From positions 1-64,000 of the forward strand of contig JAVJVN010000014.1 in the NCBI GenBank assembly GCA_040221055.1: a stretch of 64,000 bases of DNA, written 5' to 3'. The position numbers and the translations under genes were made by a program. This document shows, piece by piece, positions 1 through 64,000 of the stretch. Within the stretch, counting starts at the first letter, position 1. Each line of letters starts with the position of its first letter. Source of the DNA: Rhodothermales bacterium (lineage in GTDB: Bacteria; Bacteroidota; Rhodothermia; Rhodothermales; UBA10348). Under the pieces are notes generated by a model, which ran no database searches, was not told where the DNA came from, and was given only the letters and a program-made list of their open reading frames with translations.

Positions 1-169
1 CCGGTCTGTCTCAAGCCCGAAAGAGGGTCCAGGACGGACGCTGACCCGGCTCTGAGCCACCGGAACGTCCGGGGCGTGGTTCATCACAGACAAATCAGCG
101 ATATTGGACACGTCACAAATACGAATCGCTCAGCTTAGGTATCAGTCTTTGAATTAACATCAGTCAGAA

Positions 170-335
170 TGCATGTTGGTTCGCGAATCTACGGCGAGCC
201 ATGCCCACCTATCAGAAATCTAGTCGATCCAAGCCACACCCGCATAGTGTAAATCGACCGTTTTTCGGATCGACGTCCCTTCCGTTGCCGAAGTCACTGG
301 TGGCCTAGCGAGTCCGTAGCATTCGCTTGTTATGG
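170..335 (-). repeat. attC-like recombination site (cassette 1)
   Basis: Read on the minus strand, this is an imperfect palindrome just after the DUF5615 gene. The box GTTATGGCGC (329-338 on plus) is the exact reverse complement of GCGCCATAAC at 973-982, the other end of the same cassette. That is the pairing expected between the R'' box and the start of one integron cassette. The inner arms GCGAATCTACGG (183-194) and its partner at 314-326 pair over 12 positions with one unpaired extra base. The interior carries a motif shared with the site at 976-1083. The outer (left) R' end is degenerate. No integrase lies in the window, so its activity is unproven. Confidence 0.6.
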
Positions 336-351
336 CGCGTAATGCTTTGAT

Positions 352-684
352 TCAGGCCAGAATCAGGATTCCAAAAGGAGCCGAACTCCCCAATCTGAAA
401 ATGGCATCCACGCTATCCCTCAAGAGCGATTCAATATCGGAAGTAGAGCAATTGCCCCTACGGATCCACACGATGCGCGGAGGAAAGCCACGAACCATGC
501 CGATTTCACTCAGATCGGAGTCCTTGCTCACGATCGTCAACGAGTTCTCTTGCGCGTAGTCCCAGACTTCAAAGTCGGAAGCACTGGCAAGTCCAACTCT
601 CGCAACGTGTTCAGATAGGGGAAATACGTCGGCGAGCCGCTCAACCAACTTTTGGGAGAGATTGTGGTCAAACAGCAGCTTCAT
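352..684 (-). CDS. DUF5615 PIN-like protein (putative toxin)
   Basis: The 110-residue protein matches the DUF5615 PIN-like family. The N-terminus MKLLFDHNLS carries the early Asp typical of PIN-fold nucleases, and SKDSDL near residue 55 supplies further acidic positions. The family is usually found beside a DUF433 gene, as here, and is predicted to be the RNase half of a toxin-antitoxin-like pair; the biochemistry of the pair is poorly established. The start codon overlaps the upstream DUF433 stop by four bases (ATGA), so translation is probably coupled. The two genes fill one integron-cassette-like unit bounded by matching boxes at 329-338 and 973-982. Confidence 0.8.
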   Translation of the reverse strand: MKLLFDHNLSQKLVERLADVFPLSEHVARVGLASASDFEVWDYAQENSLTIVSKDSDLSEIGMVRGFPPRIVWIRRGNCSTSDIESLLRDSVDAIFRLGSSAPFGILILA

Positions 685-905
685 GCGCTGGCGGTAACCG
701 TGACGCGCTCCCGTTCAGCCGCATACTCCAAACTGGCAAGAATATCCTCTTTTGACAGAGACGGAAAGTCTTCAAGGATCTGCTCTTGCGTCATCCCTGA
801 GGCCAGGTAGCTCAAAATATCGTACACCGTGATGCGCTGACCCCGAATGCATGGCTTTCCGCCGCGCTTTCCTGCTTCTATGGTAATTCGGTCCAAGTAC
901 GACAT
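681..905 (-). CDS. DUF433 domain protein (putative antitoxin)
   Basis: This is a 74-residue DUF433 protein. It starts MSYLDRITIE and has the family pattern GGKPCIRGQRITV at about residues 15-27, followed by a short helix-turn-helix-like stretch (DILSYLASGMTQEQILEDFP). DUF433 proteins are predicted antitoxins or DNA-binding partners of DUF5615 toxins. A longer reading frame extends upstream to 1163, but it would run back through the attC-like site and the neighbouring toxin gene, so the ATG at 905 is preferred. The stop overlaps the DUF5615 start. Autoregulation is plausible but no operator was recognised. Confidence 0.8.
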   Translation of the reverse strand: MSYLDRITIEAGKRGGKPCIRGQRITVYDILSYLASGMTQEQILEDFPSLSKEDILASLEYAAERERVTVTASA

Positions 906-975
906 GGATTCAGAATTGCTGATTATCCGGTTGTAACCTAAAAGCGAGAAGCCTGTTTCAGCCGACCGCGTAGCG

Positions 976-1083
976 CCATAACGGCTGGCGGATTTGCGGC
1001 GAGCTAACGCCCACCTACCAGAAAGTAACCGTCCAAGACCAGCAATGCTGGTGGAGCGAGCCCGCAAAATCCGCTTGTTATAC
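976..1083 (-). repeat. attC-like recombination site (cassette 2)
   Basis: This is the best-preserved attC-like site. On the minus strand it starts with GTATAAC (1083-1077) and ends with GTTATGG (982-976). Inner arms GCGGATTTGCGG (988-999) and CCGCAAAATCCGC (1062-1074) pair over 12 bases with one extra unpaired A, an extrahelical base as expected for attC. The 15-base box GTTATACGACTTCAG (1077-1091) is repeated as an exact reverse complement at 1681-1695, the other end of the same cassette. The YafQ stop codon lies inside that box, so the gene runs straight into the site. The central motif (TTTCTGGTAGGTGGGC on minus) recurs in the sites at 170-335 and 12744-12855. Confidence 0.7.
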
Positions 1084-1087
1084 GACT

Positions 1088-1354
1088 TCAGAACAGGTCT
1101 TCGTGGGTGCCTGTTCGGACGAGGATCAAGTCTTGACCGGAAACCTGATACAGAAGGAGCCAATCTGCTTCAATGTGAATGTCCCGCACCCCCGCCCACT
1201 CCCCCTCAAGCTCGTGATCTCGAAACTCATCAGGTATGGCAGTTTCTTCTGCCAAGAGCTCCACGATGGCCCAGAACAACTCAGGCTCGTATCCAGCTCT
1301 GAGCATTCGTTTTAAGTCTGACTCGAACTTCTTGGTGGTTTTGACCGAAAGCAT
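1088..1354 (-). CDS. YafQ-family mRNA interferase toxin
   Basis: The 88-residue protein resembles the RelE/ParE-superfamily YafQ toxins, ribosome-dependent mRNA endonucleases. It begins MLSVKTTKKFESDLKRM and has the family pattern HELEGEWAGVRDIHIEADWLL near residues 47-67, with the conserved tail ILVRTGTHEDLF carrying the catalytic-type His. Length is normal for YafQ. The start follows the upstream DinJ-type antitoxin stop directly, with no gap. It is the second gene of a complete TA pair inside a cassette-like unit (1077-1695). The bacterial target mRNA and toxicity are inferred from the family only. Confidence 0.88.
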   Translation of the reverse strand: MLSVKTTKKFESDLKRMLRAGYEPELFWAIVELLAEETAIPDEFRDHELEGEWAGVRDIHIEADWLLLYQVSGQDLILVRTGTHEDLF

Positions 1355-1618
1355 CTATGTGGAGAGCTTGGCTTTCAGGTCTTCAATCGACTTGTAGGAA
1401 GTGACTTTGCCTTCCCTGGCGTCTCGAATTGCCTGCTGCGTCTCCTCATTGGGCAGCTCGACAGGAAAGGGAATGCCGCGACGAAGTGATACCTGCTTGT
1501 AGAACAGGGCGATTGCTTGGGAAGCCGAAATCCCGAGCTTCTTGAATACAGCCTCAGCCTGTTTCTTATCGGTTGCGTTGATCCGCGTTGAGATGTGAGC
1601 CGTCTTTCCCATGGTCAT
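1355..1618 (-). CDS. RelB/DinJ-family antitoxin
   Basis: The 87-residue protein is a RelB/DinJ ribbon-helix-helix antitoxin. The N-terminal strand (KTAHISTRINATDKKQAE) is the DNA-binding ribbon, followed by FKKLGISASQAIALFYKQV and GIPFPVELPN, both typical of DinJ. The C-terminal part should wrap the YafQ toxin encoded immediately downstream. It may start at the first ATG (1618) or at the third codon (1612). A consensus-like promoter and a 16-bp inverted repeat lie directly upstream, in the place expected for autorepression by the toxin-antitoxin complex. Confidence 0.88.
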   Translation of the reverse strand: MTMGKTAHISTRINATDKKQAEAVFKKLGISASQAIALFYKQVSLRRGIPFPVELPNEETQQAIRDAREGKVTSYKSIEDLKAKLST

Positions 1619-1631
1619 TCACCCTGTGTTC

Positions 1632-1676
1632 CATTGTCAACACAATGTATATACTCGAGCGTGACGGAAGTTTCAA
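1632..1676 (-). promoter_or_regulatory. Promoter and operator of the DinJ-YafQ pair
   Basis: On the minus strand a -35 box TTGAAA (1676-1671), a 17-base spacer and a -10 box TATATA (1653-1648) form a good sigma-70 promoter. The perfect inverted repeat CATTGT-N4-ACAATG (1632-1647) follows at the expected transcription start and is the likely operator. All lie inside the cassette, so the TA pair carries its own promoter. Confidence 0.6.
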
Positions 1677-1695
1677 CGACCTGAAGTCGTATAAC

Positions 1696-1826
1696 GTAGC
1701 ATTCTGCCGAACGTACATCACAGGCAAATGCCATATAGGACGCAGTGTGAACGGCAGGTAAGTATAGACGAATCAGGGAGTACGGGCAAGGCCATTCCGC
1801 ATAGGATGCGGGTCGCGGCCATATAG
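1696..1826 (-). repeat. Promoter-bearing repeat, copy 1
   Basis: This segment is clearly similar to 13367-13500: both contain ATTCTGCCGAACG, AAGTATAGACGAATC and GGCAAGGCCATTCCGCA in the same order and spacing. On the minus strand both contain TTGCC(C/G), a 17-base spacer and TATACT (here 1789-1784 and 1766-1761), directed into a cassette. Between the -10 box and the cassette edge, CTGCCG and CGGCAG can pair as a stem. Its position just before the first cassette suggests either a Pc/attI-like element or the attC of a lost cassette carrying a promoter. Confidence 0.55.
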
Positions 1827-1875
1827 GTCTATTCCACCTATCGACGCCACGAGCCCCGTCCCCCAGCCCGCTCTT

Positions 1876-1900
1876 AAATGTAACCTGGCAGGTTACATTT
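1876..1900. repeat. 25-bp perfect palindrome, copy 1
   Basis: Twelve-base arms AAATGTAACCTG and their exact complement flank a single G. The same palindrome, with C at the centre, occurs at 13962-13986. Each lies just downstream of a minus-strand gene (the permease gene ends at 1946; ruvB at 13985). It could act as a bidirectional hairpin terminator, a REP-like element or an operator; no U-tract follows. Confidence 0.6.
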
Positions 1901-1945
1901 GAATCGGGCCACAACCCCCAGAAGTTCGGCCCCTCACTCGGCTCC

Positions 1946-4543
1946 TCATTCCGCCCGAAGTGCCGTCGCCGGATCCGTGGCCACGGTGCGGAAGGACTGG
2001 GCGGCGATGGTGACGAAGGCCGCAACGAACACCAGACCCACGGCCGCGACGAAGATGCCGGGCCCGATGGTCGCCTGGAACGCGTAATTCTCGAGCCATT
2101 TCCGGGCGAAGACCAGGCCCAGAGGTACGGCCACCACCGATCCCAGGAGAATGAGTCCGGAGAAACTGCGGAAGATGAGCATGACGAGTCCGGCCCGCGA
2201 TGCGCCGAGTACCCTACGGACGCTCAATTCCTTGGTGCGGTTCTGGATGGACAGCGACGTGAGGCCGAGCAGACCCAGCAGGGCCAGGAAAATGGCGCAG
2301 GCCGAAGCCACGTTGATGATGCGCCCCCAGCGCAGGTCCATGGCGTACACACGCTCCATCCGTTCGTCCATGAATTCCCAGGAGAACGGCACGTCGGTCG
2401 ACACCGATGTCCAGACCGATGCCAGTCGACCCATGACCTCGTCCACCCGGCCCGGAGCCAGGTGTACGTACAGGTACCGGAAGGCATCCGGTCCGCCCAC
2501 GGACATGATCAACGGCCCGACGTCCTGATACAGGGACTGGAAGCGGAAACTGGAGGTGACGCCGATCACGAGGGGTGAAGGTTGCACCGGATACCAGTCC
2601 GGAAGCGGCTTCCCGACCGGGTCTTCCAGACCGAATCGCTCAACGAAAGCCTGGTTCAGGATGACGGCCGCCGAGTCGGATGCCAGATCCGGATTGAAGG
2701 CGCGTCCGTCCTGCATGGAAATATCCAGGACCTCCAGAAAACGATGATCGGTATAGAGCTCATCCACCGTCACGCTGGACCCTTCGTAGTCCATGTTGAA
2801 GCCCCAGCTTCCCCGGTACCCGAGTGCGTTGCTGGCCAGCGTCATGTCCACGACGCCCGCATCGCCGGCGAGCGCATCCCGGTACCGGTCCCGCGCCTGC
2901 TGCCCGTCCAGCCCGTTCAGGTCAATGAGCACCACCTGATCCGTCTCGTACCCGCGATCCTGGTCCCGGACGAACGTGGCCTGCCGGTGCATGACCAGCG
3001 TCGCAATAATGAGCACGATGGACACCGTGAATTGCAGGGTCACGAGCCCCTTCGTGAACAGGTTCGATCCGGAAACCCGTACGCGACTCTTGAGGACATC
3101 GATGGGGCGGAATGAGGACAGCACGAGGGCCGGGTACGATCCGGCAATGAGCCCGGTCAGGACGACAATCCCCAGCACACCCAGCGGAATGCTCCAGTCC
3201 TCCAGCAGCGTGAACGTCAGGGCGCGGTCGGTCAGGTCGTTGAACGTAGGCAGCAGGTACCAGGCCAGCCCAAGCCCGAGCAGCGTGGCCAGTACCGTCA
3301 TGAAGAAGGCTTCGCCCCAGAATTGGGCCAGGAGTTGGCCACGCACGGCGCCTACTGCCTTCCGGATGCCCACCTCGCGGCTGCGCCGAAGGCTGCGCCC
3401 GATGGCCAGCGTCATGAAATTGATGCAGGCAATGAGCAGGATGGCCATGCCCAGACCGATCAGCGTGAACGAATAGGCGGGGTCGCTCGTGTTCGTGAGA
3501 TACATCTGCGACAGCGGGACGGCCCGCCATGTGGAGGCCTGGACGCCGTCCGGGACGGGCTCCCGGGCCTGCAGCCGCTCCAGGAAATCACCATTCACCT
3601 GCGCGAAGTGCTGGAGGAGCGCATGGTCGACCGTTGCGCGGTCGGCATCCGGATGCAGTCGGGCATAGGTCTTCACGAGCGACCAACCGTAGGCGTCCAC
3701 GGCCTGGGGAAAGCGCGATGGAATCCAGTCCGTGATGGGCGCCAACAGTTCAAACTGGGTGGATGCATTGGCGGGCGGATTCTCCAGGACGGCCACCACA
3801 TCGTACGTCCGGTACGTCGTGCCGACCCGGACCTCCAGCGAGGCCCCGACGGCCTCCTCGGTGCCCAGGAATCGCTCGGCAGCGGAGGCCGTCAACACAA
3901 TGCCGTCTCTCTGCGGGTCTCCGGACAGGACCCGGAACGGAAACACCGTGTGGTACGATGGATCGATGAACAGCACATGCGCCTCGAAAATGTCGTCGTC
4001 GCGACGCACGAACACCTCATCCTCCCATACCCGCGTGGAGGCGGCCACGCCGGGCACGTCCGCAGCAAGGAAATCCGAGAGCGGAAGGGACAGGTTCGTT
4101 TTGCCGGGGCGGTAGGCACCGACGGGGGTGGCGCGCCATTCCTGGATCTGAACGATGTCTTCGTGGCCCTCATGCACCTGGTCGAATGTCCATTCGTAGC
4201 GCACGAAGAGCAGGATGAGCACGGCAAGTGCAATGCCCAGCGTGAGGCCGGACAGGTTGATGAAACCCTGGATTTTCTGCTTGTTCAGTGTGCGCAGGGC
4301 CAGCGTGGCATAGTTCTTCAGCATGACGGAGCTCCAGCCAAGTGATTGCAGGATGAAAGCGGGCGCGGAGACCAGGACCTGGCGGACGTACCATGCACGG
4401 GCGCGTTGCAGCCCGTCCGAGCCGACATACGCGGCATACAATTCGTCGAGATCACCCATGACCTCGTCGCGGTCGGCCGGGTGGACGCAGTATTCCAGGA
4501 TGGCCCGAAGGATGAAGGGTGGACGCATATTCATGGGGCCCAC
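1946..4543 (-). CDS. ADOP-type FtsX/MacB ABC transporter permease
   Basis: The 865-residue membrane protein has the layout of duplicated orphan permeases. An N-terminal cytosolic prefix domain (about residues 5-75, with DRDEVMGDLDELY) is followed by a first membrane helix (about 98-118), a MacB-like periplasmic core, a three-helix FtsX domain (about 370-490, with RSREVGIRKAVGA), a second periplasmic core and a second FtsX domain (about 745-865, with RTKELSVRRVLGAS). Such permeases normally need a MacB-type ATPase, which is not adjacent. The substrate is unknown. Its start overlaps the PadR gene by 13 bases, and PadR-ADOP pairs are a recurrent arrangement. A shared palindrome lies 46 bases past the stop. 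Confidence 0.88.
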   Translation of the reverse strand: MGPMNMRPPFILRAILEYCVHPADRDEVMGDLDELYAAYVGSDGLQRARAWYVRQVLVSAPAFILQSLGWSSVMLKNYATLALRTLNKQKIQGFINLSGLTLGIALAVLILLFVRYEWTFDQVHEGHEDIVQIQEWRATPVGAYRPGKTNLSLPLSDFLAADVPGVAASTRVWEDEVFVRRDDDIFEAHVLFIDPSYHTVFPFRVLSGDPQRDGIVLTASAAERFLGTEEAVGASLEVRVGTTYRTYDVVAVLENPPANASTQFELLAPITDWIPSRFPQAVDAYGWSLVKTYARLHPDADRATVDHALLQHFAQVNGDFLERLQAREPVPDGVQASTWRAVPLSQMYLTNTSDPAYSFTLIGLGMAILLIACINFMTLAIGRSLRRSREVGIRKAVGAVRGQLLAQFWGEAFFMTVLATLLGLGLAWYLLPTFNDLTDRALTFTLLEDWSIPLGVLGIVVLTGLIAGSYPALVLSSFRPIDVLKSRVRVSGSNLFTKGLVTLQFTVSIVLIIATLVMHRQATFVRDQDRGYETDQVVLIDLNGLDGQQARDRYRDALAGDAGVVDMTLASNALGYRGSWGFNMDYEGSSVTVDELYTDHRFLEVLDISMQDGRAFNPDLASDSAAVILNQAFVERFGLEDPVGKPLPDWYPVQPSPLVIGVTSSFRFQSLYQDVGPLIMSVGGPDAFRYLYVHLAPGRVDEVMGRLASVWTSVSTDVPFSWEFMDERMERVYAMDLRWGRIINVASACAIFLALLGLLGLTSLSIQNRTKELSVRRVLGASRAGLVMLIFRSFSGLILLGSVVAVPLGLVFARKWLENYAFQATIGPGIFVAAVGLVFVAAFVTIAAQSFRTVATDPATALRAE

Positions 4544-4854
4544 GCCAATCCGGATACATCACGCCACATCGCATCGTATTCCGCCCGGGCATGTTCGAGG
4601 GCCTGGACGCCCTTGGCCGTGAGCCGGTACATGCGCTTGCGGCGGCCGCCACGCTCGGCGGTCGGGTGACCTGTATGCGACCGGAGCAGCCCCGCCCGGG
4701 TGAGCCGTTTCAGGGGCGCGTAGACCCCGGCAATGGACCACTCTTCGGACGTGGATTGCTGGAGGTGGTCCAGGACGGATGCCCCGTAGGCATTCTCCTG
4801 CAACTTCCAGACCGCCAGCAATATGAGTTCATCGGAACGCGACATGGCGGACAT
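4531..4854 (-). CDS. PadR-family transcriptional regulator
   Basis: The 107-residue protein is a PadR winged-helix regulator. It has SDELILLAVWKLQENAYG (about residues 7-24), the recognition-helix region GVYAPLKRLTRAGLL and the beta-wing ending in GGRRKRMYRLTAKGVQAL. It lacks a C-terminal effector domain and is of the short subfamily-1 type. It overlaps the downstream permease gene by 13 bases and is probably the local repressor of that transporter; the effector cannot be guessed. Two ATGs (residues 1 and 4) are possible starts. Confidence 0.88.
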   Translation of the reverse strand: MSAMSRSDELILLAVWKLQENAYGASVLDHLQQSTSEEWSIAGVYAPLKRLTRAGLLRSHTGHPTAERGGRRKRMYRLTAKGVQALEHARAEYDAMWRDVSGLAWAP

Positions 4855-4888
4855 TATGCGAGGCAGAAGAAATAAAGTTGCAGGGTTG

Positions 4889-7318
4889 CTACAACTCCGT
4901 CTTCTTCTTGCCCCGCAACAGGAACATGCCTTCGCGTTTGCTGGTCACGATGACCGTCCCGCTCTCGAAGAACGGATAGGTGCTCCACGCGCCACTGAAG
5001 CCCGGACCGTCCAGATACGGCGTCGTATCGAACGAGCCGACTTCCACCGGATGCACCGGATCGGAAATATCCAGGACGTGCATGCCGTACCGGTAATTGG
5101 CCTGGTACATGAATCCATCCTTGATGTACAGGTTGTGGGCGCTGGCGGGCATGGATCCCATGAACTCGTTCACCAGGATGGGGTCCTCCAGGTCGGCCAG
5201 GTCCCAGATGAGCGTCCGCGTCCGGTCCACGTTGCCGCGCAGCACATCGGCCTCATCATTCTGGTAGAAATAGCGCTGGTCATCGGACAGCCACCCCTGG
5301 TGGATGTAGGCCGCCGCGGGCGACGAGGCGGTGGAAAGCGAGACCGGATGGGCCTTGTCGGTGACATCCATGATCTCGAATTCGGCACCGTTGGAATTCA
5401 GGCACAGTTCGTGCCCGGTATACCGCTGGTCGGGACCGGTGTACGTCACGCATTGCGTATCGTGCGTGCCGTGATTCCCACCCTTGGCGCATCCCACGAA
5501 AACCGGATCCAGCGGATTGTTGATGTCCATCATGTAAAGGCCGCCCCCGCACGTGGGCCGGTCAATGGTATAAGCGAACCCGGTGTCCTCGTTGATGATG
5601 ACATTGTGCGAGCTCGCAATCCCGGTGTAGTGCACATCCGGCTCGAACAGGGCGGGCGGCTCCGTGACCCCGCGCAGCCGCGTGAGATCAAAGATCTGCA
5701 GACCGTGATCGCCCGCGCCGTCCGCCACGATGTAGGCGTGGTTGCGGAAGGTCTTGATGTCCCGCCAGATGGGCGAGGGCGGCGTGCCCCACGGTTTCGG
5801 GAGGTCGCCGATCAGGACGGGGCTCAGGGGATCCGTCACATCCACGAAGGATACGCCGTCGGTGCGGGCAATGAGGGCATATTCGCGGCCGGTATCGGGA
5901 TCGGTCCAGCCCCAGTTGTCATTCACGCGCACACCCCGGGCGTTTTCGGGCGCCCGAAGGTAGTCGTTCGGCAGGAAGGACAGCAGCTCAACTTCGTCGC
6001 AGTCGAACGGCCCGATCTTGCCATCCACGCACTGCCGTTCTTCACCCGTGAGGGCGCCCAGCACGTCGGGCGGGCTCAGCATTCGCTGCGGCTCTTCGTT
6101 CGGCGCGTACGCGCTCAGGGCACCCGCCTGATGATGCATGCCCGGGGCGGACACGACCACCTGTGGGCCTTCGACGACGATCGTGCTTCCGAAGGCATCG
6201 CGTTCGACGGTGCCGGTGAGTTGGATGCGCTCCGGCGTATCGAGCGAGCCGTCGGCGTTTCTGCCCAGCACGAACGCCGAGCCCGTTTCATTGCCGCGCA
6301 ATGTCGGGGCGCCGACCCAGATGGCCTCGGCGGCATGGGCCACGCTGCTGCCGAACAGGTCACCGGGCTGGCCGTCGGGAAGTTGGATGATGCGCTCCGG
6401 CGCCCACGGTTCGTCGCGGCGGCCTTCACGGGCTTGTCCCGTTTGCCGCGTGAAGGAGTAGACCGCGCCCCGCGTACCGTGGGCGCCGGGAGCGCCGACC
6501 AGGAGTTGGCCGTTCTCCATGGACAAGGCGCTGCCGAACGATGCGGCAGATTCCGAAAAGAAGGGGAGTACCCCGGTTTCGGTCCAGGTATCGTCCAGGA
6601 GCCGGAATTCCGTGACGCGGCCCACGTTCTGGAGGCCGGCCGAGGTGTCATCCCAGTCAGGCGCGCCGACCAGGGCCCGGCCGTCCACCAGCAGGAGGGT
6701 GGCCCCGAACCGGTCTTCCGGCGTGGCGCTCGAATGCTGGAAGGCCGAGTGATACGTGAACGAGCCATCGGCTCCGCGCCGGTACGCATGTACGCGCTCT
6801 GAAGACCCGGCCAGCAGCCAGTCCTCGTTCAGCGCCAGCGTCAGTCCGAAGTCGGTGCCGCAGTATCCGCGGTGATTGCATTCCGGCTCGAGTCCGGCGG
6901 TGCCTGGCCCGGAGACCATGCCGACGTGTCGCCAGCCTGAAGTTGCTCCTTTTTCGAACACGTGGAGAGGGCCGCCCCGCTGGCCAGCAACGAGTGTTGC
7001 GCCATGTTTGGCCAGGACCGTGCCGAAACCGTCCGCCCGGGAGGCGTTGGGCGCCGTCAGCCGCTGGACTTCGGCCCACCGCGAGGCCGAGCGCTCGTAG
7101 ATGTAGACCGATCCTTCGCGGAACGACGTATTGGGTTCGCCCACAAAGAGTTCGCCGCCGTCCAGTACCACCGCCACCCCATACGATCCGGATTGAGCGA
7201 GGGTGGTCGCGGGCGTAAAGGCCAGACAGGAAAGGATGACCAGGAAGGCGCAGAAAGCGCGGAAGGCCGGGGCCGTGAATACGACCGGTTGCGAGCAGAC
7301 GGTGGACACAGTACGCAT
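4889..7318 (-). CDS. Secreted FG-GAP/LVIVD 'choice-of-anchor B' protein
   Basis: The protein of about 809 residues starts MRTVSTVCSQ and has a signal peptide ending near TTLAQSG. An upstream in-frame ATG at 7399 would put 27 residues before the signal sequence, so 7318 is preferred. Residues about 45-400 carry repeated FG-GAP/integrin-like blades (DGFGTVLAKHGATLVAG, EDRFGATLLLVDGRALVGAP, FGSALSMENGQLLVGAP). The C-terminal half has LVIVD-like repeats (GVSFVDVTDPLSPVLIGDL, LYMMDINNPLDPVFVG, MHVLDISDPVHPVEVG), the signature of the choice-of-anchor B family. It is an extracellular or surface beta-propeller protein of unknown role. The next minus-strand gene upstream also encodes a secreted propeller. 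Confidence 0.85.
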   Translation of the reverse strand: MRTVSTVCSQPVVFTAPAFRAFCAFLVILSCLAFTPATTLAQSGSYGVAVVLDGGELFVGEPNTSFREGSVYIYERSASRWAEVQRLTAPNASRADGFGTVLAKHGATLVAGQRGGPLHVFEKGATSGWRHVGMVSGPGTAGLEPECNHRGYCGTDFGLTLALNEDWLLAGSSERVHAYRRGADGSFTYHSAFQHSSATPEDRFGATLLLVDGRALVGAPDWDDTSAGLQNVGRVTEFRLLDDTWTETGVLPFFSESAASFGSALSMENGQLLVGAPGAHGTRGAVYSFTRQTGQAREGRRDEPWAPERIIQLPDGQPGDLFGSSVAHAAEAIWVGAPTLRGNETGSAFVLGRNADGSLDTPERIQLTGTVERDAFGSTIVVEGPQVVVSAPGMHHQAGALSAYAPNEEPQRMLSPPDVLGALTGEERQCVDGKIGPFDCDEVELLSFLPNDYLRAPENARGVRVNDNWGWTDPDTGREYALIARTDGVSFVDVTDPLSPVLIGDLPKPWGTPPSPIWRDIKTFRNHAYIVADGAGDHGLQIFDLTRLRGVTEPPALFEPDVHYTGIASSHNVIINEDTGFAYTIDRPTCGGGLYMMDINNPLDPVFVGCAKGGNHGTHDTQCVTYTGPDQRYTGHELCLNSNGAEFEIMDVTDKAHPVSLSTASSPAAAYIHQGWLSDDQRYFYQNDEADVLRGNVDRTRTLIWDLADLEDPILVNEFMGSMPASAHNLYIKDGFMYQANYRYGMHVLDISDPVHPVEVGSFDTTPYLDGPGFSGAWSTYPFFESGTVIVTSKREGMFLLRGKKKTEL

Positions 7319-7402
7319 GACGGGCGGGTATCTGACAGACAGGGGATCCTCGCCAATGTACGCGGCCCAAGTGAGTGCAGCGTGCAGAAGCGTCGTCACC
7401 CG

Positions 7403-8698
7403 CTACCGGTATCCGAACAGCGCAGCGTGCGGGATTGCCGTACCGGTCTGGCCATGGGGCCAGTTCTCGCGATAGAAGGACACTCCGGCCCTTGGAAACT
7501 CCGGCGATCCGAACGCATCATCGAGCGTCAACAGTCCACTGCCCGCATGGAATTCGAACATGAGCACCGTGTGCGTCGCTGCCGGACCGGACGACGTGAC
7601 CACGACCCTTGAGCTGCCCGGGTCCGCTGCGGCCCAATGGGGCTGATAGCCCGGGGTATTGAATCGACTGGCCTCCTTGATATCCGTCGGGTCCGAGATG
7701 TCAATGACCAGGATGGTCTCGCTGAACATGACCGGCAGGATCAGGAAATCGTCCATGACCGCGGGCACCGAACAACCTAACAAATCCGGATAATTGAGCG
7801 CCAATTCAATGGCAGGTTCAGAAGTATGGATTTCGCTTATACGATACAGGCCGCACATCAGGGTATTCATGATGACGGAACCGTCGTTCATGGCACGACT
7901 CTCAAACGGTTGAGCCTCCGCCGGATACTGTTCCGCCCGGCACCGTTCTCCGATTCCCAGCACGCACTCCGGGCCATCGGCAGGTTCGACCCGTGGTACA
8001 CGCAAGGTGTTCAGCAGGGCCGAATCTGAGAGCCTCCAGATCTGCACCAGATCGGCAGCCTGCTCGGTCGAGATGTTCATGGTCCGGCTGGTCGTGACCA
8101 GCCTGTCCAACTCCGGAATGGCCTCGACCGAGTAGGGCCGGATCCGTTCGCCCTCGAATTCCGGATCTGCCGCACTGGTCACGGAAATCAAGTTGGCGTC
8201 CGAATCGAATTTGGCGAGTCCACCCGGATTGCCGGGCATGCTTCCATCTCCGTATTGCATGGTCGCAAGCAAATCCCCGTCCGAAAGACGAAGAAAGCTG
8301 TGCGGGAAGGAAAAGCCGGGTACGGGAGCGAGTTCGGCCGAAAGAACGGGCGCACCGGGCACCGCCAGGTCAAACAGGAAGGTTCTACCCGACCGGTAGC
8401 CGTTGGCGAACAACAAAGCGCTGGTTGGAGCAACAGGCTCGGCATGATGGGGATTCGTTCCGACGGCGCCAGCGGGCGCTGTGGCTATGATCTCCCCGTA
8501 CTGCGGACTCTCCGGATCCGAATCCAGGACGGCGAGAAAGTCGGTATCACTCGGGCGCTGGTCCAGATCGCCGGCCCAGACATACAGGAGCGGCGCGGGT
8601 CCGACGTGAAGATTATCCTCCCCCTCAGACGGAGAATGCCCGGGCGCACACCCGCCCGCCAAAAGCGCCATGCCGAGCAGCAGGGTTCGTCCCCTCAT
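7403..8698 (-). CDS. Selenium-binding-protein-like beta-propeller lipoprotein
   Basis: The 431-residue protein begins with a lipoprotein signal peptide whose lipobox is LAGGC (Cys at residue 17). The body looks like a seven-bladed propeller. Histidine-containing motifs NPHHAEP, QPHWAAADPGS and WPHGQTGTAIPHAAL, together with IPELDRLVTTSRTM, resemble the selenium-binding protein/methanethiol oxidase (SBP56) family, although that family is normally cytosolic and longer. The His residues may bind a metal. It precedes the FG-GAP/LVIVD gene by about 85 bases and may be cotranscribed with it. The assignment rests on motif resemblance; a generic YVTN-type propeller is the alternative. Confidence 0.6.
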   Translation of the reverse strand: MRGRTLLLGMALLAGGCAPGHSPSEGEDNLHVGPAPLLYVWAGDLDQRPSDTDFLAVLDSDPESPQYGEIIATAPAGAVGTNPHHAEPVAPTSALLFANGYRSGRTFLFDLAVPGAPVLSAELAPVPGFSFPHSFLRLSDGDLLATMQYGDGSMPGNPGGLAKFDSDANLISVTSAADPEFEGERIRPYSVEAIPELDRLVTTSRTMNISTEQAADLVQIWRLSDSALLNTLRVPRVEPADGPECVLGIGERCRAEQYPAEAQPFESRAMNDGSVIMNTLMCGLYRISEIHTSEPAIELALNYPDLLGCSVPAVMDDFLILPVMFSETILVIDISDPTDIKEASRFNTPGYQPHWAAADPGSSRVVVTSSGPAATHTVLMFEFHAGSGLLTLDDAFGSPEFPRAGVSFYRENWPHGQTGTAIPHAALFGYR

Positions 8699-8862
8699 AA
8701 GCGAAGTTGATATGCTGGAAACCAGATCGGGGTGATGGTGCGTGGAATGGCAGCAATCTACGCCGACATCCTGAGAAAGAAATATGTCCGGAAGACGGGG
8801 CGCAGGTCAACCCGGGAAATCCATAGAACGCTGTCCCGCGTCTTACTCCTCGACTCTGCCCG

Positions 8863-9396
8863 TCACGTCAAGTCCGATTCAATGGCGGCTCCGTTGATCA
8901 TCCTGACGGTCGTAACGATCTGTCCCGTATGCCGGGCCGCATGGTCGGCCGCGTGGAACAACAAGCCCAGCACGTTGGAAGGCAGCCGGGCACGGCCCAC
9001 CAGACGTTCATCTGTCAGGGTCGATTCATCGGTCTGCCGCAACTGATCCAGTGATCGATCAACCACCTGCTTCCAGTTTTCGAGTAGCGTGCTTGCAGCG
9101 GGCAGGTCGCCGTGCTGTCCTTGCTCCGCCCGCAGCGCCGCCGTCTGTTCATCCGTCAGTTCCGCTCCCCGAGCGTAGGTGAACAACCGGTCGGTACTTC
9201 CCGCGAGATGCCGCAAATGGAATCCAACAGAAGCGGCTCCATGCAGCTGGAACCACAAACGAGACGCCGGCAACTCGCCGAGCGCCTCCTCCACATTCTC
9301 GACCGAGTGGACAAGTGCATGCGCTACCGGCTGCAGCAGCGGCGGAATGCCAGGGATGCGTCCCCTGAGCCATGGTGAGGGCAGTGCTTTACCCAT
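8863..9396 (-). CDS. DinB-family four-helix protein
   Basis: The 177-residue protein fits the DinB/YfiT-like metal-binding four-helix bundle. The three expected metal ligands can be assigned to HLRHLAGSTDRLF (about residues 60-72) and HAADHAARHTGQI near residue 150. Family members include thiol-dependent S-transferases; because bacillithiol genes occur elsewhere in the window, a bacillithiol-linked role is possible but is inference only. The roughly 160-base gap upstream (8699-8862) holds nothing I recognise. Confidence 0.8.
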   Translation of the reverse strand: MGKALPSPWLRGRIPGIPPLLQPVAHALVHSVENVEEALGELPASRLWFQLHGAASVGFHLRHLAGSTDRLFTYARGAELTDEQTAALRAEQGQHGDLPAASTLLENWKQVVDRSLDQLRQTDESTLTDERLVGRARLPSNVLGLLFHAADHAARHTGQIVTTVRMINGAAIESDLT

Positions 9397-9441
9397 GGAA
9401 TTGGGTCACGTTGATGCTGAAGGTCAGGAGTCCCATTCCAT

Positions 9442-9867
9442 TCACGCGCGTGATGCACCCGCGTAGCCGCCCAGCAGGATCAAAATGGTGGCACCCCCGG
9501 CAGCTCCGCCGACGAACCCGGCAACCAATGAAGCAAGCGGCCCAGGAACTCCACCCATCATGACGGAAATGGAATCCGGGGTTGCAAGGCTCATGCTGAC
9601 GAAGAAAACGGACCCAATGATGGCGTAATTGCCAATCGATCGAATGGCGGCCGAATGGTCAACTCGTGCGAACAATACGTGTCCAACCGCTCCAGCAAGG
9701 AGCCCCGCAATCGCACAGAAAAACCCGAACGACAGTGAATACGGCACCCCGGCTTCCCCGAGAAGACCCGTGAGTGCTCCCAATACAAAGCCACCAAAAG
9801 CACCAGCGACAGCACGCATGGCACCCAGTTTCGTCGAGTTTGATTCCATTGCATTACCTGTTGGCAT
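9442..9867 (-). CDS. Small integral membrane protein, function unknown
   Basis: The 141-residue hydrophobic protein has about four predicted membrane segments rich in Gly and Ala (AGAFGGFVLGALTGLLGEAG, FGFFCAIAGLLAGAVGHVLF, IIGSVFFVSMSL, AGFVGGAAGGATILILLGG). I recognise no family. It could start at the ATG at 9867 or at residue 7 (9849). The neighbouring genes are accessory, and nothing in the context points to a function. Confidence 0.6.
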   Translation of the reverse strand: MPTGNAMESNSTKLGAMRAVAGAFGGFVLGALTGLLGEAGVPYSLSFGFFCAIAGLLAGAVGHVLFARVDHSAAIRSIGNYAIIGSVFFVSMSLATPDSISVMMGGVPGPLASLVAGFVGGAAGGATILILLGGYAGASRA

Positions 9868-9958
9868 TTTATCTCTGTGAGGCTCAAAGTTCAGTATCGG
9901 GCAGGTGAATCAGCCTCCCCACAAAGGATACGCGATCACAAGTGACGGTGCCAATGGA

Positions 9959-10726
9959 TCAGTTGGCAGCGTCCCGACCGTAGAAATACAACAACAGGTC
10001 GTCCAGGAGTGGCCCCCAGTTGTCCCACGTGTGGCCGAACGGGACTTCAATGTATTTCATGGGATACGCCTTGTCCCGCAGGATATCCCGGAAAGCCCGG
10101 GTCCGGGCCTCGTTGTCCTGTCGATCTCCGGAAGACATGAAGATGCGCAACGGAAGCCGCGCAGAGTCCGCATAGGCGGGATGGATGTACTGGACAGGAT
10201 GCGTCGCAGGCGACTGCATGGCAATGCCTTCAATCGAATCGTGGGCGTAGAGGCCAAAACAGGCCGCATTCAGAGCGCCGAACGAGAGGCCGGCAATCGT
10301 GCGGGCATTCCGGTCCGCACGTGTTCTGTAGGCGCCGTCAATGGTCGGAATCAGTTCCTCCGTGAAGAACCGGATGAACGACTGGTTGCAGAAGTACTGG
10401 GCATTGCGACGGCTCAGGTGCTCATATCCGGGAATCCGTGGATCCAGGAAGACGGCAACAATGGGTTCCATCAGCTCGGCCGTGATCAGGGAGTCCAGGA
10501 CTGCCGGCATGTTTCCCGTGTCCTTGTACCACGCCCCGTCAGACAGATAAAGCACGGGAAGCTCATCCAACGCATCGTATCCGGGAGGCGTATAGACCCA
10601 GTATTGCAGTTCGTACGTCAACACCTCGCTGTGGATCAGTTGCGCATCTGATGTCCTGGACGGCTGAGCAGACGTCGTCACGGACATCGTGACAGCAAGC
10701 AAGGCAGAAAGAATCAGAAATCTCAT
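9959..10726 (-). CDS. Secreted alpha/beta-hydrolase esterase (Fes/esterase D-like)
   Basis: The 255-residue protein has a signal peptide (cleavage near TTSAQPS) and the esterase D/enterochelin esterase fold. It contains YWVYTPPGYD, PVLYLSDGAWY and the nucleophile elbow AGLSFGALNA (Ser about residue 149). The catalytic His is probably in PFGHTWDNW near the C-terminus. The likely substrate is a periplasmic ester, perhaps a siderophore or acyl ester, but no siderophore genes are nearby. It is followed upstream, 12 bases away, by the Vat-like acetyltransferase gene on the same strand. Confidence 0.85.
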   Translation of the reverse strand: MRFLILSALLAVTMSVTTSAQPSRTSDAQLIHSEVLTYELQYWVYTPPGYDALDELPVLYLSDGAWYKDTGNMPAVLDSLITAELMEPIVAVFLDPRIPGYEHLSRRNAQYFCNQSFIRFFTEELIPTIDGAYRTRADRNARTIAGLSFGALNAACFGLYAHDSIEGIAMQSPATHPVQYIHPAYADSARLPLRIFMSSGDRQDNEARTRAFRDILRDKAYPMKYIEVPFGHTWDNWGPLLDDLLLYFYGRDAAN

Positions 10727-10738
10727 GGGTCGCGTCGT

Positions 10739-11377
10739 TTATTGCGCTTTCGCTTCTCGCAGCTTGTCGATATCGGCGGACACGATGGCCGGGAGATTGC
10801 GACTCACCTTCTCGATATCCCAATCCCACCACGCCAGCTCCAGCAAGGCTTCAATCACGGTATCGGAGAATCGCTGGCGGATGACCTTGGCCGGATTTCC
10901 TCCCACGATCGCGAAGGGCGGCACATCGGAGGTCACCACAGAGCGGGACGCGATGATGGCCCCGTCTCCAATCGTCACCCCGGGCATGACCAGGGACTCA
11001 TAGCCCATCCAGACATCGTTGCCAACAACGGTATCTCCCTTGTGGGGCAGTTCCCCCTGTTGAGGGGTTGCCGTTTCCCACCCGTTGCCAAAAATGAAAA
11101 ACGGATAGGTCGAAAAACCATCCAGCTTGTGATTGGCGCCGTTCATGATGAACTTCACATCCCGGCCCAATGCACAGAACTTTCCGATAATCAGCTTGTC
11201 GCCGACAAACGGGAAGAGATAGAGGACATTGCGCTCAAAATCCTCCGAATCCTCCGGGTCATCATAGTAGGTGTAATCCCCCACGACAATCTGAGGGTTG
11301 GTCACAGTGTTCTTGATGAAACACAGTTGACTGAACCCCTCCATCGGGTGGACGGTACGCGGGTCGGGTCCTTTCAT
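10739..11377 (-). CDS. Vat-like (xenobiotic) O-acetyltransferase
   Basis: The 212-residue left-handed beta-helix acetyltransferase strongly resembles the streptogramin A acetyltransferase/CatB subgroup. It has VGDYTYYDDPED, KLIIGKFCALG, FIMNGANHKLDG with the catalytic-type His, FGNGWE, GDTVVGNDVWMG, MPGVTIGDGAIIASRSVV and GGNPAKVIRQRF, in the order seen in Vat enzymes. It should transfer acetyl from acetyl-CoA to a hydroxyl group. Whether it inactivates an antibiotic or acts on an ordinary metabolite cannot be told. Its start abuts the stop of the serine hydrolase gene with no gap, suggesting one transcript. Confidence 0.88.
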   Translation of the reverse strand: MKGPDPRTVHPMEGFSQLCFIKNTVTNPQIVVGDYTYYDDPEDSEDFERNVLYLFPFVGDKLIIGKFCALGRDVKFIMNGANHKLDGFSTYPFFIFGNGWETATPQQGELPHKGDTVVGNDVWMGYESLVMPGVTIGDGAIIASRSVVTSDVPPFAIVGGNPAKVIRQRFSDTVIEALLELAWWDWDIEKVSRNLPAIVSADIDKLREAKAQ

Positions 11378-12631
11378 TCAGGTCGGGAGTTTGGTGTTGT
11401 TATCAATGATTTGCATCCTCCGCACCATTGCCAATACGATCATGATGTATCCGCCAATGAGAAGAGAGAAGATCCACGTCTTGTTCTCGGTGATTACGAC
11501 ATAATCTGCAATTCCGGTCTTCCAGAAAATCCAGTGGTCTCCGAGACGCGAAGCCATGTTGGGATGCCCGGTTTCCAATACGATAATGCCGTCTCCTGAT
11601 GATCGGTCCATGCGGACGGCCGTGTTCAGCAAATCACCAGAACCGTCGTGACCGGAAATAACGACGCCCTTGCTGTTTCGAGCAAACAGCGTCGGGCCGA
11701 GCGCATGAATGCCAATCCCATTATTGAAGGCCTGGGCGGTATACATCTCATCGAGCATCTCCGTCGACAAGACTGGATTGTCGCCAAGGTTGGCCTCGAC
11801 GAAGCGCACCAAATCCGAAGGTGTGCTGTGTAGCGACGCGGCGGCCAAGGCTGTAAAACGGCGATACGGTTTTGGATTGCCTTCACCATCCAATCGGGTC
11901 ACGCGCTCCAATGGCGTACTGTCGGACCACTCGAACGTCGATTGATGCATGCCCAGTGGTTGCAGGACATGCTCATCCATATAATCCTGGAACGTCTGCC
12001 CGCTCACCTCCTCAACCACCAATTGAAGGAGCGTATAGGCGGCGCCTGAATATCGGTATTGAGTACCGGGTTGCAGGCCAACGATGGCTTTTCCATCTGA
12101 CCATGGTGCATCTGAAGCTTGAGTCAAGGATGCTTCGATGGTCTGCACTTCTTCGCCTGGGCCGAATCCGGCGTATCCCAGGCCATCAACCAGTCCCGAT
12201 GTGTGGGAGAGCAATGTCCGGATGGATACGGATTGATTATCGAATTCGCTCGGCGGCAGACTCCAGCGCGTCAAGTACGTTTCGACAGGCACATCAAGAT
12301 CGAGGACGCCCTCCTGAACCAGTTTCAGTATGCCCCACGCCGTTACCCACTTGCTTACTGACGCCATGGGGAAAATGGCGTTCTCATCCACGGTTTGCGA
12401 GTCGGAGTGAAAGAGTGAAGCCACCGGCTGCCCCCGTTCCATCAAAATGAGGGCGAAGTTGTCCACGCGCTCTTCTGCAACAATCTGTTCTACCTCATGG
12501 ATGAAGGCCTCTGGAGCGTCATTGCTTGTCAACGGCCAAAGTATGGCCCCGGTCGAAACCCCGTACAGAATGGCTCCCGACCAAGCAATGAACAGAAGGA
12601 GGGTGAGGAGGATGTGCTTGAAGATTTTCAA
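11378..12631 (-). CDS. Membrane-anchored beta-lactamase-fold serine hydrolase
   Basis: The 417-residue protein has an N-terminal membrane segment (about residues 7-30) and a C-terminal one (IFSLLIGGYIMIVLAMV). The domain between them is of class C beta-lactamase/esterase type. The nucleophile motif SVSK lies in MASVSKWVTAWG (about residue 93), the Tyr motif is YSG in YRYSGAAYTLLQ, and HDGS replaces KTG. TLLSHTSGL and LGMHQSTF are typical. The start is TTG at 12631. It is probably a periplasmic D-Ala-D-Ala-type or ester hydrolase. It lies immediately left of a cassette-like unit, but its membership of a cassette is unclear. Confidence 0.85.
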   Translation of the reverse strand: MKIFKHILLTLLLFIAWSGAILYGVSTGAILWPLTSNDAPEAFIHEVEQIVAEERVDNFALILMERGQPVASLFHSDSQTVDENAIFPMASVSKWVTAWGILKLVQEGVLDLDVPVETYLTRWSLPPSEFDNQSVSIRTLLSHTSGLVDGLGYAGFGPGEEVQTIEASLTQASDAPWSDGKAIVGLQPGTQYRYSGAAYTLLQLVVEEVSGQTFQDYMDEHVLQPLGMHQSTFEWSDSTPLERVTRLDGEGNPKPYRRFTALAAASLHSTPSDLVRFVEANLGDNPVLSTEMLDEMYTAQAFNNGIGIHALGPTLFARNSKGVVISGHDGSGDLLNTAVRMDRSSGDGIIVLETGHPNMASRLGDHWIFWKTGIADYVVITENKTWIFSLLIGGYIMIVLAMVRRMQIIDNNTKLPT

Positions 12632-12743
12632 TGGTGCGCCTGTCCGATGAAGTGATTGACAACCGGATACAAGGCACCCTATTCAACACAAAGTTGCTCA
12701 CTCGCTTAAGATCCACGACGACCTCCTCGGCATCTTCCCGAGG

Positions 12744-12855
12744 GTGCATACCGGCTGGGCAATTTGCAGCGAGCTAATGCCCCCTGCCAGAAAGGAACTG
12801 GCCTTATGCCAGCACGCCAGAACTGCGAGACCGCAAAATGCGATTGTTCTGCGCC
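12744..12855 (-). repeat. attC-like recombination site (cassette 3)
   Basis: This is a third, more degenerate copy of the attC-like family, on the minus strand after the DoxX gene. The R''-type box GGCGCAGAAC (12855-12846) matches the reverse complement of the cassette start GTTCTGCAC (13366-13358) at 8 of 9 positions. The interior CTTTCTGGCAGG and CATTAGCTCGC motifs match the site at 976-1083. Stem arms near 12758-12769 and 12831-12842 pair with mismatches. The outer end reads GGTATGC rather than GTTRRRY, so the site may be decayed. Confidence 0.5.
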
Positions 12856-12914
12856 GAAAGAACAGTTGATTTCAGAGTAACTCCTCCCTAAATCTTCTCG
12901 CTGTTCGAGGTCGA

Positions 12915-13334
12915 TTAACGTCTATCGAGTGAGGCTTTTCCTGCTCCAAGAAATAGAAATGCGATACTTCCAAATAACATCGCCAATGGAGGAGTCATGG
13001 CTTCAAACGTATCCCCGGCCGGAAAATGCACCATTGCCAACGCTATCAAGAAATTCGCGATCATGAAAAGAGATGCTAAACGGATCTTGTAGCCAAGTAA
13101 GATGGCCATGCTCCCGAAAAACTGAACGTAAACAGATATTACGGCGCTGACCATCGGTGCAGGAAAACCAAAGTTATCTAGGAAGACCGAAAACTCCACC
13201 ATCTGATCCCAGCTGAGAATATTGTCAATGACTCCGTAAAAGAGTCTAGCTCCGACAAAAAGCCTCAGTAGCAGTAGTCCCAGATAACTCTGAGATTCGA
13301 GAATGCGTTCTAGTGCAAATATTATTTTCTTCAT
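12915..13334 (-). CDS. DoxX-family membrane protein
   Basis: The 139-residue protein with about four membrane helices fits the DoxX/DoxD-like family. RLFVGARLFYGVIDNI (family pattern with Arg and a phenylalanine-rich helix), FLDNFGFPAPMVSAVISVYVQFFG and LGYKIRLASLFMIANFLIALAMVH are characteristic. A longer frame begins at 13391, but the first 19 residues would cross the cassette boundary at 13366, so the ATG at 13334 is used. The gene is visibly richer in A and T than its neighbours and is the only gene in cassette-like unit 3 (13366 to about 12750), consistent with acquisition by transfer. Confidence 0.8.
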   Translation of the reverse strand: MKKIIFALERILESQSYLGLLLLRLFVGARLFYGVIDNILSWDQMVEFSVFLDNFGFPAPMVSAVISVYVQFFGSMAILLGYKIRLASLFMIANFLIALAMVHFPAGDTFEAMTPPLAMLFGSIAFLFLGAGKASLDRR

Positions 13335-13366
13335 GACTGGATCCTGGGTATCAGAGAGTGCAGAAC

Positions 13367-13500
13367 TGGTATTCTGCCGAACGCGCACCATTGGTCACCG
13401 GTACGCAGGACGCTGAGCGGTCGACAGCCAAGTATAGACGAATCCATCAGTTCCGGCAAGGCCATTCCGCACAGGATACAGGCCGGTTCCACAAAGGACC
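13367..13500 (-). repeat. Promoter-bearing repeat, copy 2
   Basis: This is the second copy of the segment at 1696-1826, in the same orientation and again ending exactly at a cassette boundary (G|TTCTGCAC on minus). The -35 box TTGCCG (13459-13454), 17-base spacer and -10 box TATACT (13436-13431) point towards the DoxX gene. The stem between promoter and boundary is kept (CTGTCGA with TCGGCAG, one wobble pair), although the loop sequence differs from copy 1, which suggests selection on structure. Confidence 0.55.
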
Positions 13501-13525
13501 ATTCTCAATAGTGCACCGACGGACC

Positions 13526-13894
<369 letters not shown>

Positions 13895-13960
13895 TCAGGA
13901 GTGTGCGGATGCCGAGCTCAAGGCCTCATATCCGTTCGATTCGTCGTGCATGGTGCGTTC

Positions 13961-13987
13961 TAAATGTAACCTGCCAGGTTACATTTA
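13961..13987. repeat. 25-bp palindrome, copy 2, overlapping the ruvB stop
   Basis: The arms AAATGTAACCTG and their complement flank a single C (13962-13986), and one further T/A pair extends the palindrome to 27 bp. The right end forms part of the ruvB TAA stop codon. It matches the copy at 1876-1900 except for the central base. It may be a terminator hairpin for the two facing transcripts or a dispersed repeat. Confidence 0.6.
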
Positions 13988-15016
13988 TCCTGAAAACAAC
14001 CCACCCTCATCCGCCGGCGGCCGCGTCAGCCCGAAGTGCTTGTACGCCATCGGTGTGGCGGTGCGGCCGCGGGGGGTGCGTTCAATGTAGCCTTCCTGGA
14101 TGAGGTAGGGTTCGTAGACTTCTTCGATGGTGCCGGCGTCTTCGCCGACGGAAGCGGACAAGTTGTTCAACCCGGTCGGGCCGCCGCGGAATTTCTCAAT
14201 GAGCGTCAACAGGATCCGGGCGTCCATGTCGTCCAGGCCTTCACGGTCCACGTTCAGGGCGTTCAGGGCGTGGTCGGCCACGTCACGCGTAATACGGCCG
14301 TCGCCCTCGACGTCGGCGAAATCCCGGGTGCGGCGCAGCAGCCGGTTGGCAATCCGCGGCGTGCCGCGGGAGCGCCGCGCAATTTCAATGGCGCCTTCGT
14401 CCGAGATGGGCTGCTTCAGGATACCGGCCGAGCGGCGCACGATGTCGGTCAGCACATCCGATGTGTAGTAGTCGTACCGGAAATCAATGCCGAAGCGGGC
14501 GCGCAGCGGCGAGGTCAACAAGCCCTTCCGCGTGGTGGCCCCCACGAGCGTGAAGGGCGGCAGCGTGATCTTGACGCTGCGCGCGCTGGGTCCCGAGTCA
14601 ATCAGGATATCGATGTGGTAGTCCTCCATGGCGGCATAGAGGTACTCTTCCACCACGGGCGAGAGCCGGTGGATTTCATCGATGAACAGCACGTCGCCTT
14701 CGTTCAAGTTGGTCAGCAGCCCCGCAATGCTGGCCGGCTTGTCGAGCACGGGACCCGAGGTGGTCTTGACCTGGGCGCCCATTTCCGAGGCAATAATGTA
14801 GGCGAGGGTGGTCTTGCCGAGCCCCGGCGGACCGGACAGCAATACGTGATCCAGGCATTCGCCCCGGCGGCGGGCGGCCGTCATGAAAATCCGCAGGTTG
14901 TCCTTTATTTGCTGCTGGCCGATGAAATCGTCCAGGGTTTTGGGTCGGAGCGCCTTTTCGACGTCCTCTTCAACCGGAATGGCATGCGGAGTGGTAGCGC
15001 CGGATCGTTCGATCAT
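13985..15016 (-). CDS. ruvB: Holliday junction branch-migration ATPase RuvB
   Basis: The 343-residue protein is RuvB, the hexameric AAA+ motor that drives branch migration with RuvA. It has the N-terminal [18 protein letters not shown], Walker [16 protein letters not shown] (about residues 61-75), Walker [11 protein letters not shown], the sensor region [12 protein letters not shown] with its arginine finger, and a C-terminal winged helix ([17 protein letters not shown]). Length is normal. The gene reads alone on this strand; ruvA and ruvC are not in the window. The stop codon is part of a 25-bp palindrome found twice here. Confidence 0.97.
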
Positions 15017-15098
15017 GGAAACTTGATGCGCTGTGTGGTCTGGAAAGTTGACATCGGGCGGGCTGTGGTATAGAATACGGCATCATGTTTGTAGTGCC

Positions 15099-15668
15099 AT
15101 GCTTCTGATCGACAACATACTCATTTCAGACGATCTCGTCGACGCCCGGTTCTGTTGCAACCTCGGGGCGTGCCATGGGGCATGTTGTGTCCAGGGCAAC
15201 TCGGGCGCTCCGCTCGAAGAGGACGAGCGCGCAAGGGTGGAAGCGGCCTACGAAGTGGTCAAGAACGACCTTCGGCCGGAGGCGCGCAAGGTCATTGATC
15301 GCAAAGGCGTGTGGGAGGAAACCGGAGACGGGCAATACGCCACCACGTGCGTCGGCCAGGCCGAGTGCGTATTCGTGACCTACAAGGGTCCGGTAGCCAT
15401 CTGCTCCATCCAGAAAGCCTACCAGGAGGGGCGAACCGACTGGGAAAAGCCCATCTCCTGTCACCTGTATCCCATCCGCATCCAGTCGCTCGGCGACATG
15501 GACCTGCTGAATTACGAACAGATGGACATGTGCCTTCCCGCCGTGAAAATGGGCGAGCGCGACGGTGTCTATCTGTCCGACTTCCTCGCTGCGCCGCTTG
15601 CCCGCAAGTACGGCGAAGATTGGGTTGAACGATTCCGCGCCGTGTGCGACGATCGACGGTCATGCTGA
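15099..15668 (+). CDS. DUF3109 cysteine-rich protein
   Basis: The 189-residue protein belongs to DUF3109, a family common in Bacteroidota. The N-terminus (MLLIDNILISDDLVD) is followed by the cysteine cluster FCCNLGACHGACC (about residues 18-30). Further cysteines lie in TTCVGQAECVF and in PISCHLYPIRI, so a metal or Fe-S centre is likely. An upstream in-frame start at 15033 exists, but 15099 fits the family. The stop overlaps the rpoN start by seven bases, so the two genes are probably translationally coupled. The function is unknown. Confidence 0.85.
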   Translation: MLLIDNILISDDLVDARFCCNLGACHGACCVQGNSGAPLEEDERARVEAAYEVVKNDLRPEARKVIDRKGVWEETGDGQYATTCVGQAECVFVTYKGPVAICSIQKAYQEGRTDWEKPISCHLYPIRIQSLGDMDLLNYEQMDMCLPAVKMGERDGVYLSDFLAAPLARKYGEDWVERFRAVCDDRRSC

Positions 15669-17128
15669 ATCTGCAACAGAGACAATCGCTCCAGCAGCGC
15701 CTGTCGCCCCAGCAAATCCAGTACATCAAACTCCTTCAGCTGCCCACGCTGGCGCTGGAGCAGCGGATAAAGGCCGAAATGGAGATCAACCCCCTGCTCG
15801 AAGAGGGGGAGCCCGAGGACGAACTGGATGTCGTCGAGGAGCCGATTTCCGAGGATGACCTCCAGGAAGACGAGCGCGAGCTCGAGGACGAATACGACTG
15901 GGAGGAACTGCTGGACGACGGGGATGACCTGTACGGCTACAAGGCCAAGGTGGACCACAGCCAGGAGGACGATACGCGCGAGTCGCCCATGCCGTACCAG
16001 TCCACGATGGCCGACAAACTGGAGGAGCAGCTCACGTTCCTGGACCTGTCAGACGAAGACATGCTCATTGCCGATCAGATCATCGGCTCCATCGACGAGG
16101 ACGGCTACCTGCGCCGCCCGCTCGAATCCATCGTGGATGACATTGCCTTCAATCACGGGTTGCTGCTGACCGAGCAACAGGTGGAGGAGGTCCTGTATCG
16201 CATCCAACGGCTGGATCCGGTGGGGGTCGCGGCGCGCGACCTGAAGGAATGCCTGCTCATCCAGCTTGAAATGCTGCCGGAGCGCATCCCCGGCAGGGAT
16301 ACGGCCATCCAGATGCTCCAGAAGGCGTACAAGGCCTTCACCATGAAGCACTTCGACCAGATCCGCCGCCGCCTGGGATGCGACAATGAAGAGCTCAAGG
16401 AAGCCTTCGATCTCATCCAGCGCATGGACCCCAAACCCGGCGAAGGAGAATTCTCGGCCGGCGAGAACTACATCACGCCCGATTTCACGGTGCGCTATGA
16501 GGACGACGGGTTCATCATTTCGCTGAACGGCGCCAACGCCCCGGAGCTGCGCGTATCGCGCCACTACCAGCACATGCTGGAAGAAGTGGTCACGGACAAG
16601 AAAAAGGGCCGCGACCGCTACGACGCCGAGACCAAGAACTTCCTGAAGTCGAAGTTCGAGTCCGCCCGCTGGTTCATCAACAGCATCAACCAGCGCCGCC
16701 AGACCATGCTGTCGGTCATGCATTCCATTGTCGACAAGCAGCAGGCGTTTTTCCAGATGGGCGAGGGGCATCTGCGCCCCATGATCCTGAAGGACATAGC
16801 CGAGGACATCGGCATGGACATTTCCACCATCAGCCGCGTAGTCAACGGGAAGTACGTGCAGTGCGACTTCGGGGTGTACGAGCTGAAGTACTTCTTCTCT
16901 GAAGGTCTGACGACCGAGAGCGGCGAGGACGTATCGAACAAGGAAGTGAAGGCCATCATCGACGGCATCATTTCAGAGGAAAACAAGAAGAAGCCCCTTT
17001 CGGACCAACGGATTGCAACCATGTTGGAGAAAAAGGGGTTTCAGATTGCACGCCGTACCGTGACCAAGTACCGGGAGCAGCTGGGCATCCCCGTTGCCCG
17101 CCTCCGCAAAGAGATCATACTCTCCTGA
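15662..17128 (+). CDS. rpoN: RNA polymerase sigma-54 factor RpoN
   Basis: The 488-residue sigma-54 has a Gln-rich region I (QRQSLQQRLSPQQIQYIKLLQLP) that contacts activators and the -12 element. An acidic linker (about residues 45-100, EEGEPEDELDVVEEP) follows, then the core-binding domain, the helix-turn-helix (DIAEDIGMDISTISRVVNGKYV) and the C-terminal RpoN box ARRTVTKYREQL that reads the -24 element. The start at 15662 gives the normal N-terminus. No AAA+ enhancer-binding protein lies in the window. Candidate -24/-12-like sites occur upstream of the exopolysaccharide genes. Confidence 0.96.
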   Translation: MLNLQQRQSLQQRLSPQQIQYIKLLQLPTLALEQRIKAEMEINPLLEEGEPEDELDVVEEPISEDDLQEDERELEDEYDWEELLDDGDDLYGYKAKVDHSQEDDTRESPMPYQSTMADKLEEQLTFLDLSDEDMLIADQIIGSIDEDGYLRRPLESIVDDIAFNHGLLLTEQQVEEVLYRIQRLDPVGVAARDLKECLLIQLEMLPERIPGRDTAIQMLQKAYKAFTMKHFDQIRRRLGCDNEELKEAFDLIQRMDPKPGEGEFSAGENYITPDFTVRYEDDGFIISLNGANAPELRVSRHYQHMLEEVVTDKKKGRDRYDAETKNFLKSKFESARWFINSINQRRQTMLSVMHSIVDKQQAFFQMGEGHLRPMILKDIAEDIGMDISTISRVVNGKYVQCDFGVYELKYFFSEGLTTESGEDVSNKEVKAIIDGIISEENKKKPLSDQRIATMLEKKGFQIARRTVTKYREQLGIPVARLRKEIILS

Positions 17129-17153
17129 CCCATTCCAGCCAAGCCCTACTGTT

Positions 17154-18644
17154 GTGACTGAACTCGAAGCCTGGTTCGCCCCCTTTCGCGAGAACACCAT
17201 CGGCATGGATGCCACGTTCGATTCCCCGTACGGGACGCAGCGTGTGGTCTATGCCGACTGGATTGCGTCGGGGCGGCTGTACCGGCCCATCGAGCAGCGC
17301 CTGTCGGAAATCATGGGCCCGTGGGTGGGCAACACGCATACGGAGACCAGTATTACCGGCACGTCCATGACGCTGGCCTACCACGAGGCGCGTGCCATCA
17401 TCAAGCGCCACGTGAACGCGGGCCCGGGCGACGTCATCATTGCGAGCGGATCGGGTATGACGGGGGTCATCAACAAGATGCTGCGCATCCTTGGGCTGCG
17501 CGTCCCCGAGAAGGTGCAGGACTGCCTGTCCATTCCGGTGGAGCGCCGCCCGGTGGTGTTCCTGACGCACATGGAGCATCATTCGAACCAGACCACGTGG
17601 CTGGAGTCGCTGGCGGACGTCGTCGTGCTGGACCCGGATCATGATGGTCGATGCGCCACGCAGCACCTGCGCCGCGAGATCGTGAAGTACGCCGACCGGC
17701 CGCTCATCGGATCGTTCACGGCGTGCTCGAACGTGACCGGGGTGCGGACGCCGTACCACGAGCTGGCGCGCATCATGCACGAGCACGGGGGATTGGCGTT
17801 CGTGGATTTTGCCGCGAATGCGCCCTACGAGCCCATGGACATGCATCCGGAGGATCCCATGGAATCGTTGGATGCGATCTTCTTCTCGCCGCACAAATTC
17901 CTGGGTGGTCCCGGATCGCCGGGTATTGTGGTGTTCGATGCGCGGCTGGACTCGAATCGCGTCCCGGATCATCCCGGCGGGGGCACGGTCAATTGGACGA
18001 ATCCCTGGGGTGAGCACACGTTCATTTCCGATATCGAGGACCGGGAAGACGGCGGAACGCCTCCGTTCCTGCAGACCATCAAGGCGGCACTGGCCATCCG
18101 GTTGAAGGAGGCCATGGATCCGGAGAAGATCATGATGCGCGAGCACGAACTGCTCGAGATGGCCTTCCCGCGGATGCGCGCCATTCCGGGTCTGCATCTG
18201 CTGGCCGATGCAATCGAGGACCGGCTCGGCGTGTTGTCGTTTTATGTGGACAATGTGCACTACAACCTGATCGTGAAACTGCTCAACGACCGGTTCGGGG
18301 TGCAGGTGCGCGGCGGATGCTCCTGCGCCGGCACGTACGGCCATTTCCTGTTGCACGTGGACAAATCCACGTCTCATGCCATCACGGAGCGGATTGATCG
18401 TGGCGATATGTCGCTGAAACCGGGCTGGGTGCGCTTGTCGCTGCATCCGACCATGACGAACGAGGAGCTGGAGCACGTGCTGTCGGCGCTCGAGGCGGTG
18501 GTCCGGAACGTGGACGAATGGAAGCAGGATTACCGTTACGACCCGTCCACGAATGAATTCACGCACGTCACGGCCGTGGACGGCACGCACGCCCGCGTGT
18601 GCTCGTGGTTCGATATGGAGCCCGCCCCGGCGACGGCCTTCTAG
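17154..18644 (+). CDS. Class V aminotransferase-fold PLP enzyme
   Basis: The protein of about 496 residues has the fold of cysteine desulfurases and class V aminotransferases. Motifs are SGSGMTGVINKML (PLP phosphate region), HMEHHSNQTTW, FVDFAANAPYEP with the pyridine-binding Asp, and the PLP lysine in FFSPHKFLGGPGSPG (about residue 250). RGGCSCAGTYGH near the C-terminus resembles the cysteine loop of desulfurases. There is no early ATG. A TTG start at 17094 would overlap rpoN, so the GTG at 17154, 25 bases after rpoN, is preferred because conserved residues already precede the first ATG (17205). The substrate is unknown; cysteine desulfuration or selenocysteine lyase activity is possible. 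Confidence 0.82.
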   Translation: MTELEAWFAPFRENTIGMDATFDSPYGTQRVVYADWIASGRLYRPIEQRLSEIMGPWVGNTHTETSITGTSMTLAYHEARAIIKRHVNAGPGDVIIASGSGMTGVINKMLRILGLRVPEKVQDCLSIPVERRPVVFLTHMEHHSNQTTWLESLADVVVLDPDHDGRCATQHLRREIVKYADRPLIGSFTACSNVTGVRTPYHELARIMHEHGGLAFVDFAANAPYEPMDMHPEDPMESLDAIFFSPHKFLGGPGSPGIVVFDARLDSNRVPDHPGGGTVNWTNPWGEHTFISDIEDREDGGTPPFLQTIKAALAIRLKEAMDPEKIMMREHELLEMAFPRMRAIPGLHLLADAIEDRLGVLSFYVDNVHYNLIVKLLNDRFGVQVRGGCSCAGTYGHFLLHVDKSTSHAITERIDRGDMSLKPGWVRLSLHPTMTNEELEHVLSALEAVVRNVDEWKQDYRYDPSTNEFTHVTAVDGTHARVCSWFDMEPAPATAF

Positions 18645-18927
18645 GAAGGGAATACCGGGAATCCGGAAAAAATGTCCGTTAGTTCAGGGGTCATGTGCGT
18701 CCGGCAGACGGGTCCCGACCGGGCGCCCAGTGCGCTCCTGAGCGGTTCTATCAGGGGTTTTTGGCGTGTATCGGGTCGGATTGAGGCCATAAATCGGTCC
18801 CCATGTAACTTCGGAAGGGTGATTCCGTCCAGTTATGACACGGATATTTTTGTGTCCCATCCCAGAACGGCCCGGTATTTGTAAAGATTTCGGGCAGGAC
18901 ACCAACCGTCACCAAACTGCTACTGCC

Positions 18928-19155
18928 ATGAACACCGCCTTCGACAACCTCTTGGCCCGCTACCTCAACGGACAGATCGGCGAACGCGTCTGGTCGCGTC
19001 TCATGCGGACCTTCGACTTTTCTGGCATGTCGACACACGAAAGGGAGGCCTACCTTCGTTTCATGAACGACGTGGCTCCTGAAGGCGGCCTGCAACTGAA
19101 ATACGTGCCTCGCACGGCGGAGCTGTCCAACATCCTCCAGGACATCCGCTTCTGA
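18928..19155 (+). CDS. Small conserved-looking protein, function unknown
   Basis: The 75-residue protein starts MNTAFDNLLARYLNGQIGER. It is soluble and mostly helical, and I recognise no family. The frame opens at 18835, but the ATG at 18928 gives the natural start. About 280 bases without a gene precede it (18645-18927), where I see no RNA gene. A strong hairpin terminator follows 87 bases after the stop, supporting the idea that this is a genuine, separately transcribed unit. Confidence 0.55.
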   Translation: MNTAFDNLLARYLNGQIGERVWSRLMRTFDFSGMSTHEREAYLRFMNDVAPEGGLQLKYVPRTAELSNILQDIRF

Positions 19156-19242
19156 AACTGAAGACCGAAAAGCTACCTCCTAAAGCTTCAGCGACCTTGT
19201 AAAACTGTGGTGGGTGGGACAAGGTCGCGCTCTTCAGCCCCT

Positions 19243-19272
19243 GAGGGGGCGGGCCTCCCGGCCCGCCCCCTC
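19243..19272 (+). terminator. Strong intrinsic terminator hairpin
   Basis: A perfect 13-bp GC stem (GAGGGGGCGGGCC at 19243-19255 with its complement at 19260-19272) and a 4-base loop are followed on the plus strand by TTTCTGTT. It ends the transcript carrying the 75-residue protein. It may also stop minus-strand transcription from the membrane-protein gene that ends at 19396. Confidence 0.75.
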
Positions 19273-19395
19273 TTTCTGTTGGTGGGGGGTGGCAGCGAGG
19301 GTAAGGGTCGCCGCCAGGGGGTTGTGGCGAAGTGCGAACACGCCATAGTTAAGAAAAAGCCGAAAAACTTGAATAGTGATTCGGCCAAGTCAAGG

Positions 19396-20280
19396 TCATG
19401 CTTCTGCAATCATCGGCATGTCGTGCTGGGCGTCGGCCTCCCAGACGGCGACTTCGCTGCCAATCCAGCCGACGGTGACGGCGGCGCGGGCGAGCATGAG
19501 GAGCTGTTGGACAAGAAAAGCCAGGACGAGCCCGCCCATCCGGAGGTCCAGGCCCGCCGCAGCGAACAAGGTGACGATGGCGGCAAGCATCCACACGATG
19601 TAGACGCCGTTGGCCCGGGACGACCGCACGAGCCAGGCGAATCCAGCCGACCAGGCGGATCCCACGGACTGCCCGCCCAGCACGAGCTCAATCCGGGCAA
19701 AGTCGTGCGCCATGTCCAGCATGGCGAAGACGAACAGGACGAGCAGCGGCAGGAGCGCCACGTTCACCCAGTACGCGCCGGCAGGACCGCTGAAAATCAG
19801 GTTGGCGGCCAGCCCGAGCAGGCCGATGGCCACGAATCCGACGAGCATCATTCCGAGGAACAGCCCGCCCAGCAACACGGCCCGGAAGCCGTATCGACCG
19901 ATGCCCGTCCAGAAGGACCCCTGGGCGCCGCGGGACAGCGCGTGGGCGAGGCCCGTGAGCGAGAGTACGTTCCAGATGAGGTAGATCGGAACCACCCACA
20001 GCAGTTGAGCCAGCATCGTGGCCACGAGGTCCGGTGAACGCGTGAAGATGTCTGCCCAGAGTGCCGGGTCGAAGGTGGTCGCGAGTTCTTCGGAGAAACC
20101 GGATTCCGAAACGGCGTTGCCCAGCACGACGAGCAACGGGATGGAAATCACGAGGGCGACCAGCAGGTTCAGGCCATAGATGAGCCAGGCCAGCCCGGGC
20201 CGGCGGCGGATGGCGTCCACGCCGAGCGCAAGGGGGGAGGCGGGACGGCCGGAAGGGTCGGGTTCGGAGTAGGGTGCCAT
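19396..20280 (-). CDS. Multi-pass membrane protein, function unknown
   Basis: The 294-residue protein has about five or six predicted membrane helices (AWLIYGLNLLVALVISIPLL, LLWVVPIYLIWNVLSLTGL, AVLLGGLFLGMMLVGFVAIG, VALLPLLVLFVFAMLDMAHD, VYIVWMLAAIVTLFAAA). The layout resembles uncharacterised DUF4013/YckC-like membrane proteins, but I cannot name the family. It lies 15 bases after the M1 peptidase gene on the same strand and is probably cotranscribed with it. Confidence 0.7.
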   Translation of the reverse strand: MAPYSEPDPSGRPASPLALGVDAIRRRPGLAWLIYGLNLLVALVISIPLLVVLGNAVSESGFSEELATTFDPALWADIFTRSPDLVATMLAQLLWVVPIYLIWNVLSLTGLAHALSRGAQGSFWTGIGRYGFRAVLLGGLFLGMMLVGFVAIGLLGLAANLIFSGPAGAYWVNVALLPLLVLFVFAMLDMAHDFARIELVLGGQSVGSAWSAGFAWLVRSSRANGVYIVWMLAAIVTLFAAAGLDLRMGGLVLAFLVQQLLMLARAAVTVGWIGSEVAVWEADAQHDMPMIAEA

Positions 20281-20295
20281 GGAAATCAGGAAGGG

Positions 20296-22224
20296 TTAAA
20301 GCAGCCCGCTGGCCAGGAAAAGAAAACGTTGTACGAACGCCATGTACCGGAGTTGGGCCCGCCGGGCGAACGTATTGTCGGCGGCAGAGGGCGTGACCAT
20401 CCGGTTGTTGAGCTTGTTGACATCGAGCCACACGACCCCGTCCGGGTCCAGATGGGCTTCGACAATCCGTTCACTTCCGGGAAAGTGCAGCGTGGTCCAC
20501 CGGGACGCGCCGTCCCAGGTCCGCTCGGCGGTCGTGCCGTCCGCGAACGTCACGCGGAGCCGCTGCGGGAAGACCCCGTCCTCCCGGCGCTCCAGGCGGA
20601 CCGACTGGGCCGTGATGGCGTCCACCCGGTAGTCCACGACGGCCGTACCGTAGACATACGGTTCAAAGAACCAGTCGAATGACTCGCCGGTCACGTCTTC
20701 GAGCGTCTCCTGCAGGTCCCGCGTCGTGGGATGCCCGAAGCGCCAGCGCTGGTAGTATGTCTGCAGGAAGGCCTGCATGCGCTCCCACCCCAGGTATCCT
20801 TCGAGCGTGTTCATGACGGTGGCCGGCTTCGCGTAGGAGGCCTTTCCGAAATCGCCGTACGGATATTCCCACGAGCGCGCATAGAGCGGCCCCCGGTTCG
20901 GATTGCTGAGCGTGTAGGAAAGCCGCTGGAAGTCCCGGTCGCCGATCCGCACGCCGGCGACCTCCAGGATGGATCCGTCGGGCCACTCGGTATCCATGAT
21001 GCGCGATTCCACGTAGGAGTTCATGCCCTCGTCCAGCCAGGCTTCTTCGGCTTCGTTCGATGCGAGCATCCCCATGAAATACTGGTGGCCGAACTCATGG
21101 ATGATGACCAGCTCGAGCGGCCTCACCCATTCGGGCAGTCCGTATGCCGTTCCGGCCGTGATGAGCGTCGGGTACTCCATGCCATTGGATCCGCCGAGCC
21201 CGTCCACGACCGTGAGCGTCGTGTAGGGATAGGGCCCGATCCAGTCCGCGTAGTACTGCAGAGCGACCTTCGTGGCCGCCAGGTGGCGCTCGGCCTGGGC
21301 GGCGTGGCGCGGTTGGAGCAGGAGCCGGATGTCCACATGCTCCCACCGGTCCTCGTGTTCGATGAAATCCGGGCTGGCGGTCCAGGCGAAATCGTGCACA
21401 TCGTGGGCCACATGCCGGATGACCCGCAGGCTGTCTTCCATGCGATCCTCCACGCGCAACCCCGTTGCGCCCACGGCATGGTCGGCCGGTACGCGCATGG
21501 TCACGTCGTACGTGCCGAAATCGGCATAGAACTCGCTGTTGGCGTGGAACTGATGCGTGCTCCAGGCGCCCCGGGGCGCATCCTCGGGGACGTACCGCTG
21601 TCCGGGGATTTCATACACGCCGAGCTTCGGAAACCACTGGGCCACCATGAAGAACGGGCGCCCGGAATCGCCGGTTTTCCAGCCCGTCCGGGCCACGATT
21701 TCGGGCAGCCGGGAGGTGAAGGACAGGTCCACGGCAATGGTTTCGCCGGGCGCAACGGCGCGCGGCAGCGTCACGGAAATCACGGTGCTGTCGGCCACGT
21801 TGCCGTCGTCCGGCTGGATGAACCGGATGGCCGGCATCAGGTCGGCGCCTTCGAACGTGAACGCCGTGATCCGGACGCCGCCCCAGGGGTCCTGGCCGCT
21901 GGCGCTGAAGCCCCGGTGGGCACCGCCGCTTTCCCGCATGAACGTCGATTCGTTGTTGCTGAACGCGTTCAGATAGAGATGGAATTGGAGTTCATCCACC
22001 GGCACCGCATCCCTGTTGCGCCACGTAATGCGCTCTGCAGCGCGCACGGTGCGGGATTCGGCGTCGAGCGTCGCATCGATGGTATAGGACACGACCCGGT
22101 CGCTGAGCGGCTCGGAGGAGGTGGTCTGGGCGGCGGTCGCGTGGGTGAGGGATGCGGCAACCAGGGTGGCCAGGAGGGCGGCCAGAATGGCGGGCGTCCG
22201 GATGATGCGCGGAAAACCTATCAT
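20296..22224 (-). CDS. Secreted M1-family metallopeptidase
   Basis: The 642-residue protein has a signal peptide (cleavage near THATAAQ) and an M1 gluzincin domain. The zinc motif HEFGH (about residue 380) is followed 18 residues later by the Glu ligand in WLDEGMNSY. GGSNGMEYPTL is the exopeptidase-type GxMEN loop, with GSNGMEYP instead of GAMEN. The N-terminal half is the beta-sandwich seen in aminopeptidases. The reading frame stays open to 23304, but that extension lies across the HMG-CoA lyase gene on the other strand and has no signal sequence, so the ATG at 22224 is chosen. It probably degrades periplasmic or external peptides. Confidence 0.92.
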   Translation of the reverse strand: MIGFPRIIRTPAILAALLATLVAASLTHATAAQTTSSEPLSDRVVSYTIDATLDAESRTVRAAERITWRNRDAVPVDELQFHLYLNAFSNNESTFMRESGGAHRGFSASGQDPWGGVRITAFTFEGADLMPAIRFIQPDDGNVADSTVISVTLPRAVAPGETIAVDLSFTSRLPEIVARTGWKTGDSGRPFFMVAQWFPKLGVYEIPGQRYVPEDAPRGAWSTHQFHANSEFYADFGTYDVTMRVPADHAVGATGLRVEDRMEDSLRVIRHVAHDVHDFAWTASPDFIEHEDRWEHVDIRLLLQPRHAAQAERHLAATKVALQYYADWIGPYPYTTLTVVDGLGGSNGMEYPTLITAGTAYGLPEWVRPLELVIIHEFGHQYFMGMLASNEAEEAWLDEGMNSYVESRIMDTEWPDGSILEVAGVRIGDRDFQRLSYTLSNPNRGPLYARSWEYPYGDFGKASYAKPATVMNTLEGYLGWERMQAFLQTYYQRWRFGHPTTRDLQETLEDVTGESFDWFFEPYVYGTAVVDYRVDAITAQSVRLERREDGVFPQRLRVTFADGTTAERTWDGASRWTTLHFPGSERIVEAHLDPDGVVWLDVNKLNNRMVTPSAADNTFARRAQLRYMAFVQRFLFLASGLL

Positions 22225-22263
22225 GTTCGTGCTCGTTCGCTTTGCACCCAGTATACAGAACAC

Positions 22264-23208
22264 ATGCGACACGAAACGCGTCACGTCAGCCTCTGCGAGG
22301 TCGGACCCCGCGACGGCTTCCAATTCGAATCGAAACCCATTCCGACCGAGCGGAAGGTGGAATGGATACGCCGCCTGGCGGCGGCGGGCCTGCCGCGCGT
22401 GCAGGTGACGTCGTTCGTGCACCCCGGGCGGGTCCCCCAGATGGCCGATGCGGATGAGGTGGTCGCCGGTGTGGCCGGGCTTCCGGCCGTGGCTACCGGG
22501 TTGGCGCTGAACCTGAAGGGCGTGGAGCGTGCCGCAGCGTCGGGGCTGCATTACGTGGATTTGAGCATTGCCACGAACGAGCGGCACGGCCGGGACAACG
22601 CCAACATGTCGGTGGAGGAGGGCGTGGAGCAGGCCTTCGTCATGGTCCGCCGCGCCTGGGAGCTCGGATTGGAGGTCCAGATGGGGTTCCAGACGGTCTG
22701 GGGCTACGGGCAACCGGGCGACACCCCTATGGAACAGGTGGTGGACTTGGCGCGGCGCTTCGCGGCGCTTGCCGGCCCGGACGGTCGGCGCCTGGAGTCG
22801 ATGTCGCTGGCCGACTCGACGGGCATGGCCAATCCGGCGTCCATCCGGCGTGTGGTGGAGGCTGTTCAGGCGGCGGTCCGCGAAGGGGTCCCGGACGAGA
22901 ACGCCGTCCCGCTGGTGCTCCACCTGCACGATACGCGGGGGCTGGGAGTGGCCAACGTGATTGCCGCGCTCGACGCAGGCGTCCGGCGGTTCGATACGTC
23001 GCTCGGGGGACTCGGCGGTTGTCCCTTCATCCCCGGTGCCACGGGCAATGTGGCGACCGAGGACGTGGCCTATGCCCTGCGCGAATTGGGGTGGGTGACG
23101 GGTGTGGACATCGGCGCGGTATCCGAGGTGACGCGCGAGGTGGCCGCGTTCCTGGGGCGTCCGCTCAGCGGCCGGGTGTACGGTTTGGACGTCGCGCGTC
23201 AGGAATAG
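22264..23208 (+). CDS. mvaB: Hydroxymethylglutaryl-CoA lyase
   Basis: The 314-residue TIM-barrel enzyme cleaves HMG-CoA to acetyl-CoA and acetoacetate in leucine degradation. Diagnostic motifs are [11 protein letters not shown] at the N-terminus, the metal-site [12 protein letters not shown] (about residue 220) and the active-site cysteine loop [20 protein letters not shown] (about residues 242-261). Length is normal. It is divergent from the M1 peptidase gene (39-base gap) and its 3' end overlaps the gcvP stop on the opposite strand by ten bases. The other leucine-degradation genes are not in the window. Confidence 0.93.
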
Positions 23209-26063
23209 GCTTCCATCGGCGGGCAGGAGCACACCAGGTGGCGGTCGCCGTGCGCATCGTTCACGCGGCGGACGCTTGGCCAGAACTTGTACTCGCGCGT
23301 CCACGGGGCCGGGTAGACCGCTTTTTCGCGGCTGTACGGCTTGTCCCAGGTCTCGGACAGCACGAGTGCCGCCGTGTGGGGAGCGTTCGCGAGGGGGCTG
23401 TCTGCGGAGGCGACCGCACCCAGTTCGACTTCCTTGATTTCCGCGCGGATGGCCATCATGGCCTCACAGAACCGGTCGAGTTCGCCCTTGTTCTCGCTCT
23501 CGGTGGGTTCGACCATCATGGTGCCGACGACCGGCCAGGACATGGTCGGGGCGTGGAATCCATAATCCATGAGCCGTTTGGCCACATCCACTTCGGTCAG
23601 GTCGGTGTGCTGCCGGAGCAGGCGCAGGTCCATGATGAATTCGTGCGCGACGAACCCGTTGCGGCCCGTATACAGGATGTCGTAGTGGCTGCGGAGCCGG
23701 TGGGCCATGTAATTGGCGTTCAGGATGGCCACCTGCGTGGCCTTCTTGAGACCGTCCGGCCCGAGCATGGCAATGTAGGCCCAGGAAATGAGCAGGATGG
23801 ATGCGCTCCCGAACGGCGCGGCCGCAACCGGGCCGAGCTGGAGGTCCGGCATGCCGTCTTCGCGCGGGGATACCACCGGGTGGTCGGGCAGATACGGCGC
23901 AAGGTGTTCGGCGACGCAAATGGGGCCGACGCCGGGACCGCCACCACCGTGCGGGATGGCGAAGGTCTTGTGCAGGTTCAGATGGCACACATCGGCGCCG
24001 ATGTCTCCCGGGCGGCACAAGCCCACCTGGGCGTTCATGTTGGCCCCGTCCATGTAGACCTGGCCGCCATGCTTGTGGATGGTGGCGCAGATATCGCGAA
24101 CGGACTCCTCGAACACGCCGTGCGTGGACGGATAGGTGATCATGAGCGACGACAGGTGGTCGCCGGCCTCTTCGGCCTTCCGCGTCAGATCCTCGACGTC
24201 GATGTTGCCGTCCTCATCGCAGGCCACGACCACCACGTCCATGCCCGCCATGACGGCGCTGGCCGGGTTCGTGCCGTGGGCCGACGACGGAATGAGGCAC
24301 ACGTTCCGGTGGCCTTCGCCCCGGTGTTCGTGGTACGCGCGGATGACCAGCAGTCCGGCATACTCACCCGATGCGCCTGAATTCGGCTGCAACGAGGTGG
24401 CGGCAAAGCCCGTGATTTCAGACAGCCACGTGCGCAGTTCGGTCATCATTTCCCGGTAGCCGGCCACCTGGTCGGCGGGAGCGAAGGGATGGATCTGGTT
24501 GAAATCCGGGTTCGTGATGGGCATGAGCTCCGCCACGGCATTCAGCTTCATGGTGCACGATCCGAGCGGAATCATGCTGCTGGTCAGCGACAGGTCGCGT
24601 GTGGACAGCTTGTGCATGTACCGGGTCAGGCCGGCCTCGGACTGATGCTCATGGAAGACCGGGTGGGTCATGAACTCCGTGGTCCGGGCCAGGGGGCCGG
24701 TGTACCCGGACGCCATCTGCTCGGCGCGGCCGCGTACGTTGGCGCTTATGCCGAACGACCGGAAAATGGCCACCATGTCGTCGGTCGTCACCGTTTCGTC
24801 GAGCGTGACGCCCACGCTTCCGTCGGCGTACATGCGGAAGTTCATGCCGGCCTGCTCACCGGCCTGTTTTACGTGCGCAGCGTTGACACCGTCCACGCGG
24901 AGGGTATCGAACCAGGATGCGTGACGTACCGTCAATCCGGCTTCGCGGAGGCCTTCCGCCAACAGGCGGGTCAGGTCATGGATGCGCGTCGCTATCCGGC
25001 GCAGGCCATCCGGACCATGATAGACGGCGTACATGCCGGCAATGACGGCCAGCAGGACCTGGGCCGTACAGATGTTCGACGTGGCCTTGTCGCGGCGGAT
25101 GTGCTGCTCGCGGGTTTGCAGGGCCATGCGCAGGGCCGGGTTGCCGTCGGCATCGATGGTGACGCCGATGATGCGGCCCGGGACCTGGCGCTTGAACGCC
25201 TCGCCCGTGGCGAAATAGGCGGCATGGGGACCACCGAAGCCCATGGGCACGCCGAAGCGCTGCGTGGAGCCGACCACCACGTCCGCACCCCACGTACCGG
25301 GGGCTTCCAGGAGGGTCAGGCTGAGCAGGTCCGCGGCCACGACCACGTGTGCACCGGCCGCGTGGGCGGCGTCGCAGAAGCTGCCGTAGTCCTCGACGCT
25401 GCCGTCCGTCGTCGGATACTGCAGCAGGGCGCCGAACACCCCGTTGTCGAAGGTGAAGGTGCGATGGTCGCCGACCACGACTTCAATGCCGAGCGGAATG
25501 GCGCGCGTTTCAACGACCGAGATGGTCTGGGGATGGCAGGCCTCGGAAATGAAGAAGCGTTCCTTTCCGCTCCGCCTGGAGGAACGGTGGAGCATCATCA
25601 TGGCCTCGGCGGCGGCCGTGCCCTCGTCCAGAAGGCTGGCGTTCGCAATCTCCATTCCGGTCAGGTCGATGACCATGGTCTGGAAATTCAGCAGCGCCTC
25701 AAGGCGACCCTGGGCGATTTCAGCCTGGTAGGGCGTGTACTGGGTGTACCAGGACGGATTCTCCAGGATGCCGCGCTGGATGACCGGCGGCGTCACAGTG
25801 CCGTGATACCCCATGCCAATCCACGACCGGAAGCGCCGGTTGCGACGGCCGAGCTCGGCGGCCCGGTCCAGCAGTTCCCGCTCCGACAGCGCCTGTGGCA
25901 GCTCCAGGTCCCCGTCCATCCGGATGGCGGCCGGAATGGTGCTGGCCACCAGTTCCTCCAGGGAGGACAGGCCGAGGGCCGTCAGCATTTCGGTGATTTC
26001 AGCGTCCGACGGACCGATATGGCGATCCTTGAAGAAGTCCGTTGAAGACAGGCTGACAGCCAT
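23199..26063 (-). CDS. gcvP: Glycine dehydrogenase (decarboxylating), P protein
   Basis: The 954-residue single-chain P protein of the glycine cleavage system decarboxylates glycine and passes the aminomethyl group to lipoyl-GcvH. It begins with [14 protein letters not shown]. The PLP lysine is in [14 protein letters not shown] (about residue 700), preceded by [10 protein letters not shown] and [10 protein letters not shown]. Both halves of the duplicated fold are complete. gcvH lies about 8 kb away on the same strand; gcvT is not in the window. The 136-base gap upstream (26064-26198) holds an IR, GTTTCAA-N6-TTGAAAC at 26165-26184, downstream of rnc. Confidence 0.97.
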
Positions 26064-26198
26064 GGGCGTAGGGGAAAGCGGGTGGACAGGAATCGATTCG
26101 GAACGACCGAGCGAACAGGGTCAGCCGCATGAACGCCGGCATGCCGGTAAAGTACGCGGCGGCAGTTTCAATTTTGCTTGAAACCGGGGTGGCCGCGT

Positions 26199-26993
26199 TC
26201 AGGCGGTTTCCGCCTCGCGGAGTCGGGCCAGTGCCTGGCTGGCCGCGTCCTGCTCCGCCCGTTTCTTGCTGCGCTCCGTGGCCCGGCCGAATTCCTCCTC
26301 TTCCACGAACACGGCCACTTCAAACAGCTTGTCATGGCTCGGCCCGCTTTCGGCCATCACGCGGTACACCGGTTGGGGGCGCCCGTGGGCCTGAAGATAT
26401 TCCAGCAGCGCGCTTTTGTGGTTGTGCCGTTTCGCGGCCAGATCGCGCAGGTCGGGTTTGTTCAGGAGATGCTTCTGGATGAACGTCCGGGCCGCGTCCA
26501 TCCCCAAGTCCATGTACAGGGCCCCGATGACCGCTTCGAACCCGTCGGACAGCATGGAGTCCGATGCCTTCACGTGTTCATTCGACACGCTGTCGCTGGT
26601 CTGCAGGTAGCGTTCCAGATGGATGGTACGGGCACTCGCCGCCAGGGACTGTCCGCTGACCAGCTTGGCCCGGAGCCGGGTCAGCCAGCCTTCGGCTTCG
26701 TCCGGGAATTCCCGGAACAGATGGTCCGCGACCACGAATCCGAGCACGGCATCGCCCAGGTACTCCAGCCGTTCGTTGCTGTCCAGGTGGGCATCGTTGT
26801 CCCCCCGCATGAGGGACCGGTGCCGCAGGGCCTGCTGGTACAGGGATGGGTCCTGGATGGCATGACCGACCAAGCGTTCGATGTCTGCCCGGTCGACCGG
26901 TTCACCATGGGAACGTGGCGGAGTGGGATGGCCCGCACGCTCGTTGCCGGGCGGTTCAGCGGGGCGTTTCAGGATGCGGTCGAACAACCCCAT
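26199..26993 (-). CDS. rnc: Ribonuclease III
   Basis: The 264-residue double-strand-specific RNase has the RNase III signature NERLEYLGDAVLGF (about residues 75-88) with its acidic catalytic residues. A second acidic cluster is DGFEAVIGALYMDLG, and the C-terminal dsRNA-binding domain begins near HNHKSALLEYLQAHG. It shares one base with the stop of the upstream serine-hydrolase gene (TGATG), the first link of a tightly packed minus-strand run through nagZ-like, nadD and bamD. Confidence 0.95.
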   Translation of the reverse strand: MGLFDRILKRPAEPPGNERAGHPTPPRSHGEPVDRADIERLVGHAIQDPSLYQQALRHRSLMRGDNDAHLDSNERLEYLGDAVLGFVVADHLFREFPDEAEGWLTRLRAKLVSGQSLAASARTIHLERYLQTSDSVSNEHVKASDSMLSDGFEAVIGALYMDLGMDAARTFIQKHLLNKPDLRDLAAKRHNHKSALLEYLQAHGRPQPVYRVMAESGPSHDKLFEVAVFVEEEEFGRATERSKKRAEQDAASQALARLREAETA

Positions 26994-27895
26994 CAGGCTC
27001 CTCCGCGGAGGTGCTCATGGACACTGAGGGCAATGCGTGCGCCGAGCGCAGCCGACGCCGCGTGGTCGTCCACGCCCTCCACCAGGATGACCAGGACATA
27101 CGGTTCCGCATTGGGGGGATAGACAATGGCCGCATCGTGGTTGATGCGCGTGATCTGGCCGGTCTTGTGTGCCACCCGGACATCCGGCGGCAGGCCGGCC
27201 GGAATCATGTCGTTGAACCGCTGATCGAACAGGATCTGACGCATGGAGGCGTCGGCCTGACGCGAGACCGCGGTTCCGTTCATGAGATGCGTCATGAGCC
27301 GGGCGAGGTCCTTTGATGTGGCCCGGTTGCTCAGTCCCTGCTCAAAGGCCTTCAAATCCTCCACGCCGCGCAGGGTCTGCATGTGGGTGGTGCCCAGTCG
27401 TTCGGAGGTGGCCTGCACCGAATCGGCCGAAAGCACGTCCATGAGCAGGTTCGTAGCCAGGTTCGAGGACACGATGATCATGTTGTACGTCAGGTCGGCC
27501 AGCGACATGGGCGACCCGAGATGGGCGTAGGACGCATCATCCGAATCATCTTCAATGGAGAACGTGGATCCGTCCACGATGGACCGGAATTCGTTCCGGA
27601 GTACGATCTCATCGCTCATGGCATAACGCCCGGCGTTGACCTGGCGGAAGACTTCAATCATGACCGGCACTTTCATGGTGCTGGCCGCATGGAAAAGACG
27701 ATCGCCGTTCACGTGGAGCTCGAAACCGGTGGACGGGTCCACGACGGAGACGGCGACGGTAACCTGGCTTGAATCCGGGGTGCGCGCGGAGTCGGCTTCA
27801 GCAAGAGTCGCGCGGATGGTGCGCTCGAGTGGGGTGGTCATGTCGGGTGTGGAGCAGGCGGCCATGACAAGGGCCAGAAGCAGGATTCGTTTCAT
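26993..27895 (-). CDS. Class A beta-lactamase-like serine hydrolase lipoprotein
   Basis: The 300-residue protein carries a lipoprotein signal (MKRILLLALVMAACS). The active-site motifs follow class A order: STMK (about residue 72), SSN in place of SDN, an omega-loop-like EQGLSNRATS, and HKTG near residue 245. The Ser for Asp change in SDN and the lipid anchor make it more likely a general serine hydrolase or carboxypeptidase than a resistance enzyme. The frame extends to 28039, but the ATG at 27895 supplies the signal peptide and overlaps the GH3 stop by four bases. The neighbours suggest a cell-wall role. Confidence 0.85.
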   Translation of the reverse strand: MKRILLLALVMAACSTPDMTTPLERTIRATLAEADSARTPDSSQVTVAVSVVDPSTGFELHVNGDRLFHAASTMKVPVMIEVFRQVNAGRYAMSDEIVLRNEFRSIVDGSTFSIEDDSDDASYAHLGSPMSLADLTYNMIIVSSNLATNLLMDVLSADSVQATSERLGTTHMQTLRGVEDLKAFEQGLSNRATSKDLARLMTHLMNGTAVSRQADASMRQILFDQRFNDMIPAGLPPDVRVAHKTGQITRINHDAAIVYPPNAEPYVLVILVEGVDDHAASAALGARIALSVHEHLRGGA

Positions 27896-29454
27896 TGGAG
27901 TCGGCTCAACCAGGAAGCCAGGGCTTGTTGGGAGGGCGCTACGTCGCTGAACAGGCACACGCTGGTCACGGCACCGGGAAAATCGGAAAGGATGGTCGGG
28001 CTTCCAAGGCTGGCCAGCACGGTGGCGTGCCGATCGCACATTTCCCGCACGAACCGGTGCTGGGCCGGTTGCAAACCGAATTTGTGCCAGGCGGCGGGCT
28101 TGACAATGACGGCCACGACCACGCCGCGGTGCTCGGCGGCCGCATCCACCAACTGTTTCAGGTCGGCTTCGTCCGTTTCGGGCAGGATTTCCCGGTAGGT
28201 CCCGTTCGGGAAGGCCTGCAGGAAGGCCTTTTCAAGGGTCCCGGCGGCCGGGTCGTTGTACGTGACATGGGGCCGGACCAGCACGCACAACACATCTTTC
28301 TGGCCGGGCTTCAGGGCAAAGAACCGGTAGGATTCCCCGTATTCCACGAGGGCCCGGGCGGCCATGCCGGCGGCCGCGGTCTGGTGTTCGGCGCATCCGA
28401 CCACGCGGGGTTCGAAGGCCGTGCCGGGGTCCAGGAAAAAGGAATCCCCGAACCGGTCCGAGAATCCGGTTTTCAGGGTCCATAGCCGTTCGAAGGCTTC
28501 GTCGACCCGTGCCCGCAACTCCGCATCCGAATGCGCAGCGGTCACGAGGTGCTCAATGACATCATCCACGGAGCGGACATCCAGCAGGATGTCCACGCCC
28601 GCCTTCAGGATGCGGGCCACCTCCTCGCCTTCGGTGGCCGCACCGGCCGTGGCACCGGCCATCAAGAGGCTGTCCGAGATGACGGCGCCGCGGAAGCCCA
28701 TTTCGTCCCGCAGAAGGTCCTGCAGGATGGGTTTCGAGGCCGTGGCTATCCGTCCGGACGCATCCAGGGCCGGATAGGCCACGTGGGCGGTCATGACGAG
28801 CGGCACACCGGCCTGGATGGCAGCCGCAAACGGGGGGAGTTCAAGCGCGTCCAGCGACTCCCGGTCCCGGGTCAGCACGGGCTTGCCGTCGTGGGAGTCT
28901 GTCTCGGTGTCTCCGTGGCCGGGGAAATGTTTGGCGGTGGACAACAGGCCCTCGGCGGCACATCCGCAGATGTACGCGGCCACGCGGGCCGAGGCGGTTT
29001 CCGGGTCGGTGCCGTATGCGCGGGTGGCAATGATGGGGTTCCGGGGATTCGACGCCACGTCCGCGACGGGCGAGAAACTGATGTGGATGCCGGCTGCCAG
29101 AGCTTCCCGGGCGGATATCCGGGCCATTTCCTCGACATCGTCCGGCGACAGGGAAGCGTACGCCAGCGCATGCGGGAAGACGGTTGCACCACGGAGCTGC
29201 TGGCCGACACCCCGTTCCATGTCAGTGGCCACCAACAACGGAAAGCGGGACCGGCTTTGCAGGACGGCGAGGGCCTGTGGTGTCATGAACCGGTCACCGT
29301 TGAACAGGCACAATCCCCCGAGGGCATGCCGGTCGAGCAATTCACCTATCCGTTCAGCGTCCTCGGCGACCGTGACGGCCGGGGGCATATTGGATCCGAT
29401 CCGGGGGAAAATGAGTTGGGCGATCCGGTCGCGAAGGGAGTGGGGCTTGGTCAT
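27892..29454 (-). CDS. Glycoside hydrolase family 3 (NagZ-like hexosaminidase)
   Basis: The 520-residue protein has the GH3 TIM barrel. ATDMERGVGQQLRG, FSPVADVASNPRNPII and the catalytic loop AKHFPGHGDTETDSH (the NagZ His/Asp pair) are present, and the nucleophile Asp is in AVISDSLLMAG. The C-terminal 170 residues extend beyond a minimal NagZ (about 340) and form a second domain. It lacks a signal peptide, so it is probably cytosolic and may cleave N-acetylglucosamine from muropeptides. Overlaps of four bases on each side (serine hydrolase, nadD) show tight coupling. Confidence 0.9.
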   Translation of the reverse strand: MTKPHSLRDRIAQLIFPRIGSNMPPAVTVAEDAERIGELLDRHALGGLCLFNGDRFMTPQALAVLQSRSRFPLLVATDMERGVGQQLRGATVFPHALAYASLSPDDVEEMARISAREALAAGIHISFSPVADVASNPRNPIIATRAYGTDPETASARVAAYICGCAAEGLLSTAKHFPGHGDTETDSHDGKPVLTRDRESLDALELPPFAAAIQAGVPLVMTAHVAYPALDASGRIATASKPILQDLLRDEMGFRGAVISDSLLMAGATAGAATEGEEVARILKAGVDILLDVRSVDDVIEHLVTAAHSDAELRARVDEAFERLWTLKTGFSDRFGDSFFLDPGTAFEPRVVGCAEHQTAAAGMAARALVEYGESYRFFALKPGQKDVLCVLVRPHVTYNDPAAGTLEKAFLQAFPNGTYREILPETDEADLKQLVDAAAEHRGVVVAVIVKPAAWHKFGLQPAQHRFVREMCDRHATVLASLGSPTILSDFPGAVTSVCLFSDVAPSQQALASWLSRLQ

Positions 29455-30071
29455 TCCGGAAGATACAACCCGTGCGCGCGAATGTAGGACAGCGTCCGCG
29501 GATGCAGGTGGGTCCGGAGCAGCCCGGACACGGTGGTGTCTGTCCCTTCTCCGGCTCCCGCAGCCTGCAGCGCCTGGCGGATGGCGGTCGACGATATGTC
29601 GCTCTGGATGCCGTCCAGGTGGATGGCGGGCCGACCGTTTGAGCGCCGCAGCGCCGAAGCTGAGGTATCCGGGCGGTCATAGACCACCAGGGTGGCCAGT
29701 TCTGCAATGCGGTCCGGATCCCTCCAGGTTTCGAATCCGGCCAGGTTGTCGCTGCCCACGATCAGGAAGAGGGTGGCATCCGGCTGTTCGGCCGTCAGGG
29801 ACTCCAGGGTCTGGACGGTCCAGGACGTGCCGCCCCGGTCCAACTCGCGGGTATCCAGCCGGAAGCGGGGCTCGTCCTCGATCACGCCCCGGATCATGGC
29901 CATCCGATGCGGATCGGCGGTCAGGGTCCGGTCGGGCTTGTGCGGGGGGTGCGCGGCCGGAATCCACAGTACCGCGTCGAGATGCAGCTGGTCCAGTGCG
30001 GCCCGTGCAACGCGCTCGTGCGTCCTGTGGGGAGGATCGAAACTTCCTCCAAAGACGCCCAGGCGGGTCAT
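29451..30071 (-). CDS. nadD: Nicotinate-nucleotide adenylyltransferase
   Basis: The 206-residue enzyme adenylates nicotinate mononucleotide to deamido-NAD in NAD synthesis. The nucleotidyltransferase motif is GVFGGSFDPPHRTH (about residues 5-18), with the second motif SDISSTAIRQAL near residue 160 and WIPAAHPPHKP between them. Length is typical. It overlaps the GH3 start and the bamD stop by four bases each. Confidence 0.94.
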   Translation of the reverse strand: MTRLGVFGGSFDPPHRTHERVARAALDQLHLDAVLWIPAAHPPHKPDRTLTADPHRMAMIRGVIEDEPRFRLDTRELDRGGTSWTVQTLESLTAEQPDATLFLIVGSDNLAGFETWRDPDRIAELATLVVYDRPDTSASALRRSNGRPAIHLDGIQSDISSTAIRQALQAAGAGEGTDTTVSGLLRTHLHPRTLSYIRAHGLYLPE

Positions 30072-30862
30072 GACGGCTGGCTCAACCGGTCCAGTTCAGC
30101 CTGGAGCTCCATGTAGACGGCTTCGGCGTCCTTCAGGATGGGGCTGTCCGGGAAAATCTGGATGAGTCGCTCGTAGCTGTCCACCCCTTTTCCGAAGCGC
30201 TCGGCACGCTTGTCACGAACGCTCAACTTGCCGTACTCCAGGTAAGCCTGCATGGCGCCCAACAGGGCATCGTCAGCCCATTCGGTATCGTAATACCGGT
30301 CGAACACGGCTTCAAAACTGACGGCTGCCGCCTGGTAGAGTTCGCGCCGTTCATACAGCTTGGCTGTGTAGTAGGCCTTCTGGCCCAGCTTCTCGCGCAA
30401 TTCCACAATACGTTCGGCGGCATCGGCCGACCGCTCATGATCCGGATAGCGCGTCATGAACAGGCGGAATTGCCGGATGGCCCGCTCGGTGTCCGTCTGA
30501 TCCAATTGATACGCGGGTGAACGGTCGTAGTAGGTCATGGCCAACAGGTACTCGGCGTCGGGAACGCGCGCGTCCGACCGGTAGATCTGCGTGAACCGCG
30601 TGTATTCGTTGGCAGCCAGCAGATACTGCTCCGACGCCCGGTAGGCATGTGCCAACTGGAGCTGGGCATCGGCGGCCCATTCATGCGAGCGGCCGAAATC
30701 GAAGGCGCCCTGGAAGTACTCGATGGCGATATCGTATCGGCCCGCCTCGAAGCGCTCCATGCCCCGCTCATAAGCCTCCTGCGGCGACGTGTACCGGACC
30801 CGATTGGGCGAGGAGCACCCGGCGAGGACCAGGACGAGGACAAGGATGGAGAGTCGTTTCAT
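30068..30862 (-). CDS. bamD: Outer membrane assembly lipoprotein BamD
   Basis: The 264-residue TPR lipoprotein has a signal peptide ending in the lipobox VLAGCS (Cys about residue 16) and about five tetratricopeptide-like repeats (YERGMERFEAGRYDIAIEYF, AQLQLAHAYRASEQYLLAANEY, AIRQFRLFMTRYPDHERSADA). As part of the BAM complex it would help insert beta-barrels such as the exopolysaccharide exporter encoded at 42800-46207. This confirms a diderm cell. It overlaps nadD by four bases. Confidence 0.93.
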   Translation of the reverse strand: MKRLSILVLVLVLAGCSSPNRVRYTSPQEAYERGMERFEAGRYDIAIEYFQGAFDFGRSHEWAADAQLQLAHAYRASEQYLLAANEYTRFTQIYRSDARVPDAEYLLAMTYYDRSPAYQLDQTDTERAIRQFRLFMTRYPDHERSADAAERIVELREKLGQKAYYTAKLYERRELYQAAAVSFEAVFDRYYDTEWADDALLGAMQAYLEYGKLSVRDKRAERFGKGVDSYERLIQIFPDSPILKDAEAVYMELQAELDRLSQPS

Positions 30863-30923
30863 GGAAGGGCAGTGCGCGATGGGAAGCAGGGCGGATGGTA
30901 CGAGGCCCTTCGGGGGCAGTTCC

Positions 30924-32324
30924 TCACCGTTGGAGCACCAGACGGCCGTCCCGGTACCGGTGGTAGAACATCCCTTGGTTTACGTTCGTGCCGTCAAAAT
31001 GGATGCGGTGGCCCAATCCCTGGAACGGGGGAGCCTGCCGGATGGCATCGGCCAGTTCCGCGGCTTCGTACGTGTCCATCAATCCGAGCAGGAAGGTCGT
31101 CCCATCGTATCCGGCGAAGGCCAACCGGTCGGGTTCGGTCCTGGCCAGGGTTCGGAAGGATGCGATGAAGGCCGCTGTGGCCCGCTCGTCGTATCCCGAA
31201 TAATAATCATTCACATACGATACGCCGTACTGGCTGGCGTGCGCCGTCATGGGCAGGTCATGCCAGCTCGAATTGCCCACAATGCGCGTGGTCTTGCCGA
31301 AGCGATCCATACTGGACAGGACGCCTCCGGCCACCCGCTGGCGGTCCGGGCTGACAATGGGCATGAACAGGGCTTCCACATGGTCAAGCGTATCGGCCGG
31401 GAAGAAGTTGTCCAGTTCCAGCCAGTTCCGCTCCTCGGGCAAGAGCACGATCAGGTTTATCCGGGCGCCGAGCCGGGACGCTTCCTGGATGAAGGCATCC
31501 GTAATGCGTTCCGACAGTCCGGCGGGGTCCATGGACGCGATGACACCCAGGCTGTCCAGGCGCAATCCGTTCACGGCATGGCGGGCGGCCAGGCGGCCCC
31601 GGACTTCCATGCTGGGGTTGGCCTGGAATGCCATCCGGCGACCCCGGCTGACGGCCTCGTCGGTGGCCATGGGGGCCATGAAGACCAGTCCCTGGCGTTC
31701 GGCTTCGGCAGCGGCGGCAATGGCATTCTCCGAATACAGGGTGCCGAAAATGGCATCGGCGTTCTCGGCGGCCAGTTCCTGCACGGCGCGGCGGACGGCG
31801 TCGGGGCCGCCGTCCGCATCCCGGAAAATCATTTCCACCGGTCGACGGGTCTCGGCGGCGTTGTGCCTGCGGACCGCCAGGTGAATGCCGTTGAACATTT
31901 CCTGGGTCTGCAGCCGGTCCTCGCCGTCCAGCGACAGGATGATGCCGAGGCGGGCCGGCTCCAGCCGGGCCACATCCTGTGCATTTTCGGCCAACGCCAG
32001 GAGGCGCGCCGCGTCGCTCGTGAACCGGGAATCGGGATACGTGTCGGCGAAGGAGCGCACGAGCGACGCAGCGCGTGCATATTGGCCCAGCCGGTACGCC
32101 GACCGGGCGGCCATGAACGCGGACGTGCTGGCGGCGGTCGACGAGGAGTATTCGCGCAGGACGCGATCGAAGTCCGCCTGGGCCTCCGACCAGGATCCGG
32201 CTTCGAATGCGGCCAATCCGGATGTTACGAGCGAATCGGCCGTGGCATGGGGGATCTGCTGGGCGGCGGCCACCGGGGCCGACGCCAGGAACAGCAGGAC
32301 CAGGACCATGCGCATCATTCCCAT
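30924..32324 (-). CDS. TPR and periplasmic-binding-fold protein
   Basis: The 466-residue protein has a signal peptide (MRMVLVLLFLASAPVAAAQQ). Residues about 30-150 form TPR-like helices (EAGSWSEAQADFDRVLREY, AARSAYRLGQYARAASL). A type-1 periplasmic binding fold starts at LGIILSLDGEDRLQTQEMF and includes MAPMATDEAVSRGR and FAGYDGTTFLLGLMDTY. The same pairing is seen in LpoA-like penicillin-binding-protein activators and in ABC-type receptors. No transporter is adjacent. The longer frame to 32495 lies inside guaA; the ATG at 32324 shares one base with the guaA stop. Confidence 0.8.
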   Translation of the reverse strand: MGMMRMVLVLLFLASAPVAAAQQIPHATADSLVTSGLAAFEAGSWSEAQADFDRVLREYSSSTAASTSAFMAARSAYRLGQYARAASLVRSFADTYPDSRFTSDAARLLALAENAQDVARLEPARLGIILSLDGEDRLQTQEMFNGIHLAVRRHNAAETRRPVEMIFRDADGGPDAVRRAVQELAAENADAIFGTLYSENAIAAAAEAERQGLVFMAPMATDEAVSRGRRMAFQANPSMEVRGRLAARHAVNGLRLDSLGVIASMDPAGLSERITDAFIQEASRLGARINLIVLLPEERNWLELDNFFPADTLDHVEALFMPIVSPDRQRVAGGVLSSMDRFGKTTRIVGNSSWHDLPMTAHASQYGVSYVNDYYSGYDERATAAFIASFRTLARTEPDRLAFAGYDGTTFLLGLMDTYEAAELADAIRQAPPFQGLGHRIHFDGTNVNQGMFYHRYRDGRLVLQR

Positions 32325-33892
32325 TATTCCCACTCGATGGTGGCCGGCGGCTTGGAGCTGATGTCGTACACCATCCGGTTGATTCCCCGGATTTCGTTCA
32401 CGATCCGGTTGGACACATGTGCCAGGAATTCGTGGGGCAGGTGGGCCCAGTCCGCCGTCATGCCATCCACACTCGTAACGGCCCGGAGGGCACAAACGTT
32501 CTCGTACGTGCGCTCGTCGCCCATGACCCCGACCGACTGGACCGGCAGGAGGGCGGCAAAGGCCTGCCAGACCTCACCGTACAGGTTCCACGCGTGGAGT
32601 TCCTCGATGAAAATGGCATCGGCCTCCCGCAGGATGGCCACGTCCTCGCGCGTGACGGGCCCGATGACGCGGATGCCAAGACCCGGACCGGGAAACGGGT
32701 GCCGGTCGATGATGGCCGACGGCACGTCCAGCAGACGTCCGATGGCGCGTACCTCGTCCTTGAACAGTTCACGGAAGGGCTCGAGCACCTTCAGGTTCAT
32801 TTTTTCCGGTAGTCCACCGACGTTGTGATGCGTCTTGATGGTGGCCGAGGGACCCTTGAAGGACACACTCTCGATGACATCCGGGTACAGGGTACCCTGT
32901 GCCAGGAACGCCGGGCGCTCGCCGAGTTCTTCGACAATGGCGTGGGTCGCATTGTCGAACACGTCCACGAAGGTGTTGCCGATGATCTTGCGCTTCAGTT
33001 CGGGGTCCACCACCCCTTCCAGACGATCCAGGAACAGGTCGCTGGCATCGATGGCGGTCAGTCGGATATGCCAGTTGTCGCGGAAGGTGGACTGGACCTG
33101 CTCCCATTCGCCCTTCCGGAGCAGTCCATTGTTCACGAAAATGCAGGTCAGTTGATCGCCCAGCGCCTTGTGCAGGAGGACGGCGGCAACGGAGGAATCC
33201 ACGCCGCCGGAAAGACCCAGGATGACGTGGGCATCCCCGACTTCGGCCCGGATTTCATCGATCTTCTCTTCCACGAACGAGGCCGCCGACCAATCTCCCG
33301 TGCAGCCACAAATCCGGTGGGCAAAGTTGTCCAGGATCTTGCGGCCGTGCTCGGTATGGACCACTTCGGGATGGAATTGAACGCCGTAGTGCGGCAGGTC
33401 CGTGGACCGTACCGCGGCAATGGGGGCATTCGACGTGTGGGCAATGACGGTATAGCCTTCGGGAAGCCGCGTCAGGTGGTCGCCGTGACTCATCCACACA
33501 TTGGATCCCTCGGGCACGTCCTCGAACAGCCCGGCGGTCTGGTCAATCCGGATGGCCGCACGGCCGAACTCCCGTCGCGTGGCGCGTTCCACCGCACCGC
33601 CGCTGACCTGGGCCATGGCCTGCAGTCCGTAGCAGATGCCCAGCACAGGCATGTCTGACCCATCGTCGCGTTTCAGTCCGAGGAACGCAGGATCGAGTTG
33701 GGGTGCACCGACGTCGTAAACCGACGACGGGCCTCCGGACAGGATGATGCCGCGGGGCTGCCGGGACATGACCTCGTCGACCGGGGCCGTGCAGGGAAGG
33801 ATTTCGGAGTAAACTCCGGCCTCACGGATGCGCCGCGCAATCAGTTGCGTGTACTGGGATCCGAAATCAAGTATGACAAGCGTTTCGTGCAT
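32324..33892 (-). CDS. guaA: GMP synthase (glutamine-hydrolysing)
   Basis: The 522-residue enzyme converts XMP to GMP using glutamine. The class I amidotransferase domain (about residues 1-195) has the nucleophile Cys in GICYGLQAM and the His in [11 protein letters not shown]. The PP-loop ATP pyrophosphatase has [12 protein letters not shown] (about residue 230), and the C-terminal dimer domain ends in KPPATIEWE. Length is normal. It shares one base with the gcvH stop upstream (TGATG), closing a run of genes efp-accB-accC-gcvH-guaA. Confidence 0.97.
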
Positions 33893-34269
33893 CAGCCGAC
33901 CATGGCGGCGTAGTCGGCCGACGAGAGCAGGCCGTCGCGGTTCGACGGGTCCGATACCTTGATCTTGATCAACCAGCCGTCGCCGTAGGGATCGTCGTTG
34001 ACCAGTTCGGGGTTGGCTTCGAGCGCATCGTTGACCTCGAGGACTTCCCCGTCTACGGGCATGAAGAGTTCGGAGACCGTCTTGACGGCTTCTACCGTAC
34101 CGAACACGTCATCCCGATCCACCGCATCGCCCACGGAATCGATTTCGACATACACGATGTCGCCGAGTTCGGACTGGGCGAAGTCGGTAATGCCCACGAC
34201 AGCCGTATCGCCGTCCAAGCGGATCCACTCGTGGTCTTTCGTATAAAGCAGGTCGTCAGGAAATTTCAT
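33892..34269 (-). CDS. gcvH: Glycine cleavage system H protein
   Basis: The 125-residue lipoyl carrier shuttles the aminomethyl group between GcvP and GcvT. It has [20 protein letters not shown] at the N-terminus and the lipoylated lysine in [15 protein letters not shown] (about residue 65). It starts at MKFPDD (34269); the longer frame to 34326 would run into accC. It overlaps the accC 3' end by 14 bases and guaA by one base. gcvP is on the same strand about 8 kb away. Confidence 0.96.
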
Positions 34270-35611
34270 TGGGTTGGGGTTCGAGCGTGAACGTCTCCAG
34301 GAACCGCGTGTCGAACTCGCCGGCACGGAACTTCTCGTTCTGGAGCAACTGGATGTGGAACGGAATGGTCGTGTCTATGCCCTCAATGACGAACTCCTCG
34401 AGGGCACGGAGCATTTTCTGGATGGCCAGCGGACGCGTGCGCGCGCGCACGATGAGCTTGGCGATCATCGAGTCGTAGTTCGGGGGAATCCGGTACCCGG
34501 CGTAGACATGCGTGTCCACGCGGACCCCGTGCCCTCCCGGCGGGTGGAAGGTCTTGATGAGCCCGGGGGAGGGCGAGAAATTCCGGTACGAGTTCTCGGC
34601 GTTTATCCGGCATTCGATGGCGTGGCCCTGGAGCGGGATTTCGCGCTCGGTAATGCTTTCGCCGGCGGCCACGCGGATCTGGTATTCAATCAGGTCGCAA
34701 TCGGCCACTTCCTCGGTGACCGGGTGTTCCACCTGGATCCGCGTATTCATTTCCATGAAGTAGAAATTCCGGTCGGCATCCACCAGGAACTCGACCGTCC
34801 CGGCGCCCTCGTAATTCACGGCTTTGGCCCCTTTCACGGCGGCTTCGCCCATCCTGCGCCGCAGGTCGGCATCGACAATCGGGGACGGAGATTCCTCGAG
34901 CAGCTTCTGGTGTCGGCGCTGGATGGAGCATTCCCGTTCACCGAAATGGATGACGTTGCCCTTGCCGTCGCCGAGGACCTGGATTTCAATGTGCCGGGGC
35001 GAGGTGACGAACTTCTCCACGTAACAGCCGCCGTTGCCGAAGGCGGCCTCGGCCTCGTTGCTGGCCATGGTGTACAGCTTCTCGAACTGATCGGCGGACG
35101 GAACCATGCGCATGCCGCGGCCTCCGCCACCGGCACTGGCCTTCACAATCACGGGGTAGCCGATGGTTTCGGCCACACGCGCACCATGTTTGGCATCGGT
35201 GACCTCTCCGTCGGAACCGGGAACGACCGGTACGTCGGCCTTGACCATGGTTTCCTTGGCCAGGCTCTTGTCGCCCATGAGCCGGATGGTCTCCGGGGAA
35301 GCACCAATGAACTTGATGCCGTGGTCTTCACAGATGGCGCTGAACTCGGCGTTCTCGGCCAGGAATCCGTAGCCCGGGTGGATGGCGTCTGCCCCGGTGA
35401 CTTCCGCCGCGGCAATGATGCGGTCGAACCGGAGGTAGGAATCGCGGCTCGGCGGTGGGCCTATGCAGACGGCCTCATTGGCGAAACGGACGTGCAGGGA
35501 ATCCTTGTCGGCCGTCGAGTAGACCGCCACGGTCTTGAGACCCATCTCGTGGCAGGTCCGGATGATCCGGAGGGCGATTTCCCCACGATTGGCGATCAGT
35601 ACTTTCTGCAT
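34256..35611 (-). CDS. accC: Biotin carboxylase subunit of acetyl-CoA carboxylase
   Basis: The 451-residue ATP-grasp enzyme carboxylates biotin on AccB. It has [18 protein letters not shown] at the N-terminus, the Gly-rich ATP loop [13 protein letters not shown] (about residues 163-175), [18 protein letters not shown] and [18 protein letters not shown]. Length is normal for the bacterial subunit. It shares one base with accB upstream and overlaps gcvH downstream. accA/accD are not in the window. Confidence 0.97.
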
Positions 35612-36084
35612 TACGCCGGCTCGATGATGAACAGGGGTTGGTCGTACTCGACAGGGGTGGCGTTCTTGACCAGGATCTTGCGGACCGTACCTGAAACCTC
35701 GGACTCGATTTCGTTCATCAGCTTCATGGCCTCGATGATGCAGAGGACATCCCCGGCCTTGACCGAGTCGCCGACCTGGACATACGGTTTCGAATCGGGC
35801 GATGCGGCCTCATAGAAGGTCCCGACGATGGGTGCGCGTACTTCGGTGCCGGCCGGCTCGGCCGGAGCTGCAGCGGGTGCCTGGGGAGCGGCAGCGGGTT
35901 GCGGCGCGGGCTGTGGTGCGGGCTGGGCCGCCGGGATCTCCCAGGACTGAACCATGGGTGCCGGTGCAGGTGCGGGTGCGGCTTTCCGGACAAAGATCCG
36001 GAGATCTTCTTCCTCGATTTCGACCTCGGATACATCACTTTCCGAGACCAGTTTCAGGATGTCTCTCAGGCGTTCCAGATCCAT
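35611..36084 (-). CDS. accB: Biotin carboxyl carrier protein
   Basis: The protein of 157 residues has an N-terminal dimer region ([17 protein letters not shown]), a Pro/Ala-rich linker (about residues 38-78) and a biotinyl domain whose biotin-accepting lysine is in [12 protein letters not shown] (about residue 120). The start is taken at MDLERL (36084), which fits the family; the frame continues to 36123. It lies 22 bases after efp on the same strand, an order often seen in Bacteroidota. Confidence 0.95.
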
Positions 36085-36106
36085 GGGGTTCTCCGTATTG
36101 TTGGGC

Positions 36107-36676
36107 TCAAGCCGTATTGACACGCGTCACATAATCGCCGCGTTCGGTGTTGACGCGGATAACGTCACCTTCGTTGACGAACAGGGGCACATACACGGTA
36201 GCACCCGATTCGACTTTCGCCGGTTTGGTGGCACCGGTGGCCGTATCGCCCTTGAGGCCGGGTTCGGTCTCCACGACCTTCAGGTCCACCGACCCGGGGA
36301 TTTCCGTGGTCAAGGGCTGTTCCGTCTCAGCGTGCATGAGGATGTCGATGGTGGCACCTTCCTTCACGTATTGGCGTCCAGCCACGGCATCGACGGGCAG
36401 GTTGATCTGCTCGTAGGTATCCGTATTCATGAAATGCAGTCCCAGGTCATCCTCGTAAAGGAACTGGTACTTGCGGCGTTCGACCCGGACCTGGTCCACG
36501 CGTTCTCCCGCGCGGAAGGTGTTGTCAAGCACACGGCCGGTGCGGACGTTGCGCAACTTCGTTCGGACGAAGGCTCCGCCTTTTCCGGGCTTTACGTGTT
36601 GGAATTCGATGATGGACCAGATGTCGCCATTCCATTCCATGGTAAAGCCGTTTCTGAAATCACTGGTATCTGCCAT
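36107..36676 (-). CDS. efp: Translation elongation factor EF-P
   Basis: The 189-residue EF-P relieves ribosome stalling at polyproline. It has KOW-like, central and C-terminal OB domains. The modified-loop region [20 protein letters not shown] (about residues 21-40) includes the lysine that is modified in many species. The start [10 protein letters not shown] (36676) gives the normal length. Several window proteins contain long proline stretches (AccB, the proteins at 36766, 41335 and 47874) and would be natural clients. Confidence 0.96.
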
Positions 36677-36765
36677 ACGGGTGCGAACCGCGGGTTGAAT
36701 GTTGAGGTGGGTCAGATCGGTCAATATACCCCGGAAATCGCGCTGGAGTCAATTCCTCAGCAGGT

Positions 36766-38388
36766 TCACACCTTTTTGAACCGGGCCACCAGTTCGGCAA
36801 TCCGGTCCGGGGTCAGGGGAAGCGGGGTGGCGGCCGGAGTGGATTCAGTTTTTGTTGCAGTGGCTGGCGCGGGCGCTGGTTTTGTTGCGGTAGCCGGGGC
36901 CACCGGTCGGCTGCCGGCCCGTTCCCTCAGACGGGCTTCGATTTCCTCCATCCAGGGACGTGACGGGGACGGGGCGCTGATTGCCGGATGAGTGCTCTTT
37001 GCCGGGCGGGCGCTGTTCGTGGCTTGTTCGCTTCGGGTTTTGGCAGGATGCACTGGATGCGTTTCGAAGGCCACGCGTTTGATGTTCACCAGATGAAGGG
37101 GAGATATGTTGTCGCTGGTGATGGATCCACCCAGCGTGCCCGGCCCCAACGTCATGGCCGGAAACAGATCCGTCGTGTAGCCCACGGATCCGAGGGCTGC
37201 CACGGAATTGACCACGATCCGCATGGCTGGCTTTTCGAGGGCAAAGGCCTCGATTACGTTGTCTGACGTGGCATGCATCCCCAGCGTATGGCCGATTCCT
37301 CCGAACGCCAGGATGTCCTTGCATCGCTGGCACCCTTGCTGCCATCCGTCCACCCTGTACAGGGTCAGGATGGGCGACAGGGTTTCCATGGAAAGGGGTT
37401 CGCCGGGACCAACCTCGTCCACCTCCGCAATCAGGGCACGTGTTTTCGAGGGTACTTCAAATCCCGCCCGTTGTGCAATGATGACGGGCGACTGCCCGAC
37501 TTGCTCCACGTTGAGATGGCCGTCAACCCGGACGAACGTCCGCAGCAGATCCTTCTCCGTTGGTGATAGCACGTAGGCACCCTGGCTGCGCAGCGCCGCG
37601 AGCATGGGCGCGTACACCGGGGAGTCGGCCACGATGGATCGCTCGGTGGAACACAGCGTGCCCCAGTCGAAGGATGCTCCGTACACGATATCGCGTGCAG
37701 CCTTTTCCAGGTCCGCGGATCGGTCCACATAGACCGGGACGTTGCCCGATCCGACGCCATACGCGGGTTTTCCCTTGGAATAGGCGGCTTTCACCATGGC
37801 CGATCCGCCGGTCGCCAGGATGAGATCCACATCGGGATCTTCCAGCAAGGCATTGGTCCCCTCCAGGGACAGGTCCGTCAGGCAGCCGAACAATCCTTCG
37901 GGAGCGCCGGCACGGTACGCCGCCTGGGCGACAATCCGGAGGGCCTCCGCGGTGGAGGCGGTTGCGCGCGGATGCGGGCTCATGACGAGGCCGCACCGTG
38001 CCTTGGCGGCAATGATGGCCTTGTACATGGCCGTGGACGTGGGGTTGGTGGACGGGATGAGGGCCGCCACCACGCCCATGGGCGAGGCGACTTCCCATAC
38101 CGTCGTTCCTCGCGAAATGATGCCACACGTCTTCATGTCTCCCATCCGCTCCAGGAGCGTCCGGGTGGCGAACAGGTTTTTCGCGGTCTTGCTGTCCACG
38201 CGCCCGAAACCCGTCTCTTCGTGCGCCATCCGGGCCAATGGTTCTGCGGCCTTTTCACCCGCGCGAGCCATTTCACGGACAATCCGGTCGACGGCATCCT
38301 GCGAGAACGTGTGGAAGCTTTCGAAGGCTGCCCGGGATGCCCGGACAAGCGTTCGGGCTTGCTGGATGGATTTCAGGTCATTGTCCAT
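36766..38388 (-). CDS. Acylating aldehyde dehydrogenase with BMC-like C-terminal tail
   Basis: The protein of 540 residues resembles the CoA-acylating PduP/EutE/SauS aldehyde dehydrogenases. It has LIPSTNPTSTAMYKAI, GVGSGNVPVYVD, the catalytic cysteine in WGTLCSTERSIV (about residue 265) and GPGTLGGSITSDNISP. After the core ends (near residue 435) comes a tail of about 100 residues: a helix (PWMEEIEARLRERAG), a Pro/Ala/Thr linker and a terminal amphipathic helix (LTPDRIAELVARFKKV). This is the layout of bacterial-microcompartment encapsulation peptides, yet no shell gene is in the window. A TTG at 38415 is an alternative start; the ATG at 38388 is preferred. It is divergent from the next gene. 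Confidence 0.88.
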   Translation of the reverse strand: MDNDLKSIQQARTLVRASRAAFESFHTFSQDAVDRIVREMARAGEKAAEPLARMAHEETGFGRVDSKTAKNLFATRTLLERMGDMKTCGIISRGTTVWEVASPMGVVAALIPSTNPTSTAMYKAIIAAKARCGLVMSPHPRATASTAEALRIVAQAAYRAGAPEGLFGCLTDLSLEGTNALLEDPDVDLILATGGSAMVKAAYSKGKPAYGVGSGNVPVYVDRSADLEKAARDIVYGASFDWGTLCSTERSIVADSPVYAPMLAALRSQGAYVLSPTEKDLLRTFVRVDGHLNVEQVGQSPVIIAQRAGFEVPSKTRALIAEVDEVGPGEPLSMETLSPILTLYRVDGWQQGCQRCKDILAFGGIGHTLGMHATSDNVIEAFALEKPAMRIVVNSVAALGSVGYTTDLFPAMTLGPGTLGGSITSDNISPLHLVNIKRVAFETHPVHPAKTRSEQATNSARPAKSTHPAISAPSPSRPWMEEIEARLRERAGSRPVAPATATKPAPAPATATKTESTPAATPLPLTPDRIAELVARFKKV

Positions 38389-38405
38389 TGCCGCAATATG
38401 CGGCA
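38389..38405. promoter_or_regulatory. Inverted repeat in the divergent promoter region
   Basis: The perfect 7-bp arms TGCCGCA and TGCGGCA, separated by ATA, lie directly in front of the aldehyde dehydrogenase ATG, in the 75-base gap shared with the divergent gene at 38463. The position suits an operator or an RNA hairpin covering the start codon. Confidence 0.35.
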
Positions 38406-38462
38406 CGGCGTGCAAAAAGTCGAAATCCCTACGTATTGGATTGTGACAAACGCCTTCTTTTC

Positions 38463-39149
38463 ATGCCCGAGTCCCAGGAACACATCGACGAGTACCTGCT
38501 CGCCGCCTTTTTGGCCGGTGACCTGCCCCAGCGGCTCAGGGAAGAAATATCCGCCTATCTGGTGACCAACGACCGGGCACGCGACCTGCTGGCCATGGCC
38601 GGGGATGCGCTGTACGCTGCGGACGGGGGGGACGGAGCCCGGTCTGCCCCGGCCCGGAAATTACGACCGGCCCGCCTGGATATTTCCGGAATGATGACGG
38701 CAGAATCGGCATCCCGGCGCTTTGCGAAGTCCGATGAAAGTCTCTGGAAGACCATCATAGTCGTGGCGAGCACCGTGTTGTTGTTGACGGTTGCTGTCGC
38801 CTGGCACATCTCAATTGATTTTCGGGGCATGGGTGGTGCGGTCCTGGACACGGAGTGGGTCCCCAGCCTGGCAGAAAACCGGTTCGTACTCGCATGGGAA
38901 GAAGTGGACGGAGCCCGATCGTACCGCATCATCCTGCACGACGACGTGCAGGACATGCCGCATGCGGTCGGACTTACGATCGCGACCACATTCGATGCGT
39001 CCCTTTCTGAAGCCTGGCCGGGGAGAGCAGCCGGGGCAGAGGCTGGGCACGTCGGGAACGCTGGAACCCATACGTTGTGGATTGAAGCGCTCGATCCGGA
39101 TGGCAACGTCCTGCGACGCTCCGCCGCCATCCCGGTCAGCCATCCGTAG
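38463..39149 (+). CDS. Single-pass membrane protein, anti-sigma-like layout
   Basis: The 228-residue protein has a soluble N-terminal part (MPESQEHIDEYLLAAFLAGD...) resembling the start of anti-sigma factors but without a zinc-binding HxxxCxxC. One membrane helix follows (about residues 98-118, TIIVVASTVLLLTVAVAW). The outer domain contains a fibronectin-like pattern (FVLAWEEVDGARSYRIILHD and HTLWIEALDPDGNVL). The role is unknown and no sigma factor gene is adjacent. It is divergent from the aldehyde dehydrogenase gene. Its 3' end overlaps the end of the facing lipoprotein gene by 14 bases. The longer frame to 38238 lies inside the dehydrogenase gene. Confidence 0.65.
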   Translation: MPESQEHIDEYLLAAFLAGDLPQRLREEISAYLVTNDRARDLLAMAGDALYAADGGDGARSAPARKLRPARLDISGMMTAESASRRFAKSDESLWKTIIVVASTVLLLTVAVAWHISIDFRGMGGAVLDTEWVPSLAENRFVLAWEEVDGARSYRIILHDDVQDMPHAVGLTIATTFDASLSEAWPGRAAGAEAGHVGNAGTHTLWIEALDPDGNVLRRSAAIPVSHP

Positions 39150-41004
39150 CATCGATGCCGATCCGGCCCGTGTGCCGCGCGTTGCGTTGGAACGTAGGCC
39201 ATTTTTCCCGTGCCAGTCCGACCGATCCGGTTTCGAACGAGAACAGGGCACCGTTGTCGCCGGCTACCAGCAGTTCACCGCTCCGTGTAATGGTCAATGG
39301 ACCGTCGGACTGTGTATTCAGGTGGTAGGTCCAGTACGGCGTATTGTTCGGGTTGATGGCATACAGGGTCTTGGCGCCGACGAAGTAGACAATCCCGTTT
39401 GAATCGATGGTCGGGGTGCCCACGTTCTCGGCCACGAACACCCAACGCAGGCGCGGTGTGAAGGCGTCGGCGTCTTCATTGAGCGCGATCAAACCGGTGC
39501 TCGTGCCTACGTAGATGGTGCCGTCGGGACCGACCACGGGTCCGGAACGCAGCGGCCCGGTCAAGGGGTAGCTCCACAGGACGGAGCCGTCCTCGCCGGC
39601 TACGGCGTACAACTGTCCATCGTTGGAAACGGCATAGACAATGTTGGCCGTCGTGGTCCGGGTGTCGCCGGTCGGGAGATTGATGGTGATGTCCTTTTCG
39701 ATCAGGGCCATACCCACCATGACGGACCCGATGTTCTGCTGGGTCTTCCAGAGCAATTGTCCGGCCGGATCGAGGGCGTACAGGAAGCCGTCCGTGGAGG
39801 CCACGATGATGGTCCGGTCCCGGGCAATCACCGGCGGTACCACAATGGCGGCATCGGATACCTTCTTGGGCCAGCGTCCACCGATCGACAGGCCGTCGAA
39901 CGAGCTGACGGCATGGACGCGTCCATCACTGTCTCCGAAGTAGATGACCCCGTCCACGCCGAGCGTCGGACTGGAACGGAGCAGGGAGCCGGAATTGTAC
40001 GCGGTGGACCATCCCCAGAGGCGTTCGCCCTGGTTGGTCAGGCCATACAGGCGCCCGTCCTCGCTGACGACGAAGATGTCTTCATTGTTGCCCACCATGG
40101 GGGATGACCGGATGGGACCCTTGGTTGGGAATTTCCACTTGAGTGCGCCATCGACGGTGAAACTGTACAGGGTGTCCGAGGACGTTCCTACATAAATGTC
40201 GTTGTTGAAGCCGATGCCCGGGGCACCGTCGATCTCACCATTGAATCCGAAGGCACGCCACTTCAGGCTGCCCGGACGCAACTCGCCTCCGGTTTCGAGT
40301 TCGGTCTTCTCGACCGTGACCGATTCCGAAATCCGGAACACATTGATACCGGAGTAGGCCTTGACCTCGAGGACGTGTTTGCCGAGCGGAAGCTCAATGG
40401 TATCCCAGTCGAAGATGAACGTATTCCCACCAATGGACTCCGAGATGGATGCCATGGCGACGCCGTTCACCAGCAGGTCGACCCGCGTGACGAAAGGCTC
40501 TCCGGGGTCGGTCCGGGCCACGACCCGCGTGATGCCGTTGACTTCCTGGTCGGTTTCAGGGTCCACGATGGTCATCCGGGGTCCCGGACCGTCACTCTGG
40601 TTCTGGACCGTCACCAGGACCGGCGCACTGATGCCACGGGCCTGGAACTTGTCGAAAGCCACGGCTTCAATCCGGTAGAGCCCATCGGGGTAATCCAGTG
40701 AATTGAAACGAAAATTGAACAGGGCCCCATCGAATACGGCCTCGCCCGCGCGCTGACCATTGATGTTGATATTGATGAAGGAGACGAAGTTGTCGTCCCC
40801 GAGCGCCTCGGCGCTGATCTGGACGAGCACATTCCGGCCCGATACGGTAGCCTCATCGAAGGGGCGCAGGATTTCCAGGCGGGGAGCACGCTCGTCGATG
40901 GCCGTCCCGAATATGTCGCAGCCGGAGCCGAGGACAGCAATGGCCATCAAAACGGCGACCAGGGCGCGTCGCTCATTCGTCAGGATGTGGGATAGGGAGG
41001 TCAT
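39136..41004 (-). CDS. Ig-like plus PQQ-type beta-propeller lipoprotein
   Basis: The 622-residue protein has a lipoprotein signal (lipobox VLGSGC, Cys about residue 29). Residues about 40-240 form two Ig-like repeats (LEILRPFDEATVSGRNV and MTIVDPETDQEVNGITRV). The rest is a PQQ-binding-like eight-bladed propeller with repeats such as YVGTSSDTLYSFTVDGALKW, FVVSEDGRLYGLTNQGERLW and YAVAGEDGSVLWSYPLTG. The PQQ ligands themselves are not evident, so it may be a structural or BamB-like envelope protein rather than a dehydrogenase. It is divergent from the exopolysaccharide operon. Confidence 0.85.
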   Translation of the reverse strand: MTSLSHILTNERRALVAVLMAIAVLGSGCDIFGTAIDERAPRLEILRPFDEATVSGRNVLVQISAEALGDDNFVSFINININGQRAGEAVFDGALFNFRFNSLDYPDGLYRIEAVAFDKFQARGISAPVLVTVQNQSDGPGPRMTIVDPETDQEVNGITRVVARTDPGEPFVTRVDLLVNGVAMASISESIGGNTFIFDWDTIELPLGKHVLEVKAYSGINVFRISESVTVEKTELETGGELRPGSLKWRAFGFNGEIDGAPGIGFNNDIYVGTSSDTLYSFTVDGALKWKFPTKGPIRSSPMVGNNEDIFVVSEDGRLYGLTNQGERLWGWSTAYNSGSLLRSSPTLGVDGVIYFGDSDGRVHAVSSFDGLSIGGRWPKKVSDAAIVVPPVIARDRTIIVASTDGFLYALDPAGQLLWKTQQNIGSVMVGMALIEKDITINLPTGDTRTTTANIVYAVSNDGQLYAVAGEDGSVLWSYPLTGPLRSGPVVGPDGTIYVGTSTGLIALNEDADAFTPRLRWVFVAENVGTPTIDSNGIVYFVGAKTLYAINPNNTPYWTYHLNTQSDGPLTITRSGELLVAGDNGALFSFETGSVGLAREKWPTFQRNARHTGRIGIDATDG

Positions 41005-41334
41005 ACCGTAGTCAATGTTGTCGTGTGTATCCGGGGGTCTATCAAGGATCGGACCAAAAACCGGAAACAGGAGGCGTAACGCAAAAAAAAGTGTGGAAGC
41101 GGTTTACAAACCCCGGATAACGGCGATACCGGATTCGAGTCGGGCTCCGAAACCCGTTCCATTTTGGGCTGCACGTCTCAAAACGGGATTGGAAACGAAG
41201 TCCGATTCGATACACAACATTCGAATCCAGCCGATCCGGGGCGGTTTTGCAGACATGGCACGGCTTTTGGTATCGTGTTTTTCCGCCGCCTGGTGATCCA
41301 CTGTCATCAGGCCCTTAAACCTGCCCCGTTCGAC
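41005..41334 (+). promoter_or_regulatory. 330-base intergenic region with a candidate sigma-54 site
   Basis: The gap between the divergent lipoprotein gene and the exopolysaccharide operon has no gene I can support. On the plus strand TGGCAC-N5-TTGG (41256-41270) is one base from the sigma-54 core TGGCAC-N5-TTGC. It lies about 65 bases before the first operon ATG. The -12 GC is GG here, a real weakness. rpoN is present in the window. Confidence 0.3.
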
Positions 41335-42792
41335 ATGAACGCAACATCAAACGTATCGACCGTGAGCTTCGCGCCCAAACATCTGTCTGGCATCGACGTC
41401 GTCGATGGTGCCTGGGGCGGACTGTATCGCGGCGGTTCGTACCTCGTGTACGGGCGGGCCGCAAGCGGTCGTGGATTGCTCACACTGACGTTCGCCCACA
41501 CTGGAGCCCAGCTCGGTGAGCCTGTACTCTTTGTCTCTCCGGACCGCCACAAGGATCTCATGATCCAGGCCGCGTCCATCGGGTTCAATCTCCGCGAGTC
41601 CTATGAGACCGGCATTGTCCGACTCATGCGGGTGCCTCCGCTCATGAATCTGCAGAACATGGGCGACGACGGTGTGGCCGGTGCCCTCTGGGATCTGGTC
41701 AATCTCATCCGCCAGCATCGGCCAACACGACTCATCATGAACGACTTCATGCCGTTCGTGGCGTTTCGGTCATTCGACCGGTTCAGGAATGAGTTCATCC
41801 AGTTCCTCGAGCAGATCGATTCGCTGGAGACCACAATGATGTTGGTCATGCCCGAGCCGGCCAATCAACAGTCCAAGCGGGTTATTGAATTCATGGCCAG
41901 TCAGATGACGGGTTCCATGCACATTGAACTGGCGGATGACAATCCGACCACCACCAAGCGGCGTATTACCCTCATTCCGCACATCGGGCACATCAAGCGT
42001 CAGGTTGTGGATTACTGGGACCTGGAAGATCTCATCCAGGCGGCCAATCAGGCCCAGCCCGCGACACAGGCTCCGGCCCCGGTCGCACCCCGGCCCGAGG
42101 ATGCCCTCCCGGCTTGGAGCGATGAGTCCTCGGCCGACCTTTCGCATACTCCCGATTCATGGACACCGAATCCGTCGGCACCCTCGACGCTTCCGGGGAC
42201 CACGCCGACAACCGTTCCGTCCCCGTTCGCGCCGCCCCCGTCCCCGTTCGCGCCTCCTTCGCAGTCGGCCCCCATGCCGCCGGCCCAGGTGCAGCCGCCC
42301 GTGCAGCAGGCTCCGCCCGTCCAGGTGCAGCCGCCCGTGCAGCAGGCTCCGCCACCCGCGGTTCCGGACGCGGAGACCGAACACACCTATTCCGACCGCA
42401 GCGCGTTCACACAGCGCCTGCAAGGCTATTTCGCGGCCCGCTCCACCGGTGCCGATCCGTTCCTTCTCCTCGCACTCCGCATGGATCGACCCGAGAAGAA
42501 GGCGGCCCGTCCCTTTGACTTCGATTTCCTGATGGACCTGGTCCGTGAGGAATTGCGACGGGGCGACGACATGCTGGTCGACGCCGAATCGGAGCGCCTC
42601 ATCATCCTGCTGGGCAACAGCCGGTCCGAGCAGGCCCAGCGCTTCTTCGCCCGATTGAAGGACCGACTGCGCAAGGAGTCGCCCGTCCAGGCCGACCACC
42701 TGCTGCACGCCGTCAGTGCCATCGTGGTACCGGACGGTACGCCGTTCGACACGGCCGAGGAATTTCTCAATTACGCACTCGACGAGGCGTAG
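41335..42792 (+). CDS. KaiC-like pseudo-ATPase with degenerate GGDEF domain
   Basis: The protein of 485 residues has a KaiC/RecA-like N-terminal domain (about residues 10-235). Its P-loop is GRAASGRG, lacking the canonical Gly and Lys, and the Walker B strand is PTRLIMNDFM, so ATP hydrolysis is unlikely. A Pro/Gln-rich linker (about residues 240-345) follows. The C-terminal 140 residues have the GGDEF fold pattern, but the GGDEF motif is AESER (catalytically dead). Five residues before it stands RRGD, an RxxD inhibitory site at standard spacing, so it may bind cyclic di-GMP. It is the first gene of the exopolysaccharide operon, seven bases before the TPR-barrel gene. The role as a regulator is inference. 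Confidence 0.7.
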   Translation: MNATSNVSTVSFAPKHLSGIDVVDGAWGGLYRGGSYLVYGRAASGRGLLTLTFAHTGAQLGEPVLFVSPDRHKDLMIQAASIGFNLRESYETGIVRLMRVPPLMNLQNMGDDGVAGALWDLVNLIRQHRPTRLIMNDFMPFVAFRSFDRFRNEFIQFLEQIDSLETTMMLVMPEPANQQSKRVIEFMASQMTGSMHIELADDNPTTTKRRITLIPHIGHIKRQVVDYWDLEDLIQAANQAQPATQAPAPVAPRPEDALPAWSDESSADLSHTPDSWTPNPSAPSTLPGTTPTTVPSPFAPPPSPFAPPSQSAPMPPAQVQPPVQQAPPVQVQPPVQQAPPPAVPDAETEHTYSDRSAFTQRLQGYFAARSTGADPFLLLALRMDRPEKKAARPFDFDFLMDLVREELRRGDDMLVDAESERLIILLGNSRSEQAQRFFARLKDRLRKESPVQADHLLHAVSAIVVPDGTPFDTAEEFLNYALDEA

Positions 42793-42799
42793 CCTGCCC

Positions 42800-45700
42800 A
42801 TGAACCGCATTTTCCGCATAACCATCCTGGGATTCTTCCTGTTGCTCGTGGCGCTTCCGTCACAGGCGCAGGATCTGGTCATGCAGGAACGGGCGTCAGC
42901 GCTCATTGAGGAGAGCCGGTACAGCGAGGCCATCGTCCTGCTGAATTCGGTCATCACGCCGACCACCCGCGATGCCCGGCTGTATCTGCTCCGGGCAGAA
43001 GCCCATGAAGGTCGCGGCGATCTGGCCAGTGCGTCCCGCGATTTTGAAAAGGCACTTGAGCTGAATCCGGGTTCCGTTGAGGCCCGTGACGGATTCCGAC
43101 GCGTACAGCAACGCCAGAGCGGATCGGCCGAATCCGGGAATTCCAGCCTGGAGAGCCTCCGGCGCCTGGTTGAGCTGAATCCGGACAACCTGTCGTATCG
43201 CATCCGCCTGGCGGATGCCTTGTTCGAGTCGCGCCGTTTCCGGGAAGCCGCCACGCAGTATGGCGAATACCTGGATCGTACGCAGGGTACGCCGGATATC
43301 GTCCAGAGCTACCTGATCGCGATCGCCGGTTATGAAGGCGACAATGATCTCGGCGAGCGCGTGGCCGAGAAGTACACGAAGATGTACAGCAACAACGACG
43401 ATCTCTGGATGCGTCTGGGCTACTTTCGCCTGTGGCAGTCCAAGAACAAGTTGGCGCAGGATGCCTGCGATCAGGCACTGAAATTGAACCCGAACAACCG
43501 GGAAGCCAAGGAGTGTCTGGGCAATGCCCAGGATCCCGGTCTGGCATCGGGTGCGCAGTCCCAGTATCCGATCGATGTGCTGTTCCGCGAACTGCAGGCC
43601 GACCCGGGCAACGACAGCAAGCGATTCCAGCTCGTGGACCTCCTGGTCGACGCCGGCCGCTACTTCGAAGCCCGTCAGCAGTTGGACCGGCTTGCCAATC
43701 CGCATCGGTCGACCGACATGTGGCAGGAGCGCTCGCGCCTGGTAGAGAACCGGATGCAGACGGAGCCTGCTCGTCAGGGACCGTCCACCTTCATCGTGGA
43801 TGTGTTGCAGCGTCGGTTGGAGCGCAACCCCGACAACGACGAAGACCGATTCCAGCTGGCCGAAGCATTCATCAAGTACAATCGGTACTTCGAGGCCTAC
43901 GACCAATTGGTCATACTGGAACCCCGACATGGCCAAGACCAGCGCTGGCTGGCCCTGTTCATGCAGGCGGACCAGGGTCTCCTGGACGTGAACGGCAATT
44001 CCCCGATCTATCCGATTGACCGGTATACCTATCGTTTGCGGTTCAACCCGACCGACATGCAGCTGCGCTACAACCTGGTGGATGAACTGGTTGCGGCCGA
44101 GCGGTTTGCGGAGGCGTACGATGTCCTGATCGATCCGCGCTATTCCAATCCGGCCGATCCGGGTTATCAGGGCCGGTTCGCGTCCATTGAGCGGACGCGT
44201 CAGGCCATTGCCCGGCAGAAGATCCAGGAACTCGAGGCCGTATTGGCCCAGGACCCCCGGAACGAAGCGGCCCTCCGGGAGATCATCCCCAATTACAATA
44301 TCGTGGGTCGTGCGGACGATGCCATTCGTACCTACGTACGCCTCATTGAACTGCGACCGGAAGACCGCCAGATCCGGATTGATTACGTGAATGCGCTCAG
44401 GCTCAGCGGATACGCCGAGCAAGCCGTCGTGCAATCCCGCTGGCTGGCCGACCGGGATCCGCAGAATCCGGAAATCCAGCGCCTGTACGTCATGTCCCAG
44501 ATCGGGGCCGGACAATTGGATGCCCGCGGGGAGTCCTTCCTTGTGGCGCTCCTGGCGCTGCACGGAAATGATCCCGAGCTGCTTTTCGAGGCGGCATCGT
44601 ACCGATTGGCCACGGGGAACGTGGCCGCCGCCACGGAAATGACCGACCGGCTGGAAGCCCTCAATGAGCAGTCCTATGCCCAGCGCGTCGATACCCTGCG
44701 GCTGCTTATTTCGCGTGAGGAAATGCGTGCCGAAGAGCAGCAGCGCGTGGCCATCCTGAACGAAGCACGCCGTCAGGTGACCGCCCGGCAATTCCAGGCA
44801 GCCATTGCGAGCTACGAGCGCTACTTCGAGGCCGCGGGCCGCCGGACACGGGCGGAGCTCAAGGAATTTGCCCAGGTTCAGGCCGCAGCCAACAACTTTG
44901 ACGAGTCGATCTCCATCTTCAAGGCCTTGCTGTCCGAGTCGTGGGATTTCCCGACGGCCAAGGAACTGGCACGGACCCAGCTGACACGGGAAGACTACTC
45001 GGGTGCCCTGGGCACGCTGGAGCGGCTCCAGGCCGAAAACCCCCGCGACTACGAAGTCCGTTTCATGCAGGCCGAGGCACTTCGTCAGCTGGGCATGTAC
45101 GAGCAGGCACAGGCCATCTATGACGAAGCCCGGGGACTGGCGCAGGACTCCGAGTACGTGAATGAGCGGGTGGTCAGCATTGACGGCGACATCCGGGCAG
45201 CCATTGCCCAGAGTGGGGAGTGGACCGGATACGATTTTGCCGGTGTCATCGTGCCCACGTCAAGCGCCACGCGTTCGCGGGGTGGTGGCACGCGATACGA
45301 CCGCTGGGCCCAGGGCATGCAGACCCAGGTCACCCTGCCCATCAACACGGTGCTTACGGCCGGCGTCAATTCCCACTTCATCAGCGGCACGCGTCGCCTG
45401 GTCCCGAATTCTGAAGTGGTCCGTGGGCGCGTGAACCAGATTTTCATGGGAGGCTACATCGATCTGACGCCCCCTTTCCTGTCCAAGCGGGCCTCCTATT
45501 CCAACCGGATTTCCACGGAGTTCGGTCTGTACGACTACGAGGGCGCCCGGACGGTGGTGTACGGCGGCATCCGGTACTGGCGCCAGGAACTGGGCAGTTA
45601 CGAAGCGTCCGTCGGGCTTCGAACGGGTGAAGGTACCATCGATCTCTGGTCGCCCGGTGGCGCCCAGTTCAATCTTCGCCTGACGCAGTTCGACGTGAAG

Positions 45701-46207
45701 GGTTCGTCCGTGACCGTCATGCCCGATTCCGTCCTTCGCCTGACGGGGTCCATGGCACTGAACGTGGTCAGGGACAACTTCGGCAACACGTCCAGCAACA
45801 GCGATACGAACTTCGGATCGGTCATCCAGCTGGAGGCCGGCTACAAGATCATCGACTACACCTTCCTGGGCATTACGTACTACAACCAGCAGTACCGCTC
45901 CACGGTCGATACGTACTTCTCTCCCCGCAACTACCAGGTCTACGACTTCTTCCTCGAGTACGAGAAGGAGATGCCGTTGACGTGGTACATCCGGGTTCGT
46001 GGCGCCATGGGCATGATCGCCCAGAGCAGCGGGTTCATTTCCCGCCGATTCGAGGTGGACTACATCAAACGCCTGGGACGGAATTTTTCCGTGACGCTGA
46101 GCTCATCGCTCGGAGCATCCACGCGTACGCTGGGATCGGGTTCGACCGCGTTCTTCGACAAATACAACACGTTCACGTTCTCCGGAGCGTTGTACTGGAC
46201 GCTGTAG
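42800..46207 (+). CDS. TPR and outer-membrane beta-barrel exporter (PgaA/BcsC-like)
   Basis: The protein of 1135 residues has a signal peptide (cleavage near PSQAQDL), then about 750 residues of tetratricopeptide repeats (SRDFEKALELNPGSVEAR, QDACDQALKLNPNNREAKEC, YLEYGK-like helices), then an outer-membrane barrel of about 300-330 residues with alternating aromatic strands ending in FTFSGALYWTL. This is the architecture of PgaA, BcsC and PelB: periplasmic TPRs guide a polymer into a porin. It lies seven bases after the pseudo-ATPase gene and three bases before the glycosyltransferase gene. The frame opens at 42716, but 42800 provides the signal peptide. Confidence 0.88.
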   Translation: MNRIFRITILGFFLLLVALPSQAQDLVMQERASALIEESRYSEAIVLLNSVITPTTRDARLYLLRAEAHEGRGDLASASRDFEKALELNPGSVEARDGFRRVQQRQSGSAESGNSSLESLRRLVELNPDNLSYRIRLADALFESRRFREAATQYGEYLDRTQGTPDIVQSYLIAIAGYEGDNDLGERVAEKYTKMYSNNDDLWMRLGYFRLWQSKNKLAQDACDQALKLNPNNREAKECLGNAQDPGLASGAQSQYPIDVLFRELQADPGNDSKRFQLVDLLVDAGRYFEARQQLDRLANPHRSTDMWQERSRLVENRMQTEPARQGPSTFIVDVLQRRLERNPDNDEDRFQLAEAFIKYNRYFEAYDQLVILEPRHGQDQRWLALFMQADQGLLDVNGNSPIYPIDRYTYRLRFNPTDMQLRYNLVDELVAAERFAEAYDVLIDPRYSNPADPGYQGRFASIERTRQAIARQKIQELEAVLAQDPRNEAALREIIPNYNIVGRADDAIRTYVRLIELRPEDRQIRIDYVNALRLSGYAEQAVVQSRWLADRDPQNPEIQRLYVMSQIGAGQLDARGESFLVALLALHGNDPELLFEAASYRLATGNVAAATEMTDRLEALNEQSYAQRVDTLRLLISREEMRAEEQQRVAILNEARRQVTARQFQAAIASYERYFEAAGRRTRAELKEFAQVQAAANNFDESISIFKALLSESWDFPTAKELARTQLTREDYSGALGTLERLQAENPRDYEVRFMQAEALRQLGMYEQAQAIYDEARGLAQDSEYVNERVVSIDGDIRAAIAQSGEWTGYDFAGVIVPTSSATRSRGGGTRYDRWAQGMQTQVTLPINTVLTAGVNSHFISGTRRLVPNSEVVRGRVNQIFMGGYIDLTPPFLSKRASYSNRISTEFGLYDYEGARTVVYGGIRYWRQELGSYEASVGLRTGEGTIDLWSPGGAQFNLRLTQFDVKGSSVTVMPDSVLRLTGSMALNVVRDNFGNTSSNSDTNFGSVIQLEAGYKIIDYTFLGITYYNQQYRSTVDTYFSPRNYQVYDFFLEYEKEMPLTWYIRVRGAMGMIAQSSGFISRRFEVDYIKRLGRNFSVTLSSSLGASTRTLGSGSTAFFDKYNTFTFSGALYWTL

Positions 46208-46210
46208 CCC

Positions 46211-47701
46211 ATGCCTGAAACCAACGATATCCAGCAGCAGACCGGGACGGAATTGTCCCCATCGGGCATCCCGGTGGTCCGGCAGTCCTTCATGCCCGTG
46301 CGCCGCAAGGAGGATGACCTCCCCACCGCCGCGGAAACGGAGGAGTCACTGTTCCGACGGGTCTTCCTGTACGGCTTCCTGTCCCTGGCCCTGTTCATCC
46401 TGATCTACGTCTTTCTGTACGATCCGGGCGGGTACCTCTTCCGGTTTACGGGGTGGAGTTCGAACCTGCGGGGCAGCGGGCTCATTGTGTATTCCTCCAT
46501 CGTGGCCCTGGTCCTCTTCCTGGTCATCCTGCTGTTCCGGTACCTGTCGCTCATGAACATGGCGTACCTGAATACGGTGCGTCATACCGTGAGGACGGGC
46601 CACGATGAGACGTTCCTGCCGGGTATTTCCATCATCGTGCCGGCCTACAACGAAGGCAAGCTCCTTCAGAGCACCATCAAGTCACTGGTGTACATGGAGT
46701 ACCCCAAGTTCGAGATCATCATCGTGGATGATGGTTCGACGGACGATACCCGGCAGGTGGCCCGCGGCCTTGTGGGCCATTACCGTGACGGTGCCGTGGA
46801 AGTCCGCCTGGTCGAAAAGTCCAACGGCGGCAAGTCCACCGCGTTGAACGCCGGAATCCAGGTTTCCCGCTATGACTTCCTGCTGAATGTGGACGGGGAC
46901 TCGCAGCTGTCACCCGATACATTGCGCAAGGCCATCCGCCATTTCGTGGATCCCCGTCTGGGCGCCATTGCGGGCAACGTGAAGGTGCTCAACCGGAACA
47001 ACATCTGGACGACCCTGCAAGCGCTGGAGTATGTGGAAGGCCTGAACATGGCCCGGTCCGCGCAGTCCGTGGTCAAGCTTGTGAACATCATTCCGGGACC
47101 GCTCGGGCTGTTCCGCAAGCAGGCCATCCTGGATGCCGGCTGGTACAGCTCCGATACGTTTGCAGAAGACGCCGACATCACACTCAAAATCCTGCGCGCC
47201 GGCTGGCGCGTGGAGTATGAGCCGGATGCCAAATCCTATACGGAAGCACCGGACCGGATTGTGGATCTCCTGAAGCAACGCTACCGCTGGACGCGGGGCA
47301 TCCTCCAGGCCGTTCGCAAGCACCGGGACTTGTTCTTCAACCCGACCATCAATTTCGGGGGGACCATCGTGATGTGGTCCATGGCGTTCGAGTCGCTGAT
47401 CTGGCCCATCATGAACGTGTTCGCGAACGCCTACTTCATTTTCATCGCGCTTGTGTTCAACATGAGCTACTACCTGGTCTATTGGTGGCTCTCCCTGACC
47501 ATCCTGGATCTCATTGCCGCTCTGTATTGTATTGCGGTGGAGAAGGAGGAAATCCGTCTGGTCTTCTACTCGCTGTTCTACCGGCTCTTCTTCATCCTCA
47601 TCATCGATGTCTGCAAGACCTTTGCAACCATCGAGGAATTCCTGGGCTTCGGAATGAACTGGGGCAAGCTGGAACGGATTGGCACGGGCGCCCGCAAGTA
47701 G
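46211..47701 (+). CDS. Membrane glycosyltransferase family 2 (PgaC/BcsA-like synthase)
   Basis: The 496-residue processive GT2 synthase has two N-terminal membrane helices (about residues 50-70 and 93-115). The catalytic domain contains IVDDGSTDDT, the DxD in NVDGDSQLS, the catalytic Asp in FAEDADITLK and the acceptor motif QRYRWTRG (about residue 355). Three or more C-terminal helices follow. It has no PilZ domain. The motif set suits a beta-linked polymer such as poly-N-acetylglucosamine or cellulose; the sugar cannot be told from sequence. It lies three bases after the TPR-barrel gene and would polymerise and extrude the chain through the inner membrane. Confidence 0.92.
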   Translation: MPETNDIQQQTGTELSPSGIPVVRQSFMPVRRKEDDLPTAAETEESLFRRVFLYGFLSLALFILIYVFLYDPGGYLFRFTGWSSNLRGSGLIVYSSIVALVLFLVILLFRYLSLMNMAYLNTVRHTVRTGHDETFLPGISIIVPAYNEGKLLQSTIKSLVYMEYPKFEIIIVDDGSTDDTRQVARGLVGHYRDGAVEVRLVEKSNGGKSTALNAGIQVSRYDFLLNVDGDSQLSPDTLRKAIRHFVDPRLGAIAGNVKVLNRNNIWTTLQALEYVEGLNMARSAQSVVKLVNIIPGPLGLFRKQAILDAGWYSSDTFAEDADITLKILRAGWRVEYEPDAKSYTEAPDRIVDLLKQRYRWTRGILQAVRKHRDLFFNPTINFGGTIVMWSMAFESLIWPIMNVFANAYFIFIALVFNMSYYLVYWWLSLTILDLIAALYCIAVEKEEIRLVFYSLFYRLFFILIIDVCKTFATIEEFLGFGMNWGKLERIGTGARK

Positions 47702-47809
47702 GCCCTGTCGGGACGCCAGCGTGCGTCTCATTTTGATCGATTCGCACGGAACTGATACGGATTCCAATGAAAAGCGATCATTTCAGGCTCTCAGACCACA
47801 TTACGCAAA

Positions 47810-47828
47810 TTGGGCACACTGTTTGTTG
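47810..47828 (+). promoter_or_regulatory. Candidate sigma-54-like site before the small membrane gene
   Basis: In the 172-base gap after the glycosyltransferase gene, GGGCAC-N5-TTGT resembles a -24/-12 element with two deviations (GGGCAC for TGGCAC, GT for GC). It is about 46 bases before the ATG at 47874. It shares the same type of -12 deviation with the candidate at 41256, which argues either for a local variant or for chance. Confidence 0.2.
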
Positions 47829-47873
47829 TACCCTGTTTGACATTCCCTGAACGCTCACGACGAGACTCGACCC

Positions 47874-48356
47874 ATGGAACTCGTTCCCATTCTTTCGACC
47901 ATCATTCTTGTAGGCACCATCGCCACGTTCATCCTGGCCGTGGCGGCTTACGTGCTCTACAAGATCCGCGAACGCCGCGCCCACGAGGAAGGCGGTCTGC
48001 AGGTCCAACCTGCCCAGGAGCCCCACGTCCTGGTCGCACCACAGCAGCCGCAAATGATTCAGCAGCCGCAATACCAGCAGCCGCAGTATCAGCAGCAGCC
48101 GCAGACCAACGTCTACGTAGGCAGCCAGCAGGAACAGGCCGGCGCGACGCGCTCCGCTGTTCCGTCCGGCTCCTCGCCATCCCAGACGCCGCAGGCCCGT
48201 CCGCCCCAGGTGGCCCAGCCTTCGCAGCAGAACTCCTTGTTCTGGGAATACACCGACGAAGGTTTCGTACCCGTCCGTCCTGACGACGTGCAGGAACGGG
48301 AAGAAGACACGCGTCGCGGAAGTGAATCCAGCGACGAAGGCTACGCCTGGTTGTAA
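47874..48356 (+). CDS. Small Pro/Gln-rich single-pass membrane protein
   Basis: The 160-residue protein has one N-terminal membrane helix (about residues 5-28, LSTIILVGTIATFILAVAAYVLY), a basic stop-transfer end (KIRERR), then a Pro/Gln-rich low-complexity stretch with short repeats (QPQYQQPQYQQQPQ, about residues 58-77) and an acidic C-terminus with WEYTDEGFVPVRPDD. No family is recognised. The gene lies two bases before the first deacetylase-like gene, so it belongs to the exopolysaccharide operon and could be a scaffold in the inner membrane, as small accessory subunits are in other synthase-dependent systems. Confidence 0.65.
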   Translation: MELVPILSTIILVGTIATFILAVAAYVLYKIRERRAHEEGGLQVQPAQEPHVLVAPQQPQMIQQPQYQQPQYQQQPQTNVYVGSQQEQAGATRSAVPSGSSPSQTPQARPPQVAQPSQQNSLFWEYTDEGFVPVRPDDVQEREEDTRRGSESSDEGYAWL

Positions 48357-48358
48357 TC

Positions 48359-50683
48359 ATGCGCACCCTCCAACTCGAAAGGATCAGCACCATTTGGTTC
48401 CTGACGCTCGGCGTGACTTCGCTGGCGGCAGGAATCCTGGTGTACATCCTGCTTTTGGAGAGTGCCTTGGGTGCGTTCAGTATCCGTGAGGCCTCTCCGA
48501 CGCAGATCGGCGTCGATACGCGCCCCCGGATTGCCCTTCTGAACAGTGAATACACGAAGGAAGCCCACAAAATCCTGAACCTCCGCGATACGAGCACGGC
48601 GTGGGTCGACCAGACGCTCATTTCCTGGCGGGAGTTCTTCATCAACCAGAAGCCGCTCATTCCCTTCACGGACATCAGTGATGATGACCTGGAATACGGC
48701 GATCTCTCGGAATATCAGGTACTCGTGCTGCCGTCCGTCCGGGCCATGAGCGACCTGCAGATCCAGCGTGTCCAGGAATTCATGCAGAACGGAGGCAGCG
48801 TGATGGCCACATGGACGCCGGGAATCTATCGTCCCGACGGGTCGTGGCGCGGCTGGAGCTTCATGGAAGAGACCTTCGGGGTCGAGTTCGAGGACTTCGT
48901 GGAGCGCGGGCAGGGAAACTTCCGCGTCTATGCCGACACGTTCCCCGGCCAGATGCTCGACGGCATCTATCTGCCACGATACCTGACGGAATCGGATCGA
49001 TTCATTCCACCATCCACCGGTGATGAAGGCCATGAGGCATTCCGGGCGAATCAACAGCGCCGTGCATCCGAAATGGACTTCCCTCCGCTCCAGGACTACG
49101 TCTGGTTCGATACGCTGAACTCCGCCCAGCCAACGGTCGACTGGGCACGTGCCCGCCAGATCCGTGCAGAAATTCGCGACCTGGATGGTTCGCTCCGTGA
49201 GCAGGATGCCGTGGTGGTGTCCTATTTCACCTGGACCGGCCGGGACCTTGGCGACGACATTCCATTCCCCCGTACGAGTGGCGGTATTCGTCGTCTCACG
49301 CTGCGAGCGGGTACCCCCATCTCTGCCGACATTCCGCCGGGGTATCGCGTCAAGATCCAGGTCTACAATCCGGGCGTGAAAGTCCGCGTGGTGGACGAGG
49401 ACCGGGCAAAGGCGGCCGCGTTCTGGTTCGACTTCGCTACCGAGGACCTGGTCAGCCAGGACCAGTTGACCGAGTCCTCCGGCATTGTCTATGGCAATTA
49501 CGGAGCGGGTCGCTTCGTCTACATGGGATTCCAGCGCAACGCCATGGGCGTCGGACCGGACGACGCCGAGGACTGGGAAATCCTGCAATACTATTTCCGG
49601 AACACCATGAACTACCTGCGTCGTCTGCCGACGATATGGGTACACGACTGGCCGTACAACTACACGGCGGCTGCCATGGTGACCGGAGCGGCAGAGTCGT
49701 CGGAGGGCATTGGTCGCTTCGCGTCGTTTGCCGACATGTTGGACAGGCAGGATGTGCCGGGAACATGGCTCGTCAAGCCTGAACAGGCCGCTCCGCACAC
49801 GTCTCTTCTGCGCCGCCTGCACCGGACCGGGGACGTGGCGGTGTACGATACGCTTCGCGTGGAGGCAGATGGTTTGCCCGAGAATCAGGCGGTCCGGCTG
49901 CAACGGATGCGGGACATGCTGGAATCCATCGTGGATGGACGCGTACAAGGGTACCGTTCCACCGAGCGCGGCATACTGGGTCGGAATACGATGGGTGGAC
50001 TCACGCGTGCCGGCTACACCTATTTCATGCCGGATTCCATCGGTCGCCGGATTGCCCCGAAAATCATGGGCTTCCCCTACGAAACGCTCACTCGGATTGG
50101 CACGACCATCAAGGGCGAACAGGACGTGTTGCGCGACCTGGACGAGAGCGGACGCGATTTGCTCACCGGCCTCATGCTGGAGGATGTGAACCGCATCCAG
50201 TATGAAGGCGGACTGTACAATCTCGTTTACAATCCCGAAACCATCGGGTCGGGGACACTGAACACACTCGTCTCCACACTGAAGGACGGCGATTTCTGGA
50301 TTGCGCCCGGTGACTCCATTGCCCTGTGGTGGCGTTTGAAGAAGGGTCTGAATGCCGACGTGGAGCAACGCAGCCCGTCCCGTATTTTCGTGCGCGTCTC
50401 GAATGATAACGGACATACGGCCAAGGAAGCCACGGTATCCATTTCATTGGGCCGTTCGGTCACGGCCGTGAACGTGCGTCCGGAGCTCATCAATATTTTC
50501 CGGCCCGTTCCGGACGAAGTGGACATCCCTCCGTATCGCCTGCGTGAAAACGGCACCATCCTGGAGTTGTCCATCCGCGAATTGAAGCCACAGCAGTACC
50601 GGATTTTCCACGTCGATCTCCTGGACGAGCGGTTTGCCCTCCATGATCAGAACAGGAACAGTGACGAAGGGGGAGGCGAATGA
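48359..50683 (+). CDS. Membrane-anchored amidotransferase-fold/pseudo-deacetylase protein A
   Basis: The 774-residue protein has one N-terminal membrane helix (about residues 12-35) and a large exported part. Residues about 55-190 look like a class I amidotransferase/beta-galactosidase trimerisation-type fold (RIALLNSEYTKEA, YQVLVLPSVRAMSDLQIQRVQEF). A region near 435-620 resembles a CE4 polysaccharide deacetylase (AAAMVTGAAESSEGIGRF, QDVPGTWLVKPE), but the metal Asp and the HxxxH are missing. A beta-rich C-terminus follows. It overlaps the next gene by four bases, and the two proteins look like divergent paralogues. It may bind or shape the polymer rather than deacetylate it. The domain calls come from pattern reading only. 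Confidence 0.65.
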   Translation: MRTLQLERISTIWFLTLGVTSLAAGILVYILLLESALGAFSIREASPTQIGVDTRPRIALLNSEYTKEAHKILNLRDTSTAWVDQTLISWREFFINQKPLIPFTDISDDDLEYGDLSEYQVLVLPSVRAMSDLQIQRVQEFMQNGGSVMATWTPGIYRPDGSWRGWSFMEETFGVEFEDFVERGQGNFRVYADTFPGQMLDGIYLPRYLTESDRFIPPSTGDEGHEAFRANQQRRASEMDFPPLQDYVWFDTLNSAQPTVDWARARQIRAEIRDLDGSLREQDAVVVSYFTWTGRDLGDDIPFPRTSGGIRRLTLRAGTPISADIPPGYRVKIQVYNPGVKVRVVDEDRAKAAAFWFDFATEDLVSQDQLTESSGIVYGNYGAGRFVYMGFQRNAMGVGPDDAEDWEILQYYFRNTMNYLRRLPTIWVHDWPYNYTAAAMVTGAAESSEGIGRFASFADMLDRQDVPGTWLVKPEQAAPHTSLLRRLHRTGDVAVYDTLRVEADGLPENQAVRLQRMRDMLESIVDGRVQGYRSTERGILGRNTMGGLTRAGYTYFMPDSIGRRIAPKIMGFPYETLTRIGTTIKGEQDVLRDLDESGRDLLTGLMLEDVNRIQYEGGLYNLVYNPETIGSGTLNTLVSTLKDGDFWIAPGDSIALWWRLKKGLNADVEQRSPSRIFVRVSNDNGHTAKEATVSISLGRSVTAVNVRPELINIFRPVPDEVDIPPYRLRENGTILELSIRELKPQQYRIFHVDLLDERFALHDQNRNSDEGGGE

Positions 50684-52620
50684 GGCTCCGGCTTCTTCCA
50701 TATCCATCCCGTCAGGCCGGGCTCTGCGCCACATTGGTGCTCACGCTGTGCGCGTTGTACCTCTTGCCGTCTACCGCGCTCTCCCAGCCTGTACAGAAAT
50801 TCGTGACGCTGCAGGCCCCCGCGCGCACCGTTGCAACGGATCTGTCGGACCTGCTGGCCGACCAGAAGCCGCGCGTGGCCCTCTATACGGCGACGCACAC
50901 CCGGACCTATGTCGGAGGAAATGCCCGACTGGTCGACGATGCGGTCTATTTCTGGGAATTGTTGCTGCTGGGTCTGCGACTTCCTTACGACTCGATTGAC
51001 GACCGGGACATCGACCGGCGCATTGACAAGGATTATGAAATCCTGATCATGCCCGTTGCCGAGGCGCTCTCGGACCGGCAGAAGCGCCGACTGCGCGAAT
51101 ATGTCCGGGATGGCGGAAATATCATTGCTTCCGGCCGATTCGGAATGTTCGATGAACAGGGCAACCGGACCGATGGCGGGTTCTTCCGGGACATGGTGGG
51201 CGCGGAGTTCGTTGAGAACGTGCCCGGCCAGCCCTACGGATACCTCCAGACATTGACCGGGAAAGGCCCCGTGTCGGCCGGCGTGGACCCTGGATACCAG
51301 TTGAATATTGCGGCCCAGCAGCCCCTGGCGGCTGCCCGTCCGGTCGAAGGAATGGGTCTGGGGCGCGTGGTCACCTATGCTCCTTCCGATCAGGCGGCCT
51401 TCGATTCGCTCACGACGGCCGTATACAACCACTCCGACGACGGTCACGTGTTGTGGACCCGGTTTCATGCCCACGAGGTGTCCAGGGCGGACATGCAACA
51501 GTACATGTGGCAGCGGCTCGTGGTGAATTCCTTTGTGGACATGACAGGAGGAGTCAGCGTGTCGGTGGCCCCGTGGCCGAACGCCCATCCCATGGCGCTC
51601 AGTGTCGCCGTGCTTCCGACAGTCGGGTATGACCCGCTGGCGTTCTCGGGAGGCGTGACCCAACTGCTGGATATCCTGGCCACGGCACGCGTTCCCGGCA
51701 GTTTCTATCTGACATCCACGGAACTGTCGTCCCTGAATGACCTGCGCAACCGTCTGATTACGGCCGGTGAAGTCGGTGTGACCGCTGAAAGTGATCGGGT
51801 GCTGAAGGGGCAACCCATGGAAGTGCAACGCGACCGGATCATGAAGGCGAAGCGTGACCTCGGCATTGAAACCCTGCACGGCATCTATCCCCCCGGTGGA
51901 TTTTTCGACGGAAACACCATCCGCGTGATGGACGACCTGGCCGTCGACTATCTGGTATTGCCGGGTCTGGACTCCTGGGCACCCGGGGAGCTCAACTGGT
52001 GGAACCATGTGGACTACCGGGAGCGCCTGAACCAGGACGAAGTGATCGAAGAAACGCCGCAGGTCGAACTGTTCGTGCCGGGCGGAAGTACGGCCAGTCA
52101 GCAACCCCAGCCAACCGGCCCTCCTCCGAAAACGTTGCCGGATCCCGTAGCGACGGTCTCCATCATTGAAGGCATTGCTCCGACATTCGAGGCATCGTAC
52201 CGCCTGGTCCGGGACGTGAACGGCCACTACGTACTGCCCTATTACCCGGAAACCTACTCGGCCCGGACGACATCGGCCGCCGACCTGGAACGGACGCTGG
52301 CCCTGGCCCGCTCGGAACGGGCATGGATTGCCACCGTGAGCGACGCGCTCATCTGGTGGCGTCAGCGTCAGAGCATCCGGCCGCTCATCGTGTCGCTGGG
52401 TCGGCAGGAAATGCACATTGACGTCAACAACGACAGTGAATCGATTGTGGACGGTGCCGTACTGGAGATCAAGATGGGCGACCAGCGCTTCCGCAACATG
52501 CGGGTGGCCGGTGGCGAAGGGGAAGTCCGGTATGAGGAGGAGTCCGGTGTGGCCTATGTCCACTTGCCGACCCTCGACCTGGGGCCCCGCCGCGTGGTCC
52601 TCACATGGGACCGGCGTTGA
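50680..52620 (+). CDS. Secreted amidotransferase-fold/pseudo-deacetylase protein B
   Basis: The 646-residue protein has a signal peptide (cleavage near STALSQPV). Its layout repeats that of the preceding protein: an amidotransferase-like segment (about residues 65-215, ILIMPVAEALSDRQKRRLREYV, GGNIIASGRFG), a CE4-like segment (about 300-480, MALSVAVLPTVGYDP, RVPGSFYLTSTE and a motif-3-like IYPPGGFFDG) and a beta-sandwich C-terminus ending RRVVLTWDRR. The Asp of motif 1 and the histidines of motif 2 are absent. A strong GGGGAGG Shine-Dalgarno precedes the ATG, unusual for this window. It is the last gene of the exopolysaccharide operon. Confidence 0.68.
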   Translation: MRLRLLPYPSRQAGLCATLVLTLCALYLLPSTALSQPVQKFVTLQAPARTVATDLSDLLADQKPRVALYTATHTRTYVGGNARLVDDAVYFWELLLLGLRLPYDSIDDRDIDRRIDKDYEILIMPVAEALSDRQKRRLREYVRDGGNIIASGRFGMFDEQGNRTDGGFFRDMVGAEFVENVPGQPYGYLQTLTGKGPVSAGVDPGYQLNIAAQQPLAAARPVEGMGLGRVVTYAPSDQAAFDSLTTAVYNHSDDGHVLWTRFHAHEVSRADMQQYMWQRLVVNSFVDMTGGVSVSVAPWPNAHPMALSVAVLPTVGYDPLAFSGGVTQLLDILATARVPGSFYLTSTELSSLNDLRNRLITAGEVGVTAESDRVLKGQPMEVQRDRIMKAKRDLGIETLHGIYPPGGFFDGNTIRVMDDLAVDYLVLPGLDSWAPGELNWWNHVDYRERLNQDEVIEETPQVELFVPGGSTASQQPQPTGPPPKTLPDPVATVSIIEGIAPTFEASYRLVRDVNGHYVLPYYPETYSARTTSAADLERTLALARSERAWIATVSDALIWWRQRQSIRPLIVSLGRQEMHIDVNNDSESIVDGAVLEIKMGDQRFRNMRVAGGEGEVRYEEESGVAYVHLPTLDLGPRRVVLTWDRR

Positions 52621-52644
52621 ACCAGCCTGCCCCTCTACTCTACC

Positions 52645-53400
52645 CTAGCGAAACGGGCGCTCCTTGCTGAGCATGCCCATGAGGTCATGCGTTCCCATGG
52701 GCCCGTGCCGGTAGATGAACGGCTCGCCATAGGTGGCTCCGATCCGGTACCCCGCCACGCGCATGCGCGCTTCTATCCACTGCATGAAGGCCGGATTCGA
52801 GATGAAAGTCTCGGGTTCGTCCGGCGCCGCGACGTAATCGGGCGAGTGGAACTGCGACGTGTAGGCTCTCAGCGCCTGCATGCGGCGCTCCCAGACATCC
52901 GATACGTCGACCACGAGCGTCGGCTCGAGCTCGATGGACTGGATGTAATGCAGGACGTGATGCGGCCGCCAGGCTTCCTGGAGAACGCCGTTTTCGTCCT
53001 TTGTTTCAATTTTCGTCAGACCCGACTGGAAGACGGCGTCCCCGACCAGTCGGGCGGCGGCCGGATGGTCCGGGTGCCGGCAGTCCGGCGCATTGATGAG
53101 CAGGATATGGGGCCGCAACGCCCGCAGGGTCCGGATGACTTTCAGGCGGTTCTCGTGCGTGTCGGCAATATCACCATCGGGGATGTCCAGGTTCAGGCGC
53201 GTTCGGACCCCGAGGATACGGGCGGCCTCGGCGGCCTCGGCCGCCCGACCGCTGACCGTGCCGCGCGAGCCCAGTTCGCCGCGCGTCAGGTCCACAATAC
53301 CCACCGAATGCCCCTGGTCGACCAGGCTGCAGATGGTTCCGCCGGCGAACAGTTCCACGTCGTCGGGGTGGGCTCCGAAGGCGACTACATCACAGGTCAT
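52645..53400 (-). CDS. bshB1: Bacillithiol biosynthesis deacetylase BshB1
   Basis: The 251-residue LmbE/PIG-L-fold zinc deacetylase removes acetyl from GlcNAc-malate in bacillithiol synthesis. The zinc motif is AFGAHPDDVELFAGG (about residues 8-22), with DLTRGELGSRGT and the later ligand DCRHPDHPAAARL. PDYVAAPDEPETFISN and the C-terminal SKERPFR fit BshB1. It overlaps the leuS start side by four bases and faces the exopolysaccharide operon tail to tail across 24 bases. bshC is on the other side of leuS; bshA is not in the window. Confidence 0.9.
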   Translation of the reverse strand: MTCDVVAFGAHPDDVELFAGGTICSLVDQGHSVGIVDLTRGELGSRGTVSGRAAEAAEAARILGVRTRLNLDIPDGDIADTHENRLKVIRTLRALRPHILLINAPDCRHPDHPAAARLVGDAVFQSGLTKIETKDENGVLQEAWRPHHVLHYIQSIELEPTLVVDVSDVWERRMQALRAYTSQFHSPDYVAAPDEPETFISNPAFMQWIEARMRVAGYRIGATYGEPFIYRHGPMGTHDLMGMLSKERPFR

Positions 53401-56102
53401 GATACCACCAGGTTGACCAGACGGCCGGGAACGTAGATTTCGCGGCGCATCGTTTTGCCTTCCAGGTGCCGGGCCACATTCGGATCGAGCTTCGCGACAG
53501 AGAGGATGTCTTCTTGCGAGGCGTTCGCATCGACCGAAATAGTCGCCCGGAGCTTGCCGTTGACCTGGACGGCCAAGTCAATGGTGCTGTCCTTGAGCAG
53601 GGCCGGGTCGGCCACGGGCCAGGGTTTGTAGGCGAGCGTTTCCGCATGTCCCATCCGGCTCCAGAGTTCCTCTGCCATGTGGGGGGCAAGCGGCGCCAGC
53701 ATGAGCACGAATGAGCGGGCCACGTCGCGGGGAATCCGTTCCAGGGCAATGAGTTCGGACGTGAATTCAATGAGCGCGGCAATCGCCGTGTTGAAGCTCA
53801 TCCGTTCCATGTCGTGGGTGACCCGCTCGATGGTCTTGTGCAGGCTGCGGAGCAGGGCCTCCGGCGCCACCTCGTCAGTCACCAGGAGTTCGCCGCTGTC
53901 CTCGTCGACGAAATTGCGCCATACCCGGCGCAGGAAGCGGTTGACCCCCACGATGTCGCGGGTATTCCACGGTTTGGATGCGTCCAGCGGGCCCAGGTAC
54001 ATCTCGTACAGACGGAGCGTGTCGCATCCGTACTGCTCGTTGATTTCGTCCGGGCTTACGGCGTTTTTCAGGCTCTTGCCCATCTTGCCGTACTCCTGCG
54101 TGACGGGCTCCCCATCGTGGAAGAAGCGACGGCCGGGTTGATCCTGGACCTCGGTGGCCGGGCGGCCGTCCTGGTCCACCACTTCGGTGGCTTCCACGGC
54201 TATGCCCCGGGCATCGCGGTAGGCGTAGGCCTGGATATAGCCCTGGTTGTAGAGCCGTCCAAAGGGCTCCTTGGTACCTACATGGCCCAGGTCGAACAGC
54301 ACCTTGTGCCAGAACCGGGCATAGAGCAGGTGCAACACGGCATGCTCGACACCTCCGATGTACAGGTCCACGCCATTGTCGCCCATCCAATACCGTTCTT
54401 TCCCCGGCGCCACGAAGGCCTCGTCGTTGGTATTGTCCAGGAAGCGGAGGTAATACCAGCAGGAGCCGGCCCATTGCGGCATGGTGTTCAGCTCGCGCTC
54501 GTAGGTAACACCGTCCAGTTCCACCGTGCGCCAGGCTTCCGGTGCCCGACTCAGCGGCGGGCGGGGCGGGGCATCGGGGTCGGACGTGGCGGTGGGGCGG
54601 AAGTCGTCCATCGGGGGGAGTTCCACCGGCAAATGCTCCTCCGGAACGGCGCGAACCGTGCCGTCGGGGCCGTGCAGGATGGGAAACGGTTCGCCCCAGT
54701 ACCGCTGCCGGCTGAACAGCCAATCGCGCAATTTGTAGGTGACCGTCCCTTCGCCGTGGCCGTGTTCTTCGAGCCAGGCAATCATTTTCTTCTTGGCGGC
54801 CGCCATTTCCAGGCCGTCCAGGAAGCCGGAGTTGATGGCGGCTCCGTCCCCTGTCCATGCCTTGCCTTCGAAGTCGTCCGGTGGCTGAACGGTCCGCACG
54901 ATGGGGAGGTCAAACGTCTCGGCGAATGCCCAGTCCCTGTCGTCCTGAGCCGGAACGGCCATGATGGCTCCCGTCCCGTAGCCCATCAACACATAATCGG
55001 CCACCCAGATGGGAATCCGTTCTCCGTTGACAGGATTCACGGCAACGGCACCCGTGTCCACACCCGTCTTGGTCTTGCTGTCGGCCATCCGGTCGATGTC
55101 CGTCTTTGCTGCGGTGACGCTTCGGTAGGCGTCCACGGCCGACTGGTGGTCAGGCGTCGTAACACGGTCCACCAGCGGGTGCTCCGGCGCGAGGACCATG
55201 TACGTAGCTCCGAAAAGCGTGTCGGGCCGGGTGGTGAACACGCGGATGGTCTCGTCGTGTCCATGTACGCGGAAGTCCACGTGGGCGCCCTCGCTCCGGC
55301 CGACCCAGTTGCGCTGCATGAGCTTGACGGGCTCCGGCCAATCGACGTCATCCAGGTCGCGCACCAACCGGTCCCCGTACGCGGTAATCCGCAGCATCCA
55401 CTGCTTCAGGGGACGCTTGAACACCGGATAATTGCCCCGTTCGCTCCGGCCGTCGTTCGTCACCTCTTCGTTGGCCAGGACCGTCCCCAGCTGCGGGCAC
55501 CAGTTCACGGGTACCTCGGCGAGGTAGGCCAGGCGGTATTCAGCCAGGACGGCCTCCTTCTCCGCTGCCGTCTTGCCGTTCCATGCAGGATCCTGTGCGG
55601 CCAGCCGGTCTTCCAGTTCCGCAATCGGGCGCGCCCGTTCCTGCTCGGCATCGTACCAGGAGTGGTAGAGCTGCAGGAAGATCCACTGGGTCCAGCGATA
55701 ATAGTCCACATCCGTCGTGGCCAGTTTCCGATCCCAGTCATAACTCAGACCGATCGACTTCAGCTGCCGGAGCATGTTCTCGATGTTCGTCTCGGTCGTG
55801 ACCCGCGGATGCACGCCGTGCTCCACGGCATACTGCTCAGCGGGTAGGCCGAACGCATCGAAACCCATGGGGTGCAATACGTTGAAGCCACGCATCCGCT
55901 TGTACCGCGCCGTGATGTCGGTCGCAATGTACCCCAGGGGGTGACCCACGTGCAGTCCCACGCCACTGGGGTAGGGAAACATGTCGAGGACGTAGAACTT
56001 GGGGCGGGACGTGTCGGGCGACTCGGGAGTGCGGAAGGTCTTGCAGGACTCCCAGTGGTCCTGCCATTTCTGTTCTATCTGCCGGAAGGGGTAATCAGCC
56101 AT
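53397..56102 (-). CDS. leuS: Leucyl-tRNA synthetase
   Basis: The 901-residue class I synthetase has the HIGH-type motif SGVGLHVGHPLGY (about residue 43) and the KMSKS-type loop as KMGKSLKN (about residue 645), with the CP1 editing domain between (FTTRPDTLFGATYMVLAPEHPLV). The C-terminal anticodon-binding domain is complete. It lies between bshC (24 bases upstream) and bshB1 (4-base overlap) on one strand, so leuS is embedded in a bacillithiol gene pair. Confidence 0.97.
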   Translation of the reverse strand: MADYPFRQIEQKWQDHWESCKTFRTPESPDTSRPKFYVLDMFPYPSGVGLHVGHPLGYIATDITARYKRMRGFNVLHPMGFDAFGLPAEQYAVEHGVHPRVTTETNIENMLRQLKSIGLSYDWDRKLATTDVDYYRWTQWIFLQLYHSWYDAEQERARPIAELEDRLAAQDPAWNGKTAAEKEAVLAEYRLAYLAEVPVNWCPQLGTVLANEEVTNDGRSERGNYPVFKRPLKQWMLRITAYGDRLVRDLDDVDWPEPVKLMQRNWVGRSEGAHVDFRVHGHDETIRVFTTRPDTLFGATYMVLAPEHPLVDRVTTPDHQSAVDAYRSVTAAKTDIDRMADSKTKTGVDTGAVAVNPVNGERIPIWVADYVLMGYGTGAIMAVPAQDDRDWAFAETFDLPIVRTVQPPDDFEGKAWTGDGAAINSGFLDGLEMAAAKKKMIAWLEEHGHGEGTVTYKLRDWLFSRQRYWGEPFPILHGPDGTVRAVPEEHLPVELPPMDDFRPTATSDPDAPPRPPLSRAPEAWRTVELDGVTYERELNTMPQWAGSCWYYLRFLDNTNDEAFVAPGKERYWMGDNGVDLYIGGVEHAVLHLLYARFWHKVLFDLGHVGTKEPFGRLYNQGYIQAYAYRDARGIAVEATEVVDQDGRPATEVQDQPGRRFFHDGEPVTQEYGKMGKSLKNAVSPDEINEQYGCDTLRLYEMYLGPLDASKPWNTRDIVGVNRFLRRVWRNFVDEDSGELLVTDEVAPEALLRSLHKTIERVTHDMERMSFNTAIAALIEFTSELIALERIPRDVARSFVLMLAPLAPHMAEELWSRMGHAETLAYKPWPVADPALLKDSTIDLAVQVNGKLRATISVDANASQEDILSVAKLDPNVARHLEGKTMRREIYVPGRLVNLVVS

Positions 56103-56126
56103 CGGAAAAAATGCGTGGGATGATGC

Positions 56127-57737
56127 TCAAATACTCAGTACTTGATGCGTCTCGGTGTCCAGTTCCAACTCGTCCAGCAACCGCTGGGTGAAACCGGGAC
56201 CGTATTTGTTCATGAAGTACACCGGACTCACAAAACGTTCCTGCAACGTTCCGTCCGGGACGAGCGACAGGATGGCGCGCTCCAATTGGTCGCGGACAAT
56301 GTCCTGCCGGGACCGTTCGGCCTTGACCAGGCGGTTCTTCAGCCCGGACCACTCTTTCATGAACTGGGCCCGCATGGCCTCGGCGCTCTTCACGAGCGAG
56401 GGATCCATCTGCTCGATGACTGGCTTGATCGCGTTCACGGCCTCGTGGAGATGTTTGCCTGCCGAAGAAAAGACCTCGTCCAGGTCAACGTCCATGTTGT
56501 CCAGCACCACGCGACGGAACAGCCGGTCGAGTTGGTCTTCCAGGTCCGGCACGTCGAGGCTGTAGCGGTCCAGGACTTTCTCAATGCGTCGTTCAACGAG
56601 CGAGACACTTGCCCTCGGGAAAATGATGGGCATCGGTATGTGGGCCCACGTGTACAACGGTTTGAACTGGGCGAAATAGGCGACTTCCCCGGGTCCGGCC
56701 ACATAGGCTGCGGTTGGCAGGACGGCATCCTGGAGCAGCGGGCGAAGGACTACATTGGGGCTGAAGGAGCCGGGATCCCGGGACAACAGATCGAGCAGAT
56801 CGGCCTCGGTGATGGGTGTTCCGTCCCGGAGCTCGAGGCCCTGGTCGCCTGCATCCACGGCCACGCGGCCGTCCTCCCGATGCAGGAACAGATTCGTGGG
56901 GGACGAAGTGACCTGGGCGTGCCAGGACGTGGAGAGCGAGCTGCTGACGGTTTCCAGACGCTCGTGGCTACCCCGCCAGTCGTTGATTTCATGTTCGAAG
57001 ACCTGTTCCCCGAGTCGCTTCAGATCCGGATCGTCCGGAGACACGAACAGGATGCGTCCGGTCCCGGTCATGGCCTGCATGACCTGGACGAAGGCGGAAA
57101 GGAACGTGCGACCAGGAACGTAGGCCTCCCGCAGCAGGCGCATGACGTCGTCGCGGAATTCCGTGGGCTGCAACAAACCCTCCAGTTCGTCCAGCGTACC
57201 GACGATGCCCTCGGGGAGGGTCCGTCTGCCGATGGCCCGTCCGTTCTGGGTCTCATCATCCGGACACGTGATGGTCTTCGGAGTGTCTCCCTCGAACAGA
57301 CCGCACCAGGCAATTTCCTCGAAGTCGTGATCCTCTCCTTCGAGCCAGAACACGGGGACGACCGGTCGTCCCGTTTCGAGCTCCATCCGGGACGCCAGTT
57401 GGATGGTCGTGAGGGTCTTGTACAGCGTGTAGAGGGGGCCGCCAAACAGGCCCAGTTGCTGCCCCGTGACGACAGCGACCGATTCCGGGTTTTCCAGCTT
57501 CAGGATGAGGGGCTCACTGGCGTCGAGAATGCCCCATTCCCGGGCCTGCTTTCGAAGCAGATGTGTCAGGGGCTTCCGGTCAGGATGCGCGCTTGCCGCA
57601 GCTTCCGCACGGGCTGCCCGATCGGCTGCCAGCCGGAAGTCTCCGTTGAAAAAGGATTCCAGTTTGTCCGGCTCATGGACATAGTCACTGAACAGCCGGG
57701 AGAATGATTGAAAGGATGAAAAGGGAATCCGTCTCAA
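56127..57737 (-). CDS. bshC: Bacillithiol biosynthesis cysteine-adding enzyme BshC
   Basis: The 536-residue protein matches BshC, which joins cysteine to glucosaminyl-malate. It has VVTGQQLGLFGGPLYTLYKT (about residues 88-107), PVFWLEGEDHDFEEIAW with its HIGH-like turn, and a C-terminal coiled coil before the terminal domain. Length is normal. Its start overlaps the bifunctional-nuclease gene stop by four bases. With bshB1 two genes away this shows that the cell probably uses bacillithiol as its low-molecular-weight thiol. Confidence 0.92.
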   Translation of the reverse strand: MRRIPFSSFQSFSRLFSDYVHEPDKLESFFNGDFRLAADRAARAEAAASAHPDRKPLTHLLRKQAREWGILDASEPLILKLENPESVAVVTGQQLGLFGGPLYTLYKTLTTIQLASRMELETGRPVVPVFWLEGEDHDFEEIAWCGLFEGDTPKTITCPDDETQNGRAIGRRTLPEGIVGTLDELEGLLQPTEFRDDVMRLLREAYVPGRTFLSAFVQVMQAMTGTGRILFVSPDDPDLKRLGEQVFEHEINDWRGSHERLETVSSSLSTSWHAQVTSSPTNLFLHREDGRVAVDAGDQGLELRDGTPITEADLLDLLSRDPGSFSPNVVLRPLLQDAVLPTAAYVAGPGEVAYFAQFKPLYTWAHIPMPIIFPRASVSLVERRIEKVLDRYSLDVPDLEDQLDRLFRRVVLDNMDVDLDEVFSSAGKHLHEAVNAIKPVIEQMDPSLVKSAEAMRAQFMKEWSGLKNRLVKAERSRQDIVRDQLERAILSLVPDGTLQERFVSPVYFMNKYGPGFTQRLLDELELDTETHQVLSI

Positions 57738-58324
57738 TTGCTCTCACTTTTCAATCGGCTGATATCATCCCGCAGCCGAGCCGCCCGTTCGTAGTCTTCC
57801 TCCGCGATGGCGGTCTGAAGGTCGTCCTCCAGTTTCTCCAGCGCGGACTTGGGTTCGGCAGGCTCCGGTTCGGCCATGGCTTCGGACGGGGCATCTTCGC
57901 TCTCGTCGTCCGAGTCGTCGGCCGGAATGCCCGCTTCGTCCAGCACGGCCGCGTCCACGAAAATAGGGGCGTCGACACGTACGGCCAACGCGACGGCATC
58001 GGACGGTCGTGCGTCCAACTGCCCGGATGCACCCGCAATGGCGTAGCGGATCTTGGCGAAGAACGTGCCTTCCCGCAGCTCATCGATCACGATATCCGTG
58101 ACCTCCGCGCCCACGGCGTTGAACAGGTCCCGGATGAGGTCGTGTGTCATGGGCCGGGGCGGCTGGATTTTCTCCAGTTCGAGGGCAATGGACTGGGCCT
58201 CGAACGCCCCGATAATGATGGGCAGTCGGCGGTTTCCATTCACTTCGCCCAGCACAAGGGCATATGCCCCTCCACTGGAGGGACTCGTGGAAAGGCCTAT
58301 GATATCGACTTGGACAAAATCCAT
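57734..58324 (-). CDS. Bifunctional nuclease-family protein with UVR motif
   Basis: The 196-residue protein has the DUF151/bifunctional nuclease domain (about residues 1-130; VLGEVNGNRRLPIIIGAFEAQSIA, ARPSDAVALAVRVDAPIFV). An acidic linker and a C-terminal UVR-like helix pair (LEKLEDDLQTAIAEEDYERAARLRDDI) follow. UVR motifs mediate contacts in UvrB/UvrC and in chaperone-like partners. The gene lies 13 bases after hisC and overlaps bshC by four bases. The cellular role is uncertain. Confidence 0.88.
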   Translation of the reverse strand: MDFVQVDIIGLSTSPSSGGAYALVLGEVNGNRRLPIIIGAFEAQSIALELEKIQPPRPMTHDLIRDLFNAVGAEVTDIVIDELREGTFFAKIRYAIAGASGQLDARPSDAVALAVRVDAPIFVDAAVLDEAGIPADDSDDESEDAPSEAMAEPEPAEPKSALEKLEDDLQTAIAEEDYERAARLRDDISRLKSESN

Positions 58325-58337
58325 ACGGATGGGTGGG

Positions 58338-59432
58338 CTATGGCATTTCCGACAGAGCAGAGGTCAACGCATCCAGAAATGCCTGGTTCTCATGGGGCGT
58401 TCCGGCATTCACCCGGAGCCATCCTTTCAGCTCCGGGTACCCGCCCATGTTGCGTACAAGTACCCCCCGGTCCGCCAATCGTTCAAGCATGTCGGACGGG
58501 TCGTGTCCGGTACGGAAAAGTACGAAGTTTGCCTGGGACGGCAGTACATCCACGGCAGGCATGTCCTGGAGCGCGCCCGTCAGGCGCGCAGTGGCGTCCT
58601 GGATGAGACCAATCCGCTCCTGGATGATCTCCGGGTGCTGAACCAGGGCCATGCCCACGGATTCAGCCATCCGATCCACCATGAACGGCAAACGGGCCTT
58701 GAGCAGGTGACCGGTGACTTCCGGATGGGCCACCAGGTACCCCAGCCGGATACCGGCAAGACCGAACGCCTTCGACAGTGTCCGGACCACGATCACATTG
58801 GGATGCTCCGGCAGCAGTGTCAATGCGGAGGCTTCCGGGTTGAACTCGTGGTAGGCTTCATCCACCACCACGAATCCACGGGCTGTTTCCACAATCCGCT
58901 TCACGTCCCGGAACGGCATGGCCAGGCCGGTCGGATTGTTCGGAGTGGTTACAATGCTCACGTCCGGATCTTCGGTCCGGATGGCATCCAGCAACGCCTC
59001 GGTATCGAACTGCAGGTTTTCCCGCGGTGCGACGCCCACCACACGACCACCAAAGAGCCGGATGACCGACTCATAAAGCGCGAACATGGGTCGCGGCACG
59101 ACGACCGGGCGGTCCGGGCGAATGAGGCAAAGCCCGATGGTGTGGGTCAATTCGTTGGATCCGTTTCCCACAAGGATGCCGGACGGATCCACACCCAGGC
59201 TGGTGGCAAGCGCGTGGACGAGTCGGTCCGGTTGTTCCGACGGATACCGGTTGAAGGGAATCTGGAACCAGGACTCCAGCAATTCCCGCTTCAGGACCGG
59301 CGGAAGATCGAACGGACTCTCGTTCTGGTTCAGCTTGTAGGGAACGCTGCGTGCACCGGGCACGATGTAGGGGCGCTCGGCGCGGACTTGGCTGCGCAAG
59401 CGTTCAACCAGCAGATCGTCGGGCTCTTTCAC
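58338..59432 (-). CDS. hisC: Histidinol-phosphate aminotransferase
   Basis: The 364-residue class I/II aminotransferase converts imidazole acetol-phosphate to histidinol phosphate. It has KLNQNESPFDLPP at the N-terminus, VGNGSNELTHTIG, TTPNNPTGLAMP, VVDEAYHEFNP and the PLP lysine in RTLSKAFGLAGIRLGY (about residue 225). Length is normal. No other his genes are in the window, so an aromatic aminotransferase role is possible. Confidence 0.92.
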   Translation of the reverse strand: MKEPDDLLVERLRSQVRAERPYIVPGARSVPYKLNQNESPFDLPPVLKRELLESWFQIPFNRYPSEQPDRLVHALATSLGVDPSGILVGNGSNELTHTIGLCLIRPDRPVVVPRPMFALYESVIRLFGGRVVGVAPRENLQFDTEALLDAIRTEDPDVSIVTTPNNPTGLAMPFRDVKRIVETARGFVVVDEAYHEFNPEASALTLLPEHPNVIVVRTLSKAFGLAGIRLGYLVAHPEVTGHLLKARLPFMVDRMAESVGMALVQHPEIIQERIGLIQDATARLTGALQDMPAVDVLPSQANFVLFRTGHDPSDMLERLADRGVLVRNMGGYPELKGWLRVNAGTPHENQAFLDALTSALSEMP

Positions 59433-59485
59433 GGTACCTGGAACGGATGGCGGGTGGGAGACGGGCAGATCACCCGCACACCGGA

Positions 59486-59845
59486 TCAGTGGCCTCCGGG
59501 TTCCCCGTCAAATTCGGAAAGATGGGGAAGACCCCTGAATTCGAAGTCCGGCAGGCACTCTTCCTGCACGAATCCTACGGCTTCGTGCAAGGCCGACACG
59601 AATTTCCCGAAGTCCTCCTTGTACAGGAAGATCTTGTGCTTTTCGTAGGATTCCTCACCCGTTCGTTTGCTTTCCGTGATGGTCAGGAAGAAGTCTTCCC
59701 CGGAACGGGTTGTCTTGACATCGAAGAAGTACGTACGCTTGCCGGCGGGGACCCGTCGGGAGAACACCTCATCCCGATAGCTCCCGCGTTGATCATCCCC
59801 GTGATATCCACCGTGATAATCGTCATCAGAATAATCCTGGCTCAT
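59486..59845 (-). CDS. PUR-alpha-like DUF3276 protein
   Basis: The 119-residue protein has an Asp/Tyr/His-rich N-terminus (MSQDYSDDDYHGGYHG) and a single PUR repeat (EVFSRRVPAGKRTYFFDVKT, DFFLTITESKR, IFLYKEDFGKFVSAL). DUF3276/PUR proteins of Bacteroidota and spirochaetes bind single-stranded nucleic acid. The ATG at 59845 is chosen because the upstream frame to 59950 has no family support. It lies 53 bases before hisC on the same strand. Confidence 0.88.
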   Translation of the reverse strand: MSQDYSDDDYHGGYHGDDQRGSYRDEVFSRRVPAGKRTYFFDVKTTRSGEDFFLTITESKRTGEESYEKHKIFLYKEDFGKFVSALHEAVGFVQEECLPDFEFRGLPHLSEFDGEPGGH

Positions 59846-59964
59846 GGTTTCCTCCGCGCTCGCAGCCCGATTGGTGGTTGGGTTGCCGGGAATATGCACA
59901 AATCGCGACAAGAAAAGCAACGGATGCCCGTCACGGGCGCCCTGGTGCACCTCTCAACAGCCTT

Positions 59965-61689
59965 CTAAAGAAGGTCAGGGATCCGGAACGGCACGAGGGG
60001 CATTTCGGTGAGACTGCTGGGACCCCATTCAGGACGCGCAATCATCCGCGCCAGTCGACGGGCCCAGTAGCCGTCCACGCGCGCCAGGGCGCCCGCTACC
60101 TGCCGGGCTTCGTTGAGTTGCCCCTGGGCCACGTGGACCTGACCCAGGTCGAAGAGGGCGGGTGCAAAGGACGGGTCGTACGCAATCACGTCCTGCAGCA
60201 ACGCGGCTGCACGACTCCATGCATGCATACCCATCGCGCTCCTGGCGCGTCCATAGGTGGCCAGATGCCGGAATGGGCCGGCGGCGGCAGCGCGCCCGAA
60301 ATGCAGATCGGACTCCGTCCAGTCGCGCCGTGCCAGATTGATGAGTCCCAACAGATAATTGGCGCCGTAGTGTCCGGGTTCGGCCTGGATGGAGGCCTGG
60401 AAACCCTGTTCCGCGAGTTGCCTGTCTCCGCCGAGATGCGCCAGCAAGCCGAGGCTGTAGAGGAGTTCGGGGTCGGGTATGGGAGCGGAGATGGCCGCGT
60501 CCATGAGGTCCAGCAACTCCGACAGGATGAGCGACCGGGTTGCGGCTACGGATAATCCGTTCATATCCCGGCGACCGTCGGGACGGGACAGTGCGGCCAT
60601 CGCCGCCCCCAACTCCGTCATCTGGTGCCAGGGGTCGTTTACGGGGATCAAATCCGCGATGGTGCGGGGCGGTTGCCCGTCCAGGAAGGGCTGCAGCAAG
60701 GGACGGGGGTCATGCGCGACCGTGATTTCTTCCCGGAGGACGTCCGTCCGGGGCGAAAGGACCGTTCCTGCTGTAACAATGCCCACAACATCACCCCTGG
60801 AATCCAACAGCGGACTTCCGCTGTCGCCGGGTCGGACGGGGTTCGTGGTAATCCATCGACGCCCATCCATTCCAGCATGGAGGCGCCCGGTGGATTGGCG
60901 TCCCGGAGAGAGGGTATACAGCCACTGTTCACTCGCATCCGCCGGGAGTGGTGCCAGACGGACAGGAGCAATGCCTTCATCCAGGATGACCGAAGGATCG
61001 ACATACAACAACGCCAGGTCACGCTCGGCACTGATGGCCCAACCCCGTCCGACGCGCATCTGTCGTCCTGACGGGAGTAGGACGGTAATGACCGATGCAT
61101 TCCGGATGATATGCCAGGACGTGAGCACGGCAGAACCGGCTACCAGAACGGCGTGACCGTCCCTGCGCAGCAGCGTTGTACCGGCCGCGGATTGTATTTC
61201 TGCAAACAGCGGCAGAACGGCACGGGCCAGGTCTGGAGTAAACGCAGGACGTGGAACGACTTCGACCGGGATGCCCGGCGCCTCCACGGGACGACCCGCA
61301 TTCGGAAGAATCCATGGACCCACGGTGACGATGTCCGGCCGGGGATCTTCGGCCACATAGATGAAGGTCCGCGTGAATCGATAGACCATGGTGCCCGCTA
61401 TGGCCTGGCCATCCCTGGACTGGGGCCTCGTCGCATTCACCTGGCGCAACGGACCGTCCGGTGCCGGACTGGACACATCCGACAGAAGCCACCCGGTTGA
61501 CAAGGCATCCCGGGCGTGGGATGCCGAAACATAGGCGGAAAGTTCAACACGCAGGGTATCGCCGGGAAACAATACACTGCGATCGGCCTCCGCGCGAAGC
61601 TGGACATCCTGTACCACCTGGGCCCGCCCCTGTCCCGCGAGGACTGGAAGCAGTACCAGGAAAAGGGCTATGTGGCGCAAGCCGCGCAT
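59965..61689 (-). CDS. Secreted trypsin-like protease with TPR domain
   Basis: The 574-residue protein has a signal peptide (cleavage near GQGRAQVV) and an N-terminal beta domain (about 25-150). A chymotrypsin-fold protease follows, with His in TSWHIIRNAS (about residue 191), Asp in AERDLALLYVD and Ser in RPGDSGSPLLD (about residue 289). About four TPR-like repeats fill residues 385-545 (LGLLAHLGGDRQLAEQGFQ, YLLGLINLARRDWTESDLHF). No PDZ domain is seen, unlike DegP. It abuts the purine nucleoside phosphorylase stop side with no gap. The substrate is unknown. Confidence 0.82.
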   Translation of the reverse strand: MRGLRHIALFLVLLPVLAGQGRAQVVQDVQLRAEADRSVLFPGDTLRVELSAYVSASHARDALSTGWLLSDVSSPAPDGPLRQVNATRPQSRDGQAIAGTMVYRFTRTFIYVAEDPRPDIVTVGPWILPNAGRPVEAPGIPVEVVPRPAFTPDLARAVLPLFAEIQSAAGTTLLRRDGHAVLVAGSAVLTSWHIIRNASVITVLLPSGRQMRVGRGWAISAERDLALLYVDPSVILDEGIAPVRLAPLPADASEQWLYTLSPGRQSTGRLHAGMDGRRWITTNPVRPGDSGSPLLDSRGDVVGIVTAGTVLSPRTDVLREEITVAHDPRPLLQPFLDGQPPRTIADLIPVNDPWHQMTELGAAMAALSRPDGRRDMNGLSVAATRSLILSELLDLMDAAISAPIPDPELLYSLGLLAHLGGDRQLAEQGFQASIQAEPGHYGANYLLGLINLARRDWTESDLHFGRAAAAGPFRHLATYGRARSAMGMHAWSRAAALLQDVIAYDPSFAPALFDLGQVHVAQGQLNEARQVAGALARVDGYWARRLARMIARPEWGPSSLTEMPLVPFRIPDLL

Positions 61690-62496
61690 TCAACTGCGGG
61701 CCGCGATGATTCCCAGGACCAGACGCGAGAGGTCGGCTTTGACGCGACGACCCGTCTCAAGGACTTCTTCGTGATTCAGCGGGGCGGTGTTCAGGCCAGC
61801 GGCCGGATTCGTGATGGTGGACAGGCCGAGCACGGAAAGCCCCAGACGATGCGCCACCAACACCTCCGGTACCGTGCTCATGCCAACGGCATCGGCTCCG
61901 AGTTGCCGGAATGCCCGTATTTCGGCCGGCGTTTCGTAGTTCGGTCCCCGGGTCCAGATGTAGGTACCGGTCACTGTTGCTATGCCAAGGTCATCTGCCA
62001 CGGTCCGGGCGCTCTCTGTCCAAGCGGCATCGTACGGATGGCTGGAACGCACCGGCGGCGCGAGCTCAGGAAGCAAGGCTTCCATCGGATTCTCGAAGGT
62101 CCAATTGATATGATCGGTAATCCACATCAATGTGCCGGGCGGATAGGCCGGATTGACGCCCCCAGCGGCGTTCGTCACGACCATGGACGTAACACCGAGG
62201 GCGGCCAGGAGACGGACAGGGAACGTGACGGCCGGCATGTCATGCCCTTCGTACATGTGCAGTCGTCCCTGGACAAAGACGACCTGGGTGCCCTCGAGCG
62301 TGCCGAAGACCAGCCGGCCCGAGTGTCCCTGCACCGATGACGCCGGATAGTCGGGAATGGAAGCGGTTTCCAGGACCACGGGATCCTGCATGATATCGGC
62401 CAGGTCACCGAGCCCCGATCCGAGCACAAGGCCCAGTTCGGGTGCAGGCCCCATGCGCGTCCTGACCCAAGCAGCCGCTCGCGACACGTCGCTCAT
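61690..62496 (-). CDS. Purine-nucleoside phosphorylase
   Basis: The 268-residue protein resembles trimeric (class I) purine nucleoside phosphorylases, which split inosine and guanosine with phosphate. It has LVLGSGLGDLAD (about residues 23-34, phosphate loop), SSVQGHSGRLVFG, RLHMYEGHDM, MVVTNAAGGVNP and MSTVPEVLVAHRLG. Length is normal. It overlaps the SpoIIE-type phosphatase gene by four bases and abuts the protease gene, so the three are probably one transcript. Confidence 0.93.
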   Translation of the reverse strand: MSDVSRAAAWVRTRMGPAPELGLVLGSGLGDLADIMQDPVVLETASIPDYPASSVQGHSGRLVFGTLEGTQVVFVQGRLHMYEGHDMPAVTFPVRLLAALGVTSMVVTNAAGGVNPAYPPGTLMWITDHINWTFENPMEALLPELAPPVRSSHPYDAAWTESARTVADDLGIATVTGTYIWTRGPNYETPAEIRAFRQLGADAVGMSTVPEVLVAHRLGLSVLGLSTITNPAAGLNTAPLNHEEVLETGRRVKADLSRLVLGIIAARS

Positions 62497-64000
62497 GATT
62501 CCGCCTTCCGCTTGACCACCACCATCGTCATGTCATCGGACCGGCCCATGCCTTCAATGAAATGATGGACATCCTCCGTCAACAGCCGAAGGATGGCCGA
62601 GGCCGACTTGGAGCCCACCTGGGCTACCTTGTCAGCCAGGCGTTCATCCCCATACAGGTCACGCCTGGAGTTCATGGCCTCGGAAAATCCGTCCGTATAC
62701 AGAACGAGGGCGTCGCCGGGTTGCAGGATGACCGTCATTTCCTCTATCCCGTTGTCGAAGACCTTGCCGTCTGAAAACCCGATGGCCATGCCGGCAGGCC
62801 GCAGGAATTTGTACGAGTTCTCCGATGCACGTCGCAGGATGGCCGGATTGTGTCCGGCACGCGCGAACGAGAATGTGCCTGTCTGGACGTCAAGTATTCC
62901 ATAAATCATGGAGATGAAGGTCCCCGACGGCACGTTGATGCAGAAAAGGTGGTTCAGGCGGCGCATGACCTCCGCGGCGGGCAATTCCAGGCGGGCGAGG
63001 GTCTGAAGGATGCCTTTGACGAGGGTCATGTAGAAGGATGCGTGAATGCCTTTGCCGCTTACATCTCCGACCACGAATGCCACGCGCTGACCGTCCAGTT
63101 CGATGAAATCGTAATAGTCGCCGCCCACTTCGTTGGCCGGAAGACACATGCCCGCAATGTCCAGTCCCGCAATACGGGGCATGGTGCGGGGCAGGAAGTT
63201 GGCCTGGACCTGGTAGGCAATTTCAACCTCCCGCTTGACCCGCTCCTGGCTGGCCATCTCCGTCACGTACTCAGGAACGTATTCTTTCAGGTCACGACCG
63301 GATCGCCCGCCCAGGAGTGCGATGAATGCGAATACCAGGACAGATGTCAGCAACAGGGACGCCAGCAGCAGGTCCACCCAGGTGTCTATGCCGCCGACCA
63401 GGTACCCCTCTTTCAGTTGCCACAGCAGATGCGACGTGAACAAGGCCACGAGCATCGTCATGAGGTCGTATCGGTGGAACAGGACGCTGATCAGCAGCCC
63501 GAAGCCGGCCGATACCGCGAGGCCTTCCACCGTCATATGGAAATTGATGGGCGACGCATCCAGGATGATGGCGCCCAGAGTGACGATCGGAATGACGCAC
63601 CAGGCCTTGTCGCAAATCCGATGGGCAATTACGCCGAAGCTCATGGCCAGCGTCACGGTGGAAAGCCATGACATGGCGAAACCGGCCATGACCACACCCA
63701 ATACAGGTCGGGCAAACGTATCCGAAACCAACGTGTCTTCAATCTGAGGCTGCAACGCGTCAAATGCGAACATGCCAAGCGCTGCCACGCCGAGGAGTGC
63801 CCCGCCCCCGAGCATACCGCGGATGAGCATGGTGCCGAAAGGGACATTCTGAAGATCGCCATGCCGGAACAGGACCATGGTCCGCAACTTGCCCGGGAAT
63901 CGGTCCCGGGACAGCGAATCCGTTACACCGGAGACCATGAAGACAAACAGCGATACGCCCCCTGCGACGACGGAAAAGAGAACAATCCGGACCAGGATAT
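62493..64000 (-). CDS. Membrane SpoIIE/PP2C-type serine phosphatase (5' end outside the window)
   Basis: The frame stays open to the right window edge. The residues before the internal Met at 63938 (LVRIVLFSVVAGGVSLFVFM) form a further membrane helix, so the true start lies beyond position 64000. The visible part has about seven membrane helices, then a RsbU/SpoIIE phosphatase domain from about NFLPRTMPRIAGLDI. Its metal motifs are NEVGGDYYDF and VVGDVSGKGIHAS, and it ends SDDMTMVVVKR. It probably dephosphorylates an anti-anti-sigma-like protein, but no partner is in view. Confidence 0.85.
   Translation of the reverse strand, partial: ILVRIVLFSVVAGGVSLFVFMVSGVTDSLSRDRFPGKLRTMVLFRHGDLQNVPFGTMLIRGMLGGGALLGVAALGMFAFDALQPQIEDTLVSDTFARPVLGVVMAGFAMSWLSTVTLAMSFGVIAHRICDKAWCVIPIVTLGAIILDASPINFHMTVEGLAVSAGFGLLISVLFHRYDLMTMLVALFTSHLLWQLKEGYLVGGIDTWVDLLLASLLLTSVLVFAFIALLGGRSGRDLKEYVPEYVTEMASQERVKREVEIAYQVQANFLPRTMPRIAGLDIAGMCLPANEVGGDYYDFIELDGQRVAFVVGDVSGKGIHASFYMTLVKGILQTLARLELPAAEVMRRLNHLFCINVPSGTFISMIYGILDVQTGTFSFARAGHNPAILRRASENSYKFLRPAGMAIGFSDGKVFDNGIEEMTVILQPGDALVLYTDGFSEAMNSRRDLYGDERLADKVAQVGSKSASAILRLLTEDVHHFIEGMGRSDDMTMVVVKRKAES

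Follow-up and report, generated by a model that had tools for sequence, protein, structure and literature searches.

The six genes described here probably encode a synthase-dependent machine for the assembly and export of an exopolysaccharide, with a control module that resembles BcsE and BcsF and would work without cyclic-di-GMP. We analyzed a stretch of 64,000 nucleotides from a Rhodothermales genome (the window), in which six plus-strand open reading frames, G1 to G6, fill positions 41335-52620 (Table 1). An earlier, sequence-only reading had described six plus-strand genes with small gaps or overlaps and one wide gap, and this layout was confirmed: the spacings from G1 to G6 are 7, 3, 172, and 2 bases, followed by a 4-base overlap between G5 and G6. 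Its domain calls also hold for all six proteins, with weak support for the barrel of G2: KaiC and GGDEF-like domains, TPR, GT2 motifs, a single-TM Pro/Gln protein, and two CE4-like proteins lacking HxxxH. From these it had proposed a polymer secretion system with a new list of parts; the locus and the difference of its parts from those of Pga, Bcs, and Pel stand, and a secreted polymer is what those parts suggest.

Table 1 Features of the six-gene operon and its flanks (window coordinates).
Feature	Position	Strand	Description
G1	41335-42792	+	KaiC-fold and degenerate GGDEF domains; proposed regulator or assembly protein
G2	42800-46207	+	Signal peptide, long TPR array, C-terminal putative outer-membrane barrel (~300 residues); proposed exporter
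G3	46211-47701	+	Predicted inner-membrane processive GT2 polysaccharide synthase, PgaC-like
G4	47874-48356	+	Single-pass membrane protein with Pro/Gln-rich tail
G5	48359-50683	+	TM anchor, GATase/GIFT/ThuA-like domain, CE4-fold barrel without metal ligands, beta domain
G6	50680-52620	+	Predicted secreted or periplasmic G5 paralogue; CE4-like pseudoenzyme
Flanking genes	39136-41004; 52645-53400	-	Bound the six-gene operon

The gene order is not unique to this genome. A gene-neighborhood survey found G1-G2-G3-G4-G5(-G6) widely conserved in Rhodothermales and Ignavibacteria, including the cultured Melioribacter roseus, and this recurrence excludes chance. Searching 60 relatives with G5 led to 24 genomes, and the regions fetched show the same order in many Rhodothermales loci. 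Searching with G1 revealed a second lineage, largely Ignavibacteria (including Melioribacteraceae and Ignavibacteriaceae), where the common order is GH9-G1-G2-G3-G4 and then one G5/G6-like gene; exactly these genes are present in 33 loci, and in the remaining Ignavibacteria-type loci parts are missing or interrupted by contig ends. Few Ignavibacteria show a separate G6; in many it is absent or has diverged strongly. Across loci, the median gap between G1 and G2 is 0 and the median overlap of G4 and G5 is 10 bases. Given that the G5 profile matches only 23 of 114 genomes in the host's order and, in the M. roseus class, 21 of 149, the operon is accessory. Its site appears stable, since the flanking genes hold their position in several relatives; these minus-strand neighbors are a PQQ-like repeat protein on one side (39136-41004) and a PIG-L-type deacetylase and LeuRS on the other (52645-56102). 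Rfam and promoter/terminator scans yielded nothing useful, and our literature searches found no experiment on any member of the operon. Three Ignavibacteria loci (L084, L087, and L091) carry an extra protein of 410-456 residues between G2 and G3; the one in L084, from M. roseus (13654-14889), has no Pfam match.

The synthase candidate, G3, carries the motifs DDGSTD, DGD, and QRYRW and matches PF13641 (E 8.6e-32), with no PilZ domain in a Pfam scan. Its nearest curated family is PgaC/IcaA, although its score against TIGR03937 is 196.5 bits, compared to a cut-off of 422.3. In a small GT2 tree built with E. coli PgaC, NfrB, BcsA, OpgH, ArnC, and WcaA and the GT2 proteins of this genome, the G3 family forms its own clade, whose adjacency to PgaC is weak (support 0.43). 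G3 is of the processive QxxRW type and lies apart from ArnC and WcaA, so that the grouping with protein or lipid glycosylation enzymes that the sequence-only reading had raised against itself is not seen. Its motifs and profile matches mark G3 as a processive GT2 synthase with a distant likeness to PgaC.

The AF2 model of G5 (pLDDT 81.1) contains a TM helix, a GATase-like domain, a CE4 barrel, and a C-terminal beta domain. It matches CE4 folds with a Z score of 24.8 and, through the GATase-like part, the GH42 trimerization domain with a Z score of 20.8; neither PelA nor Agd3 is among the matches listed for the fold. Members of the G5 family match IFT52_GIFT, ThuA, and Polysacc_deac_1. G6 is matched by the G5 profile at 4.7e-32 and by CE4 profiles as well. 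Both proteins lack the HxxxH box, the DD motif, and the metal triad of CE4 enzymes; on sequence grounds, they are CE4-like pseudoenzymes that would not deacetylate.

The sequence-only reading had described G2 as a TPR-plus-barrel exporter. The TPR array is borne out by Pfam matches to TPR families; the barrel match is marginal, in that the C-terminus matches BCSC_C, the C-terminal family of BcsC, in 3 of 21 members with a best E value of 7e-4. A profile of this region matched no solved structure. Its 300 residues are rich in G, S, T, N, and Y, resembling the barrels of E. coli exporters, and an outer-membrane barrel is likely. A TPR protein without a barrel, which the sequence-only reading had named as a finding that would speak against it, retains some probability. 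A beta-moment scan for the barrel was dropped: it missed the known barrels PgaA, BcsC, and NfrA as well.

These proteins could belong to a diverged Pga system, making poly-beta-1,6-GlcNAc, in which the deacetylase has decayed. Like PgaABCD, the operon combines a PgaC-type GT2, for which PgaC/IcaA is the closest family, with a TPR exporter and a CE4-fold periplasmic protein. We consider this unlikely, however, because G3 scores far under the PgaC cut-off and is placed near PgaC with so little support, and because the operon has no PgaD and neither the hydrolase domain nor the active deacetylase of PgaB. The association of GH9 with the Ignavibacteria loci also argues against it.

The candidate regulator, G1, is unusual, and the sequence-only reading had called it a new regulator; it combines a KaiC fold with a degenerate GGDEF domain and has no match to the BcsE family (PF10995). 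The KaiC domain matches PF06745 (55.5 bits, E 6.9e-15), and the GGDEF-like domain matches PF17853 below threshold. The AF2 model (pLDDT 81.9) matches KaiC with a Z score of 24.6 across 208 residues, and the matches listed for it by Foldseek/VIA were filled by KaiC. In this protein, predicted to be cytosolic, the KaiC fold spans residues ~10-235, with degenerate Walker A and B motifs, and the degenerate GGDEF domain, whose elements follow a GGDEF-like order, spans ~355-485; between them the model has a disordered Pro/Gln linker (~245-350) and no REC-like domain. Aligning G1 with E. coli BcsE by hhalign gave a probability of 0.4% over 14 columns. Given the lack of both a BcsE family match and a REC domain, we did not file G1 as BcsE.

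The likeness to BcsE nonetheless bears on how the system would be controlled. In BcsE, which the small membrane protein BcsF recruits, a KaiC-like domain with a degenerate Walker A motif accompanies a degenerate GGDEF domain that binds cyclic-di-GMP through RxxD (PMC7439463). G1 has an RxxD motif in I-site register, five residues ahead of the GGDEF position, which reads AESER. Our first idea, cyclic-di-GMP input through this site, was dropped, and an input of this kind as in Pga, Bcs, and Pel, the systems to which the sequence-only reading had compared the operon, is not supported: there is no GGDEF domain (PF00990) in this genome (G000) or in six relatives (G003, G011, G035, G033, G029, and G036), and no EAL domain in this genome or most relatives checked, making such an input unlikely here. 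One could keep the exopolysaccharide machine and still take G1 for a true cyclic-di-GMP receptor, with its ligand supplied by a cyclase that is non-canonical or escaped detection. The exact register of RxxD, its retention in 15 of 20 Rhodothermales G1 proteins (including the one in the window), and the binding of cyclic-di-GMP by BcsE at the same kind of site all speak for this version; the missing enzymes, and the presence of RxxD in 0 of 30 Ignavibacteria-type G1 proteins, make it quite unlikely. Those 30 proteins keep FDE, and most carry GxRKSGRT; GK[ST] is intact in 6.

G4 is a plausible membrane partner for G1. In an alignment of 31 members, the N-terminal TM segment is strongly conserved, as is the end of the tail (FxxYTxEGF...GFAWL); positive charges follow the TM segment and the tail is predicted to be cytosolic. 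At two loci, L123 (9827-11805) and L130 (9974-11973), G1 is directly followed by a G4 relative without polymer genes, recalling BcsE-BcsF and suggesting that the two may also have a separate function as a pair. L123 is from the complete genome of Roseithermus sacchariphilus, which has no G5; LeuRS is a neighbor of the pair there, as it is of the operon in the window. G1 also occurs without polymer genes at L081-L083, in L081 without a recognizable G4, so it may serve something else too. This evidence favors a partnership between G1 and G4, in which the two proteins may be in contact. More tentatively, and with less than even confidence, we propose that they make up a module controlling exopolysaccharide synthesis, with an origin independent of BcsE-BcsF. 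In it, G1 would be a pseudo-ATPase derived from KaiC, with a GGDEF domain that is dead, and would be tethered by G4 as a single-pass membrane adaptor, having kept an I-site motif in cells that lack cyclic-di-GMP signaling. In Ignavibacteria, where G1 still has Walker-like motifs, polymer export might on this view be coupled through the module to ATP or some other ligand. A search of the open-licence literature found no paper on KaiC and exopolysaccharide in Bacteroidetes, which is not proof of novelty.

No known system that we compared has this set of parts. In the E. coli type II Bcs system, too, a protein with a KaiC-like domain (degenerate Walker A) and a degenerate GGDEF domain stands next to a small membrane partner; that system also has counterparts to the putative BCSC_C-like exporter end and to the endoglucanase (here in Ignavibacteria only). 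In contrast to Bcs, the synthase here lacks PilZ, none of the six proteins matches the BcsB families, G1 has neither the BcsE family match nor the REC domain, and the endoglucanase is GH9 and not the E. coli BcsZ type. The Nfr system (E. coli NfrB-NfrA-YbcH; PMC8669469) likewise joins a GT2 synthase to a TPR/outer-membrane protein, the counterpart of the putative exporter G2, and to an anchored periplasmic protein, but NfrB has an MshEN cyclic-di-GMP domain and Nfr has no KaiC-like, G4-type, or CE4-like proteins. In PelA (PDB 9CGY), a ThuA/IFT52-like domain precedes a CE4/CE18-like domain (PMC12022489). G5 has a similar order of ThuA/IFT52-like alpha/beta, CE4/CE18-like, and beta domains, an architectural resemblance only, as no match to PelA itself was obtained by sequence or by fold; unlike Pel, the operon lacks the hydrolase domain and the catalytic residues, and PelF and PelG families are absent from the six proteins.

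In the exopolysaccharide machine that we favor, G3 would polymerize a nucleotide sugar and move the chain through the inner membrane; anchored G5 and soluble G6 may hold or guide it in the periplasm without deacetylation. The TPR arm of G2 would capture the chain for export through the outer-membrane barrel. G4 would connect the membrane complex to cytosolic G1, and G1 would regulate the complex or serve as a platform for its assembly, in the way of BcsE and BcsF in E. coli but without cyclic-di-GMP in this genome. That G3 might instead add sugar to a protein or lipid of the cell surface, while G2 served as a scaffold for assembly and not as a polymer exporter, is very unlikely: GT2 specificity is not readable from sequence and the barrel is not firm, yet the processive motif, the distance from ArnC/WcaA, the constant presence of the TPR protein and the CE4-like partners in one operon, and the GH9 neighbor speak against it.

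In most Ignavibacteria-type loci, G1 is preceded by a gene for an intact GH9 endoglucanase, which keeps DAGD in 46 of 49 (one DGGD counted) as well as NEP, and one of these proteins matches PDB endoglucanases. Because of this neighbor, our leading guess for the polymer in Ignavibacteria is a beta-1,4-glucan-like chain, which the envelope GH9 would trim. For the Rhodothermales genome studied here the guess is weaker and may not carry over, since GH9 was not found in it. In M. roseus P3M-2, whose cluster lies at about 2.63 Mb, the gene at 7422-8951 of L084 encodes a GH9 endoglucanase adjoining the operon; judging by its position, this is likely to be Mros2241, which the literature lists among candidate cellulose degraders (PMC3534657).

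If this reading is correct, Rhodothermales and Ignavibacteria, for which our literature searches found none described, would have a synthase-dependent matrix system, and the operon would show how such a system might be controlled in cells in which searches detect no enzymes of cyclic-di-GMP. It would also suggest that the GH9 enzyme of M. roseus serves the cell's own matrix.
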